DNA of 64,000 nucleotides, from NCBI RefSeq assembly GCF_900198835.1, contig NZ_LT900021.1, positions 1,550,001 through 1,614,000 on the forward strand. The letters are read 5' to 3'. Source of the stretch: Thermococcus henrietii (GTDB taxonomy: Archaea > Methanobacteriota_B > Thermococci > Thermococcales > Thermococcaceae). Positions 1 to 64,000 of this stretch are shown here, piece by piece. Position 1 is the first letter of the stretch. The number at the start of each line of letters is the position of its first letter. Under the pieces are notes generated by a model. It saw only the letters and a list, made by a program, of their open reading frames with translations, made no database searches and was not told where the DNA came from. The position numbers and the translations under genes are program-made.

Positions 1-2
1 TT

Positions 3-3000
3 GACGGCTTTGAAAATTACACTGTTGGGTCATTTCCTTCAGCAGGCGGATGGATTCTTGATTATGAAGGAGCAGGTAGCAGTTATCAAAAAGTAGTCTC
101 TTACCCTGTTAAAACAGGAGAAAAAGCACTGCAGTTATTGTCTGCTCAAGGATGCTGGGCTGCAGTTGCAGAACATAAATTCAACTCGAATGCTCAGATA
201 ATAGGGTTTGAAGCAGATGTTATGGCCCAGAGTTTTGGAACCGAGGGATGTGGAGGGAATAGAACTACTGTTATACGATTGGCCTTCTGGAATGGGAATC
301 TAGATTCCTGGGGTAGATACTATGCCGATGTACAATTTGCTCACAATGGCATTATTTACGCCCTATCCTCAGGTATAGAGCACAGATTAATCTCTTGGAA
401 GCCTCAGAAGTGGTATCATGTCACAGTAATTCTTAACAGAAACACAAACACGTACTCTGTGTATATAAACAACAAACTTGTCGCCAGCAATATCCCTGTG
501 GAGCATACAGACACAAACAATATCAACGCTATAGTATTAACCGCTGGACACGCTAATACCAAAGTGTTCTTTGACAACGTAAGAGTTTTTGAAATAAATT
601 CAAGTGCATCAATATCAAAACAAACTCCAATCCTAAAAGTGGTTCAATATCTAACTCCTGAGGACCTATCTAAGTGGAAGTATTATCGCAATGTTATCAT
701 ACAGGACAAGTCCGGACAAACATTGAAGAACTTTCAGGTTCTGATTAAACTCAACTCAACTAACTTTGACTTCTTCCACGCCAACCCCGATGGTAGTGAT
801 ATAAGGATAGTGGATGAAAACGGCAACTTTTTGCCCTACTGGATTGAGGAGTGGAACTTAACTTCAAAAGAGGCGGAAATCTGGACGATAGTTCCAGAAA
901 TCCCAGCATATGGGACGGTCACATTAAAATTATACTACGGCAATCCCAACGCCCAGAGTAGAAGCAATGGGGATAAAGTGTTCGAGTTTTTTGATGATTT
1001 TTCAAGAGATGTGATAATAAACAAACAAAAATGGAACCTTAACTACAGTTATAACTCAACATGGACCCTTGTGAATGGATTACTAAAATACACAGCTAAT
1101 GGTAACAGGGGGTACCTTTTGACAAACCAATACTGGGGACGTGAAAACTTAATGTGGTGTACTGTAGCAAAATCTTCCAATGACTATCAGAATTGGGTTG
1201 TATGGTACAGTCCTCCCTTTGGTGGATACGTATCTAATCCTGGAACAGGTTATTTTGTAGATGTTAGGGCCTATGGATACGGATGGAGCATAGGAGAATC
1301 CTCTGGAAACCCATGGCAGTGGAAAAATATTGCTCTAGGCAATATATCTAATGATGGGTCTTCATGGTATTTGGCGTGTATTGCATTAACACCATCTCAA
1401 GTCATTGGCTACATTAAAAATCTCAACACCGGAAAGTCAGAAATTCTTACTGCCACTGATCAAAATTATACAGCCCCGAGAATGTTTGGGTTATCCTCAC
1501 GAGAGCAACCAGACGGAGCTACTGCATATTTTAAATATGCATATCTACGCCTCTATGCCCCCAAAGACCCTCTTGTTACTGTGGGTAGTGAACACATTAC
1601 AGAGGAGTATAGCCAGTCGACAACTCCAACGACCACCTACACCTCAACAGCTACTCAAACTTCTACAACAACTCAAACTCCAACCCAAACCTCGTCTTCC
1701 ACAACAACCCAAGCTACATCGAATACGCAAACATCTACCTCAACCCTCGCCCCAGTCGCCAGCTCCGCAATAGGCGCAGCTAAGACAATAATATCCCAGG
1801 TACCATCCTACGTGAACACCAGCCAAGCGAAGACTCTGCTGGAAGAGGCACAGAATGCCTACAACAACGGGGATTACAAACTCGCCAAAGAATTCGCTGA
1901 AACTGCTCAAGCTCTTGCGGTCAAGTCCTACTACGACGCATTATATACCAAACTCCAAGAGGAAAAAGCCAAAGGCGTTGACACGTCCAAAGCAGGAACA
2001 CTACTCCAGCAAGCTTACAGTGCATATCAAGACAAAGATTACACAAGAGCCCTTCGTATTCTTGCCCAGGCCGATTTAGTGCTTGAGGGAACAAGCTCTT
2101 CATCTTCTAAATACTATTACTACATCCTTGGCGCCCTTGCCATAGTTGGGGTAAGTGCCTATGCATTCTCTCGGAGAAAGTCCAAACCAGCTCCAGTTTC
2201 CCAGAATGACTCCGTAGAAAAGAAGCCGATAAGGACAACTGCTCCAACGACCGGAAACATCGTTGAGAGCCTCCAGGAGCTCTACACAGACTTTGAACTT
2301 ATTGGCCAGGGAGGTTTTGCTTGGGTATACAAAGCACGGAGAAAGAAAGACGGCAAAGTAGTCGCTTTAAAAATACCGAAGAACATAGACCCGGTAACAG
2401 GAAAATCCTTCCTCAGGGAGATTACCCACTGGCTTCACCTCAAACATCCAAACATTGTAGAACTGTACGATGCAAATGTTCTACCAATTCCATACCTGGA
2501 AATGGAGTACTGTGATAAACCTCTCTCAAAACTAAGGACACCACTAGACGTCGAGCAGGCGACTTGGATAATATTTAACATCGCCGAAGGATTGAAGTAT
2601 GCACACAAGCGGGGTGTTATTCACAGAGACTTGAAACCAAGTAATGTTCTCTTAAAGGCAGGAATTCCAAAGATAAGTGACTGGGGACTTAGTAAAGTCA
2701 TGAACGAGAGCAAGAGTTCGACAACTACTACTAGCTTTACTCTCCTCTACGCAGCTCCGGAACAACTTTCAAAGTCCCAATTTGGACACACAGACGAGAG
2801 AACAGATATCTGGGCACTTGGAGTTATCTTCTATGAGCTCGTCACCGGAAAACTGCCCTTTGATGGTAGCGACCTAGGCGAGATAACTTTCTCAATAATA
2901 GGCAAAGACCCAATTCCACCCAGTTCTATCAACCCTGAGGCAAAACTAATTGAACCCATTATCATGAAGATGCTCGCCAAGAGAAAAGAAGACCGCTACA

Positions 3001-3317
3001 CCAGCGTTGAGGAGTTGCAACAGGACCTTGCAAGGGTGTTAAACCTAAGCCTCGTTGAGAGTATGAAAAAAAGCCAGGACCCAAGAGCAGTAGTATTCTA
3101 TGCCGGTAACTTAGCACTAATGCATCTAAAGCTTGGTAATCTAAATGAGGCTTTGAAATACCTCCTAGACCTCCAGCGTTATACAGGGAGAATGAACTCT
3201 GACCTCAATTGGCTCATTGACCAAGTAAAACTTGCGATGGAGGAAAATGTCAGGTTAGGTGAAGACGCGCTGATGAAAGCCGACGTCATCATCCACGAGA
3301 TAAAGATGGGGAGGTGA
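3..3317 (+). CDS. Membrane Ser/Thr protein kinase with LamG-like and DUF2341 ectodomain (5' end outside window)
   Basis: The reading frame is open from base 3, so the gene starts before the window; at least 1104 residues are encoded here. Order seen: a LamG-like beta-sandwich (about residues 1-195), a DUF2341 domain (about 210-320, ending in an LYYGN motif), a second concanavalin-like stretch, a Thr/Ser-rich linker (nt 1617-1755), two helical repeats (nt 1760-2095), one membrane span (nt 2112-2168) and a cytoplasmic kinase. Kinase motifs are GQGGFAWVY, VALK, HRDLKPSN (His at residue 874), DWG in place of DFG (893), and APEQ. A C-terminal helical module follows. The ectodomain suggests sugar or surface-polymer binding, which is inference. 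The DNA looks more AT-rich than the next gene. The stop overlaps a possible GTG start of the following kinase. Confidence 0.9.
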   Translation, partial: DGFENYTVGSFPSAGGWILDYEGAGSSYQKVVSYPVKTGEKALQLLSAQGCWAAVAEHKFNSNAQIIGFEADVMAQSFGTEGCGGNRTTVIRLAFWNGNLDSWGRYYADVQFAHNGIIYALSSGIEHRLISWKPQKWYHVTVILNRNTNTYSVYINNKLVASNIPVEHTDTNNINAIVLTAGHANTKVFFDNVRVFEINSSASISKQTPILKVVQYLTPEDLSKWKYYRNVIIQDKSGQTLKNFQVLIKLNSTNFDFFHANPDGSDIRIVDENGNFLPYWIEEWNLTSKEAEIWTIVPEIPAYGTVTLKLYYGNPNAQSRSNGDKVFEFFDDFSRDVIINKQKWNLNYSYNSTWTLVNGLLKYTANGNRGYLLTNQYWGRENLMWCTVAKSSNDYQNWVVWYSPPFGGYVSNPGTGYFVDVRAYGYGWSIGESSGNPWQWKNIALGNISNDGSSWYLACIALTPSQVIGYIKNLNTGKSEILTATDQNYTAPRMFGLSSREQPDGATAYFKYAYLRLYAPKDPLVTVGSEHITEEYSQSTTPTTTYTSTATQTSTTTQTPTQTSSSTTTQATSNTQTSTSTLAPVASSAIGAAKTIISQVPSYVNTSQAKTLLEEAQNAYNNGDYKLAKEFAETAQALAVKSYYDALYTKLQEEKAKGVDTSKAGTLLQQAYSAYQDKDYTRALRILAQADLVLEGTSSSSSKYYYYILGALAIVGVSAYAFSRRKSKPAPVSQNDSVEKKPIRTTAPTTGNIVESLQELYTDFELIGQGGFAWVYKARRKKDGKVVALKIPKNIDPVTGKSFLREITHWLHLKHPNIVELYDANVLPIPYLEMEYCDKPLSKLRTPLDVEQATWIIFNIAEGLKYAHKRGVIHRDLKPSNVLLKAGIPKISDWGLSKVMNESKSSTTTTSFTLLYAAPEQLSKSQFGHTDERTDIWALGVIFYELVTGKLPFDGSDLGEITFSIIGKDPIPPSSINPEAKLIEPIIMKMLAKRKEDRYTSVEELQQDLARVLNLSLVESMKKSQDPRAVVFYAGNLALMHLKLGNLNEALKYLLDLQRYTGRMNSDLNWLIDQVKLAMEENVRLGEDALMKADVIIHEIKMGR

Positions 3318-3373
3318 GATTTGCCTCCCTTTTTAGGTTTATCTCAAAGTTAAAACGACAGGAGAGAAAAAAG

Positions 3374-4966
3374 ATGCCAAAGAGAAGCCTTGAGGAGGAC
3401 TTCGTTCGGAGGCTCATCATCTCGATTTTCCTGATTGCCCTCCTTCAGGGCTTCGGGTTACTCATATCGTTCTTCATATTCCTGCCGTGGATTGAGAGAT
3501 TCCTGCGGGAAACAGGCCCTCGGAGACCAAGACCCGAACCAGTTCCCAGACCGGTGCCCAAGAAACCGCATGACAAGGACTCAAATCCCGGAATCTCCCT
3601 TACGGACGGGCTGATTTTTGAGGCGCCGAAAAAGCTAATCCGGGGAGCTGAGGCGCTGATAAAGGTTGGTTTCAGGAACAGGACAGGGAAAAGCCTTCGC
3701 GTCTCGATAGACCTGTCGGAGCTGGCCCTCTACGGAAAGCTGGAGAGGAGGACCCTTGACCTGTACCTCCTCCCTGGCGAGGAGAGGAGCGAGTACGTGC
3801 GCTTCGTGCCCTCGAAGGTTGGGAAGCACGCGCTTACCGTCCGCGTCCGCTCCGGGCCGTTTATGGGGAAGAAGGCCATTGAAATCGAGATCGCAGGGGA
3901 AAAAGCCGGGGGCAACGGGCTAGATGCCCTTCTGTCGAGGTACGAGAGGGTCGAGCAGATTGGAGAGGGCGGCTTTGGCAGGGTCTACCGCGCCCTGAGG
4001 GACGGCCGGTGGGTCGCGCTCAAGGTTCCCCACGTCCTCAACGAGAGAACCGGAAAGCTCTTTCTGCGCGAGGTTTCAATATGGCGCGAGCTGAGGCACA
4101 GCAACATAGTGAGGCTCCACGACGCCAACCTGACGCCTTACCCCTACATAGAGATGGAGCTCTGCGACCGGTCGCTCGAGGACCTGGAGAAGCCCCTTCC
4201 GGTGGAGCGCGTGGCTGAGATAGCCTTTGAGGTAGCGGAAGGCCTGAAGTACGCCCACTCGAAGGGTATAATCCACCGCGACCTGAAGCCAAGCAACGTC
4301 CTCCTCAAGGGCTCCAAGCCGAAGATAAGCGACTGGGGGCTTGCGAAGGTTCTGTTCGAGAGCGGAACCACGACGGTAACGGCGATGACGCCTTACTATG
4401 CCTCACCCGAGCAGATAAGTCCGTCTCGCTTCGGAGGGGTTGACGAGAGAACCGACGTATGGCAACTGGGCGTTCTCATGTACGAGCTCGCGACGGGGAG
4501 GAGGCCCTTCGAGGGGAGCGACTTCGTCGAGGTCGCCGGGAGGATAATCATGGAGGAGCCGCAGAAGCCGAGCGAGCTTAATCCAGAGGCGAAGCCCCTT
4601 GAAGGAGTAATCCTCCGCTGTCTGAGTAAGGAGAAGGAGAGGCGCTACGGAAGCGTTGAAGAGCTCCAGCGGGATTTGTCGGGAATCCTCGGCGGGAAGT
4701 ACCGGGAAGAGCTCAAGAAGAGCGTCGAGCCCTCGCGCTCGGCCTACTACGCGGGCCAGCTGTTCCTCCTCCACCTGCGGCTCGGGGACGCGAAGGAGGC
4801 CCTGAAGTACGCAAGGGACCTGCTGAGGTACGCAAGGGGGAGGGAGAGGGAAGAGCTGGAGAAGCTAATCGAACAGATTGAGCTGAGGGTTGAGGAGGGT
4901 CTTCCGGCCCCGCAGGAGCTCGTTGAGAAGGGTGAGGTGGTAGTTCATGAGGTTAGCGGGGTATGA
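3374..4966 (+). CDS. Membrane-anchored Ser/Thr protein kinase with Ig-like domain
   Basis: About 530 residues. A long hydrophobic stretch near residues 13-41 could be one span or a hairpin. A beta-rich Ig/CARDB-like domain follows (about 75-175), then a kinase: GEGGFGRVY (from about 197), VALK, HRDLKPSN (His301), DWG (320) and SPEQ. A C-terminal helical module ends in a VEEGLPAPQEL-type motif shared with the neighbouring kinases. ATG at 3374 is chosen because GGAG lies 9 nt upstream; an in-frame GTG at 3314 overlaps the previous stop and would add 20 residues. There is no second clear span between the Ig-like domain and the kinase, so both may lie on the same side of the membrane. The codons look more GC-rich than those of the flanking kinase genes. 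Confidence 0.88.
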   Translation: MPKRSLEEDFVRRLIISIFLIALLQGFGLLISFFIFLPWIERFLRETGPRRPRPEPVPRPVPKKPHDKDSNPGISLTDGLIFEAPKKLIRGAEALIKVGFRNRTGKSLRVSIDLSELALYGKLERRTLDLYLLPGEERSEYVRFVPSKVGKHALTVRVRSGPFMGKKAIEIEIAGEKAGGNGLDALLSRYERVEQIGEGGFGRVYRALRDGRWVALKVPHVLNERTGKLFLREVSIWRELRHSNIVRLHDANLTPYPYIEMELCDRSLEDLEKPLPVERVAEIAFEVAEGLKYAHSKGIIHRDLKPSNVLLKGSKPKISDWGLAKVLFESGTTTVTAMTPYYASPEQISPSRFGGVDERTDVWQLGVLMYELATGRRPFEGSDFVEVAGRIIMEEPQKPSELNPEAKPLEGVILRCLSKEKERRYGSVEELQRDLSGILGGKYREELKKSVEPSRSAYYAGQLFLLHLRLGDAKEALKYARDLLRYARGREREELEKLIEQIELRVEEGLPAPQELVEKGEVVVHEVSGV

Positions 4967-5101
4967 ACGTATAGTGCATGTTATAGCTCCCCTAGACACA
5001 GAGGGGTTCGAGATGGGAGGGATGTTGAATTTGGATGATTGCAGCGCTCGTTGGGGGTCTAGCATGGGTAGGAGCCAGTTAGATAAGGGAGGGGGAATTT
5101 C

Positions 5102-8100
5102 ATGAGAGCAATGAAGATGTTTGTACTAGTTTTTGTTCTTTTAGTATTCATTGTCTCGGAGAGTGTCCCTTGGGCTACTGCTGGAAACGTTAGCGTTTCG
5201 TGGTCCTCAAAGACACCAGGTACACTGATTGCCGTGTGTGAGACAATGAACCAGTTGATAATAGCTTCCGGGACCAGGTTGGAGTTTAGAGACCTCAAGG
5301 GGAACCTCCTGAATTCGAGGGATTTGGTGTATCCAATAACCGATGTCGAGCTTGAGCGTAACACATGGGGGTTGGATGTCTATGTTGCATCTGGAAAGTT
5401 CATCCATGTTTTCTATAAAAACGGGATGTACAAAAGGTTCACAGCACCAGACTCGATGAAAGTTCTGAAAGTAGAACCCTCCCCTTGGACCGACAGGGTT
5501 CTTCTCCTGCTGATGGATAACGGGCACTACTACGCGTATATAACGAACAAGAAGTTCTCAGAGGTCGTATTTAAGCTCGATTTGGGGACGGATAGGCCCC
5601 TTGTTGGAATGACCTACGATGCCAACTACCTCGCGGTAGCCCAGGGAAGCGAACTCCGCCTCGTTGAGGTTTCCGACGGAAAGGTCGTGTGGGCTAAAAA
5701 GCTCGGAGGAAGCGTTACTGCTCTCCTCGTTGTTGACCGTGGAGATGTGTACGTGGGAACCTCCGGGGATACACCGAAACTCCAGAAACTCAATGCTAAA
5801 ACTGGAAAAACCGAGTTCTCGGTGCCTCTGCTCGGTACTCCCGTTGCAGTATCCATCGACTGGGAGGGGAGCTATCTCGCCGTCGCTCAGAAACCTGGTA
5901 GGCTGTCTTTACTCTCCTCCTCTGGAAACGTTCTGTGGGAGGAGGATTTCTCCAAGGAATTCGGCGAGGTGGGTGATGTTGAGGTATCGAGGAGCGGTCG
6001 CTACATAGCGGCGACGTTCGGCGGTGGGACGTTGGTTCTTACCAACGGATTTGTGCCTCCGGCGAAGTTTAGTGTGAATGCCAAAAACGCCAAGTTGATT
6101 CCTGTGTTCACGGCACAGGTTAGGGGAAGCGTTTACGCTGTTGATGCGGACGATGAAGGGAAAGTTCTTGCGGTCATTAGTTACTATCCGAACCCTAAGG
6201 GGATCTTTCCGAATTATTTAAGTGACGTTGTCATTATGGACAGCTCCGGCAACGAGATTGGAAAAGACACTTTCGAGGGAATACTCAGAGATGTAGCAGT
6301 TAGCGGGAATGGAAAATACATAGCGGTTGTTGGCGACGACCACTATCTTCACGTGCTCAATATGAAAGGCGATGAAGTTGCGAACAGATTTTTTGACTTT
6401 TACAGTGGTGGATCATACACGGTCGCCATCTCAGAAAACGGTAATAGAATAGCAGTTGGAACCTTTGCAGGCTGGACCGATGATAACATGACGGAGGTGG
6501 CAAACGCCAGCATTTACTACTTCACGTTTGATGGCTCCAAAATCAATGAGGTATGGAAGAAGCCGTTTCCAAGCCCTACCTGGGGAACGAGGGTGTGGGG
6601 ACTCTCTATGGACTCTCAGGGAAACCACTTGGCAGTGAGTGTTGATGGTGGGTATAACAACACATTTATCCTTTCATCGAGCGGTAAACTCCTGTGGGAA
6701 AGTGGGGAAAGGGGATATATCCGTATCAGCAAGGATGGTGAAACCGTAGTATACCTGCCCCTCCCAGGAGATGGCATTATTCGCGTTCAGAAAATAACGG
6801 GGGATATTATCTGGACCAAGCCCGTATCTGGGGTTATAGGGGGCTTCAAGTTTTCAAGGGACTTCTTGGTGGCATGTCTACGAGATGAAAATAAATTAAC
6901 CAGCACTATCAAGATTTTCTCGATACAAAATGGCACAGAGATTCTTACAGCAACTTTTCCTGGATTAATAGTTGATTTCGCAGTCAGCAGGAACAACTAC
7001 CTCCTGATAGGCTTCGAGAACGGCACCGTAGAATACTACAAAATCGAGAGCACGGTTCCTCTGCCCAACGTTAGGGTCACACTGAAAATCAAGAGCTTCC
7101 CATCCAACGCGAGGGTCTTCGTGGACGGCTCATACAAGGGAAATACTCCCATAACCCTTGAGCTTGAGGAGGGTACTTATTCAATAGCCATCGAGAAGAT
7201 AGGCTACACCCGGTGGACCTCGACCGTTAAGCTCCTTGCGGGGGAGACGAAAACCCTCAACGTAACTCTTGAGAAGGTGGCCGCGGACACGGGAGCAGTC
7301 TTGGAGGTAACCTCCACTCCCGAGGGAGCAAAGGTCTATTTGAACAGGGAGTACGCGGGGGTTACGCCCCTCAACTTGACACTTGAAGCCGGCGACTACG
7401 AGGTAAAACTGGTTAAAGAGGGTTATCTGGACTGGGTAAAAACCGTCTCCCTAACTCCAGGCTCCTCGGAGAAGGTCAGTGCAGTTCTGAGCGAAGCTTA
7501 CGGCGTCCTTGAGGTTACCACGAGTCCAACTCAAGCCAAGGTCTATGTAAACGGGGATTACCAGGGCCTCTCACCTCTGAGGATAACCCTCACCCCCGGC
7601 AACTACACCGTGAGAATAGTCCGCGAAGGCTACGAGGATGAAGAGAGGAACGTTACAATCAAGGGTGGGGAAAAGACTTCCCTCGCATTGACGCTTGTTC
7701 CATTGAAGGGCTCCTCAGAAGGGCCAGTTGAAATAGCAGGGGTTACAATGAGCTCGAGCACGTTCTACTACATAGGTGCCGGTGTGGTTGCCGTTTTCGT
7801 TGCCCTCATGCTCTTCATCAACAGGCGCTTGAAGCAGATAGAGCAGAAGACCACCGCCATGACGGTTGATGAATTCGCCCCAAGGCCGGCCTCCCCTACT
7901 ACCTTTCCCCAGGAGCTCTCCAACAAATACACTGAAGTTGAGTTTATAGGCAGGGGCGGCTTCGCCAGGGTCTTCAAGGCCAAAAGGGCGAGCGATGGAA
8001 AGGTCGTCGCCGTAAAGGTTCCCATAAACCTAGACGAGGCTACTGGCAAGAGTTTCATCAAGGAGCTCCAGAACTGGGCCAACCTGAGGCATCCAAACAT

Positions 8101-8980
8101 CGTGGAACTCTACGATTACAATATCCTTCCCATCCCGTACCTTGAGATGGAATACTGTGACTGCAGTCTTAGGCGGGAGAAAAAGCCTATGGACGTAAAG
8201 AAAGCAGCATGGCTGATTTTCAACATAGCTGAAGGCCTGAAGTACGCCCACAATAAGAAGGTCGTCCACCGCGACCTGAAGCCGAGCAACATCCTCCTCA
8301 AAAACGGGGTTCCAAAGATAAGCGACTGGGGACTGAGCAAGGTCATGACGAGCAGCAGGAGCTCCACGGTTGCAGGCTTTACCCCGCTTTACGCCGCCCC
8401 AGAGCAGATAAGTCCGACAAACTTCGGGGGCACCGATGAGAGGACGGACATCTGGCAGTTGGGCGTGGTGTTCTACGAGCTCGTAACCGGAAATCTTCCA
8501 TTTGAGGCGAGCGATTTCGTGGAGCTGGCTTCAAAGATCACTACAGAGGACCCGGTTCTGCCGAGCCGGCTCAATCCAGAGGCGAAGGAAGTGGAGCACA
8601 TAATAATGAAAATGCTCTCCAAGGACAAGGAGCTCCGCTACAAGAACATGCTCGAACTCCAGAGGGACCTCGCGATTTACCTCGGCATGTCCCTCAAGGA
8701 GGAGCTCAAAAAGAGCACGACTGTGAGGGACAGGCACAGGATTGTTTCGTATCTCGGCGACCTTCTGCTGATGAGCATGAAAACCGGAAATAAGATCGAG
8801 GCATATAAATACGCAACGGATATCGTGAACTACGTTACAGGAGAACTGGGAAATGAGTTCAGAAACCTTGCAAAGTACCTGCAAATAATAACAGAGGAGG
8901 GCCTTCCGATTCCGGATGAACTCATTCAAAAAGCCGAGATTCTCATCCACAAGGTCAAGCTCGGCTTTGAAAGGCTCTAG
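5102..8980 (+). CDS. Receptor-like Ser/Thr kinase: signal peptide, beta-propeller, three PEGA repeats, TM, kinase
   Basis: 1292 residues; ATG at 5102 follows a strong GGGAGGGGG site. Order: signal peptide (about 1-28), a long WD40/PQQ-like beta-propeller (about 30-640) with repeated short blocks such as GKYIAVVGDD, three PEGA repeats (about 658-870, each with a KVY-N/DG-YxGxTP core), one membrane span (about 886-906), then a kinase with GRGGFARVF, VAVK, HRDLKPSN (His1056), DWG (1075) and APEQ. It ends in the shared helical module (EEGLPIPDEL). The likely role is transmembrane signalling from an extracellular propeller/PEGA sensor to a cytoplasmic kinase; the ligand is unknown. The gap to the next gene is 9 nt, so they are probably co-transcribed. 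Confidence 0.92.
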   Translation: MRAMKMFVLVFVLLVFIVSESVPWATAGNVSVSWSSKTPGTLIAVCETMNQLIIASGTRLEFRDLKGNLLNSRDLVYPITDVELERNTWGLDVYVASGKFIHVFYKNGMYKRFTAPDSMKVLKVEPSPWTDRVLLLLMDNGHYYAYITNKKFSEVVFKLDLGTDRPLVGMTYDANYLAVAQGSELRLVEVSDGKVVWAKKLGGSVTALLVVDRGDVYVGTSGDTPKLQKLNAKTGKTEFSVPLLGTPVAVSIDWEGSYLAVAQKPGRLSLLSSSGNVLWEEDFSKEFGEVGDVEVSRSGRYIAATFGGGTLVLTNGFVPPAKFSVNAKNAKLIPVFTAQVRGSVYAVDADDEGKVLAVISYYPNPKGIFPNYLSDVVIMDSSGNEIGKDTFEGILRDVAVSGNGKYIAVVGDDHYLHVLNMKGDEVANRFFDFYSGGSYTVAISENGNRIAVGTFAGWTDDNMTEVANASIYYFTFDGSKINEVWKKPFPSPTWGTRVWGLSMDSQGNHLAVSVDGGYNNTFILSSSGKLLWESGERGYIRISKDGETVVYLPLPGDGIIRVQKITGDIIWTKPVSGVIGGFKFSRDFLVACLRDENKLTSTIKIFSIQNGTEILTATFPGLIVDFAVSRNNYLLIGFENGTVEYYKIESTVPLPNVRVTLKIKSFPSNARVFVDGSYKGNTPITLELEEGTYSIAIEKIGYTRWTSTVKLLAGETKTLNVTLEKVAADTGAVLEVTSTPEGAKVYLNREYAGVTPLNLTLEAGDYEVKLVKEGYLDWVKTVSLTPGSSEKVSAVLSEAYGVLEVTTSPTQAKVYVNGDYQGLSPLRITLTPGNYTVRIVREGYEDEERNVTIKGGEKTSLALTLVPLKGSSEGPVEIAGVTMSSSTFYYIGAGVVAVFVALMLFINRRLKQIEQKTTAMTVDEFAPRPASPTTFPQELSNKYTEVEFIGRGGFARVFKAKRASDGKVVAVKVPINLDEATGKSFIKELQNWANLRHPNIVELYDYNILPIPYLEMEYCDCSLRREKKPMDVKKAAWLIFNIAEGLKYAHNKKVVHRDLKPSNILLKNGVPKISDWGLSKVMTSSRSSTVAGFTPLYAAPEQISPTNFGGTDERTDIWQLGVVFYELVTGNLPFEASDFVELASKITTEDPVLPSRLNPEAKEVEHIIMKMLSKDKELRYKNMLELQRDLAIYLGMSLKEELKKSTTVRDRHRIVSYLGDLLLMSMKTGNKIEAYKYATDIVNYVTGELGNEFRNLAKYLQIITEEGLPIPDELIQKAEILIHKVKLGFERL

Positions 8981-8989
8981 GTGGTCTAA

Positions 8990-10102
8990 ATGAGATGCAC
9001 CCACCAGTACAGGCATTCGATTAAGGAGTGTCCGCGCGAGGCGGAGGAGCTTGGCCTCTGCATTTTCCACCTTCCATTCAGTGGGAAGAACTTTGAAGAG
9101 GCAGAGCTAAGCGGGGAAGACCTGGAGGAGGCATACCTCAGCGGGGCAAATCTGAGGGGGGCAAACCTCAGCAACGTCAACCTCCGCTATGCCGATGTAA
9201 GTGAAGGTAATCTAAGCGGGGCAAACCTTGAATGGGCCTCTTTGGTGGGTGTTGATTTAAGCAGTGCCAAGCTGGACGGTGCGAACCTGACAAACGCTGA
9301 TATACGTAATGCTGACTTAACGGGAGCCAACCTAGACGAAGCAACCCTGAGCTTTGCCAACCTTGAGGGTACGAGCCTTATTAGGGCGTCTCTCAATGGA
9401 GCCGAGCTCTACGGTGCAAGTCTGAATGGCACAAATCTCCTTGGCGCCGACTTCAGGGGGGCAAGGCTCTATGGGGCTGAGTTTGATGGGGCAAAAAACG
9501 TTGAGCACGCGATTTTTGACGACATCGCAGTTGAGGAAAAAGAAGGAGATGAATTCAGAAAGAAAAAGGACTTTGAAAGGGCATACGATTCCTACTCCAA
9601 GGCTCTTGAAGTTTACCTTGACCTGAAGAGAATTTTTAGGACCAAGGGGCTCTACGACAGGGCCTCGGTTTACTCAGTCGGCGAGTGGCGCGTTCGTGGT
9701 AAGCTTCAGTTAATAGCATCACGGGTTCAGAATCATAGTTCAACCAGATTTCTGCCCCTAACGGGAGGTGGAAAACTGGGTGTTGTTGAGGGAACGCTCA
9801 GGTACGTTACAAACAGGTTGTACGGGATTACATCCCTTTACGGAGAAAGCCCACTGAGAGTTCTCTTGACGACGGTGACGATAATACTGGCTTACGCACT
9901 GATTTTCTGTGTGAGTGGAACAATCCGTGTGGGTTCCCCAAGGGACTGCCTCTACTTTAGCATTGTGACGTTTACAACCGTTGGATACGGGGATATAACC
10001 CCCGTCCCCTCCCATAGACTACTCGCGGCGAGTGAAGCCTTTATCGGTGCGTTCATGCTTTCGTTCTTTGTGGTTGTGATGAGCAGAAAACTTATCAGAT
10101 AA
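8990..10102 (+). CDS. Pentapeptide-repeat protein fused to a K+-channel pore domain
   Basis: 370 residues. The N-terminus carries a Cys/Cys/CxxH pattern that could bind zinc (Cys3, Cys14, then CIFH). Pentapeptide repeats of the A(N/D)LxG type run from about residue 35 to 170 and should form a right-handed quadrilateral beta-helix. A charged helical linker follows. The C-terminal part has two hydrophobic helices flanking a pore loop with TVGYGD, the K+-channel selectivity signature (Ion_trans_2 type). A pentapeptide domain on a two-helix channel suggests a gated or localised channel. It is 9 nt after a kinase and directly before the Vps4-like ATPase, so it belongs to the same transcription unit. 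Phosphorylation by the kinases is speculation. Confidence 0.88.
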   Translation: MRCTHQYRHSIKECPREAEELGLCIFHLPFSGKNFEEAELSGEDLEEAYLSGANLRGANLSNVNLRYADVSEGNLSGANLEWASLVGVDLSSAKLDGANLTNADIRNADLTGANLDEATLSFANLEGTSLIRASLNGAELYGASLNGTNLLGADFRGARLYGAEFDGAKNVEHAIFDDIAVEEKEGDEFRKKKDFERAYDSYSKALEVYLDLKRIFRTKGLYDRASVYSVGEWRVRGKLQLIASRVQNHSSTRFLPLTGGGKLGVVEGTLRYVTNRLYGITSLYGESPLRVLLTTVTIILAYALIFCVSGTIRVGSPRDCLYFSIVTFTTVGYGDITPVPSHRLLAASEAFIGAFMLSFFVVVMSRKLIR

Positions 10103-10129
10103 ATGAGAAAGTTAGGAGGAGGTGTAAGA

Positions 10130-11329
10130 ATGCCAGTTGACCTTTCAGGACCTTTAATGGCCGCCTTCAAGAAAGCGAAAAGGGAATTCGAAGAAGCCGT
10201 AAAGAAAGGAAATAACGAGGTTGCCAAGAAGAAGGCTCTGGAGTGTGCCCGCATACTGAGGCAGCTCGCCAACTATGACGAGTTCAGCAGGGAGAGTTAT
10301 CTTAGAAAGGCCAAGAAGTGGGAAGCCATCGCAAGGGACGTTGAAGCCGGCCGCTACGGGATAAAGAGGAACAAGCCGATAAAAGAGGGTGGGAACCAAA
10401 GGAGAAGCGGGAACTTCGAAGAGAATGGTGAAGATGATGTATTCAAACAGTACGTAGAGGGCCTCATTGCAAGGTCAAACGTTAAGTGGAACGACATAGG
10501 TGGTCTTGAGGAAGTTAAGAGACTCATGATGGAGACCATTGTTATCTCAGCCCTACAAAAACCCCAGTCAGTACAGCCTTGGAAGGGAATCCTTCTCTTC
10601 GGCCCGCCTGGAACCGGTAAGACCCTCCTCGCGAGCGCGGCAGCTGGAAGCTTAAACGCGACCTTCTTCTCTGTCAAAGCCAGCAACGTCCTAAGCAAGT
10701 ACTTCGGCGAATCCGCGAAGATAATCTCGGCCCTCTACGAGGTGGCTAGAGAGAAGGCCCCCAGTATAGTGTTCATGGATGAAATAGATGCCCTGACAAC
10801 GAAGCGCTCCGGTGACCAGAGTGAGGCCAGCAGGAGGATGCTGTCAACACTGCTGACCGAACTCGACGGCTTCCAGGACAAGGGCAATGACGTGCTCGTC
10901 CTAACGCTGGCGGCGACCAACACCCCCTGGGACCTTGATGAAGCGGTTCTGTCAAGGTTTCCACGGAGGATTTACGTTCCGTTACCGGACCAGAAAGCCA
11001 CGAAGGAGATAATCAAAATCAACACGCGTGGGCTCGACACAAGCAGACTTGACTTGGACGCGATAGCCGAGGAGAGCGTCAGACGCCGGTACTCGGGAAG
11101 GGACATCAAGAACCTCTGCCAGGAAGCAATATGGAATATGATACGTGAGGAGAACAGGGACCTTCACAAGCTCGCCGAGCTTCCATTCCACGAGCTGAAG
11201 AAGCGCTCGCTCAGAACGAGGCCTCTTGAGATGAGGGACTTCGAAGAGGCGTTCAAGAAGATTAAGAGCCCGCTGACGAGGAAGGAGGTCGAGAGGTACG
11301 AGAAGTGGGCGGAGGAGTTTGGGGGATGA
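10130..11329 (+). CDS. Vps4/CdvC-like AAA ATPase with MIT-like N-terminal domain
   Basis: 399 residues from ATG 10130, chosen because GGAGGAGGTG lies just upstream; an ATG at 10103 lacks this. The first 72 or so residues form a helical bundle with the spacing of an MIT domain (FKKAKREFEEA, ECARILRQL, RKAKKWEAIA). A linker and one AAA module follow: WNDIGGLEEVK, Walker A GPPGTGKT (158-165), Walker B VFMDEIDA (Glu218), sensor-1 AATN (260-264) and arginine fingers in SRFPRR (about 276-280). MIT plus a single AAA domain is the Vps4/CdvC layout. In ESCRT systems this enzyme unfolds ESCRT-III polymers. An ESCRT-III-like gene closes the same island. It is translationally coupled to the next kinase by an ATGA overlap. 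Other meiotic-clade AAA proteins remain possible. Confidence 0.85.
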   Translation: MPVDLSGPLMAAFKKAKREFEEAVKKGNNEVAKKKALECARILRQLANYDEFSRESYLRKAKKWEAIARDVEAGRYGIKRNKPIKEGGNQRRSGNFEENGEDDVFKQYVEGLIARSNVKWNDIGGLEEVKRLMMETIVISALQKPQSVQPWKGILLFGPPGTGKTLLASAAAGSLNATFFSVKASNVLSKYFGESAKIISALYEVAREKAPSIVFMDEIDALTTKRSGDQSEASRRMLSTLLTELDGFQDKGNDVLVLTLAATNTPWDLDEAVLSRFPRRIYVPLPDQKATKEIIKINTRGLDTSRLDLDAIAEESVRRRYSGRDIKNLCQEAIWNMIREENRDLHKLAELPFHELKKRSLRTRPLEMRDFEEAFKKIKSPLTRKEVERYEKWAEEFGG

Positions 11330-14300
11330 ACTCCACCAAGAGTAAAACATGCTGTATACCTTGGGAAAACACATTGGAAGTTATATCCGTCCTTGTTATC
11401 CTATTGTTGGCTTTATTGAATGCTAACTTTGCATTAGGACAGCCTGCATACGAATTCTGGAAAGAGATACCCCTCCCAAGCCTCCAAGAGAGACTAACTT
11501 ATCACTATGATTACAACAATGGTTTCATCCTCATTGGCAGCAACAGAACGGTAATGCTTTACTCAGAAAAAGGCACAAAGTTGCTGGATATTGACTTGCC
11601 TCCCAATGACAACGGGCACATAATAAGCGTTGGATTATCACCGGATGGGAAGTACTTCGCAGTTGGAACTGATGACCACGGCCTTTACGTCATCGATTCA
11701 AAGGGAAAAGTTCTCTGGAGGAGCCATGAACCTAATCAGTGGGTTAGTGCGATTGCTATTGACCATGGTCTCATCGCGATAGGCAACGGGAACACCCTTG
11801 AGCTCTGGAATGTCAGTGGGAGTCTACTCTGGGCTCAAGAAGTTGGTTCTTGGATATACGACGTGAAGTTTATGTACTGGACTGGTCAAACGTACATAAT
11901 AGTTGGAACGTGGGGAATTGGAAAAGGATACAATACTAATCTTTTAGCGTTTGATATATCGGGTAATATTAAATGGAAAACAAAGCTTGAAAACGGAAAC
12001 GTGGAGAGCCTTGCCGTGAACGATGCCACTGGGATGATTGGGGCCGTTGTTATGTCTCAAGGTAACTCAGGGAGCTGGTACTGCAATATTTACGTGCTCA
12101 GTTTTGGAGGGGCCATTCTACACAGGATAAACTGGACGACTAACCTACACACCAGTAAGATAGCATTTCGCGAAGATGGAGCCTACCTCGGGGTGCCCGG
12201 TTACTTCGGTAGAATGGCAGAGGTTGATGTTTCCAGCGGGAAAGTGATTCCCACTAAGATTCTAGCCTCAAATGTTCTTTATTTCTCGGGTTCAATGGTT
12301 GTTACCTCAGAAAAAGATACGGTATACATCTACAGGACTTCACTTGGTCAGAACTCAACGGAAACTTACTCCTACACCCCTTGGAGCCTGCGGTTTAACT
12401 ATACTCCAAGAGCCGTTGCGGTATCCGACAACGGCTGTTCCGTGGTCGGTACAGAAATGCCAGATGGAAGCGTCTACTATGTGCTTAATGGGAAAATACT
12501 GTGGAGCCACCCGCTGTCGTCAAGTGTTTACGACGTCGCGATAACCGCCAACGGGTCGAGAGTCTACGCAGTAGGTGGAGATGTCCGAGCGTTTTCACGG
12601 AACGGAACACTTCTCTGGAGATACGACGTGTCGACAACAGTCACGAGCGTTGATTCAACGCCCAATGGAAAGTATGTAGTGGCAGGAGCGATTGGTGGGG
12701 TGTACCTCTTTAATTTCAAGGGGGACCCTCTGTGGAAGGTACCCCTAACTGCAGAGGACACGATAACAGTCCACGTCGCCGTAAGCAACGACGGGAATGT
12801 TGTGGCAACAGTAACTACGAGAAATGGCGGGTATGTTTGGTACATTGAAAATGGTCGCGTTGTGTGGAAAAAACACGTAACCGATGACATGTTATTAAGC
12901 GCCGACATTTCCCCAGACTCAAACTACATTGCAGTTGGAGGAAGTGACGGGAGGGTATACGTCCTCAATAATAAGGGGGAGCTCGTAAAAGAGTCGATTG
13001 TAGGAACGGTTAGAGCGGTTGAATTTTTCAAACAGGGAAACCGGCTTTACCTAGCAGTAAGGGCGAACGGAGTTAAAGTATTCACTGTTCCCAATCTCAG
13101 AAAAATCCTGACAATACCTGCCGAGGAGTACCCCTCCTCACCATCAAGACCTATGGACGTGTCCAATGACGGAAGTTATATACTTCTCGCTGACAGTGAT
13201 GGTACCGTCAGCTTCCGGAGTTTACCTGACCTTAGAGAAGGTACTCTAATAATAACCTCAACGCCTTCCAATGCGCAGATACTTCTCAATGGAACGTACC
13301 TGGGAACAACTCCGATGAAAATAACAGTCAAACCTGGTAAATACGTTCTCGTGATTATGAAAACTGGATACAAGAACCATACTGAAGTCTTAGACGTGGA
13401 GTCCAATAGTGTTATTACAAGGAACGTGACTCTCACTCCCCTTGTAGGATATGTAACAGTTACATCAACACCAGAGGACGCCAAAGTTTACATTGATGGA
13501 AGATACGTGGGCATGACGCCACTAGAGAATTACAGTATACCCAGTGGAACCCATGAGATAATACTTAGAAAGAGTGGGTATAAGGAGTACACAAAAAAGG
13601 TACTCATTACAGCTGGAGAGGGAGTAACTCTATCCGTAGCTCTCGTCATGGCAACTCCTTCCCTACAATCCCAAACATCAACAAACACCAGCTCATCCCA
13701 TGTATTGGCAACAATGACTTCATCAAAGGCCATTCCGACAAAAGAGACAACCTCCATAACCGTGGGTTCCTATTCAAAAAGAGACAGGAACACATCCCCA
13801 AACTCATACGCACTCATTCTGTTTCTAAGTTTGGTGGTCCTTGGTGGAGTTACCGTTGGAGCATGGCGCGTGAAGTCTCGGAAGAAAAAGCACACACAGG
13901 GGACATCTATTGTGGGATTTCCATTGGAGCTCCTCGACAAGTATGAACCCCTCGAGTTCCTCGGTGAGGGCGGCTTCGCCAAAGTCTTCAAGGTTAGAAG
14001 GAAATCCGACGGGAAAATCATAGCCCTTAAGGTTTCCCGCCTCGACGAGAAGGCAAAGCGTTTCTTCCTCAAGGAGGTTAAGGCTTGGCGTCTGCTTGAC
14101 CACCCAAACATCGTCACGCTCTACGACGCCTACGCTGAACCGTTGCCTCATCTCGAGCTGGAGTTTGTGGACGGGGTAAAACTCAATGGCGAAACCATTA
14201 GAGACCTTGGAAGATACCCGAAGCCAGTTGAGGAAAGTGAGGCACTCCACTTTATCAAAGGTATCGCCAGTGGTTTAGCTCACGCGCACTCCAAGGAGGT

Positions 14301-15069
14301 CTATCACCGCGACCTTAAGCCCCAGAACGTCCTCATAACAAGCGATTTAACGCCGAAAATAACCGACTGGGGATTGGCCAAGGTTGGAGCCGTATCAACA
14401 ACTGCTACAACCACTAAGGGACTAACGCTTCTCTACGCCGCGCCAGAACAGCTTGACGAAGGAACATATGGGCATACCGACCACAGAACGGATATTTATC
14501 AGCTCGGACTGATATTCTACGAACTTTTAACCGGAAAGCTTCCCTACACAGGAACCACCCCCGCGGTGGTCATGGCTAGGGTGATAAATCCAGCGGTGAA
14601 GCCCAAGCCACCGAGTCACTACAACAAAGCTTTGGCGAAGTACGATGGAATCTTCGAGAAGCTCCTCGCTAAGAACAAGGAGGACCGCTACCAGTCCGTT
14701 GAGGAGTTTTTAGCGGATTTGGAGCTCATAGAAAAGATAGAAGAGGAGAGAAGGACCCTTGAGAGGGAGATAGAAAAGACGAAGACCACCATGAGTCTCA
14801 CAACAAATAGCAAGGAACTCAAAAAGCTCATGCGCCAGCTTGTTGAACAGCTGAGCAGAAATGCCATACTACATGCCCAGCTCAACGACAAAGCTGGACT
14901 CATCAACGCGCTTGAGGATTTGAAGGCGTTCTCGAAGGAACATAGAGATGAGCTTGAAAGTGCAATAGACCAGTTCAAGATGATGATGCAGGAGAGCGTG
15001 CCAATAAGCAAGTCCACGCTGGACGAGCTGAAGGTCCTCCTGCACAAGGTTCAGAGGGAAGTTGAATGA
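11326..15069 (+). CDS. Receptor-like Ser/Thr kinase: beta-propeller, two PEGA repeats, TM, kinase
   Basis: 1247 residues from ATG 11326, which overlaps the previous stop (ATGA) and has GGAGGAG upstream; a GTG at 11305 is less likely. A signal/anchor segment lies near residues 18-38. A WD40/PQQ-type propeller follows (about 40-635), then two PEGA repeats (about 639-775), a Ser/Thr-rich linker, a membrane span (about 826-845) and a kinase with GEGGFAKVF, IALK, HRDLKPQN (His994), DWG (1014) and APEQ. The C-terminus is a long helical module with coiled-coil character (about 1140-1247) ending in a VPISKSTLDEL motif. It is a paralogue of the 5102-8980 kinase in domain order, but its kinase is closer to the 15380 and 18459 kinases. 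Confidence 0.92.
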   Translation: MNSTKSKTCCIPWENTLEVISVLVILLLALLNANFALGQPAYEFWKEIPLPSLQERLTYHYDYNNGFILIGSNRTVMLYSEKGTKLLDIDLPPNDNGHIISVGLSPDGKYFAVGTDDHGLYVIDSKGKVLWRSHEPNQWVSAIAIDHGLIAIGNGNTLELWNVSGSLLWAQEVGSWIYDVKFMYWTGQTYIIVGTWGIGKGYNTNLLAFDISGNIKWKTKLENGNVESLAVNDATGMIGAVVMSQGNSGSWYCNIYVLSFGGAILHRINWTTNLHTSKIAFREDGAYLGVPGYFGRMAEVDVSSGKVIPTKILASNVLYFSGSMVVTSEKDTVYIYRTSLGQNSTETYSYTPWSLRFNYTPRAVAVSDNGCSVVGTEMPDGSVYYVLNGKILWSHPLSSSVYDVAITANGSRVYAVGGDVRAFSRNGTLLWRYDVSTTVTSVDSTPNGKYVVAGAIGGVYLFNFKGDPLWKVPLTAEDTITVHVAVSNDGNVVATVTTRNGGYVWYIENGRVVWKKHVTDDMLLSADISPDSNYIAVGGSDGRVYVLNNKGELVKESIVGTVRAVEFFKQGNRLYLAVRANGVKVFTVPNLRKILTIPAEEYPSSPSRPMDVSNDGSYILLADSDGTVSFRSLPDLREGTLIITSTPSNAQILLNGTYLGTTPMKITVKPGKYVLVIMKTGYKNHTEVLDVESNSVITRNVTLTPLVGYVTVTSTPEDAKVYIDGRYVGMTPLENYSIPSGTHEIILRKSGYKEYTKKVLITAGEGVTLSVALVMATPSLQSQTSTNTSSSHVLATMTSSKAIPTKETTSITVGSYSKRDRNTSPNSYALILFLSLVVLGGVTVGAWRVKSRKKKHTQGTSIVGFPLELLDKYEPLEFLGEGGFAKVFKVRRKSDGKIIALKVSRLDEKAKRFFLKEVKAWRLLDHPNIVTLYDAYAEPLPHLELEFVDGVKLNGETIRDLGRYPKPVEESEALHFIKGIASGLAHAHSKEVYHRDLKPQNVLITSDLTPKITDWGLAKVGAVSTTATTTKGLTLLYAAPEQLDEGTYGHTDHRTDIYQLGLIFYELLTGKLPYTGTTPAVVMARVINPAVKPKPPSHYNKALAKYDGIFEKLLAKNKEDRYQSVEEFLADLELIEKIEEERRTLEREIEKTKTTMSLTTNSKELKKLMRQLVEQLSRNAILHAQLNDKAGLINALEDLKAFSKEHRDELESAIDQFKMMMQESVPISKSTLDELKVLLHKVQREVE

Positions 15070-15379
15070 CTTCGACAGCAATAAAGCTCCACAAACGGCA
15101 CTTTAAAATTTCAGAGGAAATCAAAATAGTCCCACATCTAATGGAAAAGTTGAATGTGCAAAGAGCATCATCACAACGACCTAGAGTTCATCCTCACGAG
15201 GGAGACGTTGAAGAGGGAATATTCCTGCTCAGCTCAGAAGGTTTCACAATTACCTAGAGGCGAGAGGAATGAGGGGGATAACTCACCCAAAAAATGATGG
15301 GAATCCCCACAAGACCCAATTGGAAAGACACTGCCAATTGCAAGGGACAATGTAGAAGCCGGCATGTTGGTGGTGGGAA
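15070..15379 (+). other. 310-bp gap inside the kinase island
   Basis: This gap contains no convincing gene. A 63-codon frame at 15066-15257 overlaps the previous stop but has no recognisable features. A TTTAAAATTT stretch near 15102-15111 could be a TATA box for the downstream genes. Near 15338-15361 the bases nearly match the codons for IARDVEAG in the Vps4-like gene, with a 3-base insertion, hinting at a decayed copy; the match is short. The ribosome binding site GGTGGTGGG of the next kinase ends the gap. Confidence 0.5.
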
Positions 15380-17704
15380 ATGAGCAGAAATCCATCTCTC
15401 CTGTTGCTCCCCGTGGTTTTCTTAATTATATTGCCGTACGTCAGTGCAACAACGATTGGGATAGACCTCTCTCACGGCGAGAACCCAAACGGCCTCACGT
15501 CAGTGGTCTACAAAAATCAGACGCTCGCTCCAGGAATAGTTGAAATCTTAACCCAATATAACTTCGTCTACTTTGGGAATGAGAGTTACCAGGATGAGCT
15601 GGGAATTCGCTGGCTGGGCAGGTCAATAACTCCGGGCCTGCTGGAAAACGTTGACGTCCTCATACTCGGCCAGCCAACGGCAAACCTCTCAAGCGCCGAA
15701 ATCTCAGCCATAAGGGAGTGGTTCTACTCCGGAGGGAAGGTTCTGTGGGTTGCCGGTGATTCGGACTATGGAAACGGTGCCAAGACCCAAGAGATAGTGA
15801 ACGGCCTGCTCAAAGCCCTTGGAGCGCCCCTACGCCTTGACCTGTGCTCCGTTGAGGACCCCGTGAGCAACGCCGGCGGGAAGGCATACCGCCTCATAGC
15901 CTACGACAGACCGAGCAATGATACCCCCTACCGCCTGCTTTTGATTCAGGGAGTAGCTCATGGCATCCTCGCGCACGGGCCCGGGCCGGTGGCGCTCTTC
16001 GCAAACGGCACTTGGAAGCCCCTGAGGGATGGGAACAAGCCTTCGGGAGTTTACATCATACTCAGGACGAGCAAAAATGCCCAAATCGTTGAGAACAGCG
16101 CACCCTCTGCAAAGGCTTACAAGGCCGGAGAAAAGGGTGAATTCCCGATAGTGGTGGCATGGGTATGGAATTCGGGCAACAAAAGGAGTGTTCTGGTAGT
16201 CAGCGGCGAGACGCCCGTTGGAGGCTACATTCCAATGTGGGTTAGTCAGTATTACGGCATCAAGCTCGACGGGCCAACCTTTGTCTCGAACGTAATCCAC
16301 TGGGGAATCACCGTTGCGTCTGGATCCCTTGGGGCTTCAGGTCCGAGCTCATCGACGTCCGCACAGGAAGTATCAAACAACCCTCTTGCCCAACCTCCGA
16401 GCTCCCTGCCAGAGACAGGAACGACAGGAAAGGGCCCGTCTTCACAAGTCTCCTACCTCGCAATTGGAGGTATTCTAGTATTCCTCTTCGTTGGACTTGT
16501 CTTCCTGAAGAGCAGGAGCGGAAGTGAGAATAGGGGCAACCGCACCATCCCCGGCTTTCCTCCTGGGCTCTTGGACAGGTACGAGCCACTCGCGTTCCTT
16601 GGCGAGGGCGGCTTCGCCAAGGTCTTCAAGGTCAAACGCAAAAAGGACGGCAAAACAGTCGCCCTAAAAGTCCCGCATCTAACAGATAAGTCAAGAAAAT
16701 CCTTCATTAGGGAAGTTCAGGCCTGGAACATGCTGGAGCATCCAAACATAGTAAAGCTCTACCGTGCAGAGGAGGAGCCAGTACCATACCTCGAGATGGA
16801 GTTCGTCGAAGGGGCTGAGGTTGATGGGAAGCTCGTTAGAACTCTTGAGGAACTGCCAAAGCCCGTTGATGAGACCACTGCTTTAGAACTCATCAGAGGC
16901 ATCGCAGAGGGATTGGAGCACGCGCACTCGAAGGGTATAATCCACAGGGACTTAAAACCCGGAAACATCCTCCTGAAGGCTGACTTAACGCCAAAGATAA
17001 CCGACTGGGGACTCGCGAAAATAGGAACACATTCAACGACCACCACCTCGGGGGTAACGGTTCTCTACGCCGCGCCGGAGCAGCTTGACCCCGAAACCTA
17101 CGGGCGCACCGACCACAGGACGGACATCTACCAGCTCGGCCTAATCTTCTATGAACTCCTGACAGGAAAACTGCCCTACGGAGGGAAGGGCCCCGCAAGT
17201 GTAATCGCAAAGATTCTCAACCCAGAAACCAAGCCAAAACCGCCGAGTGCCGTTAGGCCAGAGCTTGCGAAGTACGATGGGCTCTTCGAGAAGCTGCTGG
17301 CGAAGAGGAAGGAAGACCGCTACGGAAGCGTTGAGGAGTTTCTGGAAGACCTTAAGCTCTTGGAGAAGCTTGAAGGAGAAAGGACCGACCTCAGAGGGCA
17401 GATTGAGGAGCTCAAGAAAACCATCCAAGTAACGACGGACAGGTCGGAGGTTCAGAGGCTCGTCAGGAAACTCGTTGAAGGACTTGGGAGGAACGCGGTC
17501 CTTTCGGCGAGGCTCAACGACAAGGCAGGCCTGATTAGTGCGCTTGAGGAGCTCAAGGAGTTCACTCGGGAAGAAAGGGGAGAGGTTGAGCGGGCGATTG
17601 AAACCGTCGAGCTCCTCCTGAGGGAGGGCCTGCCGATTTCCCGGGAACTCGTTGAGAGAGTGGAAGTCCTTGTTGATAGGATTAAACGGGAGGTGGAGAG
17701 ATGA
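15380..17704 (+). CDS. Membrane Ser/Thr kinase with GATase1/DUF4350-like ectodomain
   Basis: 774 residues; ATG at 15380 follows GGTGGTGGG. A signal peptide (about 1-24) precedes an alpha/beta domain (about 25-310) that looks like a class I glutamine-amidotransferase/DUF4350 fold: TIGIDLSHGENP, VDVLILGQP, then IREWFYSGGKVLWVAGD. No catalytic Cys-His pair is obvious, so it is probably a binding domain. A low-complexity linker and a span (about 355-377) lead to a kinase with GEGGFAKVF, VALK, HRDLKPGN (His522), DWG (542) and APEQ, then a helical C-terminal module ending in EGLPISREL. The stop overlaps the start of the PP2C gene (ATGA), so kinase and phosphatase are co-translated. Confidence 0.9.
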   Translation: MSRNPSLLLLPVVFLIILPYVSATTIGIDLSHGENPNGLTSVVYKNQTLAPGIVEILTQYNFVYFGNESYQDELGIRWLGRSITPGLLENVDVLILGQPTANLSSAEISAIREWFYSGGKVLWVAGDSDYGNGAKTQEIVNGLLKALGAPLRLDLCSVEDPVSNAGGKAYRLIAYDRPSNDTPYRLLLIQGVAHGILAHGPGPVALFANGTWKPLRDGNKPSGVYIILRTSKNAQIVENSAPSAKAYKAGEKGEFPIVVAWVWNSGNKRSVLVVSGETPVGGYIPMWVSQYYGIKLDGPTFVSNVIHWGITVASGSLGASGPSSSTSAQEVSNNPLAQPPSSLPETGTTGKGPSSQVSYLAIGGILVFLFVGLVFLKSRSGSENRGNRTIPGFPPGLLDRYEPLAFLGEGGFAKVFKVKRKKDGKTVALKVPHLTDKSRKSFIREVQAWNMLEHPNIVKLYRAEEEPVPYLEMEFVEGAEVDGKLVRTLEELPKPVDETTALELIRGIAEGLEHAHSKGIIHRDLKPGNILLKADLTPKITDWGLAKIGTHSTTTTSGVTVLYAAPEQLDPETYGRTDHRTDIYQLGLIFYELLTGKLPYGGKGPASVIAKILNPETKPKPPSAVRPELAKYDGLFEKLLAKRKEDRYGSVEEFLEDLKLLEKLEGERTDLRGQIEELKKTIQVTTDRSEVQRLVRKLVEGLGRNAVLSARLNDKAGLISALEELKEFTREERGEVERAIETVELLLREGLPISRELVERVEVLVDRIKREVER

Positions 17705-18465
17705 GGCTAATACTGCCCGAAAATCCATGCGTGGACTTCAGCGGGGCCGGAACTGACTTCGTTTACGGGATAACCCACATTGGAGGACGAAAGCACAACG
17801 AGGACGGCCTGCTCATCATGAAGCTCCCCGACGGATACCTACTTGCCGTTGCGGACGGACTGGGCGGCCACAACGCCGGGGAAGTCGCTTCTAGGCTGGC
17901 CCTGGAAACCCTTGCGGGGGTCTTTGGGGAGGAGTACGTTGAAGGCCTTGAAGAAGACCTTCTCGCGATTCTCCTGAGGAAGACCCACGAAGTTGCCCAC
18001 TCCGTTGTTAGGGAGCGCGCAAAGGGGCCGCTTGAAGGGATGGGGACGACCCTCGTCTCGGCCGTGGTTAGGGGAAGGACTGTTATCGTTGCCAACACCG
18101 GCGACAGCAGGGCGTACCTGGTTTCCAGGGGGAGGCTCGTCGCGAGGACGCTCGACCATTCACCACTTCAGGAGCTCGTCCTTATGGGGCAGGTAAGCGA
18201 GGAGGAAGCCATGTACCATCCACTCAGGAACAGGGTGAGTTCTGCAATTGGGCGGCGTCTGATGGTTGACCTCTACCGCTGGGAAGCCGGACCCGGCCAC
18301 GTTCTCCTGCTCAGCACGGACGGCCTTCACGACTACGTTCCAAAGGAGGAAATCCTGCGGGCGCTCACCCCGGGGAAAACGGCACGTGACCTCGCCAAAA
18401 CCCTCGTGGAAAGGGCCCTGCCTGCCACTGAAGACAACGTCACGGTGGTGGTGTGGAGATGGTGA
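17701..18465 (+). CDS. PP2C-family Ser/Thr protein phosphatase
   Basis: 254 residues. PP2C motifs in order: RKHNEDG, VADGLGGHNAG (metal-binding Asp/Gly), GMGTTLVSA, ANTGDSRAYLV, a DHSPLQEL segment, STDGLHDYV and EDNVTVVVW. These are the metal-coordinating Asp positions of bacterial and archaeal Stp/PrpC-type enzymes, which remove phosphate from Ser/Thr in an Mn2+/Mg2+-dependent way. It is soluble: no signal peptide or span. It overlaps the upstream kinase stop (ATGA) and the downstream kinase start (18459), so it is embedded between two kinases. It is very probably the phosphatase that reverses signalling by the six kinases of this island. Confidence 0.95.
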   Translation: MRLILPENPCVDFSGAGTDFVYGITHIGGRKHNEDGLLIMKLPDGYLLAVADGLGGHNAGEVASRLALETLAGVFGEEYVEGLEEDLLAILLRKTHEVAHSVVRERAKGPLEGMGTTLVSAVVRGRTVIVANTGDSRAYLVSRGRLVARTLDHSPLQELVLMGQVSEEEAMYHPLRNRVSSAIGRRLMVDLYRWEAGPGHVLLLSTDGLHDYVPKEEILRALTPGKTARDLAKTLVERALPATEDNVTVVVWRW

Positions 18466-20345
18466 CTAAGAACATGGGGAGTCTCGTAGTGATAGCCCTG
18501 CTCCTCGTGGCAATTTTGGCGTCCTCTACACCGGCCGCGGCCAGCAAAAGCACCCCGGTGGTTAACATCGACACAACGGCTCCGGGAGTTAGCGTTTACC
18601 TCGATGGTAAATACGTCGGAGTGACTCCTATACACGGGCTTGAGGTCTCGGAGGGAATTCATACAATTCGACTCGAAAAAAACATGTATGGAACAGTCAT
18701 TGTTCTCTTCAATGCGGTCCCCGGCAGAAACATTACACTAAACGTCCCTATGGTGTTCAATTTTAAGGTTGGAGAAAATCCCATTCTTAACGTGAAAACA
18801 AGCCCTCCCGGTGCGGAAATAGAGCTGAACGGTGTTATCATAGGCACGAGTCCAGTATACAACTATACACTCCTTCCAGACATGAAATACCAACTCCAGA
18901 TTAACCTGAGAGGGTACAATCCAGAGAACCTCACACTGAACCCAGATATGCACACTTTGTACTACGTCTATATCACGCTGACTCGGGAACTCACAACGAA
19001 TTCCCCGGGCTCCCCTGAAGAAACCTCTATCACTTCAAAGCTGTTGGGTCTGGCTCTTCTGATTGCAGTTGGGGTTGTAGCGGTTGCCATAGGCCGTAAA
19101 AGGCACAGAAAAGAAAAGAGGCCTCCCTCCCCACGGCAACCCAAAGAAAGCGTATCCAAGCCCTTGGAAGGCTTCCCCCAGGAGCTCCTAAACAGATATG
19201 AGCCACTCGAGTTCCTTGGCGAGGGCGGCTTCGCCAAGGTCTTCAAGGTCAAACGCAAAAAGGACGGCAAAACAGTCGCCCTAAAGGTCCCAAGAATCGA
19301 CGAGAAAACCAGTAAAACCTTCCTCCGCGAGGTTTCAACGTGGTTCCAGCTCAATCATCCCAACGTCGTCAAGCTCTACGACGCGGACATTTTACCAGTT
19401 CCTCACCTTGAGATGGAGTTCGTTGAAGGAGCCGAAGTTGGCGAAAAGCTCGTTAGAACACTTGAAGAACTGCCTAAGCCCGTTGATGAGGAAACCGCAC
19501 TGAGACTCATAAAGGGCATTGCGGAAGGCCTAAAACACGCCCACTCGAAAGGCATCGTTCACCGCGACTTAAAGCCTGGAAACATCCTCCTGAAGGCTGA
19601 CTTAACGCCAAAGATAACCGACTGGGGACTCGCAAAAATCGGAACGATGAGCTCGGGAAGGAGCGTGATGGGCTACACCCCACTCTACGCAGCCCCCGAA
19701 CACCTTATGCCCAGCAGGTTCGGAAGCACCGACACCAGAACAGACATTTGGCAACTGGGAACGATTTTCTACGAGCTTCTCACAGGTAGGGTTCCCTTCG
19801 AGGGCTACACATACGAGGAGGTCTTCGGCAAGATAACCGACGAAAACTACCGCCATAAGCCGCCCTCCGACTTCAACCTCGCATTGGCAAAGTACGATGG
19901 GCTCTTCGAGAAGTTGCTGGCGAAGAGGAAGGAAAACCGGTACGGAAGCGTTGAAGAATTCCTGATGGACCTTGAGAAGCTCGAAGAAAGCGAGAAGCGG
20001 AAGCAGGAGCTCGAGTCCCAAGTTGAGGAGCTGAAGAAAACGCTCGCAAGAAGCGTGGAAGCCCTGAAGAAGAGCAAGACAGCTGAGGAAATCAGAGAGA
20101 ACAGCCGGCTCGTTGTCCAGACTCTCTCAAAGCTTGCCCTGGCTTACGCGGAGCTCAACAGGAAGGCGGAGCTTCTCAACACCCTAAGCGACCTGAAGTT
20201 CTATACAACCCAGCACAGGGAAGAACTCGGAAGGGCAATTGAAGCCCTTGAGCTCATGATTAGAGAAAACCTGCCCGTAAGAGAGGACTTCATTGAAAGG
20301 CTCAAGGTGCTTCTTCACAAGATAGAGCGCGAAAACGGGGTGTGA
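18459..20345 (+). CDS. Membrane Ser/Thr kinase with two PEGA repeats
   Basis: About 628 residues. ATG 18459 is preferred over GTG 18453; both overlap the PP2C stop. A signal peptide (about 1-28) is followed by two PEGA-type repeats (about 33-175; VSVYLDGKYVGVTP and AEIELNGVIIGTSP). A span lies near 194-212. The kinase has GEGGFAKVF, VALK, HRDLKPGN (His368), DWG (388) and APEH in place of APEQ. The C-terminal module is predicted coiled-coil, ending in ENLPVREDF. Its kinase-coding DNA shares a perfect 75-bp block with the 15380 kinase (19211-19285 against 16594-16668), pointing to recent duplication or gene conversion. The ESCRT-III-like gene starts 3 nt after its stop. Confidence 0.9.
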   Translation: MVTKNMGSLVVIALLLVAILASSTPAAASKSTPVVNIDTTAPGVSVYLDGKYVGVTPIHGLEVSEGIHTIRLEKNMYGTVIVLFNAVPGRNITLNVPMVFNFKVGENPILNVKTSPPGAEIELNGVIIGTSPVYNYTLLPDMKYQLQINLRGYNPENLTLNPDMHTLYYVYITLTRELTTNSPGSPEETSITSKLLGLALLIAVGVVAVAIGRKRHRKEKRPPSPRQPKESVSKPLEGFPQELLNRYEPLEFLGEGGFAKVFKVKRKKDGKTVALKVPRIDEKTSKTFLREVSTWFQLNHPNVVKLYDADILPVPHLEMEFVEGAEVGEKLVRTLEELPKPVDEETALRLIKGIAEGLKHAHSKGIVHRDLKPGNILLKADLTPKITDWGLAKIGTMSSGRSVMGYTPLYAAPEHLMPSRFGSTDTRTDIWQLGTIFYELLTGRVPFEGYTYEEVFGKITDENYRHKPPSDFNLALAKYDGLFEKLLAKRKENRYGSVEEFLMDLEKLEESEKRKQELESQVEELKKTLARSVEALKKSKTAEEIRENSRLVVQTLSKLALAYAELNRKAELLNTLSDLKFYTTQHREELGRAIEALELMIRENLPVREDFIERLKVLLHKIERENGV

Positions 20346-20348
20346 GTT

Positions 20349-20897
20349 ATGAAGTTCTGGAAATCCAAGGAGGAAAAGGAAATAGAGCGGAAGATAAGGG
20401 CTAGAAAAGCGAAAATGGCCCTAAAACAGTACATAACCAACCTCGAAGCCTTAAAGCGCCGGGTCTTTCTCCAGGGAAAGGAAGCAGCGAAGCTCGGCGA
20501 CGAAGAGCTGTTGAGGAGGAGTGCAGTGAAATACCTCACACTCGAGAACAGGATAAAGCAGGCGAAGAGACTCCTCCTCCTGATGGAAGAAGCCGAGATT
20601 CAAAGGGAGCTCGTTAAGGTCTCTGGAGAGTTTCTCCGCTTCAGCAGGGACATCGTTGAGAGCATTGCGGAGGGACCCGGAGCAGAGGACGTTGCCAAGA
20701 TGCAGGTCGAGTTCGAGAAAGCGATGACAAAGGTGGAGAGCCTCGATGAGGCTCTGAGTTCCATGCTAGACGTAACGAGCGAAAGCATCCTGAGCGGAAA
20801 CTTTGACGAAGAAACGATAAAAGAAGCGGAGGCGTTCTTCGACGTAGAACCCTCCGGAGAGAGGCTCAAAGAGATTGAGAAGGCTATGAGGGCTTAG
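20349..20897 (+). CDS. ESCRT-III (Snf7/CdvB)-like protein
   Basis: 182 residues, predicted almost entirely helical. Features match ESCRT-III: a short N-terminal MKFWKS that could insert in membrane, a basic first helix (about 12-47), GDEELLRRSAVKYLTLENRI resembling helix 2 (50-70), then ESCRT-III-like MEEAEIQRELVKVSGEF (79-95). An acidic C-terminal half follows with SLDEALSSMLDVTSESI (131-147), like the Vps2/Snf7 SMxxML region, a FDEE helix, and a terminal LKEIEKAMR that resembles an MIM1 peptide for an MIT domain. It is 3 nt after a kinase and lies in the same island as the MIT-AAA ATPase. No search was run; other coiled-coil families cannot be excluded. Its 3' end overlaps a convergent amidohydrolase by 14 nt. 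Confidence 0.75.
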   Translation: MKFWKSKEEKEIERKIRARKAKMALKQYITNLEALKRRVFLQGKEAAKLGDEELLRRSAVKYLTLENRIKQAKRLLLLMEEAEIQRELVKVSGEFLRFSRDIVESIAEGPGAEDVAKMQVEFEKAMTKVESLDEALSSMLDVTSESILSGNFDEETIKEAEAFFDVEPSGERLKEIEKAMRA

Positions 20898-22083
20898 CCC
20901 AAGCCACTTTTCCATTTACCACAACCTTTTCCACGTCGCTTCCCCTCGCGGAATACACGAGGAGCGAGTAAACGTTTTCCAACGGCCTGAACCACGGTTT
21001 ATCTGCGTTTACGAGAACCAAATCCGCGAGATAGCCGGGCTCAATGAGTCCGGCCTTTAATCCAAGGGCCCTTGCGCCTCCAACTGTCGCCATTCCGAAG
21101 AGCTCTCTCGCGGGAACCGCGTGCGCCTTTCTGGCCGTCAGGTTCGCAACGATTCCAGCTGCCCTCATCTCAAGGAATGGGTCAAGGGTTCCTGTTGGAT
21201 TCGGCGAGTCGTTGCCTAGAGCCACGTTGAGGCCGAGGTCAAGGAGTGTCCTTAGGTTCACTGTCCGGGCTTCAAGCTTGACGTTGCTCGTTGGGCAGTG
21301 GACGAGGGTCGAGCCGGCCTTGGCTAGCCTCTCGAAGTCAGAATCGCTTAGATAAACGCCGTGGACGCCGATTAGGCTTTCGTTCAAAAGCCCGGCCCTT
21401 TCGAGGAGGCCAACGGGCGAAAGGCCATAGCGCCTTCTAACCTCAGAAACTTCCGCCCTGCTCTGAGCCAGGTGAACGTGAACCCTTGCGCCGGTTTCCC
21501 GGGAGAGTTCTGCGAGTTCTTTCATCAGCTCAAGCGAGACGGTGTTCGTTGCGTGTGGTGCCAGGGTGGGCGTTACAAGCTCGCTCCGGTTCCGCCAGCG
21601 TTTGAAGAACCGGAAGCCTTCCTCAGGACTCGCGAGAGGGAAATCGACCTCGTCCATAACCGTCTGGCCGATGAAGGCCCTTACGCCAAGCCTTTCGGCG
21701 ACCTTCGCTATCTCGTCCGCGAAGAAGTAGTGGTCGTTTACCGTCGTCGAGCCGTTCATCAGGGCTTCTCTAAGGCCGATTTCAGCCCACTCGCGGATTT
21801 CCTTCCGCGTCCATTCCAGCTCCATCGGCCAGATGATTTTCTCAAGCCACTCCTCCGTCGGTAGGTCCTCGCCGAGACTCCTAAAGCGCGCCATCGCCAC
21901 GTGGGTGTGGGCGTTAATTAGGCCGGGAATCACGAGGTAGTTCTCCCCGCCGTAAACTCCGTCAACGCCCCACTCCCCCAGTTCCCCCACCGGAACGACG
22001 GCCCGAATGACGTTATCCTCAACGATGACGGCCCCATCTCGAACGGAGCGGTAATCAACGAGCTTTCCGACCAGCGCGAACAT
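20884..22083 (-). CDS. Amidohydrolase, MTA/SAH deaminase-like
   Basis: About 399 residues from ATG 22083, which follows GGTGGGAGG; an upstream ATG at 22101 would add six residues and could be read from a leaderless transcript. Metal-binding motifs of the TrzN/SsnA/MtaD amidohydrolase group are present: NAHTHVAM (HxH) near the start, HVHLAQ, GVHGVYLS and GNDSPNPTG with the catalytic Asp. WPMELEW and ATVGGARALGL are typical of 5-methylthioadenosine/S-adenosylhomocysteine deaminases. The likely reaction is hydrolytic deamination of a purine-type substrate; the exact substrate cannot be read. It is convergent with the ESCRT-III-like gene and divergent from asnS. Confidence 0.85.
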   Translation of the reverse strand: MFALVGKLVDYRSVRDGAVIVEDNVIRAVVPVGELGEWGVDGVYGGENYLVIPGLINAHTHVAMARFRSLGEDLPTEEWLEKIIWPMELEWTRKEIREWAEIGLREALMNGSTTVNDHYFFADEIAKVAERLGVRAFIGQTVMDEVDFPLASPEEGFRFFKRWRNRSELVTPTLAPHATNTVSLELMKELAELSRETGARVHVHLAQSRAEVSEVRRRYGLSPVGLLERAGLLNESLIGVHGVYLSDSDFERLAKAGSTLVHCPTSNVKLEARTVNLRTLLDLGLNVALGNDSPNPTGTLDPFLEMRAAGIVANLTARKAHAVPARELFGMATVGGARALGLKAGLIEPGYLADLVLVNADKPWFRPLENVYSLLVYSARGSDVEKVVVNGKVAWAKPS

Positions 22084-22155
22084 CCTCCCACCGTTGAACA
22101 TACGGCAGGGAAGAACTTAAACCTTTTGACGTTGTGACATTCAAATGCCCAAAGG

Positions 22156-22163
22156 ATTTAAAT
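22156..22163 (+). promoter_or_regulatory. TATA box upstream of leader ORF/asnS
   Basis: ATTTAAAT lies about 23 nt before the ATG at 22186, the spacing expected for a leaderless archaeal transcript. A second TATA-like TTATAAAC is at 22266-22273, nearer to asnS. Confidence 0.5.
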
Positions 22164-22185
22164 CCCAAAACGAAAAACCCCTACC

Positions 22186-22254
22186 ATGCCCCGGCTCGTT
22201 CGGATTGAGTCAAGGTTACGGGCCCTGTCGCTCTGGCTGAATAACCTCTTCTGA
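22186..22254 (+). CDS. Possible 22-residue leader ORF before asnS
   Basis: ATG to TGA gives 22 codons with five Arg and six Leu but no Asn enrichment beyond an adjacent Asn pair (LWLNNLF) near the end. A TATA box sits at leaderless distance. It ends about 50 nt before the asnS start, with another TATA-like element between. It could be a translated leader, a small protein or chance. The paired Asn codons immediately upstream of an asparaginyl-tRNA synthetase gene are suggestive but not proof. Confidence 0.3.
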   Translation: MPRLVRIESRLRALSLWLNNLF

Positions 22255-22303
22255 TTGGGTTAGCGTTATAAACCCCGCTGAAAAGCTTTTGGAGGTGGTA
22301 AAG

Positions 22304-23596
22304 GTGATTGATAAGGTTTACTGTGCCGACGTTAAGCCCGAAATGGAAGGGAAGAGGGTTAAGCTCGCCGGATGGGTTTACAGGAAGAGGGAAGTCGGAA
22401 AGAAGGTCTTCATAGTGCTCAGGGACTCGAGCGGAATCGTTCAGGTGGTCTTCTCCAAGGAACTCAACGAAGAAGCCTACAGGGAGGCCAAGAAGCTTGG
22501 CATCGAGTCGAGCGTCATCATCGAGGGAACCGTCAAAGCTGACCCGCGCGCCCCAACCGGCGCCGAGGTTCGGGCCGACAAGCTCGAGGTAATCCAGAAC
22601 GTTGACTTCTTCCCGATAACGAAGGACGCGAGCCCGGAGTTCCTGCTCGACGTCAGGCACCTGCACCTCCGCTCGCCCAAGGTCGCGAGCATAATGAAGG
22701 TGAAGGCCACGCTCGTTCAGGCCGCTCGTGAGTGGCTCCTTCAAGATGGATGGTACGAGGTTTTTCCGCCGATACTCGTCACCGGGGCGGTGGAGGGCGG
22801 CTCAACGCTCTTCAAGCTCAAGTACTTTGACCGCTACGCCTACCTGAGCCAGTCGGCCCAGCTCTACCTTGAGGCGGCAATATTTGGCCTCGAAAAGGTC
22901 TGGTCGCTCACGCCGAGCTTCAGGGCCGAGAAGAGCAGGACGAGGAGGCACCTCACCGAGTTCTGGCACCTCGAGCTTGAGGCCGCGTGGATGGACCTCT
23001 GGGACATCATGAAGGTCGAAGAGGAGCTGGTAAGCTACATGGTTCAGCGCGCGCTTGAGCTCAGGAAGAGCGAGATTGAGACCTTTAGAAAGGATTTGAC
23101 CACGCTCAAGAACGCCGTTCCGCCGTTCCCGAGGATAAGCTACGACGAGGCCATAGACATACTCCAGAGCAAGGGCGTCGAGATAGAGTGGGGAGAGGAC
23201 ATGGGTGCCGACGAGGAGAGGGTTCTCACCGAGGAGTTCGAGGCCCCGTTCTTTGTTTACGGCTATCCAAAGGGCATCAAGGCCTTCTACATGAAGGAGG
23301 ACCCGGAGGACCCGAGGAAGGTTCTCGCTGCGGACATGCTCGCGCCCGAAGGCTACGGCGAGATAATAGGCGGCTCCCAGCGTGAGGACGACTACGACAA
23401 GCTCGTGCAGAGAATCCTTGAGGAGGGAATGAACCCCGAGGACTACCAGTGGTACCTCGACCTCAGGAAGTACGGTTCCGTTCCGCACAGCGGCTTCGGT
23501 CTCGGCCTTGAGAGGCTCGTCGCGTGGGTCCTCAAGCTCGACCACGTCCGCTGGGCCACGCTCTTCCCGAGGACGCCGAGCAGGCTGTATCCGTGA
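22304..23596 (+). CDS. asnS: Asparaginyl-tRNA synthetase
   Basis: 430 residues from GTG 22304, chosen because GGAGGTGGT lies just upstream and the resulting start (MIDKVYCADVK) is what I recall for Thermococcales AsnRS. An N-terminal OB-fold anticodon domain (KLAGWVYRKREVG, VLRDSSGIVQVVF) is followed by a class II catalytic core with SQSAQLYLEA, FRAEKSRTRRHLTEFWHLE (motif 2) and GLGLERLVAWVL (motif 3). It charges tRNA-Asn with asparagine in the cytoplasm. A close relative, nondiscriminating AspRS, is less likely from the N-terminal sequence. It appears monocistronic and ends at a T-run terminator. Confidence 0.93.
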   Translation: MIDKVYCADVKPEMEGKRVKLAGWVYRKREVGKKVFIVLRDSSGIVQVVFSKELNEEAYREAKKLGIESSVIIEGTVKADPRAPTGAEVRADKLEVIQNVDFFPITKDASPEFLLDVRHLHLRSPKVASIMKVKATLVQAAREWLLQDGWYEVFPPILVTGAVEGGSTLFKLKYFDRYAYLSQSAQLYLEAAIFGLEKVWSLTPSFRAEKSRTRRHLTEFWHLELEAAWMDLWDIMKVEEELVSYMVQRALELRKSEIETFRKDLTTLKNAVPPFPRISYDEAIDILQSKGVEIEWGEDMGADEERVLTEEFEAPFFVYGYPKGIKAFYMKEDPEDPRKVLAADMLAPEGYGEIIGGSQREDDYDKLVQRILEEGMNPEDYQWYLDLRKYGSVPHSGFGLGLERLVAWVLKLDHVRWATLFPRTPSRLYP

Positions 23597-23602
23597 GGTC
23601 AG

Positions 23603-23626
23603 TTCTTTTTATACTTTTTTTAGTTT
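23603..23626 (+). terminator. T-run terminator after asnS
   Basis: Two T tracts (five and seven Ts) follow the asnS stop within 30 nt, the usual form of an intrinsic archaeal terminator. On the other strand they lie just past the end of the convergent membrane-protein gene. Confidence 0.5.
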
Positions 23627-23629
23627 TAG

Positions 23630-25333
23630 TCAAGACAAATAGTAAAACACAATAATAGCTATAAAAAAGAGAATACCTAAAAATATCCTCCTTCTTCCCG
23701 TCACGTTTCCAATTTGTGAGACAACAAGAGCAAACAAGCCAATAGAGAGCTCAGCTGAATACACAACTCTAGCAATCGTATTATTGATATTATTTATGTT
23801 TAATAGCCCGCCCCCACCTATTCCAAGCACAATCAACAGCATTGCAATGACGTTCTGCAAGGTAAGGAATCTTGCAAGCATCGAATTTTCCTGACTCTCT
23901 TCCCAGAGGAGAAGAACAGATGTAAGAGTTACACCAAGATAAAGAAGGGCCACATATCGGAATTGTTCTTGTATTACCTCGATTATATTTGACGCATTTG
24001 AAAGCCCTATTCCGTTTGCGATAGCATCAGCAAAAATGATAGAGCTGGGGACAATGAAAGCACCAATAATAAGGTTGTAGAATGTATCTAAGATATCATT
24101 GCTCCCTCCTCGCCCAACAGTAGTTTTAATAAGGGCCTGAACAAATACAAGTCCATATCCCATCAAGCCCATTAAAGTTAGACCGTATGTGGGAGATATC
24201 ATAGAAACTTCTAATATAAGAATTACAATAAAAATAAAGAAGACTCCCCCAACTATACCACTAGCCCTTGCCCTAATTAAAACAAAGGTGATACCTGCCC
24301 CAAATAACACTGAGAAGACCCAGATGAGTATGGCAAAGTCCCCCGGATTAACCCCCACCCGAAGGAGAAGGGCAACATTCCCAATAATCAAAAGAGTAAC
24401 ACCAAATGAAATAAGAAGTGCTCTTAGAGTGTCCAATATTTGTTGCGTTCTCCATATTACATACATCATTATACACATCGCAGTTATAATCAATACGATG
24501 CTAATAATGTTGGATAGGGCAAGTACCCCTATTAACCCAAGGATACCCAATATGGCTCCCACCAGACTAAACGCCGCAGTTCTCCCCTTTCTCCTCAGTA
24601 GACCATCAGAGAACATAAACGCTATAGTGGGCAATAAAATCAACAGTAGAATCCACGTTAGAAGCAGGTCTCGACCAACGTTAGTAGAATTCGTAGAGCC
24701 TGAAGATACGTTGAATTTTTTACCGTTTGTGTTTGATACAAATGTGAAGTTCTTTACTACTCTTTTGCCATTCTCAGTAAACGTAACAACTAGATAAGCA
24801 AGATTTTTCTCTGGAACGAGCAAACTCATATTGGCTGAATTACTCTCAAGGACTGCATATGCGTGGTCAATATATACAGTAGTGCCTGTTAAAGTTACAT
24901 TTTTCAGAATAAAACCAATTTCAAGGGGGCGAGAACACATATCATTTTCGCAGAGAACTACGTTCCAGTGGTTTAAGTGGCCATAGCTGATGGTAGAATT
25001 TAAAATAATGTCTCTGGAACCTTGAGGGGAAATAACAAAAAAAGCTCTTTTGCTGTGAGGTCCACACAGAAAGGTCTTAACTTTGAGAATATGTGAAGAG
25101 TTTAGAACGCCAACAGTGGCATAAATTGCAATATCGATATCTTGGGCATTTTTTGGAAAGTTAATTATTGTAACGTTGCTGATATTAAAAACAACGTACT
25201 TGCTGGTGGATACCACCGCAAATTGATTGCTGCCCCTCCAGACTGTCTCAGCATTAGCATAAGAATGGGATATAGAACCTACAACTATGAATGCTAATAT
25301 TGCTGCTAAGATTATGATTTGTAGCTTTTTCAT
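23630..25333 (-). CDS. Polytopic membrane protein with N-terminal extracellular domain, unknown function
   Basis: 567 residues from ATG 25333 (MKKLQIIILAAILAF); the frame extends upstream but no ribosome site supports a longer start. A signal peptide (about 1-27) is followed by an extracellular beta-rich domain (about 30-195) rich in Asn and Ser with several N-glycosylation sequons, then roughly eleven hydrophobic helices to the C-terminus. I do not recognise the family. The gene is clearly AT-rich compared with asnS and tgtA, and the region behind its start is a non-coding repeat-rich stretch ending at a tRNA gene. This fits horizontally acquired or fast-evolving DNA. A leaderless or weakly translated mRNA is likely. 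Confidence 0.75.
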   Translation of the reverse strand: MKKLQIIILAAILAFIVVGSISHSYANAETVWRGSNQFAVVSTSKYVVFNISNVTIINFPKNAQDIDIAIYATVGVLNSSHILKVKTFLCGPHSKRAFFVISPQGSRDIILNSTISYGHLNHWNVVLCENDMCSRPLEIGFILKNVTLTGTTVYIDHAYAVLESNSANMSLLVPEKNLAYLVVTFTENGKRVVKNFTFVSNTNGKKFNVSSGSTNSTNVGRDLLLTWILLLILLPTIAFMFSDGLLRRKGRTAAFSLVGAILGILGLIGVLALSNIISIVLIITAMCIMMYVIWRTQQILDTLRALLISFGVTLLIIGNVALLLRVGVNPGDFAILIWVFSVLFGAGITFVLIRARASGIVGGVFFIFIVILILEVSMISPTYGLTLMGLMGYGLVFVQALIKTTVGRGGSNDILDTFYNLIIGAFIVPSSIIFADAIANGIGLSNASNIIEVIQEQFRYVALLYLGVTLTSVLLLWEESQENSMLARFLTLQNVIAMLLIVLGIGGGGLLNINNINNTIARVVYSAELSIGLFALVVSQIGNVTGRRRIFLGILFFIAIIVFYYLS

Positions 25334-25704
25334 TTTAATCGTTGGTACATAGTATAAGCACAATTTAAAAACGTTTCGTTAGTTAATTAAAAAGTTTAAT
25401 TTAAAAATTAAAAATCCTCAACGCCAGCGGCGGAAACAATATTGCAAGCCCTAATTAGCACTTTCAAGGAGGCTTTTCAAAAGTTTGTAGCTCTTTATAG
25501 CGTTGCACTCTGAGGGTGGGGTTTCTAAACCAAGGCCAACTTTTCTCGTGAGAACTTCCAAAGATTCCTTGCAAAGAGGTTTGACTTCAAAAAGATGCCC
25601 GGAGGGCATCAAAAGAAAGCAAACCTTACACAAAGAGGCTTTTAAAGCAATTCTCCACGCTAAACCGCCCCAATAATAAGAAACCCCTGGACACCAGCAT
25701 TTCA

Positions 25705-25732
25705 AAAAGGAGCTACGAACCTTGGTCAAACT
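25705..25732. repeat. 28-bp direct repeat, copy 1
   Basis: This copy runs from AAAAGGAGCTACG to GGTCAAACT and is identical over all 28 bases to 26310-26337. The copies are 605 bp apart inside the hairpin-dense region. Confidence 0.85.
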
Positions 25733-26309
25733 CTGCGGGACTCTCGTTCCTCGCGTCGAGCAAAGCTCGACGTCGCGCAGGCGAACAAGCTTTACAACAG
25801 CCTTTGGGAAAGGCTGGCGAAAAACGCCCTTCTCACCAAAGGGCAAAAAACAGTCTGCACTAACCAAAGGGCAAATTCACAGAGGGTTTAACGCTACAAC
25901 AAAACCCCTAAGATAGTTTCAAATTCCTATTGGCGCCCTTCGGGCGCCTCTTCAGAGTGAAACTCTTGGAAATGAAGCAAATTTGACAGAAACCCCTTTT
26001 CCAAAACGAACACTTAGAATCAGCACTTAACCTTCCGCCAGCGCTTTCGAAGGAAGCTTTTGGAAAAAGCTTCACCAAAAGTTAGTAGCTCCTACGGAAG
26101 GCTCAAATAGTCAAAATTTTACTCACAAAACTGCGCATTCCCAAAGGAGAACATGCTAAAACAGCCCCCTCACAAAAGGGTTTACTCTTCCCTGACGCCC
26201 AAAGGGCGTCGATTTAAATGCAAAAACCTACGAAAGGAGCAAGTTGAGAAAGTTCTCACAATTAAATTGACCATTCAACAAGAAAAATCACCCAAAAACT
26301 TAACCTTCC

Positions 26310-26337
26310 AAAAGGAGCTACGAACCTTGGTCAAACT
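26310..26337. repeat. 28-bp direct repeat, copy 2
   Basis: This is the second perfect copy. It lies 26 bp from the 3' end of the tRNA-Val gene and runs into a 9-bp stem hairpin (26333-26354). A repeat beside a tRNA 3' end could be an attachment-site remnant, but no copy of the tRNA tail itself was found. Confidence 0.85.
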
Positions 26338-26362
26338 TCGCGCAGGCGAAGTTTGTAACTGG

Positions 26363-26436
26363 TGGGCCCGCGGGGATTCGAACCCCGGACCTCCACCTTG
26401 TAAGGGTGGCGTCATAACCATCTAGACCACGGGCCC
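26363..26436 (-). tRNA. tRNA-Val (anticodon TAC)
   Basis: The cloverleaf is read on the minus strand: acceptor GGGCCCG pairs with CGGGCCC, discriminator A. The anticodon loop CTTACAA on a CACC/GGTG stem gives TAC (valine). The T arm GGGGTTCGAATCCCC is intact. CCA is not encoded. A TATA box lies about 25 nt upstream at 26459-26469. Confidence 0.95.
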
Positions 26437-26458
26437 GCCCACCTTCGAGGACGCTGGA

Positions 26459-26469
26459 AAATTTATAAC
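26459..26469. promoter_or_regulatory. Shared TATA region between tRNA-Val and the 26499 gene
   Basis: AATTTATAAC reads as a TATA box on both strands. It is about 25 nt from the tRNA 5' end on one side and about 30 nt from the ATG at 26499 on the other, consistent with a bidirectional promoter. Confidence 0.55.
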
Positions 26470-26498
26470 GTTTTCGCATTATTCCCTTGGGGATTGGC

Positions 26499-27260
26499 AT
26501 GGACAGAATCAAACTTCTCGCGGGACTCTCGGCAGTTCTCATCCTAATCGCAACGGGGGCAACGTGGGTTATTACAAAAGACATCAACACTACCATTGTA
26601 ATTCTCACGCTTGCCTCGACCCTGGCAACCGTCATGATGGCCGTAACGATATACGAGCTGGACATAGCGCTGAAAGAGCTCAACTTCGAAGCGGTTAGTG
26701 CAGTTTATGAGATGATGGACGAGAAGGTCAAAGGCGACATTACAAAGATTAGAAAGTGGCACCAAGAGGATAGTGAAAAAGGGCTGATTTCAAAGGGAGA
26801 CGAAGTGAAAGAGGAGTTCTACAGAGAGTTCTTTCGGGACAACGAAAAGGTAAAAACCGTAAGCGACGCCAGCAGGGTGCTCAATCGCATAGGATACTTC
26901 GTTTACAGGGACTTCGTGGGTGACTGGTTCATCCAGGAGCAGTACGCGGGTTTGATACTTGACTCATTTCTCGCCATGAAGCCATACCTCAAAGCCCTCA
27001 GAGACCGCAGAGAATGTGGCGATGAGGATGAGAAAAGCGAAAAGGAAGGTTGCAAAAACGGACCCTGGTTTCTGAGGCGCTTCTACCTTCTTCTGGTCGT
27101 GATTAGCTACGACTACCTGTGCAGGGAATTTCAAGAGAACTGCGAGAAAACGTTCAAAAAGTATGGATATCCTGGGCACACAAATCCCATACCCAAAGAG
27201 TGGCTCGCAGAAGACGTTAGAAAATGGCTAAAGAAGAAAGGGTACAAAAATTACGTTTAA
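26499..27260 (+). CDS. Small membrane protein with cytoplasmic helical domain (DUF4760-like)
   Basis: 253 residues from ATG 26499; an in-frame TTG at 26487 is less likely. Two hydrophobic helices (about 5-25 and 33-53) form a hairpin, followed by a charged helical domain (about 60-253) with several Cys residues (RRECGDEDE, EGCKNG, DYLCREFQENC). The layout resembles DUF4760-type proteins, but I cannot assign it firmly. The promoter region is shared with the divergent tRNA-Val, so it probably has its own transcript. Its 3' end overlaps the convergent tgtA stop by 4 nt. Confidence 0.75.
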   Translation: MDRIKLLAGLSAVLILIATGATWVITKDINTTIVILTLASTLATVMMAVTIYELDIALKELNFEAVSAVYEMMDEKVKGDITKIRKWHQEDSEKGLISKGDEVKEEFYREFFRDNEKVKTVSDASRVLNRIGYFVYRDFVGDWFIQEQYAGLILDSFLAMKPYLKALRDRRECGDEDEKSEKEGCKNGPWFLRRFYLLLVVISYDYLCREFQENCEKTFKKYGYPGHTNPIPKEWLAEDVRKWLKKKGYKNYV

Positions 27261-28993
27261 CCAACGCCCCTCCTGACCTTTACGGCCAGCCCGCTCTGGA
27301 AGACCTTCAACTCCTCGCCGTTCAGGAGGGTCTGTCCGGTCGCGAGGAGCTCGTCTTTTTCATTCACCACCAGAACCTCGTCGTAGGGCCTGATTGAGGG
27401 GTCGGCATCGACCACGAACTTTGCGAAGACGTTTTTTCCGCGCTTCGCGAAGGGTTCGGCATCTTCGTTGACAACGACACGCATCCTCGGGAACGGCAGG
27501 AGCGCGTGGAGTCTCTTTGCCCCTTCGATGCCGAGCGTTAACAGACCGTCCTCCGCTCTAAAGGTCGCAAGGTGCTTGCCCTTCGCCTTTACCTGCCTCG
27601 GCATTCCTGTCTTCCGGGAAAGCTCGACGAACGCATCTCTGAAAGCCTCGCCCGCCCCTTCGCCGAACTGATACTCCGCCACCGCCATGACGTACTTCCT
27701 CGCTTCCCCTTTCCTCGGCTTCTCTATCGGGAAGTCCTCCTCGCCCTCGCTCTGGGCGAAGGGGTAGCTCAAACTCAGGTACTTTGGAATCTCGCCGAAT
27801 ATCGGGTGTTTTACCTTCTCGGGGAACTTTCTGGCAATGCGCTCGGCCCTCGTCTTGGCGCGGTAAACGATGGGCCATCTCATCGCTTCCTCGCTAACCT
27901 TGAAGAAGGCGCTCGCTTTGGTTACCGGCTCGTTCCTCTCAAGGTAGTCCCTGTACTCGAGCAGTCTCTTGTAGGCGGAGTAAAGCTTCGGGTGGCTCCT
28001 TGCCCTCTCGTCAACGAGGCGCCAGAGTTCCCCTTCCTTTATCGCCTGCTTGACCCTGTTGAGTTCTTCGCGTATTACCCAGAGGTTGTGGATGGCCAAA
28101 AGCCTTGTCCGTTCCTCCTTCGGCATCTCACGGAGCTCCTGTGGAGTGTAGCGGGAGCAGACCGGGCAGGAGCAGGGGAAGTACTCAAGCTCTTCGAGCC
28201 TTTTCGTTCCCTCAGGTGTCAGATAGCGGTCGTCTTTAGCGTACAAAGCGTAGCTCGCCGAGTCGAATAGGTCAACGCCCATGGCAACTGCCAAGGCGAA
28301 AATCATCGGGTGGCCAGCGCCGAAGAGGTGAACGGGCCTGTCCGGTCTTAGACCGAGCTTGGAAGCCACCACAATGTCCACCAAATCTCTATAACGGTAG
28401 CTCTCCATGAGAGGAACGACCGCACCAATCGGATGTATCTCGAAGTTCATCTTGCTGAGCTCCCGCGCGGCGTAGGTTCTTAAGTCCGGATAAGTTGAAC
28501 CCTGAACCGCCGCGTTCATGGCAATGTTCTTTATGCTCTCGGCTTCCTTCGCCCGCTCGAGGGTTATCCTGAGGTCCTCCTCGGCCTTCTCCCTCGGCGC
28601 GTCGGGAGAGGTTGGAATGTCGAGGAAAGTGCCTATATCGACGCCGATTTTCTCCTGGAACTCGATTATCTCCCGGTTGGTAACCTCAACCTCGCCGTAG
28701 CGCATGAGCTGGAAGGAGCCTGAGTCAACCTCGATTATCCCGTCGTAGTCGAGGAGCCTGTGAATGCCCAGCTCTAGCGCTTTCTCCCTCAGCTCCGGCG
28801 TCTTGTAGATGATGTAGGAGTTGGTGATTACCATTCCAAAGCCCATCTCCCTGAGCTCCTTCGGCGTCACGATGAGCTGTTTTGGATTGATGACGGGCAT
28901 TATGGCGGGAGTTTCGATGCTCTTGCCGTTGACGGTGAGCTTTCCTATTCTTCCGGCCGCGTCGCGCGCCTTAACCTCGAACCTGAACTCCAT
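27257..28993 (-). CDS. tgtA: Archaeosine tRNA-guanine transglycosylase
   Basis: 578 residues, the normal length for archaeal TGT. It replaces guanine-15 of tRNA with preQ0 on the way to archaeosine. The catalytic barrel is seen in YDGIIEVDSGSFQLMRYG (nucleophile/binding Asp), GIHRLLDYDG and GAVVPLME. A zinc site is formed by CSCPVCSRYTP with a following His. C-terminal domains end in a PUA domain (about 505-575: VVNEDAEPFAKRGKNVFAKF). The start follows GAGGTGAT; a TATA box is at 29025-29032. It is monocistronic, convergent with the 26499 gene, and just upstream of an inserted IS607-type element. Confidence 0.95.
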   Translation of the reverse strand: MEFRFEVKARDAAGRIGKLTVNGKSIETPAIMPVINPKQLIVTPKELREMGFGMVITNSYIIYKTPELREKALELGIHRLLDYDGIIEVDSGSFQLMRYGEVEVTNREIIEFQEKIGVDIGTFLDIPTSPDAPREKAEEDLRITLERAKEAESIKNIAMNAAVQGSTYPDLRTYAARELSKMNFEIHPIGAVVPLMESYRYRDLVDIVVASKLGLRPDRPVHLFGAGHPMIFALAVAMGVDLFDSASYALYAKDDRYLTPEGTKRLEELEYFPCSCPVCSRYTPQELREMPKEERTRLLAIHNLWVIREELNRVKQAIKEGELWRLVDERARSHPKLYSAYKRLLEYRDYLERNEPVTKASAFFKVSEEAMRWPIVYRAKTRAERIARKFPEKVKHPIFGEIPKYLSLSYPFAQSEGEEDFPIEKPRKGEARKYVMAVAEYQFGEGAGEAFRDAFVELSRKTGMPRQVKAKGKHLATFRAEDGLLTLGIEGAKRLHALLPFPRMRVVVNEDAEPFAKRGKNVFAKFVVDADPSIRPYDEVLVVNEKDELLATGQTLLNGEELKVFQSGLAVKVRRGVG

Positions 28994-29024
28994 GCTATCA
29001 CCTCTAGGAGAGCTATCTCTTGAA

Positions 29025-29032
29025 CTTAAAAG
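29025..29032 (-). promoter_or_regulatory. TATA box of tgtA
   Basis: CTTTTAAG on the minus strand, 32 nt before the tgtA ATG, leaves a short leader carrying the GAGGTGAT ribosome site. Confidence 0.55.
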
Positions 29033-29091
29033 CCTTAGTTGACTGTTTTTGAGCGGAATGTTTAGAAGTTTTTGTGATTAAATGTGAGTAT

Positions 29092-29723
29092 ATGGTAGTG
29101 AAAGAGAAACTCTATACGCTCAAACAGGCGAGCGAAATACTCGGAGTCCACCCAAAAACAATCCAGAAATGGGACAGAGAAGGAAAAATCAAAGTCATTA
29201 GAACGCCCGGCGGACGAAGAAGAATCCCCGAAAGCGAAATCAAACGCCTCCTCGGGATAAAAGAGGAAAACGGCCTCATCATAGGCTACGCAAGGATTTC
29301 CAGCCACACTCAAAAAGACGACTTGGAACGACAAATCGAGGCGATAAAAGAATACGCAAGAGAAAGAGGCTGGCAAGTTAAAGTCCTCAAGGACATCGGC
29401 TCCGGGCTGAACGAGAACAGGAAAAACTACCGCAAACTCCTCGAATTAGTTGCCAAAGGAGAAGTTTCAAAAGTCATCATCACTTACCCAGACAGACTCT
29501 CACCCGTTTTGGATTCAAAACACTTCAATTCTTTTTCCAGCAACACGGGGCAGAGATAATAACAATCCAAGAGAAGGACAAAACCCCAAGAGAAGAACTA
29601 ATTGAGGACTTGATGGCCGTAATCAGTCATTTTGCAGGCAAACTCTACGGAATGCGCTCTCACAAATACAAAAAACTCAAGGAAGGCTTGAAAAAACTCA
29701 TAGAGGAGGTTGAAGACGAGTGA
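29092..29723 (+). pseudogene. tnpA: IS607 family serine recombinase TnpA, frameshifted
   Basis: A MerR-like helix-turn-helix ([20 protein letters not shown], then [11 protein letters not shown]) is followed by a serine resolvase domain with [17 protein letters not shown] (catalytic Ser) and a YPDRL motif. At 29497-29500 a duplicated CT dinucleotide shifts the frame, so the first frame stops at 29559. Removing it restores [13 protein letters not shown] and an uninterrupted C-terminus to 29723, where the stop overlaps the tnpB GTG. ATG 29092 is chosen; GTG 29074 is possible. The truncated protein lacks the end of the recombinase domain and is probably inactive unless the frameshift is bypassed. 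Confidence 0.85.
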
Positions 29724-31102
29724 AAATCGTTCTCACCTACAAAATGATGCACGACTGGAACGTCGGAGAACTCCTCATTGAGTATCAAAAACTTCTCCAG
29801 CGGGCGATTGACGAGATTTGGGCGAACACGACTTGGAAGGAAAAGAAGGTAAAACACCGCTATTTAATCGGAGAAGAGAAATACAAATATTACACGACAA
29901 CCCGATTAATCCCATACTTTCCAAAATCCAACGAGTTCAAGAGGGAACTTAGGAACGAACTCCTCAAAGATTGGCCCTTTGCGAGACATTACATTGATTC
30001 GGCCATAAAAACAGCCTACTCAATCCTTGAGAGCTGGAGACAGAACTACCTGAAGGGAAGGCGAAAAAAGAGAAAACCGGTTGTGAAGAGGAAATTTGTG
30101 CGAGTCAAAACCACGTTGATGAAGGTTGAAGGCTCGAAAATTAGGATAACCATCAAACCGAGGGAGGAATACCTAGAACTCGACTATTCTGGCGAGTGGT
30201 TTTATGAGAGGATTACGGGCTGGAAGGTTGGCGAGTTGATAATCAGGGAGAAGGACGTTTACCTGACTTTCTCAAAAGAAGTCGAGTTTTCGAGAAGGAT
30301 TAAAATCGGAATTGACAGCAACTTAACGAGCCTTAACATTTATCACCCTGAGAGGGGCTGGATTAAGGTGGACTTGAGTGAACTCCACAGGATTGCGGAA
30401 ACTCATGATAGGATTATTTACAGACTTAAGAGCCTTCAAAGGAAGGCTCCGAAGAGGATTTCGAGACTGCTCAAAAAGTATTATGCCCGCAGGCGGAACA
30501 GGATTGAAGATTATCTCAACAAGTTGGCTGTCCAGCTCTCAAAGGAGTTTCCTGATGCAGTTTTCGTCTTCGAGGACTTGAACAAGTTCAGCATGTTCAA
30601 CGGAAATGGTAGGAAGTTCAACCGGAAACTCTCACGCTCAACTTGGAGTAAGATTGTCCAAAAGCTCTCCTATCGTGTTCCGGTTGAGTTCGTCAATCCC
30701 GCTGGCACTTCCTCCACCTGCCCGAGATGTGGGAGTAGGTTAGAGTCCCGAAACGGGCTGGTGGAGTGTTCTAACTGTGGGTTTAAGGCTAATAGACAGT
30801 TTGTTGGAGCGTTCAACGTTTTCGTGCGGGGGCGTGGGGTCGCCCTGAGCGGGGGTGAGGCCAGTGATTTACTCCCCTATGAACCCGGAGGGGAGTTGAG
30901 GCTGATGAACCCCAAGTCCGTCGTGAGGGTTGACTTGAACGGGAGAACACTCACTTACCTCCCTAAAACTCACGACGGACAGACCCCTGCCGAGAAGAGC
31001 TTGATGAGCAGGAACGCGAGGATTCCGGCGAAGAGTGGCGCGCGAACCCAGCTCTTCACGATGTCCACGAGGAGCTTTTTGTTAACGCGCTCGCCCTTGT
31101 AG
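29720..31102 (+). CDS. tnpB: TnpB-family RNA-guided nuclease/transposon protein (OrfB)
   Basis: 460 residues from GTG 29720 (GTGA overlap with the tnpA stop). RuvC-like motifs: [11 protein letters not shown] (first Asp), [11 protein letters not shown] (Glu), and a zinc ribbon CPRCGSRL...CSNCGF. The third RuvC motif reads [13 protein letters not shown], where relatives usually have an Asp in place of this Asn or Gln, so cleavage activity is doubtful. The last 40 or so residues are read antisense from the Pit transporter gene, so the natural C-terminus was probably altered by the insertion site. TnpB proteins are guided by an RNA from the element's right end. Confidence 0.85.
30880..30980 (+). 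ncRNA. Putative omega/reRNA region at IS607 right end
   Basis: The 3' part of tnpB and element end contain a perfect 12-bp inverted repeat, GTCCGTCGTGAG (30916-30927) and CTCACGACGGAC (30969-30980), with a 41-nt loop. In IS200/IS605 and IS607 elements this position encodes the guide RNA used by TnpB; the guide would begin just after the right end. Limits are approximate. Confidence 0.4.
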
Positions 31103-31905
31103 GCGCTCAGCCCGCTTATCGCTCCGACTATCGCCTGGCCCGAGCTGACGGGCAGACCGAAGAGGTTCGCAGTGCTGACCGCTATCGAGGCCCCGAACTG
31201 ACTCGAGAATGCCGAGGTCGGTCCGAGGGGTGCTATGTCCTTTCCTATCGTCATCATGACCTCGTAGCTGAAGGTGAGCGTTCCAAAGGCCATCACAAGG
31301 GCGAGGAAAGCGTTCGGATTGGACATTCCGCCGGCCTTTGCGAGTCCGATGACGTTCGAGACCTCGTTCGTGCCGAGGTTGAAGGCCGAAAAGGCCGAGG
31401 CGAGAAAGACTAGCCACTTTTGAGTAATTTCAAGGTTCTTGAGGCACTTTATCCTCCGGAGGAATGGCTTGTAGAGCTTGTATATTGCTATAGCAAGGAG
31501 AGATGCGAAGACAGGCGAGAAAAACCACGCCGAGACGATTTTGCCGATTGTCCACCAGTCGACTGGGAGACCAAGGGCGAGGGAGGAACCTATGAGCGCA
31601 CCGATTATGGACTGGGTCGTCGAAATTGGCCGTCCCCACAGGCTCGCGATTGTAACCGCAGATGCCGCGCTGAAGAGCGCCAAAGCGACTTCCCCAGCTG
31701 ATAAACCGCTCGCCAGTCCAGTTATCGTCCCTGAAACGGCAGAGTGACCGATAACTGCACCTAACGTGGTGAAAACTGCTATTATCAGAACAGCCCGTTT
31801 GAAGCCCACTATTCCCGAACCGACCGCTGTGCCAACCGCCTTTGCGCTGTCGTTCGCTCCGACGGCCCATGCCATGAAGAACGCCGCTGCGATGACCTCC
31901 AGCAT
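30970..31905 (-). CDS. Pit-type inorganic phosphate (PHO4 family) transporter
   Basis: 311 residues, about ten hydrophobic helices. Both halves of the inverted-repeat PHO4 fold are present: GANDSAKAVGTAVGS with STTQSIIGALIGSS in the first, LGTNEVSNVIGLAKAGG with VSSGQAIVGAISG in the second. It is probably an ion-coupled phosphate symporter. The start has GAGGTGAGGG upstream. The stop codon and the last two residues lie in the IS607 right-end hairpin, so the insertion probably trimmed or replaced the original C-terminus. A perfect palindrome in the promoter suggests regulation. Confidence 0.9.
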   Translation of the reverse strand: MLEVIAAAFFMAWAVGANDSAKAVGTAVGSGIVGFKRAVLIIAVFTTLGAVIGHSAVSGTITGLASGLSAGEVALALFSAASAVTIASLWGRPISTTQSIIGALIGSSLALGLPVDWWTIGKIVSAWFFSPVFASLLAIAIYKLYKPFLRRIKCLKNLEITQKWLVFLASAFSAFNLGTNEVSNVIGLAKAGGMSNPNAFLALVMAFGTLTFSYEVMMTIGKDIAPLGPTSAFSSQFGASIAVSTANLFGLPVSSGQAIVGAISGLSAYKGERVNKKLLVDIVKSWVRAPLFAGILAFLLIKLFSAGVCPS

Positions 31906-31917
31906 TCCCTCACCTCT

Positions 31918-31932
31918 CTATATTCTATATAG
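31918..31932. promoter_or_regulatory. 15-nt palindrome in the Pit transporter promoter
   Basis: CTATATTCTATATAG is a perfect inverted repeat (6-bp arms). It lies 13 nt upstream of the ATG, next to a TAAATAG TATA-like element. It is placed like a repressor operator overlapping the transcription start. Confidence 0.45.
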
Positions 31933-32038
31933 TCTATTTAGGCAGAGGGGCACTTTAAAAGGGTTTCGGCTTTAAAAGCATTGCGGTAGTTATGACCAAA
32001 AACTTAGGACAAAATGCTGGATTGAGATTCACAACGAA

Positions 32039-33094
32039 TCACAACCGTCCAGTGAGAAGTCTGGTGTAGCCGTAGACGTGGAGCAAGAGGTAGAAGAGCG
32101 CCCAGAACCAGACGATTAAGGGGAAGAGAAGGGCGTTGGAGAGCTTTCCGCCCTCAACGAGCGTTGGAAGGAGCATTGTGACAACCTCAAACCCCCACCA
32201 GAGGGCAAAGAGGCCAAAATTGCCGGTTGCGAGCAGTAGAACGGGAACCAGAACGTCGAGGAGGGCTATGAAGTCGCCGAGCAGGAGAAACCCCCAGTCC
32301 TTGGTAAAGCCACCGCCCAGGTTCTTGAGGTCGCCGAGGAACCAGCGCTTCCTCTGGCGCCAGAGAACTGAGAGGTTCTTCGGCATCTCCGTCCAGACCC
32401 TCGCCCTTGGCGCGTAGACCACCTTTCCGAGCCTCTTGATGGCCTTTGTGGTGGCGTAGTCCTCAACGATGTCTTCGACGAAGCCTCCGATTCTCCAGAG
32501 GGCGTTCCTGCGGAAGGCAGAAACCGGGCCGGGGGCGAGGCTTAAATCTTCAAGCTCCTTAGCTCGGCGGAACATCGCTATCCTAAGGTGCTCCGCGTCC
32601 TGCGCTCTCTCGAGGAAGGAATCCCCCATGACCCTCACCTGTCCCCCAACGGCGAGCACTTCGTCGGAGTAGAAGCGCCTCACGAGTTCTCTAACCGCGG
32701 TCGGTTCGAGGTAGCTGTCGGCGTCGGTCGTCACTATTATTTCGCCAGAGGCCCTGGAAAGGCCGAAGTTCATGGCTTTGGCTTTGCCCCCGTGCTCCTT
32801 CCGGTAGACCTTCAGACGAGGGTTCTTCATGGACGAGGCAACTTCAAACGTGTTGTCCTCACTGCCGTCATCAACAAAGATGACTTCAAAATCGGGGTAA
32901 TCCTGAGCGAGCGCCGAGCGTAGGGCTCTAAGAACCCTCTCCCCCTCGTTGTAGGCCGGGATTATGATTGAAACCCCCGGCATCCATTCCTTAATTCTGT
33001 AATTCCTGAAAAGGCTAATTATGTAATTGAAGAAAAAGTAGCCGTCCCAGAGGAGGATAATGGCGAGTGCAAGGCGAAGGAAGTTCATGGTCAT
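32039..33094 (-). CDS. Family 2 glycosyltransferase, membrane-bound
   Basis: 351 residues. One N-terminal span (about 3-25), then a GT-A catalytic domain: VSIIIPAYNEGERVLRAL, VIFVDDGSEDNTFEVA, TTDADSYLEPTAV (DxD) and a QRKRWFLGDL motif (Q/RxxRW) typical of processive or membrane GT2 enzymes. Two or three C-terminal spans follow. It would transfer a sugar from a nucleotide-sugar to a lipid or polysaccharide at the membrane. The start ATG overlaps the stop of the upstream HD-hydrolase gene (ATGA), so the two are co-translated. Confidence 0.88.
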   Translation of the reverse strand: MTMNFLRLALAIILLWDGYFFFNYIISLFRNYRIKEWMPGVSIIIPAYNEGERVLRALRSALAQDYPDFEVIFVDDGSEDNTFEVASSMKNPRLKVYRKEHGGKAKAMNFGLSRASGEIIVTTDADSYLEPTAVRELVRRFYSDEVLAVGGQVRVMGDSFLERAQDAEHLRIAMFRRAKELEDLSLAPGPVSAFRRNALWRIGGFVEDIVEDYATTKAIKRLGKVVYAPRARVWTEMPKNLSVLWRQRKRWFLGDLKNLGGGFTKDWGFLLLGDFIALLDVLVPVLLLATGNFGLFALWWGFEVVTMLLPTLVEGGKLSNALLFPLIVWFWALFYLLLHVYGYTRLLTGRL

Positions 33095-34218
33095 AACTTC
33101 AAATTCTGGTTTTTAATGGTGTCGCCGGGGACGTCAAGGAACCTCAAGAGCCATCGAGCCACCTTTGCTACGGCTTCGGGCCTTGCGTAGATTCCCCAGC
33201 GCCAGTTGCTCTCCTTGGCCTCGACGAGCGCCCTAACGACCGGCGAGACCTCGCTTAGGCGTTTTATTTCACCGCTGAACTCCACGAAGGCGTTCCTCTC
33301 CTCAAACCTCGGCTTTGGTGGGTAATCAAGCAACGCGAGGTGGCCGAACTCACTCTCCAGCTCTTTTCTCAGCTCCTTGATTGTCTTCTCATCGAGCTCC
33401 TCCCCGCTCCAGATGACGCGCTTGTAGAGTTTTCTGTTCTCGATTGCACCGATGAGCTCGCGAACTTCCTTTCTCTCGCTCGCCCTCAGCCGAGCAACAA
33501 GGTCAACCTCGTCCATTTTCCGGAGCTCCTCAAGCTCAATTCCTTCGAGCTCAACGGCCTTGCACAGCATTGCGCTCACTATTCTAACAGTGTGATGCTG
33601 GTAAACCGTCGGATACATCATGCTCCTCGATATCAGGAGGTTCTGACCGGCCATTATCCCCTTCTCGCCGAGAATTAGTCTCTCGCCGTCCCAGCGGAGG
33701 TTTCTGATGAGCCTCTCGAGGTCAACGAGTCCGTAGGCAACGCCGGTGTAGTAGGCGTCGCGCACGAGGTAGTCCATTCTATCGGCGTCTATGTCTCCGC
33801 TCACGAGCGGGTGCTTGAGAAGGCTGAGGAACTCCTTGAGCGAAAACCGCTCCTGTAAAACGTCACCGATTTCCCCGTGCTTTATCAGCCACCTCGTGTT
33901 GTCCTCGTGCCTTGGGAAGAGGCATTCAAGGGTGTGACTGAAGGGGTAGTGCCCGAGGTCGTGGAGCAGGGCCGAGTAGACCGCCCCCTCATTAATCCCC
34001 GGGTTTCTCTCCCGTATGAGCCTCGCTATGTGGAAGGTCCCGAGGGAGTGCTCGAAGCGTGTGTGTCTGGCCGAGGGGTAAACGAGGAAAGCCAAGCCGA
34101 GCTGGGTAATCCTCCTGAGCCTCTGGAACTCCGGAGTGTCGACCAGCTTTACCGCGAAGTCGTCGAGCTCTATTCCACCGTGTATCGGGTCGTGGACGAG
34201 CTTCATGTTGACCGCCAT
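33091..34218 (-). CDS. HD-domain phosphohydrolase (dGTPase/SAMHD1-like)
   Basis: 375 residues. The N-terminus KLVHDPIHGGIELDDF and the HD motifs RHTRFEHSLGTFH, LLHDLGHYPFSHTLE and DIDADRMDYLVRDAYYTG are those of the archaeal/bacterial HD superfamily related to SAMHD1 and dNTP triphosphohydrolases. The His/Asp metal ligands appear intact. Substrate is unknown, probably a nucleotide. ATG 34218 is used; an internal ATG at 34206 (MKLVHD) has a better-placed GGCGGT and may be the true start. It is coupled with the downstream glycosyltransferase. Confidence 0.88.
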   Translation of the reverse strand: MAVNMKLVHDPIHGGIELDDFAVKLVDTPEFQRLRRITQLGLAFLVYPSARHTRFEHSLGTFHIARLIRERNPGINEGAVYSALLHDLGHYPFSHTLECLFPRHEDNTRWLIKHGEIGDVLQERFSLKEFLSLLKHPLVSGDIDADRMDYLVRDAYYTGVAYGLVDLERLIRNLRWDGERLILGEKGIMAGQNLLISRSMMYPTVYQHHTVRIVSAMLCKAVELEGIELEELRKMDEVDLVARLRASERKEVRELIGAIENRKLYKRVIWSGEELDEKTIKELRKELESEFGHLALLDYPPKPRFEERNAFVEFSGEIKRLSEVSPVVRALVEAKESNWRWGIYARPEAVAKVARWLLRFLDVPGDTIKNQNLKL

Positions 34219-34260
34219 GAGGGAGTAAGAAAAAAGCTAATAAACCTAACCGCCCAAAAC

Positions 34261-35010
34261 TCAACCGTTGGCAGGGTGCGGACCCTCCTGCCCGGAAGGT
34301 GAGGGAGCCTCTGTGCTCCCTCCCCTCTTCCTTCTGATGTGCGGCTTGAACAGCCTCTCGACCTCTTCTTGAACCTCCTCGGCTCTTCCGCTCAGAACGA
34401 GCTTTCCGTTGCCTATCACGACGACCCAGTCAACGATGGGCATCAGAGGCTCCCAGATATGGCTTATGATTACGAAGTTGGTCTTCCCCCTCGTATCCTC
34501 GATGATTTCAATGACTTTTTCCATGCTGTCAAAGTCTATATTGGCGAGAGGCTCGTCAAGGAATACTAGCTCCGGCTTTCCGATGAAGGCCTGCGCGAGG
34601 CTCAGTCTCTTCAGCATTCCCGAGGAGTAACCGCTTACCCGCTTGTCAAGGAACGGTTTTACCTCAAAGAGCTCCGCCACGCGCTCTACTTCCTCTTCAC
34701 ATGCCCCCTTGCTCTCCGCAAAGAGACTTAGCCATTCCCTGCCCGTTGTAAACTGCGGAAACGCCGGCGGGTCGTAGGCGACGCCGAAGCGGGCCTTGAC
34801 TTTCCAGTTGTTCCAGGGACTTTCTCCGAACACCTTTATCTCTCCGGAGCTGGGGCGGTAAACGCCGGTGGCGAGCTTAAGAAAGGTGCTCTTTCCGCCA
34901 CCGTTGGGGCCGAGGATTAGCGTTATCCCCCCCGGAATGCTAACCGTAACCCCGTCAAGTGCGTGGATGCTCCCGAAGTATTTCTTCAAATTCTTCACCT
35001 CGATAATCAT
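34261..35010 (-). CDS. ABC transporter ATP-binding protein
   Basis: 249 residues from ATG 35010, fixed by an ATGA overlap with the upstream gene and GGAGGTGGAGGG before it. Walker A GPNGGGKST, Q-loop region, signature YSSGMLKRLSLAQAF and Walker B LVFLDEPLANIDF are all present, so it is an active ABC ATPase of the export (CcmA/NatA) type. It is the last gene of an operon with a permease (35465-36232), a small membrane protein (35007-35468), a secreted anchored protein and a small secreted protein. It probably powers export of, or immunity to, the small secreted product; that is inference. Confidence 0.92.
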   Translation of the reverse strand: MIIEVKNLKKYFGSIHALDGVTVSIPGGITLILGPNGGGKSTFLKLATGVYRPSSGEIKVFGESPWNNWKVKARFGVAYDPPAFPQFTTGREWLSLFAESKGACEEEVERVAELFEVKPFLDKRVSGYSSGMLKRLSLAQAFIGKPELVFLDEPLANIDFDSMEKVIEIIEDTRGKTNFVIISHIWEPLMPIVDWVVVIGNGKLVLSGRAEEVQEEVERLFKPHIRRKRGGSTEAPSPSGQEGPHPANG

Positions 35011-35468
35011 TCCCTCCACCTCCAGACCACGAGCGATAGGAGGAGCGCGAAGGCGGAGCCGCTTAGATAGAGGGTGTTTTGAACCTCCTTGGTTGGGTAA
35101 TTCTTAATGAAGCGGAGGGCGCAGGTTAGCTTTCCTGTTCCGTTGTTGACTATCAGATAGTCTCCCTCGTGGGGGAGAACAAACTGGTAGGTTAGGTGTT
35201 CGTAGACGCTCTCCCTGCTCACGAGGTTACCCGTCAGTACATCATAGACCACAATGACCCCATTGCCGCTACAGGAAGCCTCAACGAGGGAACTCGTTGG
35301 AGTGTGCACTGTTACTGTGCTGAGACTTGTAACGTTTCCTCGATGCTCCGTGGGTTGGAGAAACACCGGTCCAATTGAGCCGACCTCGTCCTCATAGGGG
35401 TTGTAAACCCATAAAGAACCGATGGTGAGCATGAGCATTGCAGAGAGCAGGACAGCCCAGAACCTCAC
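35007..35468 (-). CDS. Small membrane protein with extracellular domain, ABC operon
   Basis: 153 residues from GTG 35468, chosen because it overlaps the permease stop (GTGA) and follows GGAGGGATG. An N-terminal span (about 3-22), a beta-rich extracellular segment (about 25-125) and a C-terminal span (about 130-148) are seen. No family was recognised. Its position between permease and ATPase genes with overlaps on both sides makes it a probable component or accessory of the same transporter. Confidence 0.75.
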   Translation of the reverse strand: MRFWAVLLSAMLMLTIGSLWVYNPYEDEVGSIGPVFLQPTEHRGNVTSLSTVTVHTPTSSLVEASCSGNGVIVVYDVLTGNLVSRESVYEHLTYQFVLPHEGDYLIVNNGTGKLTCALRFIKNYPTKEVQNTLYLSGSAFALLLSLVVWRWRE

Positions 35469-36232
35469 ACCACATCCCTCCTTCTGATGAGAACCCACGA
35501 GAGGGCAAAGAGCGCCAGCGGAACGAGAAGGCCCCAGCCGATGTATTGAACCGTGAACGGTGTGAAGTCGGTGCTACCGCTCCTGGAGATGGCGTTGATG
35601 AAAAGCTGGGGAGGCAATTTAGAAACTCCAGTCACTCGGGGCGCATATATCACAGCGAAGCCGGCCATGAAGGCAAGGAACGCATTTGGAGATGCCAGTG
35701 AAGTCAGCGTGGCAACGGCTATCAAGTAGAGGACTAAAAAAGTCACCAAGGCCAACGCATCGCCAATGAAATCAGATGTTATTCCAGGAAGATAACCGGC
35801 TATGCTTGCATAGGTTGTTACAGTGACATAAGCAAAGGGTAGAAGTACCATTGTGAATCCGTAGATGAGGAGGGAGAGGAGTTTGACTCCAAATATTTCC
35901 GTGTTTGAGTATGGAAGCGAGTAAACCGAGAGTGCAACTCTACTGTCCCGGTCGTAGCGGAAGGTTAAAGCTCCGAGGAGTAGAATTAGAAAGCTCAGGA
36001 GAGTCCAGGCATCATCAAGGGAGAGCATACCCAATATTGATGTTGAAACCCCGGATGCCTTTGACACCCTAAAGAGCTGTATCTCAGTCCCAGATGCGAA
36101 TCCGACGCTTAAGCTAACACTCATTAGAGACCTTTTCATGGCCATTCCAACAAGGAGTATTCCAGAGAATAGAAGAACGTTCTTTATTACATCATTCATT
36201 TCCCAGCGGAAGAGCTTGTAAAGCCTTCCCAT
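35465..36232 (-). CDS. ABC transporter permease
   Basis: 255 residues with about six hydrophobic helices and a short N-terminal cytoplasmic start (MGRLYKLFRWEMNDVIKN) typical of ABC-2 type export permeases. RYDRDSRVALSVYSLPYSNTEIFGVKLL matches the cytoplasmic region conserved in ABC-2 permeases. The start has GAGGGGG upstream. It pairs with the ATPase at 34261-35010. The segment after helix 1 carries a longer extracellular loop. Confidence 0.82.
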   Translation of the reverse strand: MGRLYKLFRWEMNDVIKNVLLFSGILLVGMAMKRSLMSVSLSVGFASGTEIQLFRVSKASGVSTSILGMLSLDDAWTLLSFLILLLGALTFRYDRDSRVALSVYSLPYSNTEIFGVKLLSLLIYGFTMVLLPFAYVTVTTYASIAGYLPGITSDFIGDALALVTFLVLYLIAVATLTSLASPNAFLAFMAGFAVIYAPRVTGVSKLPPQLFINAISRSGSTDFTPFTVQYIGWGLLVPLALFALSWVLIRRRDVV

Positions 36233-36236
36233 GTGC

Positions 36237-37301
36237 TTACCCCCTCAGTTTCTTTACCCTGCTAATTCCAATCGTTACCAAGAGAACCGCGAGGGACCCA
36301 TAGAAGACAAAGGCCGTTTTAACGTCCGGTTTGTGAAAGCTGACAGTGTTGGGTTTTTTAACGCCCGTTTTAAACGACATCAGCACAAGCCCCATCGCAT
36401 AGGAGTCATCGTGTTTAACTTCTACTTGACCCAGGGAGTATTCATCGGAGAACGACGCGCTTAGAACACCAAGGGCCCAGAGGTCGGGCCCGCCGTTGGG
36501 TGTGAACACGAGTTTTCCATCTGATGCGTCAAACGTGTAAATCAGGGTTGCCATCTGGACAATCTCGATGGGATACCCCTTTCCAAAGGGCTGGGTCAGG
36601 TTAAATGAGTATCTGTTAGTAACCACGGTCTTGATAGGTGGGTAATAGGTGATGTTCTTCCATCTCTTCGGTTTCTTGTTGTCTACCATGACTCTGCCGA
36701 CAACGGTGCTGAACGGGTAACTGGAAAACGTACTCCCCTTTTCGAGTGGATGAAATGGGCTGTCAAAGAGCATCGTGTGTCCATAGGCTTTTCCGTCCTT
36801 TACAACCTGCATATCAGCTTCTCTGATGAGATACGAGCCGGTTATCATAACTTTCCGAAGTTTGAACACGTACCAGGTCCAGCCATTGAAACCTGGCTCA
36901 TGGCTTTTCTCGGTTTTCTCCGATAGAACTTCTGATTTGTTCCAAAAGATTGGGGGAGACATATATTTGGGAAGAACCGTCATTACGGTGACGTTTCTGA
37001 GTTCTATTTGTACGTGCGAGAGAATATACCCGTTGTTTTCATCGGAGAGGTTGAACCTTATCACGGTGCTGTTGTACGTTTTTATCACGTAGAGGACTCC
37101 TGAGTAATTGTAAATCATCAGCGACGTAGTTATCCAGTCCGGTTTGTCACCGTGGGAGACACAATAGTGGATGTAGGGGTTGTATCTGGAAGCAATGTAA
37201 GTTAGGGACGTGTAGCCTTCAATTCCAGACGAAGCACCGACAAAGGATGAGGTTACAATTATCGTTAATATGAAAAAACACGTTAACAAGCTCTTTTTCA
37301 T
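36237..37301 (-). CDS. Secreted protein with C-terminal membrane anchor, ABC operon
   Basis: 354 residues. Signal peptide (about 1-24), a large extracellular beta-rich domain with Asn-glycosylation sequons, and a C-terminal span (about 328-346) followed by a basic tail (RVKKLRG). No enzyme motif was seen. The start follows GGAGGGAG. It lies between the small secreted protein and the permease and is probably co-transcribed with both. It could be a surface receptor, maturation or immunity factor for the small secreted protein; none of this can be shown from sequence alone. Confidence 0.72.
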   Translation of the reverse strand: MKKSLLTCFFILTIIVTSSFVGASSGIEGYTSLTYIASRYNPYIHYCVSHGDKPDWITTSLMIYNYSGVLYVIKTYNSTVIRFNLSDENNGYILSHVQIELRNVTVMTVLPKYMSPPIFWNKSEVLSEKTEKSHEPGFNGWTWYVFKLRKVMITGSYLIREADMQVVKDGKAYGHTMLFDSPFHPLEKGSTFSSYPFSTVVGRVMVDNKKPKRWKNITYYPPIKTVVTNRYSFNLTQPFGKGYPIEIVQMATLIYTFDASDGKLVFTPNGGPDLWALGVLSASFSDEYSLGQVEVKHDDSYAMGLVLMSFKTGVKKPNTVSFHKPDVKTAFVFYGSLAVLLVTIGISRVKKLRG

Positions 37302-37350
37302 CTCTACTCCCTCCGAAAATTAAAAAGGAAGTTTAAAAACAAGAAAGCGT

Positions 37351-37674
37351 TCAAATGTATGGCCACCCAGCAGACGAAACTACCTTGTGGTATCCATCTA
37401 TGGTTACTATAGTCTCTGCTCCATTCGGATCGGGGATTATAGTAATCCCCGTGAGGATATGGCCTGCGTAGGCACCTCCTCCCCCAGTTCTGTACGTGAT
37501 GTGGTAGTTGGTGTAGGGGTGCTGAACATCGTACTTGACTCCGATTTCTGTCCAAGAGTATCCATATGAGTCACTGTTGTGTCCTCTAACTGCAGTAACA
37601 GCCCAAGTCGTCGCTGCCGCGAACCCTGCCGCCACTACTAACAAGCCGAACAACATGGCCATTAACTTCTTCAT
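37351..37674 (-). CDS. Small secreted protein, first gene of ABC operon
   Basis: 107 residues from ATG 37674 (GGAGGG upstream; a longer frame to 37890 lacks support). A clear signal peptide (MKKLMAMLFGLLVVAAGFAA) precedes a mature part of about 80 residues rich in Tyr, Gly, His and Ser with almost no Lys, including SYGYSWTEIGVKYDV and a GGGG stretch. No Cys. Its size, secretion signal and dedicated ABC operon recall bacteriocin-type loci such as lactococcin 972, but no similarity was tested. Two tandem 13-bp repeats in the promoter suggest tight regulation. Confidence 0.7.
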   Translation of the reverse strand: MKKLMAMLFGLLVVAAGFAAATTWAVTAVRGHNSDSYGYSWTEIGVKYDVQHPYTNYHITYRTGGGGAYAGHILTGITIIPDPNGAETIVTIDGYHKVVSSAGWPYI

Positions 37675-37696
37675 GGTGTGGACCCTCCTACCCGAG

Positions 37697-37730
37697 GGGC
37701 GATTAATACGCCCGGTCGGGCGATTGATAC
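37697..37730 (-). promoter_or_regulatory. Tandem operator-like repeats upstream of the small secreted protein
   Basis: GGGCGATTAATAC (37697-37709) and GGGCGATTGATAC (37718-37730) are direct repeats with one mismatch, 21 bp apart, i.e. two helical turns. They overlap the expected promoter (TATA-like element just upstream), as in a site for a dimeric regulator. Confidence 0.5.
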
Positions 37731-37922
37731 TATTTTTAGCATAGTATTTAACTTTTACTTCGAAATTGAGATATAAATTCCAAAAAAAATCGGCCACACT
37801 GCAACATATGCATGACATAGTGCAAATGAAGGGGCGGATTACTTCAATTGATAACCAAATTATATCGAAATTGTCGAAGATATTTAACAAAATGTTTTAT
37901 CATTATGGAAAAACTTCGGTGG

Positions 37923-38199
37923 CTAAACATGATAGACAGGTGTCGGATTTCGAACCTTCAGCTCCACGTCTTCTTCTGAGTCACCGCCGTAAACGTTTTC
38001 CCGCTTCCCGATTTTCAGGATTCGTATACTCTTCTCTGCCTTGTTATACTCAACCAGAACTCGGTAATCCCATACGAAGGCGGTAAACGTTCTCATATCC
38101 TCTGAGTTTTTGAACATCGAGCCTCGCAAGGGGAAAGTAGGCCAGCTTTGATATCTTGTCCTTAACTAGTTCGCGTTCTTTTACGGGATCAAAGCCCAT
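37923..38199 (-). pseudogene. RelE-like toxin, frameshifted
   Basis: From ATG 38199 the frame reads MGFDPVKEREL through KLRGYENVYRLRMG, then runs into a stop. A shift near 38065-38075 continues with DYRVLVEYNKAEKSIRILKI and GKRENVYGG, the conserved C-terminal half of RelE/ParE toxins. The intact protein would be about 92 residues. The frameshift removes the catalytic end from the translated product. Its start overlaps the end of the antitoxin remnant, the usual relBE arrangement. Confidence 0.7.
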
Positions 38200-38378
38200 C
38201 CTTCACCACGTCCCACTCAAGGAACTCGTCGTCTCTGCGCTCTCTGATGGCCTGTTTCTCCCACACCTCTGGCTCGACCTCTTCAATAAGCAAGCTGAAG
38301 GTTCACCTCAATAAGTTCCTTCAGGAGCTTCTCTATCTCGTCTGTCCTCTGCATTATCTCGACAAGAGACGTTCCCAT
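38189..38378 (-). pseudogene. RelB-type antitoxin, frameshifted
   Basis: From ATG 38378 the frame reads MGTSLVEIMQRTDEIEKLL and stops early. A shift near 38290-38300 continues LLIEEVEPEVWEKQAIRERR to a stop at 38189 that overlaps the toxin ATG. Length (about 62 residues), the coiled helix and the EPEVWEKQAI tail fit archaeal RelB-like antitoxins. With both partners broken, the module looks inactivated. Confidence 0.6.
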
Positions 38379-38431
38379 GTTCCCACTGATTCAAAGTATG
38401 GAGAAGAGGAGTAAATAAATTGTGTTCCCAA

Positions 38432-39241
38432 TCAGCTCCACGTCTCGGCTATGACGTCGTGCTTGTGGATGCTCTCGTTGCTGATTACGCGCACGTGGAT
38501 TTTGCCCCTAAACTTCTCCCGGGCCTTGGCGAAAATCTCGCGTGCAACATCTTCAACGAACTTCGGGTTCGCGAACATTCCCTGCACAACCGCGTTCTCG
38601 TCAACCGTCTTCAGAAGTGTGTAGGTCGGGTGGCTGAAGGAGCTCTCGACGACGTCAATCATATCCTCGAGCGCTATCTCCTCGTCGAAGGCCGTCCTGA
38701 CCTCGAGCTCGCCGATGGCGCGCTGTATGTGGGTCTTCCCGTTGTTGTTGGCCATCGCGTGGGGACATGCGGTGTTGCCTATAACCCTGACGCGGAGAAC
38801 CTTCTCAAAGGTGCCATCCTCGTTCTTTATGACGCCGACCTCTACGTCATAGGGCTCGTAGCTCGTCTTCCCACTCGCCGGCGTTTCCCTGGGGATTATC
38901 AGATGGGTCTTAATCCAGACCTCCGCCCTTCTGTGCGGGTGTTTGCTCTCAAGGCGTCTTATGACGGCTCTTCCAAGCTCCTCAAGCGAGCTGTGGGCCT
39001 CCCTAACCTCTTCCTCCACGGCCTCGCTCATGGCCTCGGTTATGCTCTCCACGAGACGGCTCATGTGGATTCCCTTTTTCTCGGCCGGGACGTCTATCGT
39101 GACTTCAAAGAGCGGGAGGAACGTGTAGACCTTCCCCTTCCAGTTAATCTTGGCGACGCTCCTGAGGTTGGTTATGCCGACGCGCCTGAGGGGTTCTCTA
39201 ATCTCCGGAACTTCTTCCTGGGTCTCAATCACTTCTCTCAC
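38432..39241 (-). CDS. mptA: GTP cyclohydrolase MptA (archaeal, COG1469)
   Basis: 269 residues, full length for the family. It converts GTP to 7,8-dihydro-D-neopterin 2',3'-cyclic phosphate, the first step of archaeal pterin synthesis, using Fe2+. Family features: [15 protein letters not shown], the metal-ligand region [19 protein letters not shown] (Cys-Pro-His) and [15 protein letters not shown]. It follows the DUF1699/HTH gene by 32 nt on the same strand and may be the end of the long operon, or have its own transcript. Confidence 0.93.
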
Positions 39242-39273
39242 CCGGGGTTGGCTTGAGAAAAGGTCTTTTAAAG

Positions 39274-39666
39274 TTAAGCCCGGAGCTCGTTCACCATGTA
39301 GTAAACGGTCCTCAGGGGAATGCCGAGGCGCTCGCTGATTTCCCGCATCGGAACGCCCTTCCTGGCCAGCTCCCGGACGAGCTTCACCGTTTTTTCGTCG
39401 TACTTCCTCGGCCTCCCCCTGGGCCTGTTCTCGGGGACGAGCTCTATACCGAGCTGACCGAGGGCGTAGATGACCCTTTTGGAGACCTTTGGATAGAGGC
39501 TCGGCGGACAGCTTATCCTCTTCACGTTGGGCGCGTTCTCGAGGATTTTAACGACGACCTCCTTGGTGGGCCTTAAACTAACGTAGACCTCGGTGACGTC
39601 CTCGTCGAGCTCGGAAAGCTTCCGCAGGAGCTCGTCGTAGGTTTTGGCACTCACCCGAACCTTCAT
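39274..39666 (-). CDS. DUF1699-like protein with Hin-type HTH
   Basis: 130 residues. An N-terminal alpha/beta part (about 1-80; [26 protein letters not shown]) resembles archaeal DUF1699. The C-terminal 45 residues contain [12 protein letters not shown] followed by a resolvase-type helix-turn-helix ([20 protein letters not shown]). It is probably a DNA-binding regulator. It is 4 nt after the DUF530 gene, so it is in the topoisomerase VI operon; the target is unknown. Confidence 0.78.
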
Positions 39667-39670
39667 GCCC

Positions 39671-40924
39671 TCACCCCTGCAGGAGGTCGAGGAAGCGCTT
39701 GGCCTTGTCGCTCTTCGGCATGAACTTCTCGAACTTCTTCAGCTCGTTCTCGCTGAACAGAACCTTGTGCAGGCCGGAAATCACGAACTTCTTTATGGCC
39801 TCCTCCAGCTCGGCCTCGTCAATCCCGAGGAGCTCCGCGACTTTTCCTTCGTCGTAGGGGCTCATGCCGTAGAGCAGAACCCCGCCGAGGAGGTAGTTGG
39901 GAATCGTGGTGATGTCCTTCCTCTTCCCGGTCAGCTGGCCCTCCATCTCGCACTTCCTTATGACGTAGATGCTCCCCTGCCCTGTCTTGAAGTCCTTCTC
40001 GTGCCTGAAGGGTAAATCGAGGATTGAGTAGTGGCAGTCTATGCAGAGCTTTATCCCCGGGAAGATGCCGAGGGTCTCGCGCTCCGTCGAAGAGGTGAGG
40101 AAGTAGTAGCGGAAGATGTCCAGGCCGAGCTTTTCGGCGCCGTTTTCGGGGTCAAGGGAAGCGTAGGCCAAGGCGAGGTTGTCAACGGTGTAGTGGTTGT
40201 TTATGAGAACCCCCCTCGTCTTCACGAACGTCAAAACGCGCCAGCGGAACCTTCTTCCGAAGCGTTTCCTGAGCTCCATCTCGATGTCGGCATCGGCCGG
40301 AAGGTCGAGGCGGGCCTTCTTCAGCCTGTTGTTCTCGAAGTACTCGACCTCAATCCTTATGCTCTTCGTCCTGACAGTCCCCTTCTCGCGGAGCTTGCCC
40401 TTGATGAACTTGAAGGTTTCTCTAACCTCAATACTCTCCTTGGCCAGAAGGCGCAACACGTCGCCGGAGTAGGCGAGGTGTGGAAGAACTTCAAGCCTGC
40501 CGAGCTTCACGGGCTTCTCAACGGCCCTGACCTTCTCGAAGTTCTCCTTCGTTATCGCCTCTACCGGAATCTCTTTCCTGCCGAGCTTGAAGGTGTAGTT
40601 GGCCGAGAGCAGAGCTAAGGCCATCTTGTGGGCGGTTATAGCCGAACGGAGTCTCTCAAGGGCCAAAGCCCTGTTGTGCTTCTTCCTGTAAATCCACTGG
40701 AGGTGGGGGTCGCGGTTTTTCTTGTCCATGAAGCGGACGGACGGGGCCGTTTCCCCAACGCGCCTCTCAAGCTCGTCCTGGAGGTCGTTCAGAAGGGAAA
40801 CGTTGCGCTGGAGGGTGTAGGCTAACCTGGCTGGCTCGAAGTTCTCGAAGAGCTCGCCCAGGTCTATGCCTATATCGTCGAGTATCTTGTTGACCTGGGC
40901 GACGAGCTCTTCAGTCGTCGTCAT
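39671..40924 (-). CDS. DUF530 family protein
   Basis: 417 residues, a conserved archaeal protein of unknown function that I recall as DUF530. Features: helical N-terminus (about 1-130), a middle mixed region, and a CxxC pair (LCIDCHYS) with a later Cys that could bind metal. The C-terminus has a short helical domain resembling a winged-helix ([17 protein letters not shown]). It starts within the Top6A stop (ATGA overlap), so it is translated with topoisomerase VI. A role in chromosome or RNA metabolism is guessed from the neighbours only. Confidence 0.78.
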
Positions 40925-42081
40925 GGTAGCAAATCACCGTTGTTTATCTTTTCCGGCAGGTACTCCTTGGCAACGAACTCGAGGGATTTGTTCGCGAGGG
41001 CCTGCTGTTCAATCCTGACGCCCCACTTGAGGGCCATCTTGAGCTGTCTCTGCCATTCCTTGTTCTGGAACCAGGGGTACTCCATCTCCTCCAAAATGCG
41101 CTTGTAGTCGCCCGTCGGGCCACCTTTCTTGTTGGGAGGAATCCCCTTGAGCTTCTCGGTGACGTTCTCTAAACCATAGCGCTTTATGTCGTCCATCGTC
41201 ATGCCAACGAACCTCGCCTCGGGCGTTGCCAGCTTGTCGCTGAGGTAGGCGAGGTTTATCGAGCCCTGCTTTATGGTGGAGTAGATGTACCAACCGTAGG
41301 GGTCGCCATCTGTGAAGACGATGATTGGCAGGCCTTCCTCGTAGTGAAGCCTGTGGATAAGCCTTCTAACGCCACGCGAGGCCTGTCCCTGGGTCGCTAT
41401 GATTAGGGCCTTCTCCTTCTTCGGGAACTTTTCCTCGATGAGACGGTCGGCCATAGCGGCGGTCTCGACAACGAGGGCGTAGTCAACGTTTATCTCGGGG
41501 AACTGAATGTGCTCGACTGTTCCCGGGACGGCCCAACCACCGCTTCCGAGCTTGCTCGCGTTGAACTCGTCCTCGCCATCCCTAATCACTATGTCGCCGT
41601 AGATGTAACCGCGCCTGTCCGCTGTGATGTGCATCTCCTCACGCAGGACTCCGAGCATTCTCTCAAGGTCTTCTATGATAGGGTCGCTCTCGCGCTGGTC
41701 CTCGAAGGTGTTCTCCTTCGTTCCAGGAATCGTGTGTTTGTTGGCGTAGTAGGCTTCACGAAGGCTCGCGTGCTTGCCCTCGGCGACGAGCCTCTTCACG
41801 TAGGCCATTATGAGCAAGGTTTGCATGAACTTTCTGGCATGAGCCACGTTGAGGAAGTAACGCCTTGAGAGCTTGTCGCCCATCCTGATGAGCTTGGCCT
41901 TCTCGTCGAAGTAGACGTTGTTGAGTCCGCGCGTCGGTATGTCAAAGTAGGGGTTCTTGCCGGCCTTGATAGCCTCAAGGACGCTCCTTCCGTACTCTTC
42001 GAGCTTGCTGAGCACCTTTCTCGGGTCGTAGGAGAACTTCTCCTTGGGCCTCTCGCGCTTTATTGCCTTGGATTTAGGCAT
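40921..42081 (-). CDS. top6A: DNA topoisomerase VI subunit A
   Basis: 386 residues. The Spo11-like catalytic subunit makes double-strand breaks through a Tyr. The winged-helix (CAP) part contains [19 protein letters not shown] with the catalytic Tyr of the R-E-A-Y-Y motif. The Toprim domain shows [17 protein letters not shown] and [17 protein letters not shown] (metal-binding DGD). It overlaps Top6B by 8 nt and DUF530 by 4 nt. With Top6B it relaxes and decatenates DNA, ATP-dependently. Confidence 0.97.
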
Positions 42082-43762
42082 TCTCGCTCACCTCCTGCCC
42101 CTTGGAGGCAAAGTGACTCTCTATAAACCTGATGAAGTACTCCCTAATCTTCTCCTCCGGCTCGCCCGTGAGAACGCTCAGAGCCCTCGCTATCTCGGGC
42201 ACGTACTTCTCGAAGGTCTTCTTCCTCTTGACCTGGTAAAGCCTTCTGTGCTTTCCGCTGAGGTAGGTCTGCAGTCTTCTCGCCGCGTCCATTATGGCCA
42301 GGCGAATCTCGTTGTAAATCTCATCGACGCTCGCTATGCTCTGCTTTCCGGTTCCGGTGTAGGGGACGTGGACTGAAACGACGTTAATCATGAGCACGAG
42401 CGGGGTTCTGTCAAGGTCGTCAACGCGGTAGCGCTTCCAGTCTATCGAGCGTGCGGCCTGAGTGGTTACACACGAGCCTGCATCGAAGAGGAGCGGAACG
42501 CGGTTCGCGTAGCGGAGGAGCTCGAAACCGCTTGGTATCTCACCGCCGTAGGCAAGGCCGACCTCGACCTGGAAGGGGATTCCTCCGGAGTAAACCTTGG
42601 GGGGCCTCGTTACGGCCGTTACGAACTCCGGCTTGAGGATTCCCTTCAAACCCTTCTCGATGTTCTCCTCGCCTATGGGCCTGAGGCCGTGCGTCGGCGG
42701 AGCGAGGAACTTCATGCACTTGAAGGCCTCGACTATCTCCTCTGCCTCGTGCCAGGTGAGCTTTTCAGGTGGCTTCTCCATCATCTTCGCGACCTGCTTG
42801 ACGACCTTGGTGTAGCCCTTGAAGGAGCGGAGAACGGCTTTGACTTCGCCCTTCATGAGCCTCTCGTAGAGCCCTTCCTGAACCTTCTTGTCCTCGACCG
42901 TCTTGATGAGCCTCAATGCCGCTATGTACTCGACGAGCTCGTCAACCTTCTTGTCGCTTATCCTCGAGAATTCTCCAACGAGGAAGCGCCTCACGCTTGT
43001 CCTTCTCGTCTTCTTGGCCATCCTGTAGACGTCGTCCGTGAGAACTCCCTTCGGGTGGGGCTTCATCTCAACAGGAGGTTCAGGAATCTCGTCGCTCGAG
43101 CGCGGGAAGACTATTAACCTCCCGTCCGGCTCGATGAGCTCGATGTGGGCATGTGGATTCGCTATCGCGGTGAGCTTGAGGTACCAGTAAACGCCCTGCT
43201 TCGAGCGCATGTACTTGACGTTCTTGACCTCGAGCTCTATCCTCGTCCCGTGCCAGCCGTCCGGGTTGGGGTGCTTCTCCTTCTTTACGATTTTACCCTC
43301 GTTTCTGTCAACGTCAATCTTGACCCAGGCCTCTATTATCTCGTCGCCCGTTGATGTGACCACGCGCGTTGCCTTACCGCTCGTTATCTGGGCGAACATC
43401 ACGGCACCGCTTATACCGATACCCTGCTGGCCCCTGCTCTGTATGTTCCTGTGGGCCTTCGTTCCGGCCAGCATCTTTCCAAAGACGTGGGTTATGTACT
43501 TCTCCGGGATTCCAGGGCCGTTGTCCTCTACAACCACCTTGTAGTGCTCCCTTCCGAGTTCCTCAATCTCGACCCTTATATAGGGGGAAATCCCGGCCTC
43601 CTCACAGGCGTCGAGCGAATTCGTCACCGCCTCGTGGACGAGCGTTGTAAGCGAGCGGACCTTGCCGGTGTAGCCGAGCATTGCCGCGTTTCGCCTGAAG
43701 AACTCGCTGACGCTCTGGATTTTGAACTCCTTAAAGAGCTGATTCGCCTCGGCCATGCTCAT
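42074..43762 (-). CDS. top6B: DNA topoisomerase VI subunit B
   Basis: 562 residues. A GHKL ATPase: [17 protein letters not shown] (N-box), [22 protein letters not shown] (G1 region, shortened here as DNGPGIP), [11 protein letters not shown] (G2). A helix-two-turn-helix and transducer domain follow with the conserved switch Lys in TGTGKQSI. The start at 43762 overlaps the KH-protein stop (ATGA) with GGAGG close by. It binds ATP, dimerises and drives strand passage by Top6A. Confidence 0.97.
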
Positions 43763-44457
43763 TCCTCCAGTTCGTTCTCGGGCCCGCCCTCGATGGCCTC
43801 GTAGTAGGCGGAACTCTCAAGCTCGAGGTCCTTCTTGCGCCTTTCGAGGTAGCGGTAAACGACGCCGTGGGGCGAGCCCTTAGCGAGCTTCTCGATGGCC
43901 GTCCTGGCCACCTCGACCTGAATCGGATTACCGATAATCGCGACGGTCTTTCCGTAAACGCTAACGTCAGCGCCACTCATCTCCTCAATAATCTCCCTCG
44001 TCCTTCCCTTCCGCCCGATGATTCTACCCCTGACCCTCGGCAGGGCGTTCTTCTCGTTCCCAACCACGATGTCGGTGAGGTTGACAACTTCGAGGATTTC
44101 ACCCTCGTTGAAGAGCCTGAAGGCCCTCTCGGGGGAGAAGCCCCTTCCGATGGCGAGAACGACGTCCCTCGCCTTCCAGACCGCGAGCGGGTCCCTGGTT
44201 TCCTTTGTGGAGGTTATGAAGACCTCTCCGGTCTCGCTGTCGACCTCTATCTTGGTTCCGGTGCGCTCCTCGATTTCCTTCTTGGTCTTGCCCTTTCTGC
44301 CTATGAGAACCGCTATCCTCTCCTTCGGAATCCTGACGAACTCCTCCTGGTCGCCCTCGGCCACGTAATCAATCTCGCCGAACTCAGGTTCCTCAACCGG
44401 TTTTCCGTCCTTATCAACGCGCTCGTACTTCTTCAGGAGTCTCTCAAACTCGTCCAT
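43759..44457 (-). CDS. KH-domain RNA-binding protein (Dim2/Pno1-like)
   Basis: 232 residues from ATG 44457 (GAGAGGTGAG upstream). Two KH domains: IAVLIGRKGKTKKEIEERTG (GRKG loop) and GRIIGRKGRTREIIEEMSG. This is the archaeal homologue of the ribosome-assembly factor Dim2/Pno1 (Krr1-like), which binds the 3' end region of pre-16S rRNA and works with Rio kinases. The gene directly upstream encodes Rio1, matching that partnership. It is 4 nt after the rio1 stop. Confidence 0.9.
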   Translation of the reverse strand: MDEFERLLKKYERVDKDGKPVEEPEFGEIDYVAEGDQEEFVRIPKERIAVLIGRKGKTKKEIEERTGTKIEVDSETGEVFITSTKETRDPLAVWKARDVVLAIGRGFSPERAFRLFNEGEILEVVNLTDIVVGNEKNALPRVRGRIIGRKGRTREIIEEMSGADVSVYGKTVAIIGNPIQVEVARTAIEKLAKGSPHGVVYRYLERRKKDLELESSAYYEAIEGGPENELEE

Positions 44458-44461
44458 GCTC

Positions 44462-45238
44462 TCACCTCTCAATCAGCTCGCGGAGCTTCACCTCGTAATC
44501 CTCAACCTCAACACCCTTCCTCGCGAAGTAGTTGGTAACGTTCCTCAGGTCGCGCTTTAAAAGCTCGACGCTCATGCGGTTCCTCCTGACGGTGGCCTGC
44601 GACCAGTCTATTACAACGGGCCCGTCCCAGAGCAGGACGTTGTACTCGCTCAAATCGCCGTGAACCATGTCACCGCGCTTCCAGAGCCTCTCGATGACGC
44701 CGATTAAATAGCTGTAGAGCTCCTCAAAGTCGCTCCTCTCAAGCTCCCTCTCAACGTCCTTCAGCCTTGGAGCTGGCATCTTGTCGCCGATGAACTCCAT
44801 TACCAGGACGTTGTTGCGGAAGATTACCGGCTCGGGAACGCGGACGGCGTACTTTATCGCCCTCTGGAGGTTCTTAAACTCCCTCCGGGTCCACTGGAAG
44901 ACGAGCTTCCGCATGTCCTTCGGCAGGTAGCCGATTCTCGGGTCAGCCGCGAGGTACTCCCATATCCTGCGGAACTCGGTGGTGTACGTCCTGTAAATCT
45001 TCACCGCTATCCTGTTGCCCTCTGAATCGACTCCTGCGAAGACGTTTGCTTCCTTGCCAGTACTTATTACGCCGTAGAGCTCCTCGATTTTACCGCGACG
45101 GTGGAGGTAGGCGAGAGTCTCCTTGGTCGTCCTGTCAAAGACCTCGTTGGCTATCTTGTAGAGCTCGCTGTCCTTCTCCCGCCTATCCCTGAGGCCGAGT
45201 ATCTCCTCGACTTCCCTTTCAAGGGCTTCCTCGCGCAT
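44462..45238 (-). CDS. rio1: Rio1 atypical Ser kinase
   Basis: 258 residues from ATG 45238. The RIO motifs are STGKEANVF (P-loop), AVKIYRT (Lys), VHGDLSEYN (catalytic Asp) and VVIDWSQ (metal Asp). The LAYLHRRGKIEEL winged-helix-type N-terminus fits Rio1. The kinase/ATPase acts in late small-subunit ribosome maturation. It lies in an operon between aIF1A and the KH protein, all translation/ribosome genes. Confidence 0.95.
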   Translation of the reverse strand: MREEALEREVEEILGLRDRREKDSELYKIANEVFDRTTKETLAYLHRRGKIEELYGVISTGKEANVFAGVDSEGNRIAVKIYRTYTTEFRRIWEYLAADPRIGYLPKDMRKLVFQWTRREFKNLQRAIKYAVRVPEPVIFRNNVLVMEFIGDKMPAPRLKDVERELERSDFEELYSYLIGVIERLWKRGDMVHGDLSEYNVLLWDGPVVIDWSQATVRRNRMSVELLKRDLRNVTNYFARKGVEVEDYEVKLRELIER

Positions 45239-45255
45239 CGCCACCACTCACGGGC

Positions 45256-45624
45256 TCAGAACAACATCTCCGCACCGGAGAGGAAGTCCTGGCTTATCTT
45301 GCCCTTCCTGAGGAGCCAGTCAACCTGGGTCCTCGTGTAGCGGTAGACGATGTCCCCGCGCTCGTCGGTCTGAACCGGCCAGGGCTGGACGATGACGACG
45401 TCGCCAACGCGCATCCACATTCTCCTTCTGAGCTTGCCCGGAATCCTGCATCTCCTTATCTTGCCATCTTCACAGCGGACGTCCATCCATCCGGCACCGA
45501 GGGCCTGCTCTATTACACCGAAGAGCTGTCCCTGGCTCCTGTCCGGGAGTGGAACGCGGATAACCTCGTCACCCTCCACCTGCCTGTTCTTCTTTTTACC
45601 GCCCCTACCTTTCCTGTACGCCAT
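45256..45624 (-). CDS. eif1A: Translation initiation factor aIF1A
   Basis: 122 residues from ATG 45624, chosen because GGAGGTG is 6 nt upstream and the basic start ([15 protein letters not shown]) is reasonable; the frame extends further upstream without support. OB-fold of the S1-IF1 type: [49 protein letters not shown]. It binds the ribosomal A site and assists start-codon selection. It heads the rio1-KH-top6 operon; a TATA box is at 45706-45714. Confidence 0.95.
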
Positions 45625-45705
45625 GAGCATCACCTCCAACCGCTTTGTTTGAGCCCTTATAAGCTTACCCATGCAAAAATTCTCCAACTGCCCTTTGGCC
45701 CCAGA

Positions 45706-45714
45706 CTTTTAAAA
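45706..45714 (-). promoter_or_regulatory. TATA box of the aIF1A operon
   Basis: CTTTTAAAA is read on the minus strand, about 82 nt before the aIF1A ATG, implying a leader of about 55 nt. The opposite strand has its own TATA (45763-45770, TTTAAAAA) about 30 nt before the metal ABC ATPase gene. Confidence 0.5.
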
Positions 45715-45799
45715 TTTTTGCAACGAGATTACACACTCCTGTCCACTATGGGAACATCAAAGTTTAAAAACGAACCGAAATACTTGAGGTGGGATTGAC

Positions 45800-46594
45800 A
45801 TGACCGCGGTGGAGGCCGAGAACCTTACGATACTCTACGAGGGCAAACCGGCTTTGAGCGACGTGACGTTCAGGTTAGATGAAGGTAAAACCCTGCTCCT
45901 CCTCGGCCCCAACGGCGCGGGAAAAACGACGCTCCTCAAGACGATAGCCTGCTTCCACCGCGAGTACAGGGGAAAGCTCCTCGTCTTCGGAAGGAACCCC
46001 TGTGACGCGAGGCACCTGATAGGCTACGTCCCCCAGAGCAGTTCCCTCAACGAGCGCGTTCCGATTACGGCCTTAGAGGTCGTCGCGATGGGCGGGCTCT
46101 ACAGGAGGGGCTTCGTTCACTTCAAGATTCCCGAGGAGGTTCTGAGGAAGGCCGAGGAGGTTCTAACCTTTGTCGGCCTCGGCCACGTTAAGGACAGGCT
46201 CTTCCGCGAGCTTTCTGGCGGTCAGAAGCAGAGGGTTCTGCTCGCGAGGGCTTTAATGAGCGACCCCAAGCTTCTCCTCCTCGACGAGCCCCTCTCGGCA
46301 TTGGACCCGAGCGCGAGGGCCGAGGTAACGAACGTCCTCAGCAAGATAAAATCCGAGAAGAACGTCACGATGATAATAACGACCCACGACATAAACCCTC
46401 TCCTGGAGATAGGCGACCTCGTGATGCTGATTAACAAGAGGCTGATAGCCTTTGGAAGGCCTGAGGAGGTCCTCACCGACGGCGTCATCAAGTCCGTCTA
46501 CGGCCCGCTGGCAAAGGTAATCCCTGTCGGCGGAAAGCTCTACTGCATAACCGGCGACTTCCACCTCCACAGGGACAGGGGTGGTGGGTTGTGA
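45800..46594 (+). CDS. Metal-type ABC transporter ATP-binding protein (ZnuC-like)
   Basis: 264 residues. Walker A GPNGAGKTT, Q-loop GYVPQSSSLNERVPIT, signature LSGGQKQRVLLARAL, Walker B LLLDEPLSALDP and the H-loop TTHDINPL mark an ABC ATPase. The partner permease belongs to the ABC-3 (zinc/manganese) family, so this probably energises uptake of a divalent metal. The start has GAGGTGGG upstream, with its own TATA box. The stop overlaps the permease GTG. No solute-binding protein gene is adjacent. Confidence 0.9.
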   Translation: MTAVEAENLTILYEGKPALSDVTFRLDEGKTLLLLGPNGAGKTTLLKTIACFHREYRGKLLVFGRNPCDARHLIGYVPQSSSLNERVPITALEVVAMGGLYRRGFVHFKIPEEVLRKAEEVLTFVGLGHVKDRLFRELSGGQKQRVLLARALMSDPKLLLLDEPLSALDPSARAEVTNVLSKIKSEKNVTMIITTHDINPLLEIGDLVMLINKRLIAFGRPEEVLTDGVIKSVYGPLAKVIPVGGKLYCITGDFHLHRDRGGGL

Positions 46595-47412
46595 TTCCGG
46601 AGTTCATACTGAGGGCAATCCTCGCGAGCATAATGGTCAGCGTCCTCCTCGGCCTGCTGAGTCCGCTGATAAACACCAAGGGCCTGGCTTTCCTCACGCA
46701 CGCGCTCTTTCACGCCCTCCTCCTTGGAGCCGTCCTCGGAATGATTCTCGCGCTCCTCTTCAACAACTACGCCCTCGTAACCCTCGTCGCGCTCATAGTG
46801 ACGATTGCAATCGTCCTAATCATAGCCCAGCTCGAAAAGCTCGGCTTCACCCCCGATTCGGCCGTAGGAATAGTGGCGAGCTTCGTTGCGGGCCTAACGG
46901 TTCTCGGCTTTGGAATCCTCTACAAGGTCATGGCGAGCAGGCCCTACTTCCCGCTTACCGAGAACATCGTGTCCTACCTGACCGGTGACATATTCCTCAT
47001 AACCCTCAACAACCTGACGGTTCTAATCCTCGGCGGTGCGCTCATCTTCTTCGTCCTCCTCTTCCTCTACCGCGACTTCCTCTACCTCAGCTTCGACCCG
47101 GAGGGGCTTGAGAGCTACGGCGGGAACGCGAGGGCCTACCTCATGATTCTCTACGTCCTCGTGGGGGCGATTGGAGCTTTAATCGTCCAGACTGTCGGCC
47201 TGATAACCCTCCAGGTCGTTGCCGTTCTACCCGGGGCGATAGCGCTCATGGTGAGCTCGGATTTGAGGAAGGTCCTCGCGGTTAGCCTGCTTTTAACCCT
47301 CGCCGTCCAGCTCTCATCGGTTGTTCTGGCCTACTTCACTGCAATCCCGCCGAGCGGTATAGCGACCATAATGCTGGGCGTAATCTACGGCGCGCTCCTA
47401 TTCCGGAGGTGA
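46591..47412 (+). CDS. Metal ABC transporter permease (ZnuB/ABC-3 family)
   Basis: 273 residues, about eight hydrophobic helices. The sequence matches ABC-3 permeases: ILASIMVSVLLGLLSPLI at the start, a FDPEGLESYG cytoplasmic segment, and LQVVAVLPGAIALMVS with a GVIYGALLFRR end. It starts at GTG 46591 (GTGA overlap with the ATPase stop). It would form the membrane channel of a zinc or manganese importer. rnhB follows 4 nt after, probably by compaction of the operon. Confidence 0.88.
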   Translation: MIPEFILRAILASIMVSVLLGLLSPLINTKGLAFLTHALFHALLLGAVLGMILALLFNNYALVTLVALIVTIAIVLIIAQLEKLGFTPDSAVGIVASFVAGLTVLGFGILYKVMASRPYFPLTENIVSYLTGDIFLITLNNLTVLILGGALIFFVLLFLYRDFLYLSFDPEGLESYGGNARAYLMILYVLVGAIGALIVQTVGLITLQVVAVLPGAIALMVSSDLRKVLAVSLLLTLAVQLSSVVLAYFTAIPPSGIATIMLGVIYGALLFRR

Positions 47413-47416
47413 AACC

Positions 47417-48115
47417 GTGGGACGGAAGATAGCGGGCATCGACGAGGCCGGCAGGGGGCCGGTGATAGGTCCGATGGTCATCACGGCCATAGTCGTTGAC
47501 GAGGAGAACCTATCGGAGCTTGAGGAGCTCGGAGTTAAAGACTCAAAAAAATTAACGCCGAAGAGGCGCGAGAAACTGTTTGACGAGATTCTAAGCCTCG
47601 CTGATGATTACGCCGTTCTAATCCTCTCGCCGGAGGAGATAAGCTCCCGCGAGGGAACGCTCAACGAGTTCGAGGTCGAGAACTTCGCGAAAGCGTTGAA
47701 CTCCCTGAAGGTGAAGCCCGACGTGATTTACGCCGATGCCGCCGACGTCGACGAGGAGCGCTTTGGGAGGGAGTTAAAGGAAAGGCTGGGCTTTGAGGCC
47801 GAGATTGTAGCGAAGCACCGAGCCGACGCGCTCTTTCCGGTTGTTTCCGCCGCTTCAATCGTCGCAAAAGTAACCCGCGACAGGGAAATCGAGGGGCTGA
47901 AAGAAAAATACGGCGAAATCGGGAGCGGCTATCCGAGCGACCCGAGAACTAGGGCTTTCCTTGAGGAGTACTACCGGGAGCACGGAACGTTTCCTCCGAT
48001 TGTGAGAACCGGCTGGAAGACGCTGAGGAAAATAGAGGAAAAGCTCAGGGCGGAGATGGAAACCAAAAAGTCAAAGAAAGGCCAGCTCAGTCTCGAAGAT
48101 TTTCTGGAGGGGTAG
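47417..48115 (+). CDS. rnhB: Ribonuclease HII
   Basis: 232 residues from GTG 47417. Catalytic residues are visible: GIDEAGRGPVIGP (Asp, Glu), KDSKKLTPKRRE, VIYADAADVDE (Asp), and the C-terminal GYPSDPRTRAF motif. It cleaves the RNA strand of RNA/DNA hybrids and single ribonucleotides in DNA. It follows the metal permease by 4 nt and overlaps the convergent glycosyltransferase by 29 nt. The C-terminal tail (KSKKGQLSLEDFL) resembles a PCNA-binding motif (Q-x-x-L-x-x-F-L). Confidence 0.96.
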   Translation: MGRKIAGIDEAGRGPVIGPMVITAIVVDEENLSELEELGVKDSKKLTPKRREKLFDEILSLADDYAVLILSPEEISSREGTLNEFEVENFAKALNSLKVKPDVIYADAADVDEERFGRELKERLGFEAEIVAKHRADALFPVVSAASIVAKVTRDREIEGLKEKYGEIGSGYPSDPRTRAFLEEYYREHGTFPPIVRTGWKTLRKIEEKLRAEMETKKSKKGQLSLEDFLEG

Positions 48116-49502
48116 CTTTCTCAGGGCCGAGCTTTTGGAAGGCCCGGTCCTTGAATCCCTTCAGCTTCTCCCGATAGAAGGCCAAGGAGCTTCTGAAGGC
48201 CTCCCACCTGAGGAGCTCGTTCAGCGCGACGCCCATGACAACGGCCGCCGATGGGACCAGGGAGGTAGCGTAGAAGCTGAACTGCGTCTTTCCGCCGAGA
48301 GCGTACTGGAGGGCAAAGAAGCCTATCGTGCTCCAGAAGACCATGAAGGGCGCGAGGATTCCCCGTTTCCTCCTGTAGAGCCAGGGCATCGCGAAGATTA
48401 GAACTACCATGCCGAGCAGAAGAACCGGGTCGGTGCTCGCGAAGACGTTGGGGTTGAAGTGGAACGGAAAGGCCCGGTAATTGACGAACCACTGCCAGAA
48501 GGGCGAGGTGTTCGGGTTCGGCCCCTTGTAGCTCAGATGCCACCGGAAGCTCGCGAGGAACTGCTTCAGCCAGGGGACAAAGCCTATGGCCTTTATTATC
48601 GTGAGCTCCGGGAGAAGGAAAACGATGCCCGGGATTACCACGACTATTGAGAAAAACCTCACAAAGGATTTCTCCCGCTTGAGCGCCCTCCACAAGAGGA
48701 CGGGCCAGCCGAAGGCGCCGTCGAGCTTGGCCGCCGCGGCGAGGCCTATCGCCACCGAGGAACCGAGCTCGCTCTCGTAGGCCAGCGCAAGAACGAATAC
48801 GGCAACGAAAAACGCGGTGTGAATGTCGAGCATGGCCGCAACCGAAGTTGCCTGGAGCGTAGGGTCGGCAACCACGAAGGCGAGCGCTATGAGCGACGCG
48901 AGGTAGCTTCTGCTTATCCGGTAAGTTGCCAGAACGACGAGGAGCTCTATGAGCGCAAACTCGATTATACCCGGAAGGCGCCAGTAAATCGGCTTGTCCC
49001 CGAGGAGTGCCATGCTCAGCATTATAAGGTCCTTCGCAAGGAACGGGTGCTCTGTGTTGAGGTAGTTCTGGATGTTCTCCTTGTCCGGATACCTGTAACC
49101 GGGGACGATGTAGTACGTCCCGGGGGGGAGCTCCTCAGAGAGCCTTTTCAGAAAAGCGGTGTAGTTGGACTTGGGAATCTCGTAGTAGACTCCTGGGAAG
49201 TTGTAGTATTCGAGCCTGAAGCGGACGCCGGCGAAGCTCGCAACGGAATCGGCGGCCCCAAGGTACTTGAACTTGTCGCTGTCGTTGGTGAATATCACGT
49301 TGACACCGTAGGTGCCGTTGTGCTCGTAGGTGACGTTGATTCCGAGGAGGTGGAGGACGTTCCTGCTCGCGGGCACGTACCAGACCTCGTCGCCGATGTA
49401 GGTGTTCAGACTTCTCTGAGAAGCGAAGTGATAGTCGAACCAGACCGTCCCGGCCATCGTGAGGGCAACGATTAGAACGAAGGCAACCCGCTTCCAGTCC
49501 AT
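48087..49502 (-). CDS. GT-C fold membrane glycosyltransferase (PMT/ArnT-like)
   Basis: 471 residues from ATG 49502 with GGTG upstream. About ten hydrophobic helices; the first loop has GDEVWYVPASRNVL, the acidic pair typical of lipid-phosphosugar-dependent GT-C enzymes (GT39/GT83). A large extracellular loop contains YRYPDKENIQNYLNTEHPFL, another PMT-like feature. It should transfer sugar from a dolichyl-phosphate donor on the outer face. The acceptor is unknown. Confidence 0.85.
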   Translation of the reverse strand: MDWKRVAFVLIVALTMAGTVWFDYHFASQRSLNTYIGDEVWYVPASRNVLHLLGINVTYEHNGTYGVNVIFTNDSDKFKYLGAADSVASFAGVRFRLEYYNFPGVYYEIPKSNYTAFLKRLSEELPPGTYYIVPGYRYPDKENIQNYLNTEHPFLAKDLIMLSMALLGDKPIYWRLPGIIEFALIELLVVLATYRISRSYLASLIALAFVVADPTLQATSVAAMLDIHTAFFVAVFVLALAYESELGSSVAIGLAAAAKLDGAFGWPVLLWRALKREKSFVRFFSIVVVIPGIVFLLPELTIIKAIGFVPWLKQFLASFRWHLSYKGPNPNTSPFWQWFVNYRAFPFHFNPNVFASTDPVLLLGMVVLIFAMPWLYRRKRGILAPFMVFWSTIGFFALQYALGGKTQFSFYATSLVPSAAVVMGVALNELLRWEAFRSSLAFYREKLKGFKDRAFQKLGPEKATPPENLRD

Positions 49503-49562
49503 TATTAACACCGCTTAAAATAAGCGGGCAACGTTTTTAAGCCTCTCTCCTTAGGCGAGAAC

Positions 49563-50714
49563 ATGCTCGAAGGAATCACAGAGGAAAAAGTCAGGGAGGC
49601 AATGGAGCTCATAAAGCGCGGTTTCGACGAGAAGAAGCTCCGCACGAGGCTCGGAAAGGACTGGGAGCTGATAGCTGAGATAGCGAGGGCAAGGATTAGG
49701 GCTAAAGACAAGTTTTCGCGCGACGACCTGTGGATGGACCTTGAAGGCCTTCGCTACGCCACCCACGAGGTTGTGGCGAAGTACCGCGCCGAGCGCCTGA
49801 AAGAGCTCGGGGTCAGGAGCATCGCCGACGTCTCCTGCGGAATCGGAATCCAGCTCATCTTCTATGCGATGAAGGTCGAGAAAGCCTATGGAATCGATAT
49901 AGACCCTCTCAAGATAGAGTTCGCCCGGAGGAACGCCGAGCGCTACGGCGTGGATAACATCGAATTCATAAACGCCGATTCACTCACGCCCGAAACTATC
50001 GAGAGAGTCGATGCGGAGGTAATCTTCTCGGACCCGGCCAGACCGCCGGAGATGCCCGAGAGAAGGCTTGAAGACCTGCTCCCAAGCCCGCTGGCAATCC
50101 ACGAGGCCTACAAAGCTAAGACTGACGCCTTCATATTCGATTTGCCCCCCCAGATGAGGCGCGAGAGGGTTCCTTGGAAGGGCGAGTTCGAGTACATCGA
50201 TTTACACGGCCACCTGAACAGGCTGACCTTCTACACCGAACCGCTCGCCAGAGCGGAGAGGAGCGCCGTAATCCTTCCGGCGGGAGTCAGACTCGAGAGC
50301 GACCCAAACCTTGAGAACATCGTCGAGTGGACTGAAAAGCCCGGTCAGTACCTCTACGAGATTCCACAGGCTGTGGACTACGCTGATTTGCTCAACGAGC
50401 TGTTCCACGTTCTCAGAGGGAACGCGAAGATGCTTCTCCGCGAGAAGAGGCGCGTTCTGGCTACGGGCGACGAGCCGATTAAGAGTCCCTACCTCAAGAG
50501 GACCTACTCAGTCGTTGCCGTCCTGCCCTTCCATCCGGTCAGGATTAACGACCTCCTGAAGAGGGAGGGCTTCGGAAGGGCGACGCTGAAGATGAGCGTC
50601 CCGCAGGAGGAGTACTGGAGGATAAGGCGGAAGATAGAGGCCGGGCTGAAGGGCGATAGGAGGGCTTTCGTCTTCAAGGTCGGGGAGAAAGCGGTTGTAG
50701 CAGAGGCGCTATAG
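49563..50714 (+). CDS. Class I SAM methyltransferase with THUMP-like C-terminal domain
   Basis: 383 residues. The N-terminus is helical (about 1-75). A Rossmann methyltransferase follows: [16 protein letters not shown] (motif I), [15 protein letters not shown] (motif II) and [13 protein letters not shown] (a DPAR type motif IV, seen in RNA/DNA-modifying enzymes). The C-terminal 100 residues ([31 protein letters not shown]) match THUMP-like domains. It probably methylates an RNA; the site is unknown. It is divergent from the GT-C gene and convergent with the small TIP-like gene (6-nt overlap). Confidence 0.82.
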
Positions 50715-50903
50715 CTCTTCTATCCTCGCGTTTCTAATCTTCTTCGAGCCTATCCTGAGTTGTTTGAAGTAGTTGACGTGCTCCTCGGGCAGAAAAGCCT
50801 CAAGGCTCATTGATTTAAGGCGCTTCTTTTTCTTTTTCGGCTTCTCTTCGGTTTTCGTTTTCGACCTGGCGGAGCCAAGGAACTCGTCGAGCCTCCTGTT
50901 CAT
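50709..50903 (-). CDS. PCNA-inhibitor (TIP)-like small protein
   Basis: 64 residues, strongly basic, beginning [10 protein letters not shown] and containing [20 protein letters not shown] and [10 protein letters not shown]. From memory this resembles the Thermococcales inhibitor of PCNA (TIP, about 64-67 residues), which blocks PCNA trimer assembly and its stimulation of DNA polymerases. Not verified by search. Its 3' end overlaps the convergent methyltransferase. Fen/Pol genes are not in this window. Confidence 0.6.
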
Positions 50904-50972
50904 TCGCCCACCCGGTGAAGGTTGAAGCCGTCGTATAAAGGCTTTTTCCTTGGTTCAACCTTCTTAGGAAAG

Positions 50973-50980
50973 CTTTTAAC
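50973..50980 (+). promoter_or_regulatory. TATA box of glmS
   Basis: CTTTTAAC, about 44 nt before the glmS ATG at 51024, gives a short leader ending in GGCGGGTGG. Confidence 0.5.
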
Positions 50981-51023
50981 TTCCGGGGTTTATCAGGGGA
51001 AAGAGTAAAGGCGGGTGGTTGCC

Positions 51024-52832
51024 ATGTGCGGAATCATCGGCTACATCGGCGAGCGACGGGCCTGCGAGGTAATCGTCAAGGGGCTCAAGAGGCTCGAATA
51101 CCGCGGTTACGATTCGGTTGGAGTTGTAACGGAGGAAAACGGGAAGCTGTACATCAAGAAGGGCGTCGGAAGCGTTGATGATGTCGTTGAAAGGCTCAAC
51201 CTACTCGACATGCCCGGGAAGCGTGGCGTTGGCCACACCCGCTGGGCGACCCACGGGGTTCCGAACGATATTAACGCTCACCCCCAGAAGGACTGCACCG
51301 GGAAGATAGCCCTCGTTCACAACGGCATAATCGAGAACTTCGCAGAGCTGAAGAAGGAGCTGGTCGAGAAAGGTCACACATTTGAGAGCGACACCGACAC
51401 TGAAGTCATCGCCCACCTCATAGAGGAGGAGCTGAAATCGAGCGAGAACTTTGAGGAAGCCCTCCGAAAGGCCCTCCTTAAGCTTAAGGGTTCGTTTGCC
51501 CTCGGAATCGTCTACACGGAGGAACCGGACAGACTCTACTTCGTCAGGAACGAGAGCCCCCTCGTGCTCGGAATCGGTGAGGGAGAGATGTTCGCGGCGA
51601 GCGACGTCCCGGCCTTCCTCGAGTACACCAACAGGGTTGTCTTCCTCGACGACATGGAGTACGCGGTCGTTACGAAGGATTCCTGGGTTGTAAAGAGGCT
51701 CGAAACCGGTAGGGAAGTCAAGAAGGAGGTCAAGACGATAGACTGGACGCTCGAGATGGCCGAGAAGGCCGGTTTTCCACACTTCATGCTCAAGGAGATA
51801 TTCGAACAGCCGAGGGTTCTGAGGGACGCAATCCACGGGAACGCGAAGGTAATCCGCGACGTTACGAGGGAGATATCTGACTACGAGAAAATCTTCATCG
51901 TAGCGATGGGGACCTCCTACCACGCGGCCCTCACCGCCAAGTACCTCTTCCAGAGGCTCGCGAAGAAGGTTCCGATAGTCGAAGATGCGAGCGAGTTCCG
52001 CTATGAGTTCGAGGACGTAATCGACGAGAACTCCCTCGTCATAGCGATAACCCAGAGCGGTGAGACTGCCGACACACTCGCGGCGATGAAGCTCGCGAAG
52101 AGGAAGGGGGCGAAAGTTCTGGCCATAGTCAACGTGGTCGGCAGTATGGCGACGAGAATAGCCGATTTAACGCTCTACACCCACGCAGGGCCGGAAATAG
52201 GCGTCGCGGCGACGAAGACCTACACGACACAGCTCGCGGTTCTCACGATGCTCGCCATCGAACTGGCCAGAACCCTCGGAACGGCCGATGGAGAGTACCT
52301 TGAAAAGCTTGAGGATTCCCTCAGAAAGGTTCCTGACCTTGTTGAAGGCATTCTAAACCTCAGCGAACCGCTCAGGGAGCTGGCAGAGGAGCTGAAAGAC
52401 AAGCCGAACTTCTTCTACATAGGCAGGGGCATAGGCGTTCCGACGGCCCTTGAAGGTGCCCTAAAGCTCAAAGAGATAAGCTACATCCACGCCGAGGGAC
52501 TGAGCGCCGGCGAGCTCAAGCACGGCCCTTTGGCCCTAATTGAAGACGGCGTTCCGGTCGTTGCGATAGCGCCGAAAGGGAGGACATTCGACAAGATGCT
52601 GGGCAACATCGAGGAGGCGAAGGCGAGGGGCGCCCACGTCATAGCCCTTGGCTCCTCTGAGAGGCTGGGGGAGGTCTCGGACACTTTCATAAGGATGCCA
52701 GACCTTGATGAAATCCTGACCCCGATTCCCTACATCGTCCCGCTCCAGCTCTTGGCTTATCACCTTGCCGTGCTGAGGGGCAACGACCCCGACAAGCCGA
52801 GGAACCTCGCCAAATCCGTTACGGTTGAATGA
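51024..52832 (+). CDS. glmS: Glutamine-fructose-6-phosphate aminotransferase
   Basis: 602 residues. The start must be ATG 51024 because Cys2 (MCGIIGYIG) is the N-terminal nucleophile exposed after Met removal. The frame extends upstream to a GTG at 51015 that would bury it. An Ntn glutaminase domain (about 1-235; [18 protein letters not shown]) is followed by two SIS sugar-isomerase domains ([20 protein letters not shown], and [16 protein letters not shown]). It makes glucosamine-6-phosphate, the precursor of UDP-GlcNAc. aglB lies 10 nt downstream, linking aminosugar supply to N-glycosylation. Confidence 0.96.
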
Positions 52833-52842
52833 GGTGGTGTGA

Positions 52843-55803
52843 ATGAAGACGGACGTTAAAGAAAAGAGGAAGCGGAAGGGCTCAAAGCCCGAGCTATCCA
52901 AGTTTTACGTCTATTTCCGAGAGTACGCAATACCCCTGATTGTACTGCTCTTCGCGTACGTCGGCTACAAGATAAGGGCAGTCACATCGAGCTACAAGAC
53001 GTTCCTCGACCCGGATACGTTCTTCCACTTTGAGATGTACCGCCAGGCCATAGCACACTGGATTCCAAAGTACTATGCCTACGCCGAGCCTCCAATGGGC
53101 ATAAAAGCCGGAGGCTACCTCGGCCTCTACACCATGCAGGCGCTGTTCTACAAGGTAACCCACGCACTCTTCGGCTGGAGCGAGCTCCACGCCTTCAAGG
53201 TTTGGCCGCCGTTCGTCGGTGCGATGATAGTTATAGCGGTCTTCCTCGTCGGCAGGAAGCTCCACTCGAACTGGGCGGGCTTCTGGGGAGCGGCGCTGAT
53301 AATGTTCATGAGCGCCAACATAACGAAAACCATGTCCGGAAACAACCGTGGTGAAGGGCCGTTCATGATGTTCTTCCTCTTCGCCGTCTACTTCCTGCTC
53401 GTTTACCTTGACGAAAAGGCCTGGAACTGGAAGAAGATAGCCGGACTCATTGGCTTCCTGGTTCTCAGCCCGATTTACATGGGCGTCTGGAACGGAAGCC
53501 AGCTGGGCATAATGGTCCTCCTGACCACGGCGGGCCTGACCATGGTGACCCTCTTCACACTGGGGGAGATGGAAAAGCTCAGGCGCTTCGTTAAGGAGCT
53601 CTACCCCGTACTGGGAGCGTCCCTCATCATAGGATACGTAATGGCTCACCTCAGGTTCGTCGGAATCGGTGGCTTCCTCGTCTTTGCCATTGAGCTCTAC
53701 GTTGCCCTCGGCGTCCTCATAGCGGTGATGCTCTACGGAAAACGCTTCGGCCTGAACTACTCCGACAAGAAGCACCGCCTTGGAACCGTCGTTGGAATCC
53801 TAATCCTTGGATTCCTGGCGTTCTACGCGTACTTTGGAAGGGACCTCCTCCGGTTCCTCGGTCAGGCAACGCGCTCTACTCCCCTCTACCAGACCGTTGC
53901 AGAGCTCCAGGCCGCCAGCCTCAAACAGCTTGCCTCGTTCTTCAGCGTAAAGTCTAAGGACGGCCTAATCTTCGTGCTCTCCTTAGGCGGTCTCGCCGTG
54001 ATGATTGGAAAGATGCTCAAGAAGTTCACGGAAAGGGACTACACAGTCTACAAGGAGTTCTTCATACTGACGTACTACCTCGCGGTCATGTACCTACTCC
54101 ACGGGGCGATACGTTTCACGTTCCAGGCATCTGCCCCCGTTGCGATTCTCGCTGGTGTCGCAATAGGTTTCGCCTTCGTCTTCGTCGAAAACATGAAGGA
54201 GAAGGCAAGCACGAAGGCGCTCTACGCGGTTTTCCTCATACTGCTCTTCCTGCCGCTGCCCTACGTGGGGGCCAGCTACGCGGACAGCCAGCAGAAGAAC
54301 ATGATGCAGGCGTATTCCAGAATTAACCCCTCAATGCCGGGTAGCGTTCCGGAAGCGTGGACCGATGCGCTGTTCTGGCTCAGGGACCACAGCAGTCCCT
54401 ACGCAACGGTTCTGAGCTGGTGGGACTACGGCTACTGGGAAGAGTCGAGTCTCCTAAGTCATAGGAGGGCGGTCAGCGACGGTGGTCACGCATACGACAG
54501 GAGGTACATAATAGCCAAGTTCTTCTCCCACAGCGACAACGCCGGCGAGGTGGACCTCGAGGCTTGGGAAGACAAGTACGTCATAACTTTCCTCGACCCC
54601 TTCGACGGCCAGAGCGACTTTGGAAAGTTCAACGCGATTGCCTACCTCGGCGGTGCGATAAGCCACGGTGAAGGAACCGCGATGTTCGGCTACGTCCCGT
54701 ATACGAGCATCATAATCCAGAACAACACCGTCTACGTTAACCTTGGAAACAACCAGTACATAAAGCCCGTCATGACCATAGACATGGTGAACGGTAAAGT
54801 TTACAAGGCCACGGGTACAACCGCCCCCTACGTTCTCTACGTCGTTCCATACAAGACCGCGAACAACAAGATTTATCCCATCGGAATCCTCGCCTACAAA
54901 AAGATTGCGTTCAGCAACTACGTTAGGCTCGCGCTCCATCTAACGTTCTCAGTTAAGGAGTGGGACGCCCAGAAGCTCTTCGCCAACTTCAAACTCGTCT
55001 ACACTGGCTACAACGGCTACCTCCGGAGAGAGGGAGTCTACGACCCCGCGGTGATGGTCTACGAGTTCACGCCCTTCGCGATATACAGGATGGACTTCCT
55101 CCAGAACGGAACGTGGGAGCCGTTCTACAGCACCACGGGAGGAGGAAAGCTTCCAACGGGCAACCAGACGCTCAGGCTCTGGATTTCGGCCTTCGGCAGG
55201 GATGTTAAGAACGGAACGATAATCTTTGAGGCATACAACGGGACCAAGCTCATCGAGAGAAAGGTCGTGGCCAGGAACGTCTACATCAACCACCTCAACG
55301 AGACGCCCGTTGAGATACACCTCTACGTTCCGAAGGCTACCAAGTACCGCTTCCTCCTCATTCAGGACGGCCCGGTGGGGGTTACAAACGGCCCGGTTTA
55401 CGTGAACGGAAAGCTCGCGAACCCAAGTTGGGTCATCGCCCCCGGCCAGAGTGGAACCATCAGGCTCACCGAGGCCTTCGACAAGAGCTACACCAACGTC
55501 GAGTTCACCCTCAGGGGGATGCTCTACTACTACGTAGCCCCCAACGGGACGGACATATACAAGCCCAACTTCTACCTTGAGCCGCACATGGACATCGTCG
55601 GCTACATTCCAGTTGAAACCCTGAAGAGCGTCAAGAAGGGCGACAACGTAATAACCGGAAGGGTGAGCGTTCCGGCGGACCTGTTCACCAAGTACATAAA
55701 CGAGCTCAAGAAGAAGTACGGCGACAAGGTCGTCATCGTCAGCGAGAGAATCGAGCCGATATTCATCACAGAGAAGACCTACGTCCTCTGGGAGGGGAGC
55801 TGA
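52843..55803 (+). CDS. aglB: Archaeal oligosaccharyltransferase AglB (STT3)
   Basis: 986 residues. About thirteen membrane helices form the N-terminal half. The first loop contains DPDTFFHFEMYRQ (DxD-type catalytic Asp region). The soluble C-terminal half starts with SWWDYGYW, the STT3 signature for the acceptor sequon, and continues with beta-rich domains. This length fits the AglB-L type of Thermococcales. It transfers glycan from dolichol phosphate to Asn-X-Ser/Thr of exported proteins. Many secreted kinases of this window carry such sequons. It probably shares a transcript with glmS. Confidence 0.96.
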   Translation: MKTDVKEKRKRKGSKPELSKFYVYFREYAIPLIVLLFAYVGYKIRAVTSSYKTFLDPDTFFHFEMYRQAIAHWIPKYYAYAEPPMGIKAGGYLGLYTMQALFYKVTHALFGWSELHAFKVWPPFVGAMIVIAVFLVGRKLHSNWAGFWGAALIMFMSANITKTMSGNNRGEGPFMMFFLFAVYFLLVYLDEKAWNWKKIAGLIGFLVLSPIYMGVWNGSQLGIMVLLTTAGLTMVTLFTLGEMEKLRRFVKELYPVLGASLIIGYVMAHLRFVGIGGFLVFAIELYVALGVLIAVMLYGKRFGLNYSDKKHRLGTVVGILILGFLAFYAYFGRDLLRFLGQATRSTPLYQTVAELQAASLKQLASFFSVKSKDGLIFVLSLGGLAVMIGKMLKKFTERDYTVYKEFFILTYYLAVMYLLHGAIRFTFQASAPVAILAGVAIGFAFVFVENMKEKASTKALYAVFLILLFLPLPYVGASYADSQQKNMMQAYSRINPSMPGSVPEAWTDALFWLRDHSSPYATVLSWWDYGYWEESSLLSHRRAVSDGGHAYDRRYIIAKFFSHSDNAGEVDLEAWEDKYVITFLDPFDGQSDFGKFNAIAYLGGAISHGEGTAMFGYVPYTSIIIQNNTVYVNLGNNQYIKPVMTIDMVNGKVYKATGTTAPYVLYVVPYKTANNKIYPIGILAYKKIAFSNYVRLALHLTFSVKEWDAQKLFANFKLVYTGYNGYLRREGVYDPAVMVYEFTPFAIYRMDFLQNGTWEPFYSTTGGGKLPTGNQTLRLWISAFGRDVKNGTIIFEAYNGTKLIERKVVARNVYINHLNETPVEIHLYVPKATKYRFLLIQDGPVGVTNGPVYVNGKLANPSWVIAPGQSGTIRLTEAFDKSYTNVEFTLRGMLYYYVAPNGTDIYKPNFYLEPHMDIVGYIPVETLKSVKKGDNVITGRVSVPADLFTKYINELKKKYGDKVVIVSERIEPIFITEKTYVLWEGS

Positions 55804-56468
55804 GCTTTCTCCCCTCTAACCAATATGAAAGCGGCGAAGTTTTTGCATTTTTTGTAACATTTTTTATCCACTTTCTCCGCAAGGCCGGGGAACGGCCAGA
55901 ACGAGGGGAGGAATATCACCCCAGCGCTCTCGACGTTGGTGAAGCCGGCCTTTCTGAGAAGCTCCTCGAGCTCCTTTGGCGTGTAAAAGCGGGCGTAGCG
56001 GTAGGCGGTTTCAACGAAGAGGCTCTTCAGTCGTTTGAACAGGAACCAGAGGCTTCTCCCGTTCATCGTTCCGATTAGAACCTCTCCCCCAGGCTTTAAA
56101 ACGCGGTGGATTTCGGCGAGAACCTTCTCCGGCTCGTGGATGAACTCAAACATGGTAACGCTCAGCACGAGGTCTAAACTCCCATCTGGAAATGGGAGCG
56201 AGTAGGCGTCTCCTTTAACGCAGTCGAGACCCTTCGAGCGTGCTATTTTGAGCATCTCCTCACTCGCGTCGAGGCCAATTACGTCGAAGCCCCGCCTTTT
56301 GAGCTCGAGCGTGTAGTTGCCGGTTCCACAACCGAGGTCCAAAGCCCTGCCGGATTTCGTCCGGAGTATAGAGAAGACGAGCCACTTCTCGATTCTGTCA
56401 ACGTACCGGCCGGTCTTCGTCCTGTACCAATCATCGTAGCGGTTCGCTATTCTGTCGAAGTACTCCAT
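55779..56468 (-). CDS. SAM-dependent methyltransferase (UbiE/type 11-like)
   Basis: 229 residues from ATG 56468 (AAGGTGAAG upstream; TGATG overlap with the previous gene). Rossmann motifs: RALDLGCGTGNYTLEL, DVIGLDASEEMLKIA, DGSLDLVLSVTMFEF and VLKPGGEVLIGTM, all typical of Methyltransf_11. A C-terminal subdomain (ELEELLRKAGFTNVESAG) is also usual. The substrate is unknown. Its 3' end overlaps aglB by 25 nt (convergent). Confidence 0.88.
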   Translation of the reverse strand: MEYFDRIANRYDDWYRTKTGRYVDRIEKWLVFSILRTKSGRALDLGCGTGNYTLELKRRGFDVIGLDASEEMLKIARSKGLDCVKGDAYSLPFPDGSLDLVLSVTMFEFIHEPEKVLAEIHRVLKPGGEVLIGTMNGRSLWFLFKRLKSLFVETAYRYARFYTPKELEELLRKAGFTNVESAGVIFLPSFWPFPGLAEKVDKKCYKKCKNFAAFILVRGEKAQLPSQRT

Positions 56469-56749
56469 CAGAGCTTCACCTTGCCCTCGATGGTGAGTTC
56501 CTTGTCGGTCCTGTCGTCTATCCTCAGGCTTATAACTACGCGCTCCGCTCCAGCCTTCAAAATCGCCTCGTGACACTTCTTCACCAGCTCAAGGATTTCG
56601 TCTATCGAGCCCTCAACGACCGTCCCCATCGGGCAGAGCTGGTATTTGAGCCCGCTCTCCTCGATTACCCTGAGGACGGGCTTCAGATACTCGCCGACGC
56701 TCGGGTTTCCAGTTCCGAGGGGAAAGACGCAAAGCTCCGCGACGGCCAT
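56468..56749 (-). CDS. MTH1187-type thiamine-binding protein
   Basis: 93 residues, one ferredoxin-like domain of the MTH1187/YkoF family (PF01910): AVAELCVFPLGTGNPSVGEY, YQLCPMGTVVEGSIDEI and ERVVISLRIDDRTD. Members bind thiamine or a pyrimidine moiety and form tetramers. It overlaps the MoaD-like gene stop (TGATG) and the downstream methyltransferase start, so all three are translated together. Confidence 0.88.
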   Translation of the reverse strand: MAVAELCVFPLGTGNPSVGEYLKPVLRVIEESGLKYQLCPMGTVVEGSIDEILELVKKCHEAILKAGAERVVISLRIDDRTDKELTIEGKVKL

Positions 56750-57030
56750 CAGCCACCACCCGCCGGCGGGAAGATGTGCACCTCGTCGTCCTCCCTAAGC
56801 TCGGTGTCGAGGCCTTTCAGGTGGAGGACGTTGTGGCCATTCACGAGAATCATGCCGTCTATCGGCTTGTTCGGCCCAACGCGCGGGCTCTCAAGGAGCT
56901 CCTTTTTAATCTCGGGGCTGTAGTGTTCGGCAAGGTAATCTATGAGCTCCCTAACAGTTCTGACCCCACGAACCTCAACCTCCTTCTTTCCAATGAGTTC
57001 GCGAAACGTAGCGTAGAACCTCACCCTCAT
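56749..57030 (-). CDS. MoaD/ubiquitin-like sulfur carrier (SAMP-type)
   Basis: 93 residues from ATG 57030 (AGGTGTG upstream). A beta-grasp fold with VRFYATFRELIGKKEVEV at the start and VHIFPPAGGG at the end. The di-Gly C-terminus is needed for thiocarboxylation or conjugation. It could be the MoaD subunit for molybdopterin or tungstopterin synthesis, or a SAMP-like tRNA thiolation/protein modifier. It is the first gene of a three-gene operon with the thiamine-binding protein and a methyltransferase. Confidence 0.9.
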   Translation of the reverse strand: MRVRFYATFRELIGKKEVEVRGVRTVRELIDYLAEHYSPEIKKELLESPRVGPNKPIDGMILVNGHNVLHLKGLDTELREDDEVHIFPPAGGG

Positions 57031-57102
57031 TAGACACACCTAAGGTTAATGGATGGAAACCCTTAAAGCGATTTCCACTTACTATTCTAAGGTGGCGAGA
57101 AA

Positions 57103-57846
57103 GTGCTGAACGTGGAGCCCGGAGAATATTACTCAATCGTTGATAAGCTGTTTGCATCGAGGATAGTTGAGGCAGTTGAACCACTCGGTGCGAGCGTTGA
57201 GAGGATTGACGCTAAAATCAGACCTGAAGGAAGGGTTCTCTTTCTGAGCTTCGAAGTGGAGGTTGTCCAGCACAGCCTCGCGGGAATAGTTGATATGGAA
57301 ACCGTTATCCAGGGAATCGTTGAGAAGCTCATCCAGGAAGCCAACTCATCCTTTGGAAAGCTCTATGGGGTTGCCTTTGCCCTCGAATCACTGAAAGTTA
57401 GGGAGGAAGTTCCTAGAGCGCACAAAAGGGGAGAGGTCAAGCTCGTAATCAGCGGGCCTCCCGAGCTGGAGGACGCACTCAGGCGGCTTGGCCGCGGTTT
57501 AATGATAACTTTAAAGGATTGGGGGGTTTCCCTCTCATCAATAACCGTGACCACGGACTTAGTCACCCCGAAGATTGTTTCAGTCGTTCTTAGGCTCACC
57601 GAAAAAAAGAGCGAAGCCGAGAAAGAAACCCTGCGTGAAGCCGTTGAAACCAAGGCCAGGGTTTACGCGAGAACGCTCCTCCCTGAGGACCTGTCAATCC
57701 AAGTTAAGGTTCTTGACCCGAGCGACAGGAACATTGCCCAGGTGATGAGAAGGGCCAGGGAGATAGAGAAAGAGATTGAAATGCTCACCAAGGATGAGGA
57801 AATCAGAAAGCTCATGGAGGCCTTAGGTAAGTCTCCCTCGCCCTGA
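57103..57846 (+). CDS. Conserved hypothetical protein
   Basis: 247 residues from GTG 57103 with AAGGTGGCG upstream. No signal peptide or span. The pattern is alternating beta strands and helices in two similar halves (VEVVQHSLAGIVDMET, VVLRLTEKKSEAEK), ending in a charged helical tail (RRAREIEKEIEMLTKDEEI). I do not recognise the family. It is divergent from the MoaD-like operon and overlaps the convergent adk end by 35 nt. Confidence 0.75.
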   Translation: MLNVEPGEYYSIVDKLFASRIVEAVEPLGASVERIDAKIRPEGRVLFLSFEVEVVQHSLAGIVDMETVIQGIVEKLIQEANSSFGKLYGVAFALESLKVREEVPRAHKRGEVKLVISGPPELEDALRRLGRGLMITLKDWGVSLSSITVTTDLVTPKIVSVVLRLTEKKSEAEKETLREAVETKARVYARTLLPEDLSIQVKVLDPSDRNIAQVMRRAREIEKEIEMLTKDEEIRKLMEALGKSPSP

Positions 57847-58483
57847 TGTAGTCGAGCAACGGGTGGATTCTCTTCCACACCTCCTCAACGCTTCCATCGC
57901 CGTCAACCCTCACGTATATCCCCTTGTTGCGGTAGAACTTTATTATCGGCTCCATGTTCTTCGTGTAGATTCTGTACCTCCGCTCCACGACCTCGCGCCT
58001 GTCGTCCCTCCTCTGAATCAGCTCAGAGCCACAGACGTCGCATATTCCGGGCTTTTTGGGCGGGTTGTGCTTGACGTGGTAAACCGCGCCACAGTTCGGG
58101 CAGATTCTCCTCCCGCTTATCCTCTCGACGCTGGTTTCGAGGTCTATGAAAATCTCAAGGGCAAGGGCAAGCCTTATCCCGTGGTCGTATAGGTAGCTCT
58201 CAAGGGCCAAGACCTGCTCTGGGGTCCTCGGATAGCCGTCAAGGATGAAGTTCTCCCTCTGGCGCCTCAGCTTGGAGATTATGAGCGTGTTCACAATCGT
58301 GTCTGGAATCAGCTCACCCCTGCTTAGATAAGCCTCCATCTCCTTCCCTATCGGCGTTCCGCGCTCTATTTCGCGCCTTATCAGGTCGCCCGAAGAAATA
58401 TACGTCAGACCGTAGCGCTCCACTATCCTGTGGGAGTGCGTGCTCTTTCCGCTTCCGGGAGGGCCGAAAATCAGAATGTTCAC
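57812..58483 (-). CDS. adk: Adenylate kinase
   Basis: 223 residues from GTG 58483. GPPGSGKSTHS (P-loop), DGYPRTPEQVLAL (AMP/ATP-binding), and a lid domain with four Cys: CPNCGAVYHVKHNPPKKPG then CDVCGSELIQR, a structural zinc site common in heat-stable enzymes. It catalyses 2 ADP to ATP + AMP in the cytoplasm. It is divergent from the DUF2258 gene across a 51-bp gap. Confidence 0.95.
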   Translation of the reverse strand: MNILIFGPPGSGKSTHSHRIVERYGLTYISSGDLIRREIERGTPIGKEMEAYLSRGELIPDTIVNTLIISKLRRQRENFILDGYPRTPEQVLALESYLYDHGIRLALALEIFIDLETSVERISGRRICPNCGAVYHVKHNPPKKPGICDVCGSELIQRRDDRREVVERRYRIYTKNMEPIIKFYRNKGIYVRVDGDGSVEEVWKRIHPLLDYIRARETYLRPP

Positions 58484-58534
58484 CGCGCACCACCATTAAA
58501 CATTTATGCACACGAGTTGAATAAACTTTTGGTG

Positions 58535-58987
58535 ATGGCCGTGAAGCTGAGCACAGGCTACGTCCGCGCGAGCGGTTACGCCCACAAGGTAAGGCGCGTT
58601 CTGTTCGCTCTCGCCAGAAAGAAGGTCGAGCCAAAGGAGATTATACGCGCCTCGGCCGAGCTCAACCAGAAGATTTTCGAGGAGTTCCAGAGGCTCAACG
58701 TCTCGAAGGAGGACGTCGTGAGGATTACCGTCGAGTTCAAAATCAAGGACGGCTCGATAGTCTGGGACTACGACTCGCTCAGGATTGAGGTTTACCGGAA
58801 GGGTGAAGAGGAGAAGCTTGCGAAGGCGATGGAGGAAGTGGAGGAGCGCGAGAGGGAACTGGAGGAGAAGATTAAGGCCATCGAGGAGGTTGCCCTCAAC
58901 CTCAAGAAGCTCAGCGACGAGCTAATCGAGAGGATTGAGGAGCTCAAGCAGGAGCACACCTCGCTCAAGCTCAGGGAAGAGCTATAG
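58535..58987 (+). CDS. DUF2258 family protein
   Basis: 150 residues from ATG 58535; GTG 58541 is an alternative. The N-terminal half ([20 protein letters not shown]) is the DUF2258 domain of archaea. The C-terminal half is a long charged coiled coil ([19 protein letters not shown]). Function unknown. It overlaps the convergent trmY end by 17 nt. Confidence 0.82.
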
Positions 58988-59576
58988 AGTCGAGGAAGAT
59001 GTTGACGTAGGCAACGACGTGGGAAGCGAGGTAACTCTTTTTCCCGACGCTCACCTTTTCCGCTATTCCCTCCAAGAATGCCTCGTCCTCCCGGCTCAGC
59101 CCCTCGTGGTCGCCGAGGACAAAGGCGACGTTTCCTCTGAAAGAAACCGTTTCTATCGGCTTTCCCTCCTCGTGGAGGTAGTAGAGCCTTGAGTTCTTGA
59201 GCGTCAGCCTGATGACGTCCTCAAAGGTTCTGTTGCTCACGTAGAGGCCGGGGTAAACCTCAACCTCCTTCCCGGGCTCCTTCAGTCCTTCCCCGGCCTT
59301 GAGCGCATTCATTATGAGCTTCGCCGTGCTTCTCTCGTCGGGGTTGAGGCGGACTTTAAGATGGGGCCCCTCAAAGCGTATGGCCTTCGGCGGGTTCGGC
59401 GGACCGTAGAGGAGGAGCCAGACGCGGACATTTTTCCGGAAGCCGTGCGAGAGCAGAAAAGCGGAGTTCAAAAATCTGCAGAGGACGTCTATCCTCCCGC
59501 TCGTGCCGGGTAAATCGCTCAGCTTGAAGTCAGGGCTCGTTCTGGCCTTGTTGGCCTTGATTATGAATGTTCTCAA
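58971..59576 (-). CDS. trmY: tRNA pseudouridine(54) N1-methyltransferase TrmY
   Basis: 201 residues. The start is TTG (rare), placed after GGGGGTGAG and overlapping the upstream stop region. The family (formerly DUF358, SPOUT fold) is recognised by [40 protein letters not shown] and [14 protein letters not shown] (the knot loop that binds SAM). It methylates N1 of pseudouridine-54 in archaeal tRNAs. It is 1 nt after the DUF2095 gene. Confidence 0.93.
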
Positions 59577-59577
59577 C

Positions 59578-59961
59578 TCACCCCCTCCCGTGCCTCTCGT
59601 ACCAGCCCCACTCCTTTTTCGGCCCGAAGGCCCTCACTCCCTTCTTGGCGAGCGTTATCCTCAGCTCTTTCGCAATCTCGGGCGTTATCTCGCCCCTGCT
59701 CTCCATCCAGTTGATTATCTCCAAAGCCTCTTCGTCGGTCTCGCATCTCCGGAGGAAGTCTATGACCGTCGGCTCGTAGCCGGCAAAGCTCCTCGGCTCG
59801 GCCTCCCTCTCGCCCTCTTCTTCGTCGGCCCTGAAGGCCTCTATCGGAACCCCACCTCCCTCAAGCTCCTTCGCGAGGGCCGGAAACTTCCTCTCGAACT
59901 CCTCCTTATCGTATTCCTGCCACGCGAAGTCATCAACTGGTTTCTTCTTCTTGCCGTCCAT
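59578..59961 (-). CDS. DUF2095 family protein
   Basis: 127 residues from ATG 59961 with GGTGTG upstream. It has a lysine-rich start ([14 protein letters not shown]), an acidic middle and a helical end ([20 protein letters not shown], then [20 protein letters not shown]). I recall this as archaeal DUF2095. Unknown function; it is co-transcribed with trmY. Confidence 0.8.
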
Positions 59962-60019
59962 AGGCACACCGATTGGGTTACGGCAGTGGGCTTATAAACC
60001 CCACCCCGAAGGAGAGAGC

Positions 60020-60454
60020 ATGAAGGGCTCGTACTTCCTCGTCATCAGGCTCGAGGAAGAGAAGAGGATTCGCACGAAGGGGAAAGCCTTCGAGCTCAAA
60101 CCTGGTTACTACGTTTACGTCGGTTCGGCGATGAACTCCCTCGAAAAGCGCGTCGCGAGGCACTTCCGGCGGGAGAAGAGGCTACACTGGCACATTGATT
60201 ACCTCCTCAAAGAGGCCGAGCTTCTCAGGGCGTACCTTATTCTGAGCGGAGTGAAACTCGAGGAGGACCTCTCACGCGAGGTTTCCAAGTTTGGAGAGCC
60301 GGTTCCGGGCTTTGGGGCCGGCGACGTCAGGGTGAGCACGAACCTCTACCGCTTTGAGGACGAGCCGGACGAAGCCCTGAGGGGAATCCTCGATAAGCTC
60401 GGACTGGGCTGGAAAATCGTTAAAAGCGAAGACGATATAGGGAAAACATGGTGA
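60020..60454 (+). CDS. GIY-YIG-like (DUF123) protein
   Basis: 144 residues from ATG 60020 (AAGGAGAGAG upstream). The motif GYYVYVGSAMNSLEKRVARH corresponds to the GIY-YIG core, followed by HWHIDYLLKEAEL. It is the DUF123 family, small GIY-YIG-type proteins that often stand alone in archaea. Nuclease activity is possible but unproven. It lies 4 nt before a DUF104 antitoxin gene. Confidence 0.85.
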   Translation: MKGSYFLVIRLEEEKRIRTKGKAFELKPGYYVYVGSAMNSLEKRVARHFRREKRLHWHIDYLLKEAELLRAYLILSGVKLEEDLSREVSKFGEPVPGFGAGDVRVSTNLYRFEDEPDEALRGILDKLGLGWKIVKSEDDIGKTW

Positions 60455-60458
60455 TGAT

Positions 60459-60653
60459 ATGACAGTCATCGAGGCCGTCTACGACGGCGAGACTTTCAGG
60501 CCCCTGAGAAAGGTAAACCTCCCAAAGGGGGCGAAGGTCAAGGTAATCGTCGGCGAGACGATATGGGACTTACTTGAGGAGATTGAGGGAATTCCCGTTA
60601 ATGCAAACGTCGAGGAAGTGCTCGAAGATGTCAGGGGACGAAAGAGGGTCTGA
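60459..60653 (+). CDS. Orphan DUF104 (AF2212-like) antitoxin
   Basis: 64 residues beginning MTVIEAVYDGETFRPLRKVN, with LPKGAKVKVIV: the AF2212/DUF104 family, antitoxins normally paired with a VapC PIN-domain toxin. No toxin follows; the next gene is GGGP synthase. It is therefore an orphan or a partner in trans. Confidence 0.85.
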   Translation: MTVIEAVYDGETFRPLRKVNLPKGAKVKVIVGETIWDLLEEIEGIPVNANVEEVLEDVRGRKRV

Positions 60654-60702
60654 TTTCATAACGTTCACGATGATGATTGGTTAATTTTCAGGAGGTGTGA
60701 AC

Positions 60703-61461
60703 ATGCTCGAAATAGGCAAAGTCGAGCGCTACATTCACGAGAAGCTGGAGAAGGAGAAGCTCCACTTCGTTCTACTCGACCCGGACGACGTTTCGCCGGA
60801 AACTGCCGGAAAGATAGCGGAGATGAGCGAGAGCATTGGCGTTGATGCGATAATGGTCGGGGGCTCGACCGGGGCCGAGGGGGACGTTCTCGACAACGTC
60901 GTTAAGGCGATAAAGGAAGCCTCCAGTTTACCGGTAATCCTCTTTCCCGGCTCGCACGGCGGGATAAGCAGGTACGCCGACGCGATATTCTTCATGAGCC
61001 TCCTCAACTCGAGGAACCCCTTCTTCATAACCGGCTCTCAAGCTTTGGGAGCCTTCACCGTCAAGCGCTACGGAATAGAACCGATTCCGATGGCTTACCT
61101 GATAGTCGAGCCCGGTGAAACGGTCGGCTGGGTTGGGGATGCGAAGCCGATACCGAGGCACAAGCCGAAGATTGCCGCCGCTTACGCTTTGGCCGGCCAG
61201 TACCTCGGCATGCGCCTTGTTTACCTCGAAGCGGGTAGCGGCGCGCCGCAACCGGTTCCGCCGGAGATGATTGCCCTCGTTAGGAAGGTCATAGACGTTC
61301 CCCTCATCGTCGGCGGTGGCATAAGGACCGGGGAGCAGGCGAGGAGAGCAGTTGAAGCCGGGGCCGACATCATTGTCACAGGGACGGCGATAGAAAAGGC
61401 CGGCTCCATCGAAGGCGCCAAGGCAAAGCTGGAAGAGCTCAACTCGGGAATCAAAGGGTGA
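60703..61461 (+). CDS. Geranylgeranylglyceryl phosphate synthase
   Basis: 252 residues from ATG 60703 (AGGAGGTG upstream; GTG 60697 would place the ribosome site inside the gene). TIM-barrel prenyltransferase: LHFVLLDPDDVSP, MVGGSTGAEGDVLDN, LFPGSHGGISRYADA, YLEAGSGAPQPVP and IVGGGIRTGEQARRA (phosphate binding), then DIIVTGTAIEKA. It joins geranylgeranyl-PP to sn-glycerol-1-phosphate, the first ether-lipid step. Confidence 0.96.
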   Translation: MLEIGKVERYIHEKLEKEKLHFVLLDPDDVSPETAGKIAEMSESIGVDAIMVGGSTGAEGDVLDNVVKAIKEASSLPVILFPGSHGGISRYADAIFFMSLLNSRNPFFITGSQALGAFTVKRYGIEPIPMAYLIVEPGETVGWVGDAKPIPRHKPKIAAAYALAGQYLGMRLVYLEAGSGAPQPVPPEMIALVRKVIDVPLIVGGGIRTGEQARRAVEAGADIIVTGTAIEKAGSIEGAKAKLEELNSGIKG

Positions 61462-61492
61462 GTTGCGTTTTCTGTACCCCTACCAAAACTTT

Positions 61493-61500
61493 TTTATATC
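61493..61500 (+). promoter_or_regulatory. TATA box of the MgtE-like gene
   Basis: TTTATATC lies within a T-rich tract about 20-25 nt before the hairpin at 61519-61556, so transcription would start at about the base of that hairpin. Confidence 0.45.
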
Positions 61501-61518
61501 CCTTCGGCCAGCCTAAAA

Positions 61519-61556
61519 CCGCCGAGCTGGTTTCTGACAAGAATACAGCTCAGCGG
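61519..61556 (+). promoter_or_regulatory. Stable hairpin in the leader of the MgtE-like transporter
   Basis: CCGCCGAGCTG (61519-61529) pairs with CAGCTCAGCGG (61546-61556), an 11-bp stem with a single mismatch and a 16-nt loop. It sits in a leader of roughly 90-110 nt between TATA and ATG. It could be a metal-responsive RNA or just a protective 5' hairpin. Confidence 0.5.
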
Positions 61557-61609
61557 AGGTTAAGGAGAGATGAGAGGACTGGAGGTGAAAGCGATGAGGG
61601 GTGAGGAAG

Positions 61610-62800
61610 ATGAGTGTGGCGCAGATGGCAGTAGGCCACGCACACACGTTCAAAGGAAAACTGAAGGAAGCGTTTCTCCTGTCGTTCCCAGCCCTGTTCC
61701 TGTGCCTGATATTTGACTTCGTAGGTGGCGCTGTTCTTGGTAAGAACTGGAACACGATAATGAGCTACTTCCCGATTCTGGTCTTCATCATGCCCGGCCT
61801 CATGGACCTGAGGGGCAACATCTTCTCTGCCCTCGCGTCCCGCTTCACGACCAAGCTCAACCTCGGTCTCATAGAGAGCATCCGAGACCCCGAGGTAACT
61901 ACTCAGATAGTTATGGCGATACTCAGCAGTAAGATTCCCCTGATAGTTCTCTGGGTCGTCGGCCTGTTTCTGATACATAACTTCATTCAGAACGTTATAG
62001 TGCTCCTCATGGTTATCGCGTCTGCAATCTTCATAGGGGTTATCCTCGGCTACGGTACGGCGGCGATAACGATAATCCCATTTAAAAGAGGTTACGACCC
62101 GGACCTGATAGCCGCACCGCTGATAAGTTCGCTTGCGGACCTTATAACGATGCCAACGATGGTCTACTTTGCCCTGCTCTATCTCCACCATCCGATTCCG
62201 TTCTACATCTTGGCCTTTACGATGCTTGGAATCCTCGTATTGCTTGCTCTAAAAGCCAAATTCAGGCACGAACACAAGCGAGCTTTTGGGGAGCTTGCGG
62301 CAGTCATTGGAGCCATGGCACTCATAGAAACCGTAACAGGAGGCCTACTCGTCACTTACGAGAAAATCATCAACGCGGTAATCATCGTCAGCGTCATGTG
62401 GCCGAGCGTGAACGACAGCATGGGCAACTTCGGCTCGATAATAGCGGCAAGGGTTTCAACAAAAATCCACCTTGAGGGTGTGGAGGCCGTCAAGAGCAGG
62501 GAAACGCTCTACGACTTCGTAGTCCTCTTAATTCTTGCACCAATAATAGGCTACCTCACAAACCTCATATCAATGTGGGTGGTGGTTCACTACATCCACC
62601 GGCCCGCGAGAATCCTCTGGAACTTTGTCTTGGGCTTTCCAGTTGTAATCTTGGTGGCCATGTTGATAGGTCTCGTCGTAGCGATACTGGCAGATAAGTA
62701 CAACTGGGACCCGGACAACGTGGCGATTCCAGTCGTTACGACGCTCAGCGACGTCATAGGGACAATGTTCCTTGTCTGGGTGGCGCTGAGCGCAATGTAA
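61610..62800 (+). CDS. MgtE/SLC41-like divalent cation transporter
   Basis: 396 residues from ATG 61610 with GGGGTGAGG upstream. About ten hydrophobic helices in two homologous halves, each with an MgtE-type signature: PGLMDLRGNIFSALASRF in the first and WPSVNDSMGNFGSIIAAR in the second, plus acidic residues in SSLADLITMPT and TTLSDVIGTMF. It is the SLC41-like duplicated form, without the bacterial cytosolic CBS domains. Probable Mg2+ uptake. Regulation through the long leader hairpin is possible. Confidence 0.9.
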   Translation: MSVAQMAVGHAHTFKGKLKEAFLLSFPALFLCLIFDFVGGAVLGKNWNTIMSYFPILVFIMPGLMDLRGNIFSALASRFTTKLNLGLIESIRDPEVTTQIVMAILSSKIPLIVLWVVGLFLIHNFIQNVIVLLMVIASAIFIGVILGYGTAAITIIPFKRGYDPDLIAAPLISSLADLITMPTMVYFALLYLHHPIPFYILAFTMLGILVLLALKAKFRHEHKRAFGELAAVIGAMALIETVTGGLLVTYEKIINAVIIVSVMWPSVNDSMGNFGSIIAARVSTKIHLEGVEAVKSRETLYDFVVLLILAPIIGYLTNLISMWVVVHYIHRPARILWNFVLGFPVVILVAMLIGLVVAILADKYNWDPDNVAIPVVTTLSDVIGTMFLVWVALSAM

Positions 62801-62806
62801 AAAGAA

Positions 62807-63040
62807 TCAGGCTTCGGAAAGCACCTTGAACGAGAGCCTTCCGTCCTTTACAATTTTTCTGAACTCCTGAATGAGCTCCTTACCACCAACGAGTTCCATC
62901 CTAACCTCAGACATGCCCGTAGCGTCGGGCGGAAGGAAGTGTATATCCCTAATCCTGCCAGAGACCTTGGAAAGGAGACGACCCAAAACGTTTCCCCTCT
63001 CGCGGTAGGGGAGTCTCATGTTAACTTCAAGGATTTGCAT
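62807..63040 (-). CDS. Small conserved protein with ACT/NIL-like pattern
   Basis: 77 residues from ATG 63040 with GGTGAT upstream. A beta-alpha-beta pattern (QILEVNMRLPYRERGNVLGR, RIRDIHFLPPDATG, EVRMELVGGKELIQEF) recalls ACT/NIL-type regulatory domains, but I cannot place it in a family. It is convergent with the MgtE-like transporter, 6 nt apart. Could be a free-standing regulator. Confidence 0.65.
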   Translation of the reverse strand: MQILEVNMRLPYRERGNVLGRLLSKVSGRIRDIHFLPPDATGMSEVRMELVGGKELIQEFRKIVKDGRLSFKVLSEA

Positions 63041-63189
63041 GCCCATCACCGCTTTATTCTTTGAATAAAGTCCTATAAAACCTTTTTCATGAGCGGGGAT
63101 TATCGACCTTTGTCAAAAATATTCCCGGCAGTTATCGAAGGTCCGTTAGATTTTTATCTCAGCGCTTCTACACTTCTCTGGTGATTGCC

Positions 63190-64000
63190 ATGAGGGCATT
63201 CATTTCTCTCGACCTTGAAGGGCTACCTCATATTGTCAGCAGGGAGCACCTATTCGTAAAGGGTGCGCTCTACGCAGAAGCGAGGAAGATAGCGACCGAG
63301 GTTGTAAGGGTCGTCGCCGAGACGCTCCACCACGAGCTCGAAGTTGATGAGGTTGTCATAGCGGACAGCCACGGCCCGATGGTGAACATCCTCGTTGAAG
63401 AAACGCCGGACTACGTCAGGCTCGTCCGGGGCTTTCCGAGACCCCTGAGCATGGTCGCCGGGGCGAAGGGCTCGGACTTCGCAATCTTCCTCGGCTACCA
63501 CGCCAAGGCCGGAACCGGCGGGGCAACCTTTGACCATACTTACAGCAGTGCGACCGTGGACAGGCTTGAGATAAACGGCGTTGAGGTCAGCGAGACGCTT
63601 CTCAACGCATACCTGCTCGGCGAGTGGAACGTTCCGGTTGCGATGGTCGCCGGAGACAAAGCGCTGATAGAAACGGACGTGAAGACTCACCTCCCCTGGG
63701 CGGTCGGCGTTCCCCTGAAGGAGAGCCTCGGCAGGTATTCGGCAGTGAGCCCCGGAATGGAGGGGATAAAGAAGCTCCTCCGCGAAGGAACCCTTGAGGC
63801 CTTCAGGCGCGTCGAGCGCGGTGAGGTTAAGCCACTGGAAACCGAGAGGCCGGTCGAGGTCAAGCTCCGCTTCCTCAACAGCGCCTACGCGGAAGTCGCC
63901 GAGCTGTTGCCCTTCGTCGAGAGGCTCGACGGAAAGACCGTCCGCTTTGAGGCGAAGAACGTTGAGGAAGCATACAGGACGTTCGAGGTCCTCATCCTTG
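63190..64000 (+). CDS. M55 family D-aminopeptidase (3' end outside window)
   Basis: 270 codons to the window end, still open. ATG 63190 starts MRAFISLDLEGLPHIVSREH. The DLEG motif, VVIADSHGPMVNI, LGYHAKAG and HTYSS are the zinc-binding and catalytic motifs of the DppA/M55 D-aminopeptidases. The enzyme releases D-amino acids (e.g. D-Ala) from peptides. The full protein is usually about 270-280 residues, so only a short end is missing. Confidence 0.93.
   Translation, partial: MRAFISLDLEGLPHIVSREHLFVKGALYAEARKIATEVVRVVAETLHHELEVDEVVIADSHGPMVNILVEETPDYVRLVRGFPRPLSMVAGAKGSDFAIFLGYHAKAGTGGATFDHTYSSATVDRLEINGVEVSETLLNAYLLGEWNVPVAMVAGDKALIETDVKTHLPWAVGVPLKESLGRYSAVSPGMEGIKKLLREGTLEAFRRVERGEVKPLETERPVEVKLRFLNSAYAEVAELLPFVERLDGKTVRFEAKNVEEAYRTFEVLIL

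Follow-up and report, generated by a model that had tools for sequence, protein, structure and literature searches.

A Vps4-type ATPase with an MIT-like N-terminus in a kinase-rich ESCRT gene cluster of Thermococcus henrietii

The stretch of DNA analysed here (64,000 nucleotides, G000:C1:1550001-1614000; hereafter referred to as the window) lies in a one-contig genome of 2.16 Mb. Its first third carries a run of genes on the + strand, the kinase genes being assigned with Pfam. The first of these genes, encoding a receptor-type Ser/Thr kinase with a DUF2341 domain, occupies positions 1..3317, its frame opening about 1.3 kb before position 1, and is followed by genes for a Ser/Thr kinase (3314..4966) and for a receptor Ser/Thr kinase with beta-propeller-like and PEGA domains (5102..8980). 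The next gene (8990..10102) encodes a pentapeptide-repeat protein (PF00805) with a C-terminal two-helix ion channel domain (PF07885), in which we take the sequence TVGYGD to be a K+ filter. A Vps4-type AAA ATPase of 399 aa (10130..11329) then precedes a second receptor Ser/Thr kinase with beta-propeller-like and PEGA domains (11326..15069), a Ser/Thr kinase (15380..17704), a PP2C-type protein phosphatase (17701..18465; PF13672, 65 bits), a Ser/Thr kinase with PEGA domains (18453..20345) and a protein of 182 aa (20349..20897; hereafter referred to as E). Further downstream, positions 29074-31102 contain a MerR-HTH/resolvase gene followed by a TnpB-like gene (Cas12f1-like TNB, OrfB_IS605), a pair that presumably corresponds to an IS607-type element.

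Four more genes lie just upstream of the window, on the same strand (locus L031). They encode a small protein with a Cas2-like beginning, as judged by reading its sequence (A), a protein of 637 aa with a coiled coil (B), and two proteins of 198 and 205 aa (C and D; G000:C1:1547442-1548652, about 2.6 to 1.3 kb before the window). The Cas2-like part of A had no match in Pfam or PDB searches, and no Pfam or PDB match confirmed a winged helix in B. A PDB search with the C-terminus of B returned one designed repeat protein (E 0.0002, with no stretch passing alone), all other matches having E values of at least 0.18.

The frame of the ATPase gene could also open at position 10103, 27 nt 5' of the ATG at 10130. 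This ATG, which is preceded by the stretch GGAGGAGGTG, fits the start MPVDLSGPL common to the Vps4 orthologues. The initial annotation described the gene as translationally coupled to a receptor kinase and a channel. The first part of this description stands, the ATPase and downstream kinase frames overlapping in an ATGA at 11326-11329, but the second does not, as the channel gene, on the same strand, ends at 10102, leaving a gap of 27 nt and no overlap.

The 399-aa protein contains a single AAA module (residues 154-285, 10589..10984), recognised by PF00004 with 139.7 bits, in which the motifs GPPGTGKT, IVFMDEID and SKYFGES are intact; we take these to be the Walker A motif, the Walker B motif and the aromatic pore loop, respectively. 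It ends with a Vps4_C oligomerisation domain (residues 353-398, 11186..11323), which scored 32.8 bits against a Pfam cut-off of 21.3 with PF09336, a model also matched by some Cdc48 proteins. The score obtained with the NCBIfam CdvC equivalog model NF041006 was 206.7 bits, below its cut-off of 650. A search of 60 small genomes, all of the phylum to which a Marsarchaeota-titled locus belongs, yielded no CdvC above that cut-off.

Phylogenetic analysis of the AAA domain was performed with IQ-TREE under the LG+C20+F+G4 model on 66 domains: 16 from the Vps4 proteins of the type found in the window (hereafter referred to as Main, after the published Main clade of archaeal ESCRT systems), thinned from 33 with the removal of identical rows, seven from a second Vps4 present in some of the loci (hereafter referred to as V2), two from solo Vps4 genes (L032 and L048), 18 from Asgard Vps4 proteins, 10 from each of the D1 and D2 domains of Cdc48, and three PAN-like domains. 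The rows termed Asgard came from searches of the phylum of L065, which is Candidatus Jordarchaeum (kingdom Promethearchaeati) according to its record title. One of the PAN rows (L005) scored above the NCBIfam PAN cut-off, and the other two (L082 and L085) had PAN as their best match but fell below it. In this tree, built without Lon, katanin, spastin, eukaryotic Vps4 and crenarchaeal CdvC, the Main, V2 and solo Vps4 proteins of the Thermococcus-like genomes and of Methanothermococcus joined the 18 Asgard Vps4 proteins with support values of 98/99. The AAA domain of the window was separate from Cdc48 and from PAN, as represented by one clear and two PAN-like rows. An AAA domain of the Cdc48 D2 kind was rejected: forcing this grouping cost 37.9 log-likelihood units (p-AU 0.002). 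In a PDB search with an Asgard Vps4 protein, the alignments listed were only to proteins of the Cdc48/VCP type. The tree also grouped the solo Vps4 proteins, which have longer branches, with V2 (99/98). The monophyly of V2 was compatible with the data (p-AU 0.41), the solo proteins being either sister to V2 or nested within it. On the basis of its sequence, the product of 10130-11329 is identified as a Vps4-type ATPase, and the Vps4/CdvC architecture proposed in the initial annotation was supported by the single AAA module, the Vps4_C domain, the MIT-like N-terminus described below and the grouping with Asgard Vps4.

The N-terminal domain (residues 1-75, 10130..10354) has no match to the Pfam MIT model. 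The best match to this model in the whole genome (22.3 bits, below the cut-off) lies in a different frame, of 342 aa, at G000:C1:1911092-1911208 (L029). AlphaFold2, run on 15 sequences, predicted three helices (residues 6-26, 29-49 and 54-72; mean pLDDT 75.5). In Foldseek searches with this model no match reached E≤0.001, the MIT domains of human SKD1 (VPS4B) and S. solfataricus Vps4 standing out by their probability of 0.97 (2v6y: TMt 0.71, E 1.1). With VIA-align, the MIT domains of Sulfolobus Vps4 gave Z scores of 10.4 and 10.0 (2w2u: Z 10.4, 73 aligned residues, 2.1 A), values also reached by some unrelated helical proteins. For profile comparison, MIT reference sequences were cut from 19 of 20 loci (L170 being excluded), and two of these (L168 and L169) were then dropped as wrongly cut. 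The initial hhalign comparisons were weak (0.3% and 2%); after the removal of the two wrongly cut rows, the addition of the solo rows and the use of the default context setting, the combined Main, V2 and solo N-termini matched the 17 Asgard MIT rows with a probability of 72% and a score of 28.2, versus 18.5 for the reversed profile, and none of 60 shuffles preserving heptad phase reached the real score. A PDB search with the N-terminal profile yielded six matches, none of them to an MIT domain, the best (E 0.088) being unrelated and one corresponding to CHMP1A (E 3.3). Small helical bundles match readily in fold comparisons, and for this reason we refer to the domain as MIT-like, a designation on which fold and profile agree, as the initial annotation had anticipated from the letters. 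The outcome that would have spoken against that annotation, a PAN-type AAA domain with an N-terminus unlike MIT, was not encountered among the clades represented in the tree, namely Cdc48 and PAN.

Proteins C and D are related to each other (hhalign 99.1%). When compared with an Asgard ESCRT-III reference consisting of the 45 frames having the highest numbers of mutual matches, the combined C and D profile gave a probability of 78% and a score of 40.5 over 172 columns, versus 22% and 29.8 over 36 columns for the reversed control, and none of 60 shuffles reached the real score. Individually, D matched at 31% and C at 1.3%, the reversed C profile scoring higher, at 32%. E alone matched at 16%, with a score of 26.9 and a shuffle maximum of 25.4. 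The coiled-coil protein B, used as a negative control, matched at 1.0%, with three of 60 shuffles scoring as high. With the Pfam Snf7 model, D scored 18.0 bits and E 14.3-14.6 bits, both below the cut-off of 27.3, and the genome had no further match at E≤0.1; both genes lie in this cluster. Snf7 remained below the Pfam cut-off in all 94 of the related genomes surveyed. The threshold of E≤0.1 also gave matches in six of the 14 control genomes, including those of E. coli and B. subtilis; at E≤0.001, S. acidocaldarius was the sole matching control genome, its match also lying below the cut-off. Many of the weak Snf7 matches in other genomes fall in other genes, and a single such match therefore proves little.

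E was modelled by AlphaFold2 with a pLDDT of 85.6. The top two Foldseek matches of this model were to S. islandicus CdvB (probabilities of 0.96 and 0.95, E 0.15 and 0.17). VIA-align was not specific, ranking BAR domains, with a Z score of about 10, above CHMP2A-CHMP3, with 8.3. A PDB profile search with C and D returned seven weak matches, including CdvB2 (E 0.32) and CdvB (E 0.95), and the same search with E returned an unrelated chain only. The C-terminal end of E conforms to [KR]L[KR]xIExxM in all 15 sequences compared, and the Methanothermococcus C proteins end in ELFKRLEKE in four of four cases, which resembles a MIT-interacting motif and may be one; inspection of D by eye revealed no such motif. 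We thus consider C and D to be supported as an ESCRT-III-like pair and E to be a candidate third member, the presence of ESCRT-III in the locus, as in the Main clade, resting on the combined C and D match of 78% and the Snf7 matches of D and E, with C unsupported when taken alone and E weak.

We surveyed 94 genomes of the family of the window (presumably Thermococcaceae), 20 of which fall short of at least 90% completeness and at most 5% contamination, taking a best E value below 1e-180 as indicating the presence of this Vps4. By this definition, Vps4 was found in 38 genomes, the C/D pair in 39 and both in 36; C/D was present in 36 of the 38 genomes with Vps4 versus three of the 56 without it (Fisher p 4.7e-20, uncorrected for relatedness). 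Vps4 occurred without C/D in two draft genomes (G050 and G063), and C/D without Vps4 in three genomes (G020, G056 and G085). Four of these five discordant genomes are drafts, and G056 has a Vps4 fragment at a contig end. In G020, a one-contig genome, a single frame of 641 aa (L216:7397-9322) comprises the greater part of a D-like protein together with a B-like portion and may be a fusion or a remnant. E was found in 30 of the 94 genomes, every one of them with this Vps4, and V2 (E 1e-134 to 1e-147) in 11, all with E, a partial V2-like piece of 152 aa in G050 being excluded from the count. V2 was not among the matches in the genome of the window, which does contain a solo Vps4 (L032). The channel was detected at E≤1e-30 in 16 genomes; in 15 of these it lies on the same contig as C/D or Vps4 and within 6 kb of them, and in the sixteenth (G061) it adjoins A and B.

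The order A-B-C-D-kinase-Vps4-kinase-PP2C recurs among the regions examined (the window and L031-L063). Four loci (L042 and L045-L047) lack the kinase between Vps4 and PP2C, and others have several more genes there. Sixteen of these regions contain E, and V2 directly follows it in eight (L034, L035, L038, L039, L049, L052, L054 and L057); two of the eight E-containing regions without V2 stop inside or just past E. The Methanothermococcus loci (L058-L063) have a short form of the cluster, several being cut by contig ends. The whole cluster is also found in a record titled Archaeoglobus sp. (MAG), with a Vps4 75% identical to that of the window (L056:10001-11182), reflecting either a misplaced contig or a transfer. 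The 19 kb surrounding each of the two solo genes (L032 and L048) yielded no match to C, D or E. These data place the Vps4 of the window in an ESCRT cluster that also encodes ESCRT-III-like proteins, kinases and a phosphatase. The claim of the initial annotation that the ATPase is not associated with cdvB must be rejected, as must the reading of a Vps4 outside any ESCRT locus, in view of the co-directional C/D pair, the recurrent cluster, the Snf7 matches, the co-occurrence of Vps4 with C/D and the weaker candidate E inside the window at 20349-20897; the 64 kb alone had been seen, C/D beginning about 2.6 kb before the window, and E was not named there. Its parallel claim concerning ftsZ was correct: no FtsZ gene lies near the locus, and the three tubulin-family genes found in the genome are all more than 500 kb away. 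The Pfam matches listed for the neighbouring genes include no CdvA family.

Clusters of this kind have already been described. Makarova et al. (2024; PMC10936438) defined a Main clade of archaeal ESCRT systems comprising Vps4, ESCRT-III, arCOG09748 and arCOG08177, with members named from Thermococcales and Methanococcales; many of its genomes, not all, also have kinases and a phosphatase. The authors suggested that these systems serve to form vesicles and to sort cargo, and that phosphorylation is key to this role. The same article, citing Makarova et al. (2010), reported a separate solo Vps4 clade lacking an ESCRT locus in Thermococcales. An earlier review described the loss of ESCRT in Thermococcales (PMC6524685), a 2021 review stated that these archaea have Vps4 homologues and no ESCRT-III, and that their vesicle formation is unlike the ESCRT-dependent kind (PMC10117752), and a 2022 study described euryarchaeal Cdv proteins as lacking the domains allowing interaction (PMC8970359).

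We consider it likely that the ATPase is the Vps4 of a euryarchaeal Main-clade ESCRT system and that it disassembles ESCRT-III under the control of kinases and a phosphatase for vesicle formation or sorting. The data above establish the domain anatomy, the phylogenetic position and the gene cluster with its conservation; the mechanism we infer from the protein family and the gene context. The MIT-like domain would bind the tails of C and D, encoded just upstream of the window, and of E, encoded inside it, and a hexameric AAA motor would extract subunits from ESCRT-III polymers assembled at the cytoplasmic side of the membrane. The Ser/Thr kinases, predicted to be anchored in the membrane with outward-facing sensor domains, may control timing and cargo, with the PP2C phosphatase balancing them, and the output would probably be vesicle budding or the sorting of membrane proteins rather than cell division. 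This interpretation is supported by the Vps4_C domain, the MIT-like N-terminus, the grouping with Asgard Vps4, the recurrent gene order, the profile match of C and D to Asgard ESCRT-III, the Snf7 matches of D and E, the co-occurrence of Vps4 with C/D, the tubulin-family genes located elsewhere and the published description of the Main-clade architecture with kinases and phosphatase (PMC10936438). Against it stand the silence of the Pfam MIT model, the weakness of the Snf7 matches, the score of the reversed C and D control, the weak individual matches of C and E, the ranking of BAR domains first for E and the lack of a visible MIT-interacting motif in D. In addition, according to an unpublished result cited in a review, T. 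kodakarensis produced vesicles as before when any single one of its three Vps4 homologues was disrupted (PMC10117752).

The locus may alternatively serve an envelope-stress, membrane-repair or antiviral response, in which the kinases would sense damage, the ESCRT-III-like proteins would repair the membrane in the manner of PspA-type relatives, and ion flux would be altered through the channel. The patchy presence of Vps4 (38 of 94 genomes), the variety of kinases across loci, the K+ channel within the locus and the PADLOC matches of the kinases to defence-kinase models are consistent with such a function, but the kinase and ATPase matches obtained with PADLOC for the six proteins searched look like general superfamily similarity, and Pfam recognised no nuclease or toxin in those cluster genes to which it was applied; we regard this explanation as unlikely. 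A named defence system was considered but not retained, the PADLOC matches being at superfamily level only.

A part in cell division, like that of CdvC in Sulfolobus, seems highly improbable. The two ATPases belong to the same family and both have ESCRT-III-like partners, but 56 of the 94 related genomes lack such a Vps4 (E<1e-180), which is thus probably dispensable; the three tubulin-family (FtsZ-type) genes elsewhere in the genome make a division output unlikely, and, according to the published view, complex ESCRT systems coexisting with FtsZ are not for division (PMC10936438). There is similarly little to recommend an ESCRT-III-independent ATPase that unfolds kinases or channels as its substrates, as might be suggested by the solo Vps4 proteins reported in Thermococcales (PMC10936438), the lack of C, D or E around the L032 and L048 genes and the channel and kinase genes immediately adjoining Vps4, given that Vps4 and C/D occur together in 36 genomes and apart in five.

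An elaboration of the favoured reading, as a Main-clade Vps4 acting on ESCRT-III, can be offered tentatively. The ESCRT of Thermococcales might be a two-tier, receptor-gated system, with a core of A, B, C, D and Vps4, an added pair formed by E and the second Vps4, and a K+ channel of the pentapeptide-repeat type dedicated to linking ESCRT action with ion flux or the state of the membrane; the solo Vps4 would then be related to this second Vps4 and have lost its partner. The words "pentapeptide" and "channel" each have no occurrence in the main text of PMC10936438, supplements aside, and parts of that text show neither a third ESCRT-III-like gene nor a second Vps4 within a locus, nor the grouping of solo Vps4 with the second Vps4. 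A literature search combining ESCRT, pentapeptide repeat and archaea led to one article, on phage shock proteins (PMC11237479).

The locus is an already described kind of archaeal ESCRT cluster, to which a few details are added here. Its association with kinases is a published feature of the clade (PMC10936438), and the published picture is extended slightly by the channel and by the second pairing of an ESCRT-III candidate with a Vps4, unless the supplements of that article list them. The locus also provides concrete ESCRT-III-like candidates beside Vps4 in Thermococcales, a group said to lack ESCRT-III and for which powerful genetic tools exist (PMC10117752), such that the role of euryarchaeal ESCRT and its control by kinases become testable.

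Comparison with known systems places the locus as follows. The solo Vps4 of Thermococcales, represented in this genome by L032, has the same overall architecture, but differs in having longer branches and no ESCRT-III-like gene within 19 kb (L032 and L048); these two genes probably belong to the published solo clade (PMC10936438). CdvC/Vps4 of Sulfolobus shares with the ATPase of the window an MIT-like domain, one AAA module, a Vps4_C domain and ESCRT-III-like partners nearby, whereas the locus described here has kinases and a phosphatase, a genome with FtsZ-type genes and an ATPase reaching 206.7 of the 650 bits required by the CdvC model. With respect to the Main clade, the channel is an addition relative to the main text of PMC10936438, as are E and, in related loci, the second Vps4 relative to parts of that text. 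Of the remaining components, Vps4, ESCRT-III-like genes, Ser/Thr kinases and a PP2C phosphatase are present as in that clade, and the small Cas2-like protein A and the coiled-coil protein B have the order and look expected of arCOG08177 (Cas2-like plus TBP-like) and arCOG09748 (winged helix), to which they may correspond.

Follow-up and report, generated by a model that had tools for sequence, protein, structure and literature searches.

ESCRT-III proteins bend and cut membranes in human cells. The closest described relative of the locus reported here is the main-clade archaeal ESCRT system (Makarova et al., mBio 2024; PMC10936438), and the main text of that survey names Thermococcales among its hosts. 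A 2021 review had described Thermococcales as lacking ESCRT-III and their mechanism of vesicle budding as unknown (PMC10117752), and in a 2022 study euryarchaeal Cdv proteins showed no interaction motifs (PMC8970359); the 2024 survey, in its main text, already places ESCRT-III in some Thermococcales (PMC10936438). That main text states neither the number of ESCRT-III genes in Thermococcales loci nor whether the protein named E3x here, encoded at 20349-20897 of the window, is counted among them (PMC10936438). The Thermoplasmata minimal system consists of a Vps4, an ESCRT-III and the beta-barrel protein arCOG07400.

The island that ends with E3x resembles the main-clade system, as set out in the main text of the survey, in combining Vps4, ESCRT-III, membrane Ser/Thr kinases with a C-terminal helical domain, a phosphatase, a winged-helix (wH)/coiled-coil protein and a Cas2-like protein (PMC10936438), and its Vps4, ESCRT-III, kinase and phosphatase genes lie together in one locus. 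The wH and Cas2-like proteins were tentatively equated with arCOG09748 and arCOG08177 by size, order and the descriptions given in that text, and homologues of both lie beside Vps4 in distant archaea. The island is therefore a main-clade system, a kind of system already known. Beyond the main-clade account in that text, its three ESCRT-III proteins fall into two classes, and in some relatives a second Vps4 abuts E3x; the new elements are thus a third ESCRT-III, of a class distinct from the other two, and its paired Vps4. Also added here is that the E3x class recurs in Thermoplasmata beside a matching set of genes.

Gene content of the island

The window (the whole 64-kb stretch analysed, from a 2.16-Mb genome) carries a tightly packed co-directional run of genes, all on the + strand, encoding six membrane Ser/Thr kinases, a pentapeptide-repeat ion-channel protein, the Vps4-type ATPase AAA_A, a PP2C phosphatase and, as the last gene, E3x. 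Four of the kinases were assigned by similarity to the other island kinases, namely those at 138..3317 (the first island gene inside the window), 3314..4966, 11305..15069 (with a large repeat-rich N-terminal part, its start overlapping the end of AAA_A) and 18453..20345 (an open reading frame of PEGA type directly upstream of E3x). The kinase at 5102..8980 combines a beta-propeller with PEGA repeats (Pfam PEGA 2.3e-54, Pkinase 2.1e-48, PQQ_2 4.3e-13) and that at 15380..17704 matched Pfam Pkinase at 4.3e-48. The pentapeptide-repeat protein with its ion-channel domain occupies 8990..10102 (Pfam Pentapeptide 4.2e-54, Ion_trans_2 1.1e-13), AAA_A 10103..11329 and the PP2C-type phosphatase 17701..18465 (Pfam PP2C_2 9.2e-18). 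Neighbouring genes mostly overlap or are separated by a few bases, with gaps of 135 and 310 bases before the kinases at 5102 and 15380, and only 3 bases separate the last kinase gene from the start of E3x.

Upstream of the window (L059:13984-17652) lie genes for a Cas2-like protein (L059:13984-14553), a coiled-coil/wH-type protein of 637 residues (L059:14486-16399) and the helical proteins E3b and E3a, of 198 and 205 residues respectively. The last two are ESCRT-III-like and are encoded at L059:16442-17652 (G000:C1:1547442-1548652), some 1.3 kb upstream of the first window position. They are related to each other (hhalign 98.7%) and ranked first when 1254 Thermococcus open reading frames were searched with a crenarchaeal CdvB profile. 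With these two present, the view of E3x as the island's sole ESCRT-III was rejected. Downstream of the island, the sole tRNA gene of the window, a tRNA-Val (TAC), is found after about 5.5 kb at 26360-26436 on the - strand, and IS607-type transposon-like genes, a MerR-like serine recombinase followed by a TnpB-like protein, were recognised by eye from translations at window 29074-31102.

Homology and predicted fold of E3x

The E3x open reading frame runs from ATG to TAG at exactly 20349-20897 (+) and encodes 182 amino acids, beginning MKFWKS, with SMLDVTSESI at residues 138-147 and ERLKEIEKAMRA at the C-terminus (171-182); the position, the start and the internal SMLDVTSESI sequence are all as given in the preliminary description of this DNA. 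Its 3' neighbour is read towards it, and the two genes share 14 bases at the end of E3x. The gene is evidently real, since in other Thermococcus genomes the family retains 75-96% identity. A basic N-terminal and an acidic C-terminal half had also been described, and net charges of +11 for residues 1-91 and -13 for residues 92-182 bear this out; a split of this strength arose in 300 of 100,000 shuffles of the protein's own residues.

E3x alone scored 14.6 bits against Pfam Snf7, under the cut-off of 27.3, in a match spanning most of the domain. All 18 aligned family members matched the same profile, likewise below cut-off (best E 2.9e-4). Snf7 was also run blind over the six-frame translations of 396 archaeal genomes; in several Thermococcaceae genomes it selected the E3x locus (lowest E 6.3e-6), the places found being identified as E3x by comparison with E3x locations obtained separately. 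The link to accepted family members is made by homologues. BLASTP aligned E3x with a Thermoplasmata protein (L177:11872-12525:-) over 152 amino acids at 30% identity (69 bits), and that protein exceeds the Pfam Snf7 cut-off (29.8 vs 27.3 bits); a six-frame genome search with the E3x profile found the same protein at E 6.9e-23. A second Thermoplasmata protein, L151, whose gene lies some 5 kb away from one of Vps4 type, scored 37.7 bits to Pfam Snf7, and when it was used to search the 1254 Thermococcus open reading frames the first 12 matches listed were all E3x (E 3.5e-8 for the E3x of the window). The Snf7 domain of E3x is thus recognised through its homologues, by 18 of 18 family matches and a 30%-identical protein over the cut-off, and not from the single sequence. 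Outside Thermococcaceae, no closer relatives of E3x than these two Thermoplasmata proteins were found.

A tree of 57 ESCRT-III proteins placed E3x and both Thermoplasmata proteins in one clade (support 99/97), separate from E3a/E3b (100/99), crenarchaeal CdvB (99/96) and Asgard-type class B (99/99). The group names used here (Thermoplasmata, crenarchaeal, Asgard-type) were assigned by eye from gene content and sequence features. E3x was not placed inside either Asgard-type class, and the deepest branches of the tree are poorly supported (43/77). The Asgard-type class B profile ranked E3x first among the Thermococcus open reading frames (19.1 bits, E 5.5e-5 for the E3x of the window), whereas with the crenarchaeal CdvB profile E3x scored 2.8-3.8 bits, indistinguishable from unrelated sequences among the 1254. 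Single-sequence searches with E3x (phmmer against PDB; NCBIfam) returned nothing useful, a profile search of PDB sequences found no ESCRT-III, and Pfam scans of E3x and its homologues gave no match to PspA_IM30. No link between E3x and E3a or E3b was found by hhalign, because the Thermococcus alignments are too uniform (Neff about 1.3).

Structure prediction, suggested as a check in the preliminary description, gave an AF2 model from seven sequences with a pLDDT of 85 and helices at 7-49, 52-106, 112-149, 154-163 and 170-181. The all-helical reading made earlier, with helices to about residue 105, agrees with the first hairpin of this model (7-49, 52-106). The predicted helix order follows the plan of an extended ESCRT-III subunit, a long alpha1-alpha2 hairpin followed by helices 3-5. 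When the model was compared by Foldseek with 350,542 PDB chains, the top match was Sulfolobus islandicus CdvB (probability 0.96, E 0.15), with CdvB2 and CHMP2A-CHMP3 further down the list and BAR and designed helical bundles close behind CdvB; in the viral library BFVD the top match was a Megaviridae Snf7 protein. The matches are weak (E-values 0.15 and 0.23, TM-scores about 0.42) and neither E-value is significant alone; the telling point of the model comparison is the appearance of ESCRT-III as first match in both libraries. E3x resembles crenarchaeal CdvB and CdvB1-2 in predicted helix plan, charge split and best PDB fold match, but falls in a separate tree clade, and neither a winged helix nor a MIM2-type proline motif was seen in it.

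The designation of window 20349..20897 (+) as an ESCRT-III/Snf7-family gene draws on Pfam Snf7 matches in homologues, a Thermoplasmata homologue above cut-off, the AF2 fold and the tree. The earlier reading of an ESCRT-III-like protein gains support from homology beyond mere shape, from the predicted fold, and from the gene neighbourhood and co-occurrence described below; that E3x is a real but diverged archaeal ESCRT-III relative is well supported.

The C-terminal helix and the Vps4-type ATPases

The C-terminal helix of E3x (residues 170-182; 20856..20894, + strand) is a MIM1-like candidate tail, as indicated by the AF2 helix at 170-181 (block pLDDT 90-91) and by motif counts. The linker before it varies in length among 18 family members, while I176, E177 and M180 are invariant and L173 nearly so. 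Mean conservation of the last 13 residues is 0.71 vs 0.90-0.95 in the core, the hydrophobic positions being those that are kept. The preliminary description had proposed a possible tail resembling a MIM1 motif here: the helix and its conserved hydrophobic positions stand, and a pattern L-x2-I-x3-M-[KR] fits 18/18 E3x tails vs 0/22 E3a/E3b tails, but the canonical pattern used for comparison (L-x2-R-L-x2-L-[KR]) fits 0/18, and strict MIM1 identity was rejected. A related register, L-x3-L-x2-L-[KR], occurs in 11/28 tails of the Asgard-type set. The C-terminal helix is hence reminiscent of MIM1 in eukaryotic and Asgard ESCRT-III proteins (Snf7 and Vps2 classes) while departing from its canonical form, and judged from its residues is best termed MIM1-like, not MIM1. 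Canonical MIM1 is confined to the Vps2-like group; since not every ESCRT-III carries the motif, its absence does not exclude membership of the family.

An MIT-like AAA ATPase had been noted about 9 kb upstream of E3x. AAA_A does end 9.0 kb upstream and is a Vps4-type ATPase, with Pfam AAA (1e-40) and Vps4_C (7.3e-8) both over their cut-offs and a Foldseek match to katanin/Vps4/spastin. Its putative MIT domain is seen as a predicted N-terminal three-helix bundle (15-35, 38-58, 63-81; block pLDDT mostly 82-92) that is barely recognisable by sequence: Pfam MIT touched one of 13 N-terminal domains of this type (E 0.026), and a PDB profile search with the AAA_A N-terminal domain found no MIT. Beyond the bundle the model is poor (mean pLDDT 57), and many homologues begin at MPVDLSGP, about 30 bases after the AAA_A start used here. 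Binding of the E3x tail to this MIT-like domain is put forward as a hypothesis.

Two further Vps4-type ATPases were identified. AAA_B is a second Vps4 present in 11 genomes, every one of which has E3x, and lies directly behind or overlapping E3x in the loci inspected. AAA_C (L049:10661-11743; G000:C1:1640661-1641743) is a solitary Vps4-type ATPase without ESCRT neighbours and is probably the 'solo Vps4' of the literature. In the AAA tree AAA_C, on a long branch, grouped with E3x-linked AAA_B at 100/100, from which a tentative derivation of AAA_C from the AAA_B lineage may be suggested, subject to the long branches. E3x as the missing partner of AAA_C was rejected, the occurrence of AAA_C across 94 genomes being independent of E3x (p 1.0); it is likewise independent of AAA_A (p 0.79).

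Distribution and proposed function

Among 94 Thermococcaceae genomes E3x was found in 30, AAA_A in 38 and E3a/E3b in 39. Every E3x genome also has AAA_A (30/30) and E3a/E3b (30/30), with Fisher p-values of 1.5e-17 and 6.6e-17 that ignore kinship and overstate the association because related genomes are not independent. Some of the AAA_A genomes without E3x are fragmented assemblies, but at least two (G073 and G081) are well assembled and carry AAA_A and E3a/E3b while lacking E3x, so E3x is facultative and not essential to the system. A compact island in G012 has the gene order Cas2-like, wH, E3b, E3a, kinase, AAA_A, phosphatase, E3x. In Thermoplasmata, the E3x-class protein of G559 is apparently the sole ESCRT-III of a minimal locus, compared with one of three in the kinase-rich locus of Thermococcus. 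The Thermoplasmata locus of G855, unlike the minimal one, carries a larger set comprising a kinase, a phosphatase, Vps4, wH, Cas2-like, an E3x homologue and two further helical proteins. This locus (L177:1266-13137) resembles the Thermococcus island, though the main text of the 2024 survey calls Thermoplasmata systems minimal.

It is likely that E3x is a genuine, diverged ESCRT-III subunit of the main-clade system, working broadly as follows. E3x, E3a and E3b would use their basic alpha1-alpha2 hairpins to assemble on the inside of the cell membrane, and the wH and Cas2-like proteins of the island may recruit them there. The membrane-spanning kinases, with propeller and PEGA domains predicted to face outward, would control assembly together with the PP2C phosphatase. 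AAA_A, joined in 11 genomes by AAA_B, would use its N-terminal MIT-like domain to grip the conserved helix at the C-terminus of E3x, and the Vps4-type ATPase would then remodel or dismantle the polymer, leading to membrane budding, sorting or sealing and not to cell division. Polymerisation, membrane binding, tail-MIT binding, kinase control and the biological output are here inferred by analogy with ESCRT systems. Since FtsZ is held to be the division protein of Thermococcales (PMC10117752), vesicle formation, sorting or repair would be likelier than cytokinesis. Weighing against the model is an unpublished result quoted in the same review, that disruption of Vps4 homologues of unspecified type in T. 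kodakarensis left vesicle output unchanged (PMC10117752).

The patchy presence of E3x (30/94 genomes) would also suit a stress-triggered envelope response, that is a membrane repair or a defence/cell-death module in which the kinases sense damage and the ESCRT proteins seal or sever the membrane. The marked differences between islands in kinase complement and sizes, together with the pentapeptide ion-channel protein, give the look of an accessory, diversifying sensor island; against this, searches other than PADLOC recognised none of the island genes as phage, toxin or defence-associated, and main-clade systems are proposed in the main text of the survey to sort proteins and form vesicles (PMC10936438). 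Such a response is considered doubtful as the role of the island. A second reading accepts the ESCRT-III ancestry of E3x but makes it a non-polymer protein, either an adaptor linking the kinases to Vps4 or a cap or nucleator of E3a/E3b filaments. Its gene follows a kinase gene immediately in the window and in several relatives, apart from E3a/E3b; it is absent from some genomes that retain AAA_A and E3a/E3b; and its alignment has a mean column identity of 88% vs 83% for E3a and 77% for E3b, as a protein with several partners might. E3x nonetheless retains all the predicted ESCRT-III core helices and the basic/acidic split, and in G559 a protein of its class is the only ESCRT-III seen near Vps4, as suits a working polymer subunit, and an adaptor or cap is unlikely. 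Convergence of coiled coils, with an unrelated helical protein lying near a Vps4-type ATPase by chance, might be argued from the sub-threshold Snf7 score of E3x alone, the non-significant Foldseek E-values and the sizeable bias terms in its profile scores, but it is strongly disfavoured and very improbable given full-length alignment with two Thermoplasmata proteins above the Snf7 cut-off, the six-frame match at E 6.9e-23, the supported clade and the recurrence of the gene neighbourhood in that distant class.

A broader proposal, possible rather than probable, is that E3x represents a conserved third archaeal ESCRT-III class, shared by Thermococcales and Thermoplasmata, with a MIM1-like tail and its own Vps4 (AAA_B), beside an untailed CdvB-like pair. 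If so, a split of tasks between ESCRT-III subunits with and without a tail, under the gating of membrane kinases, would not be confined to eukaryotes and Asgard archaea, and the Thermococcales 'solo Vps4' would be a stray offshoot of the Vps4 lineage linked to E3x. The locus offers a concrete three-subunit set, a candidate tail for Vps4 recruitment and a natural pattern of presence and absence in a genetically tractable genus, which together make kinase-controlled ESCRT function testable in an archaeon that divides with FtsZ.

Several variant loci were also observed. In G036 an E3a-like sequence lies within a 641-residue open frame (L099:8396-10321), in a genome where no AAA_A was detected, and may be a fusion or a remnant. 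Two E3x islands are present in G002 (L066, L067), one with AAA_A and AAA_B and the other with wH and Cas2-like genes and no AAA_A in the stretch read. Kinase numbers and island sizes differ widely among relatives, and in G015 (L056:8539-17652) a protein of 3037 residues is encoded between AAA_A and E3x.
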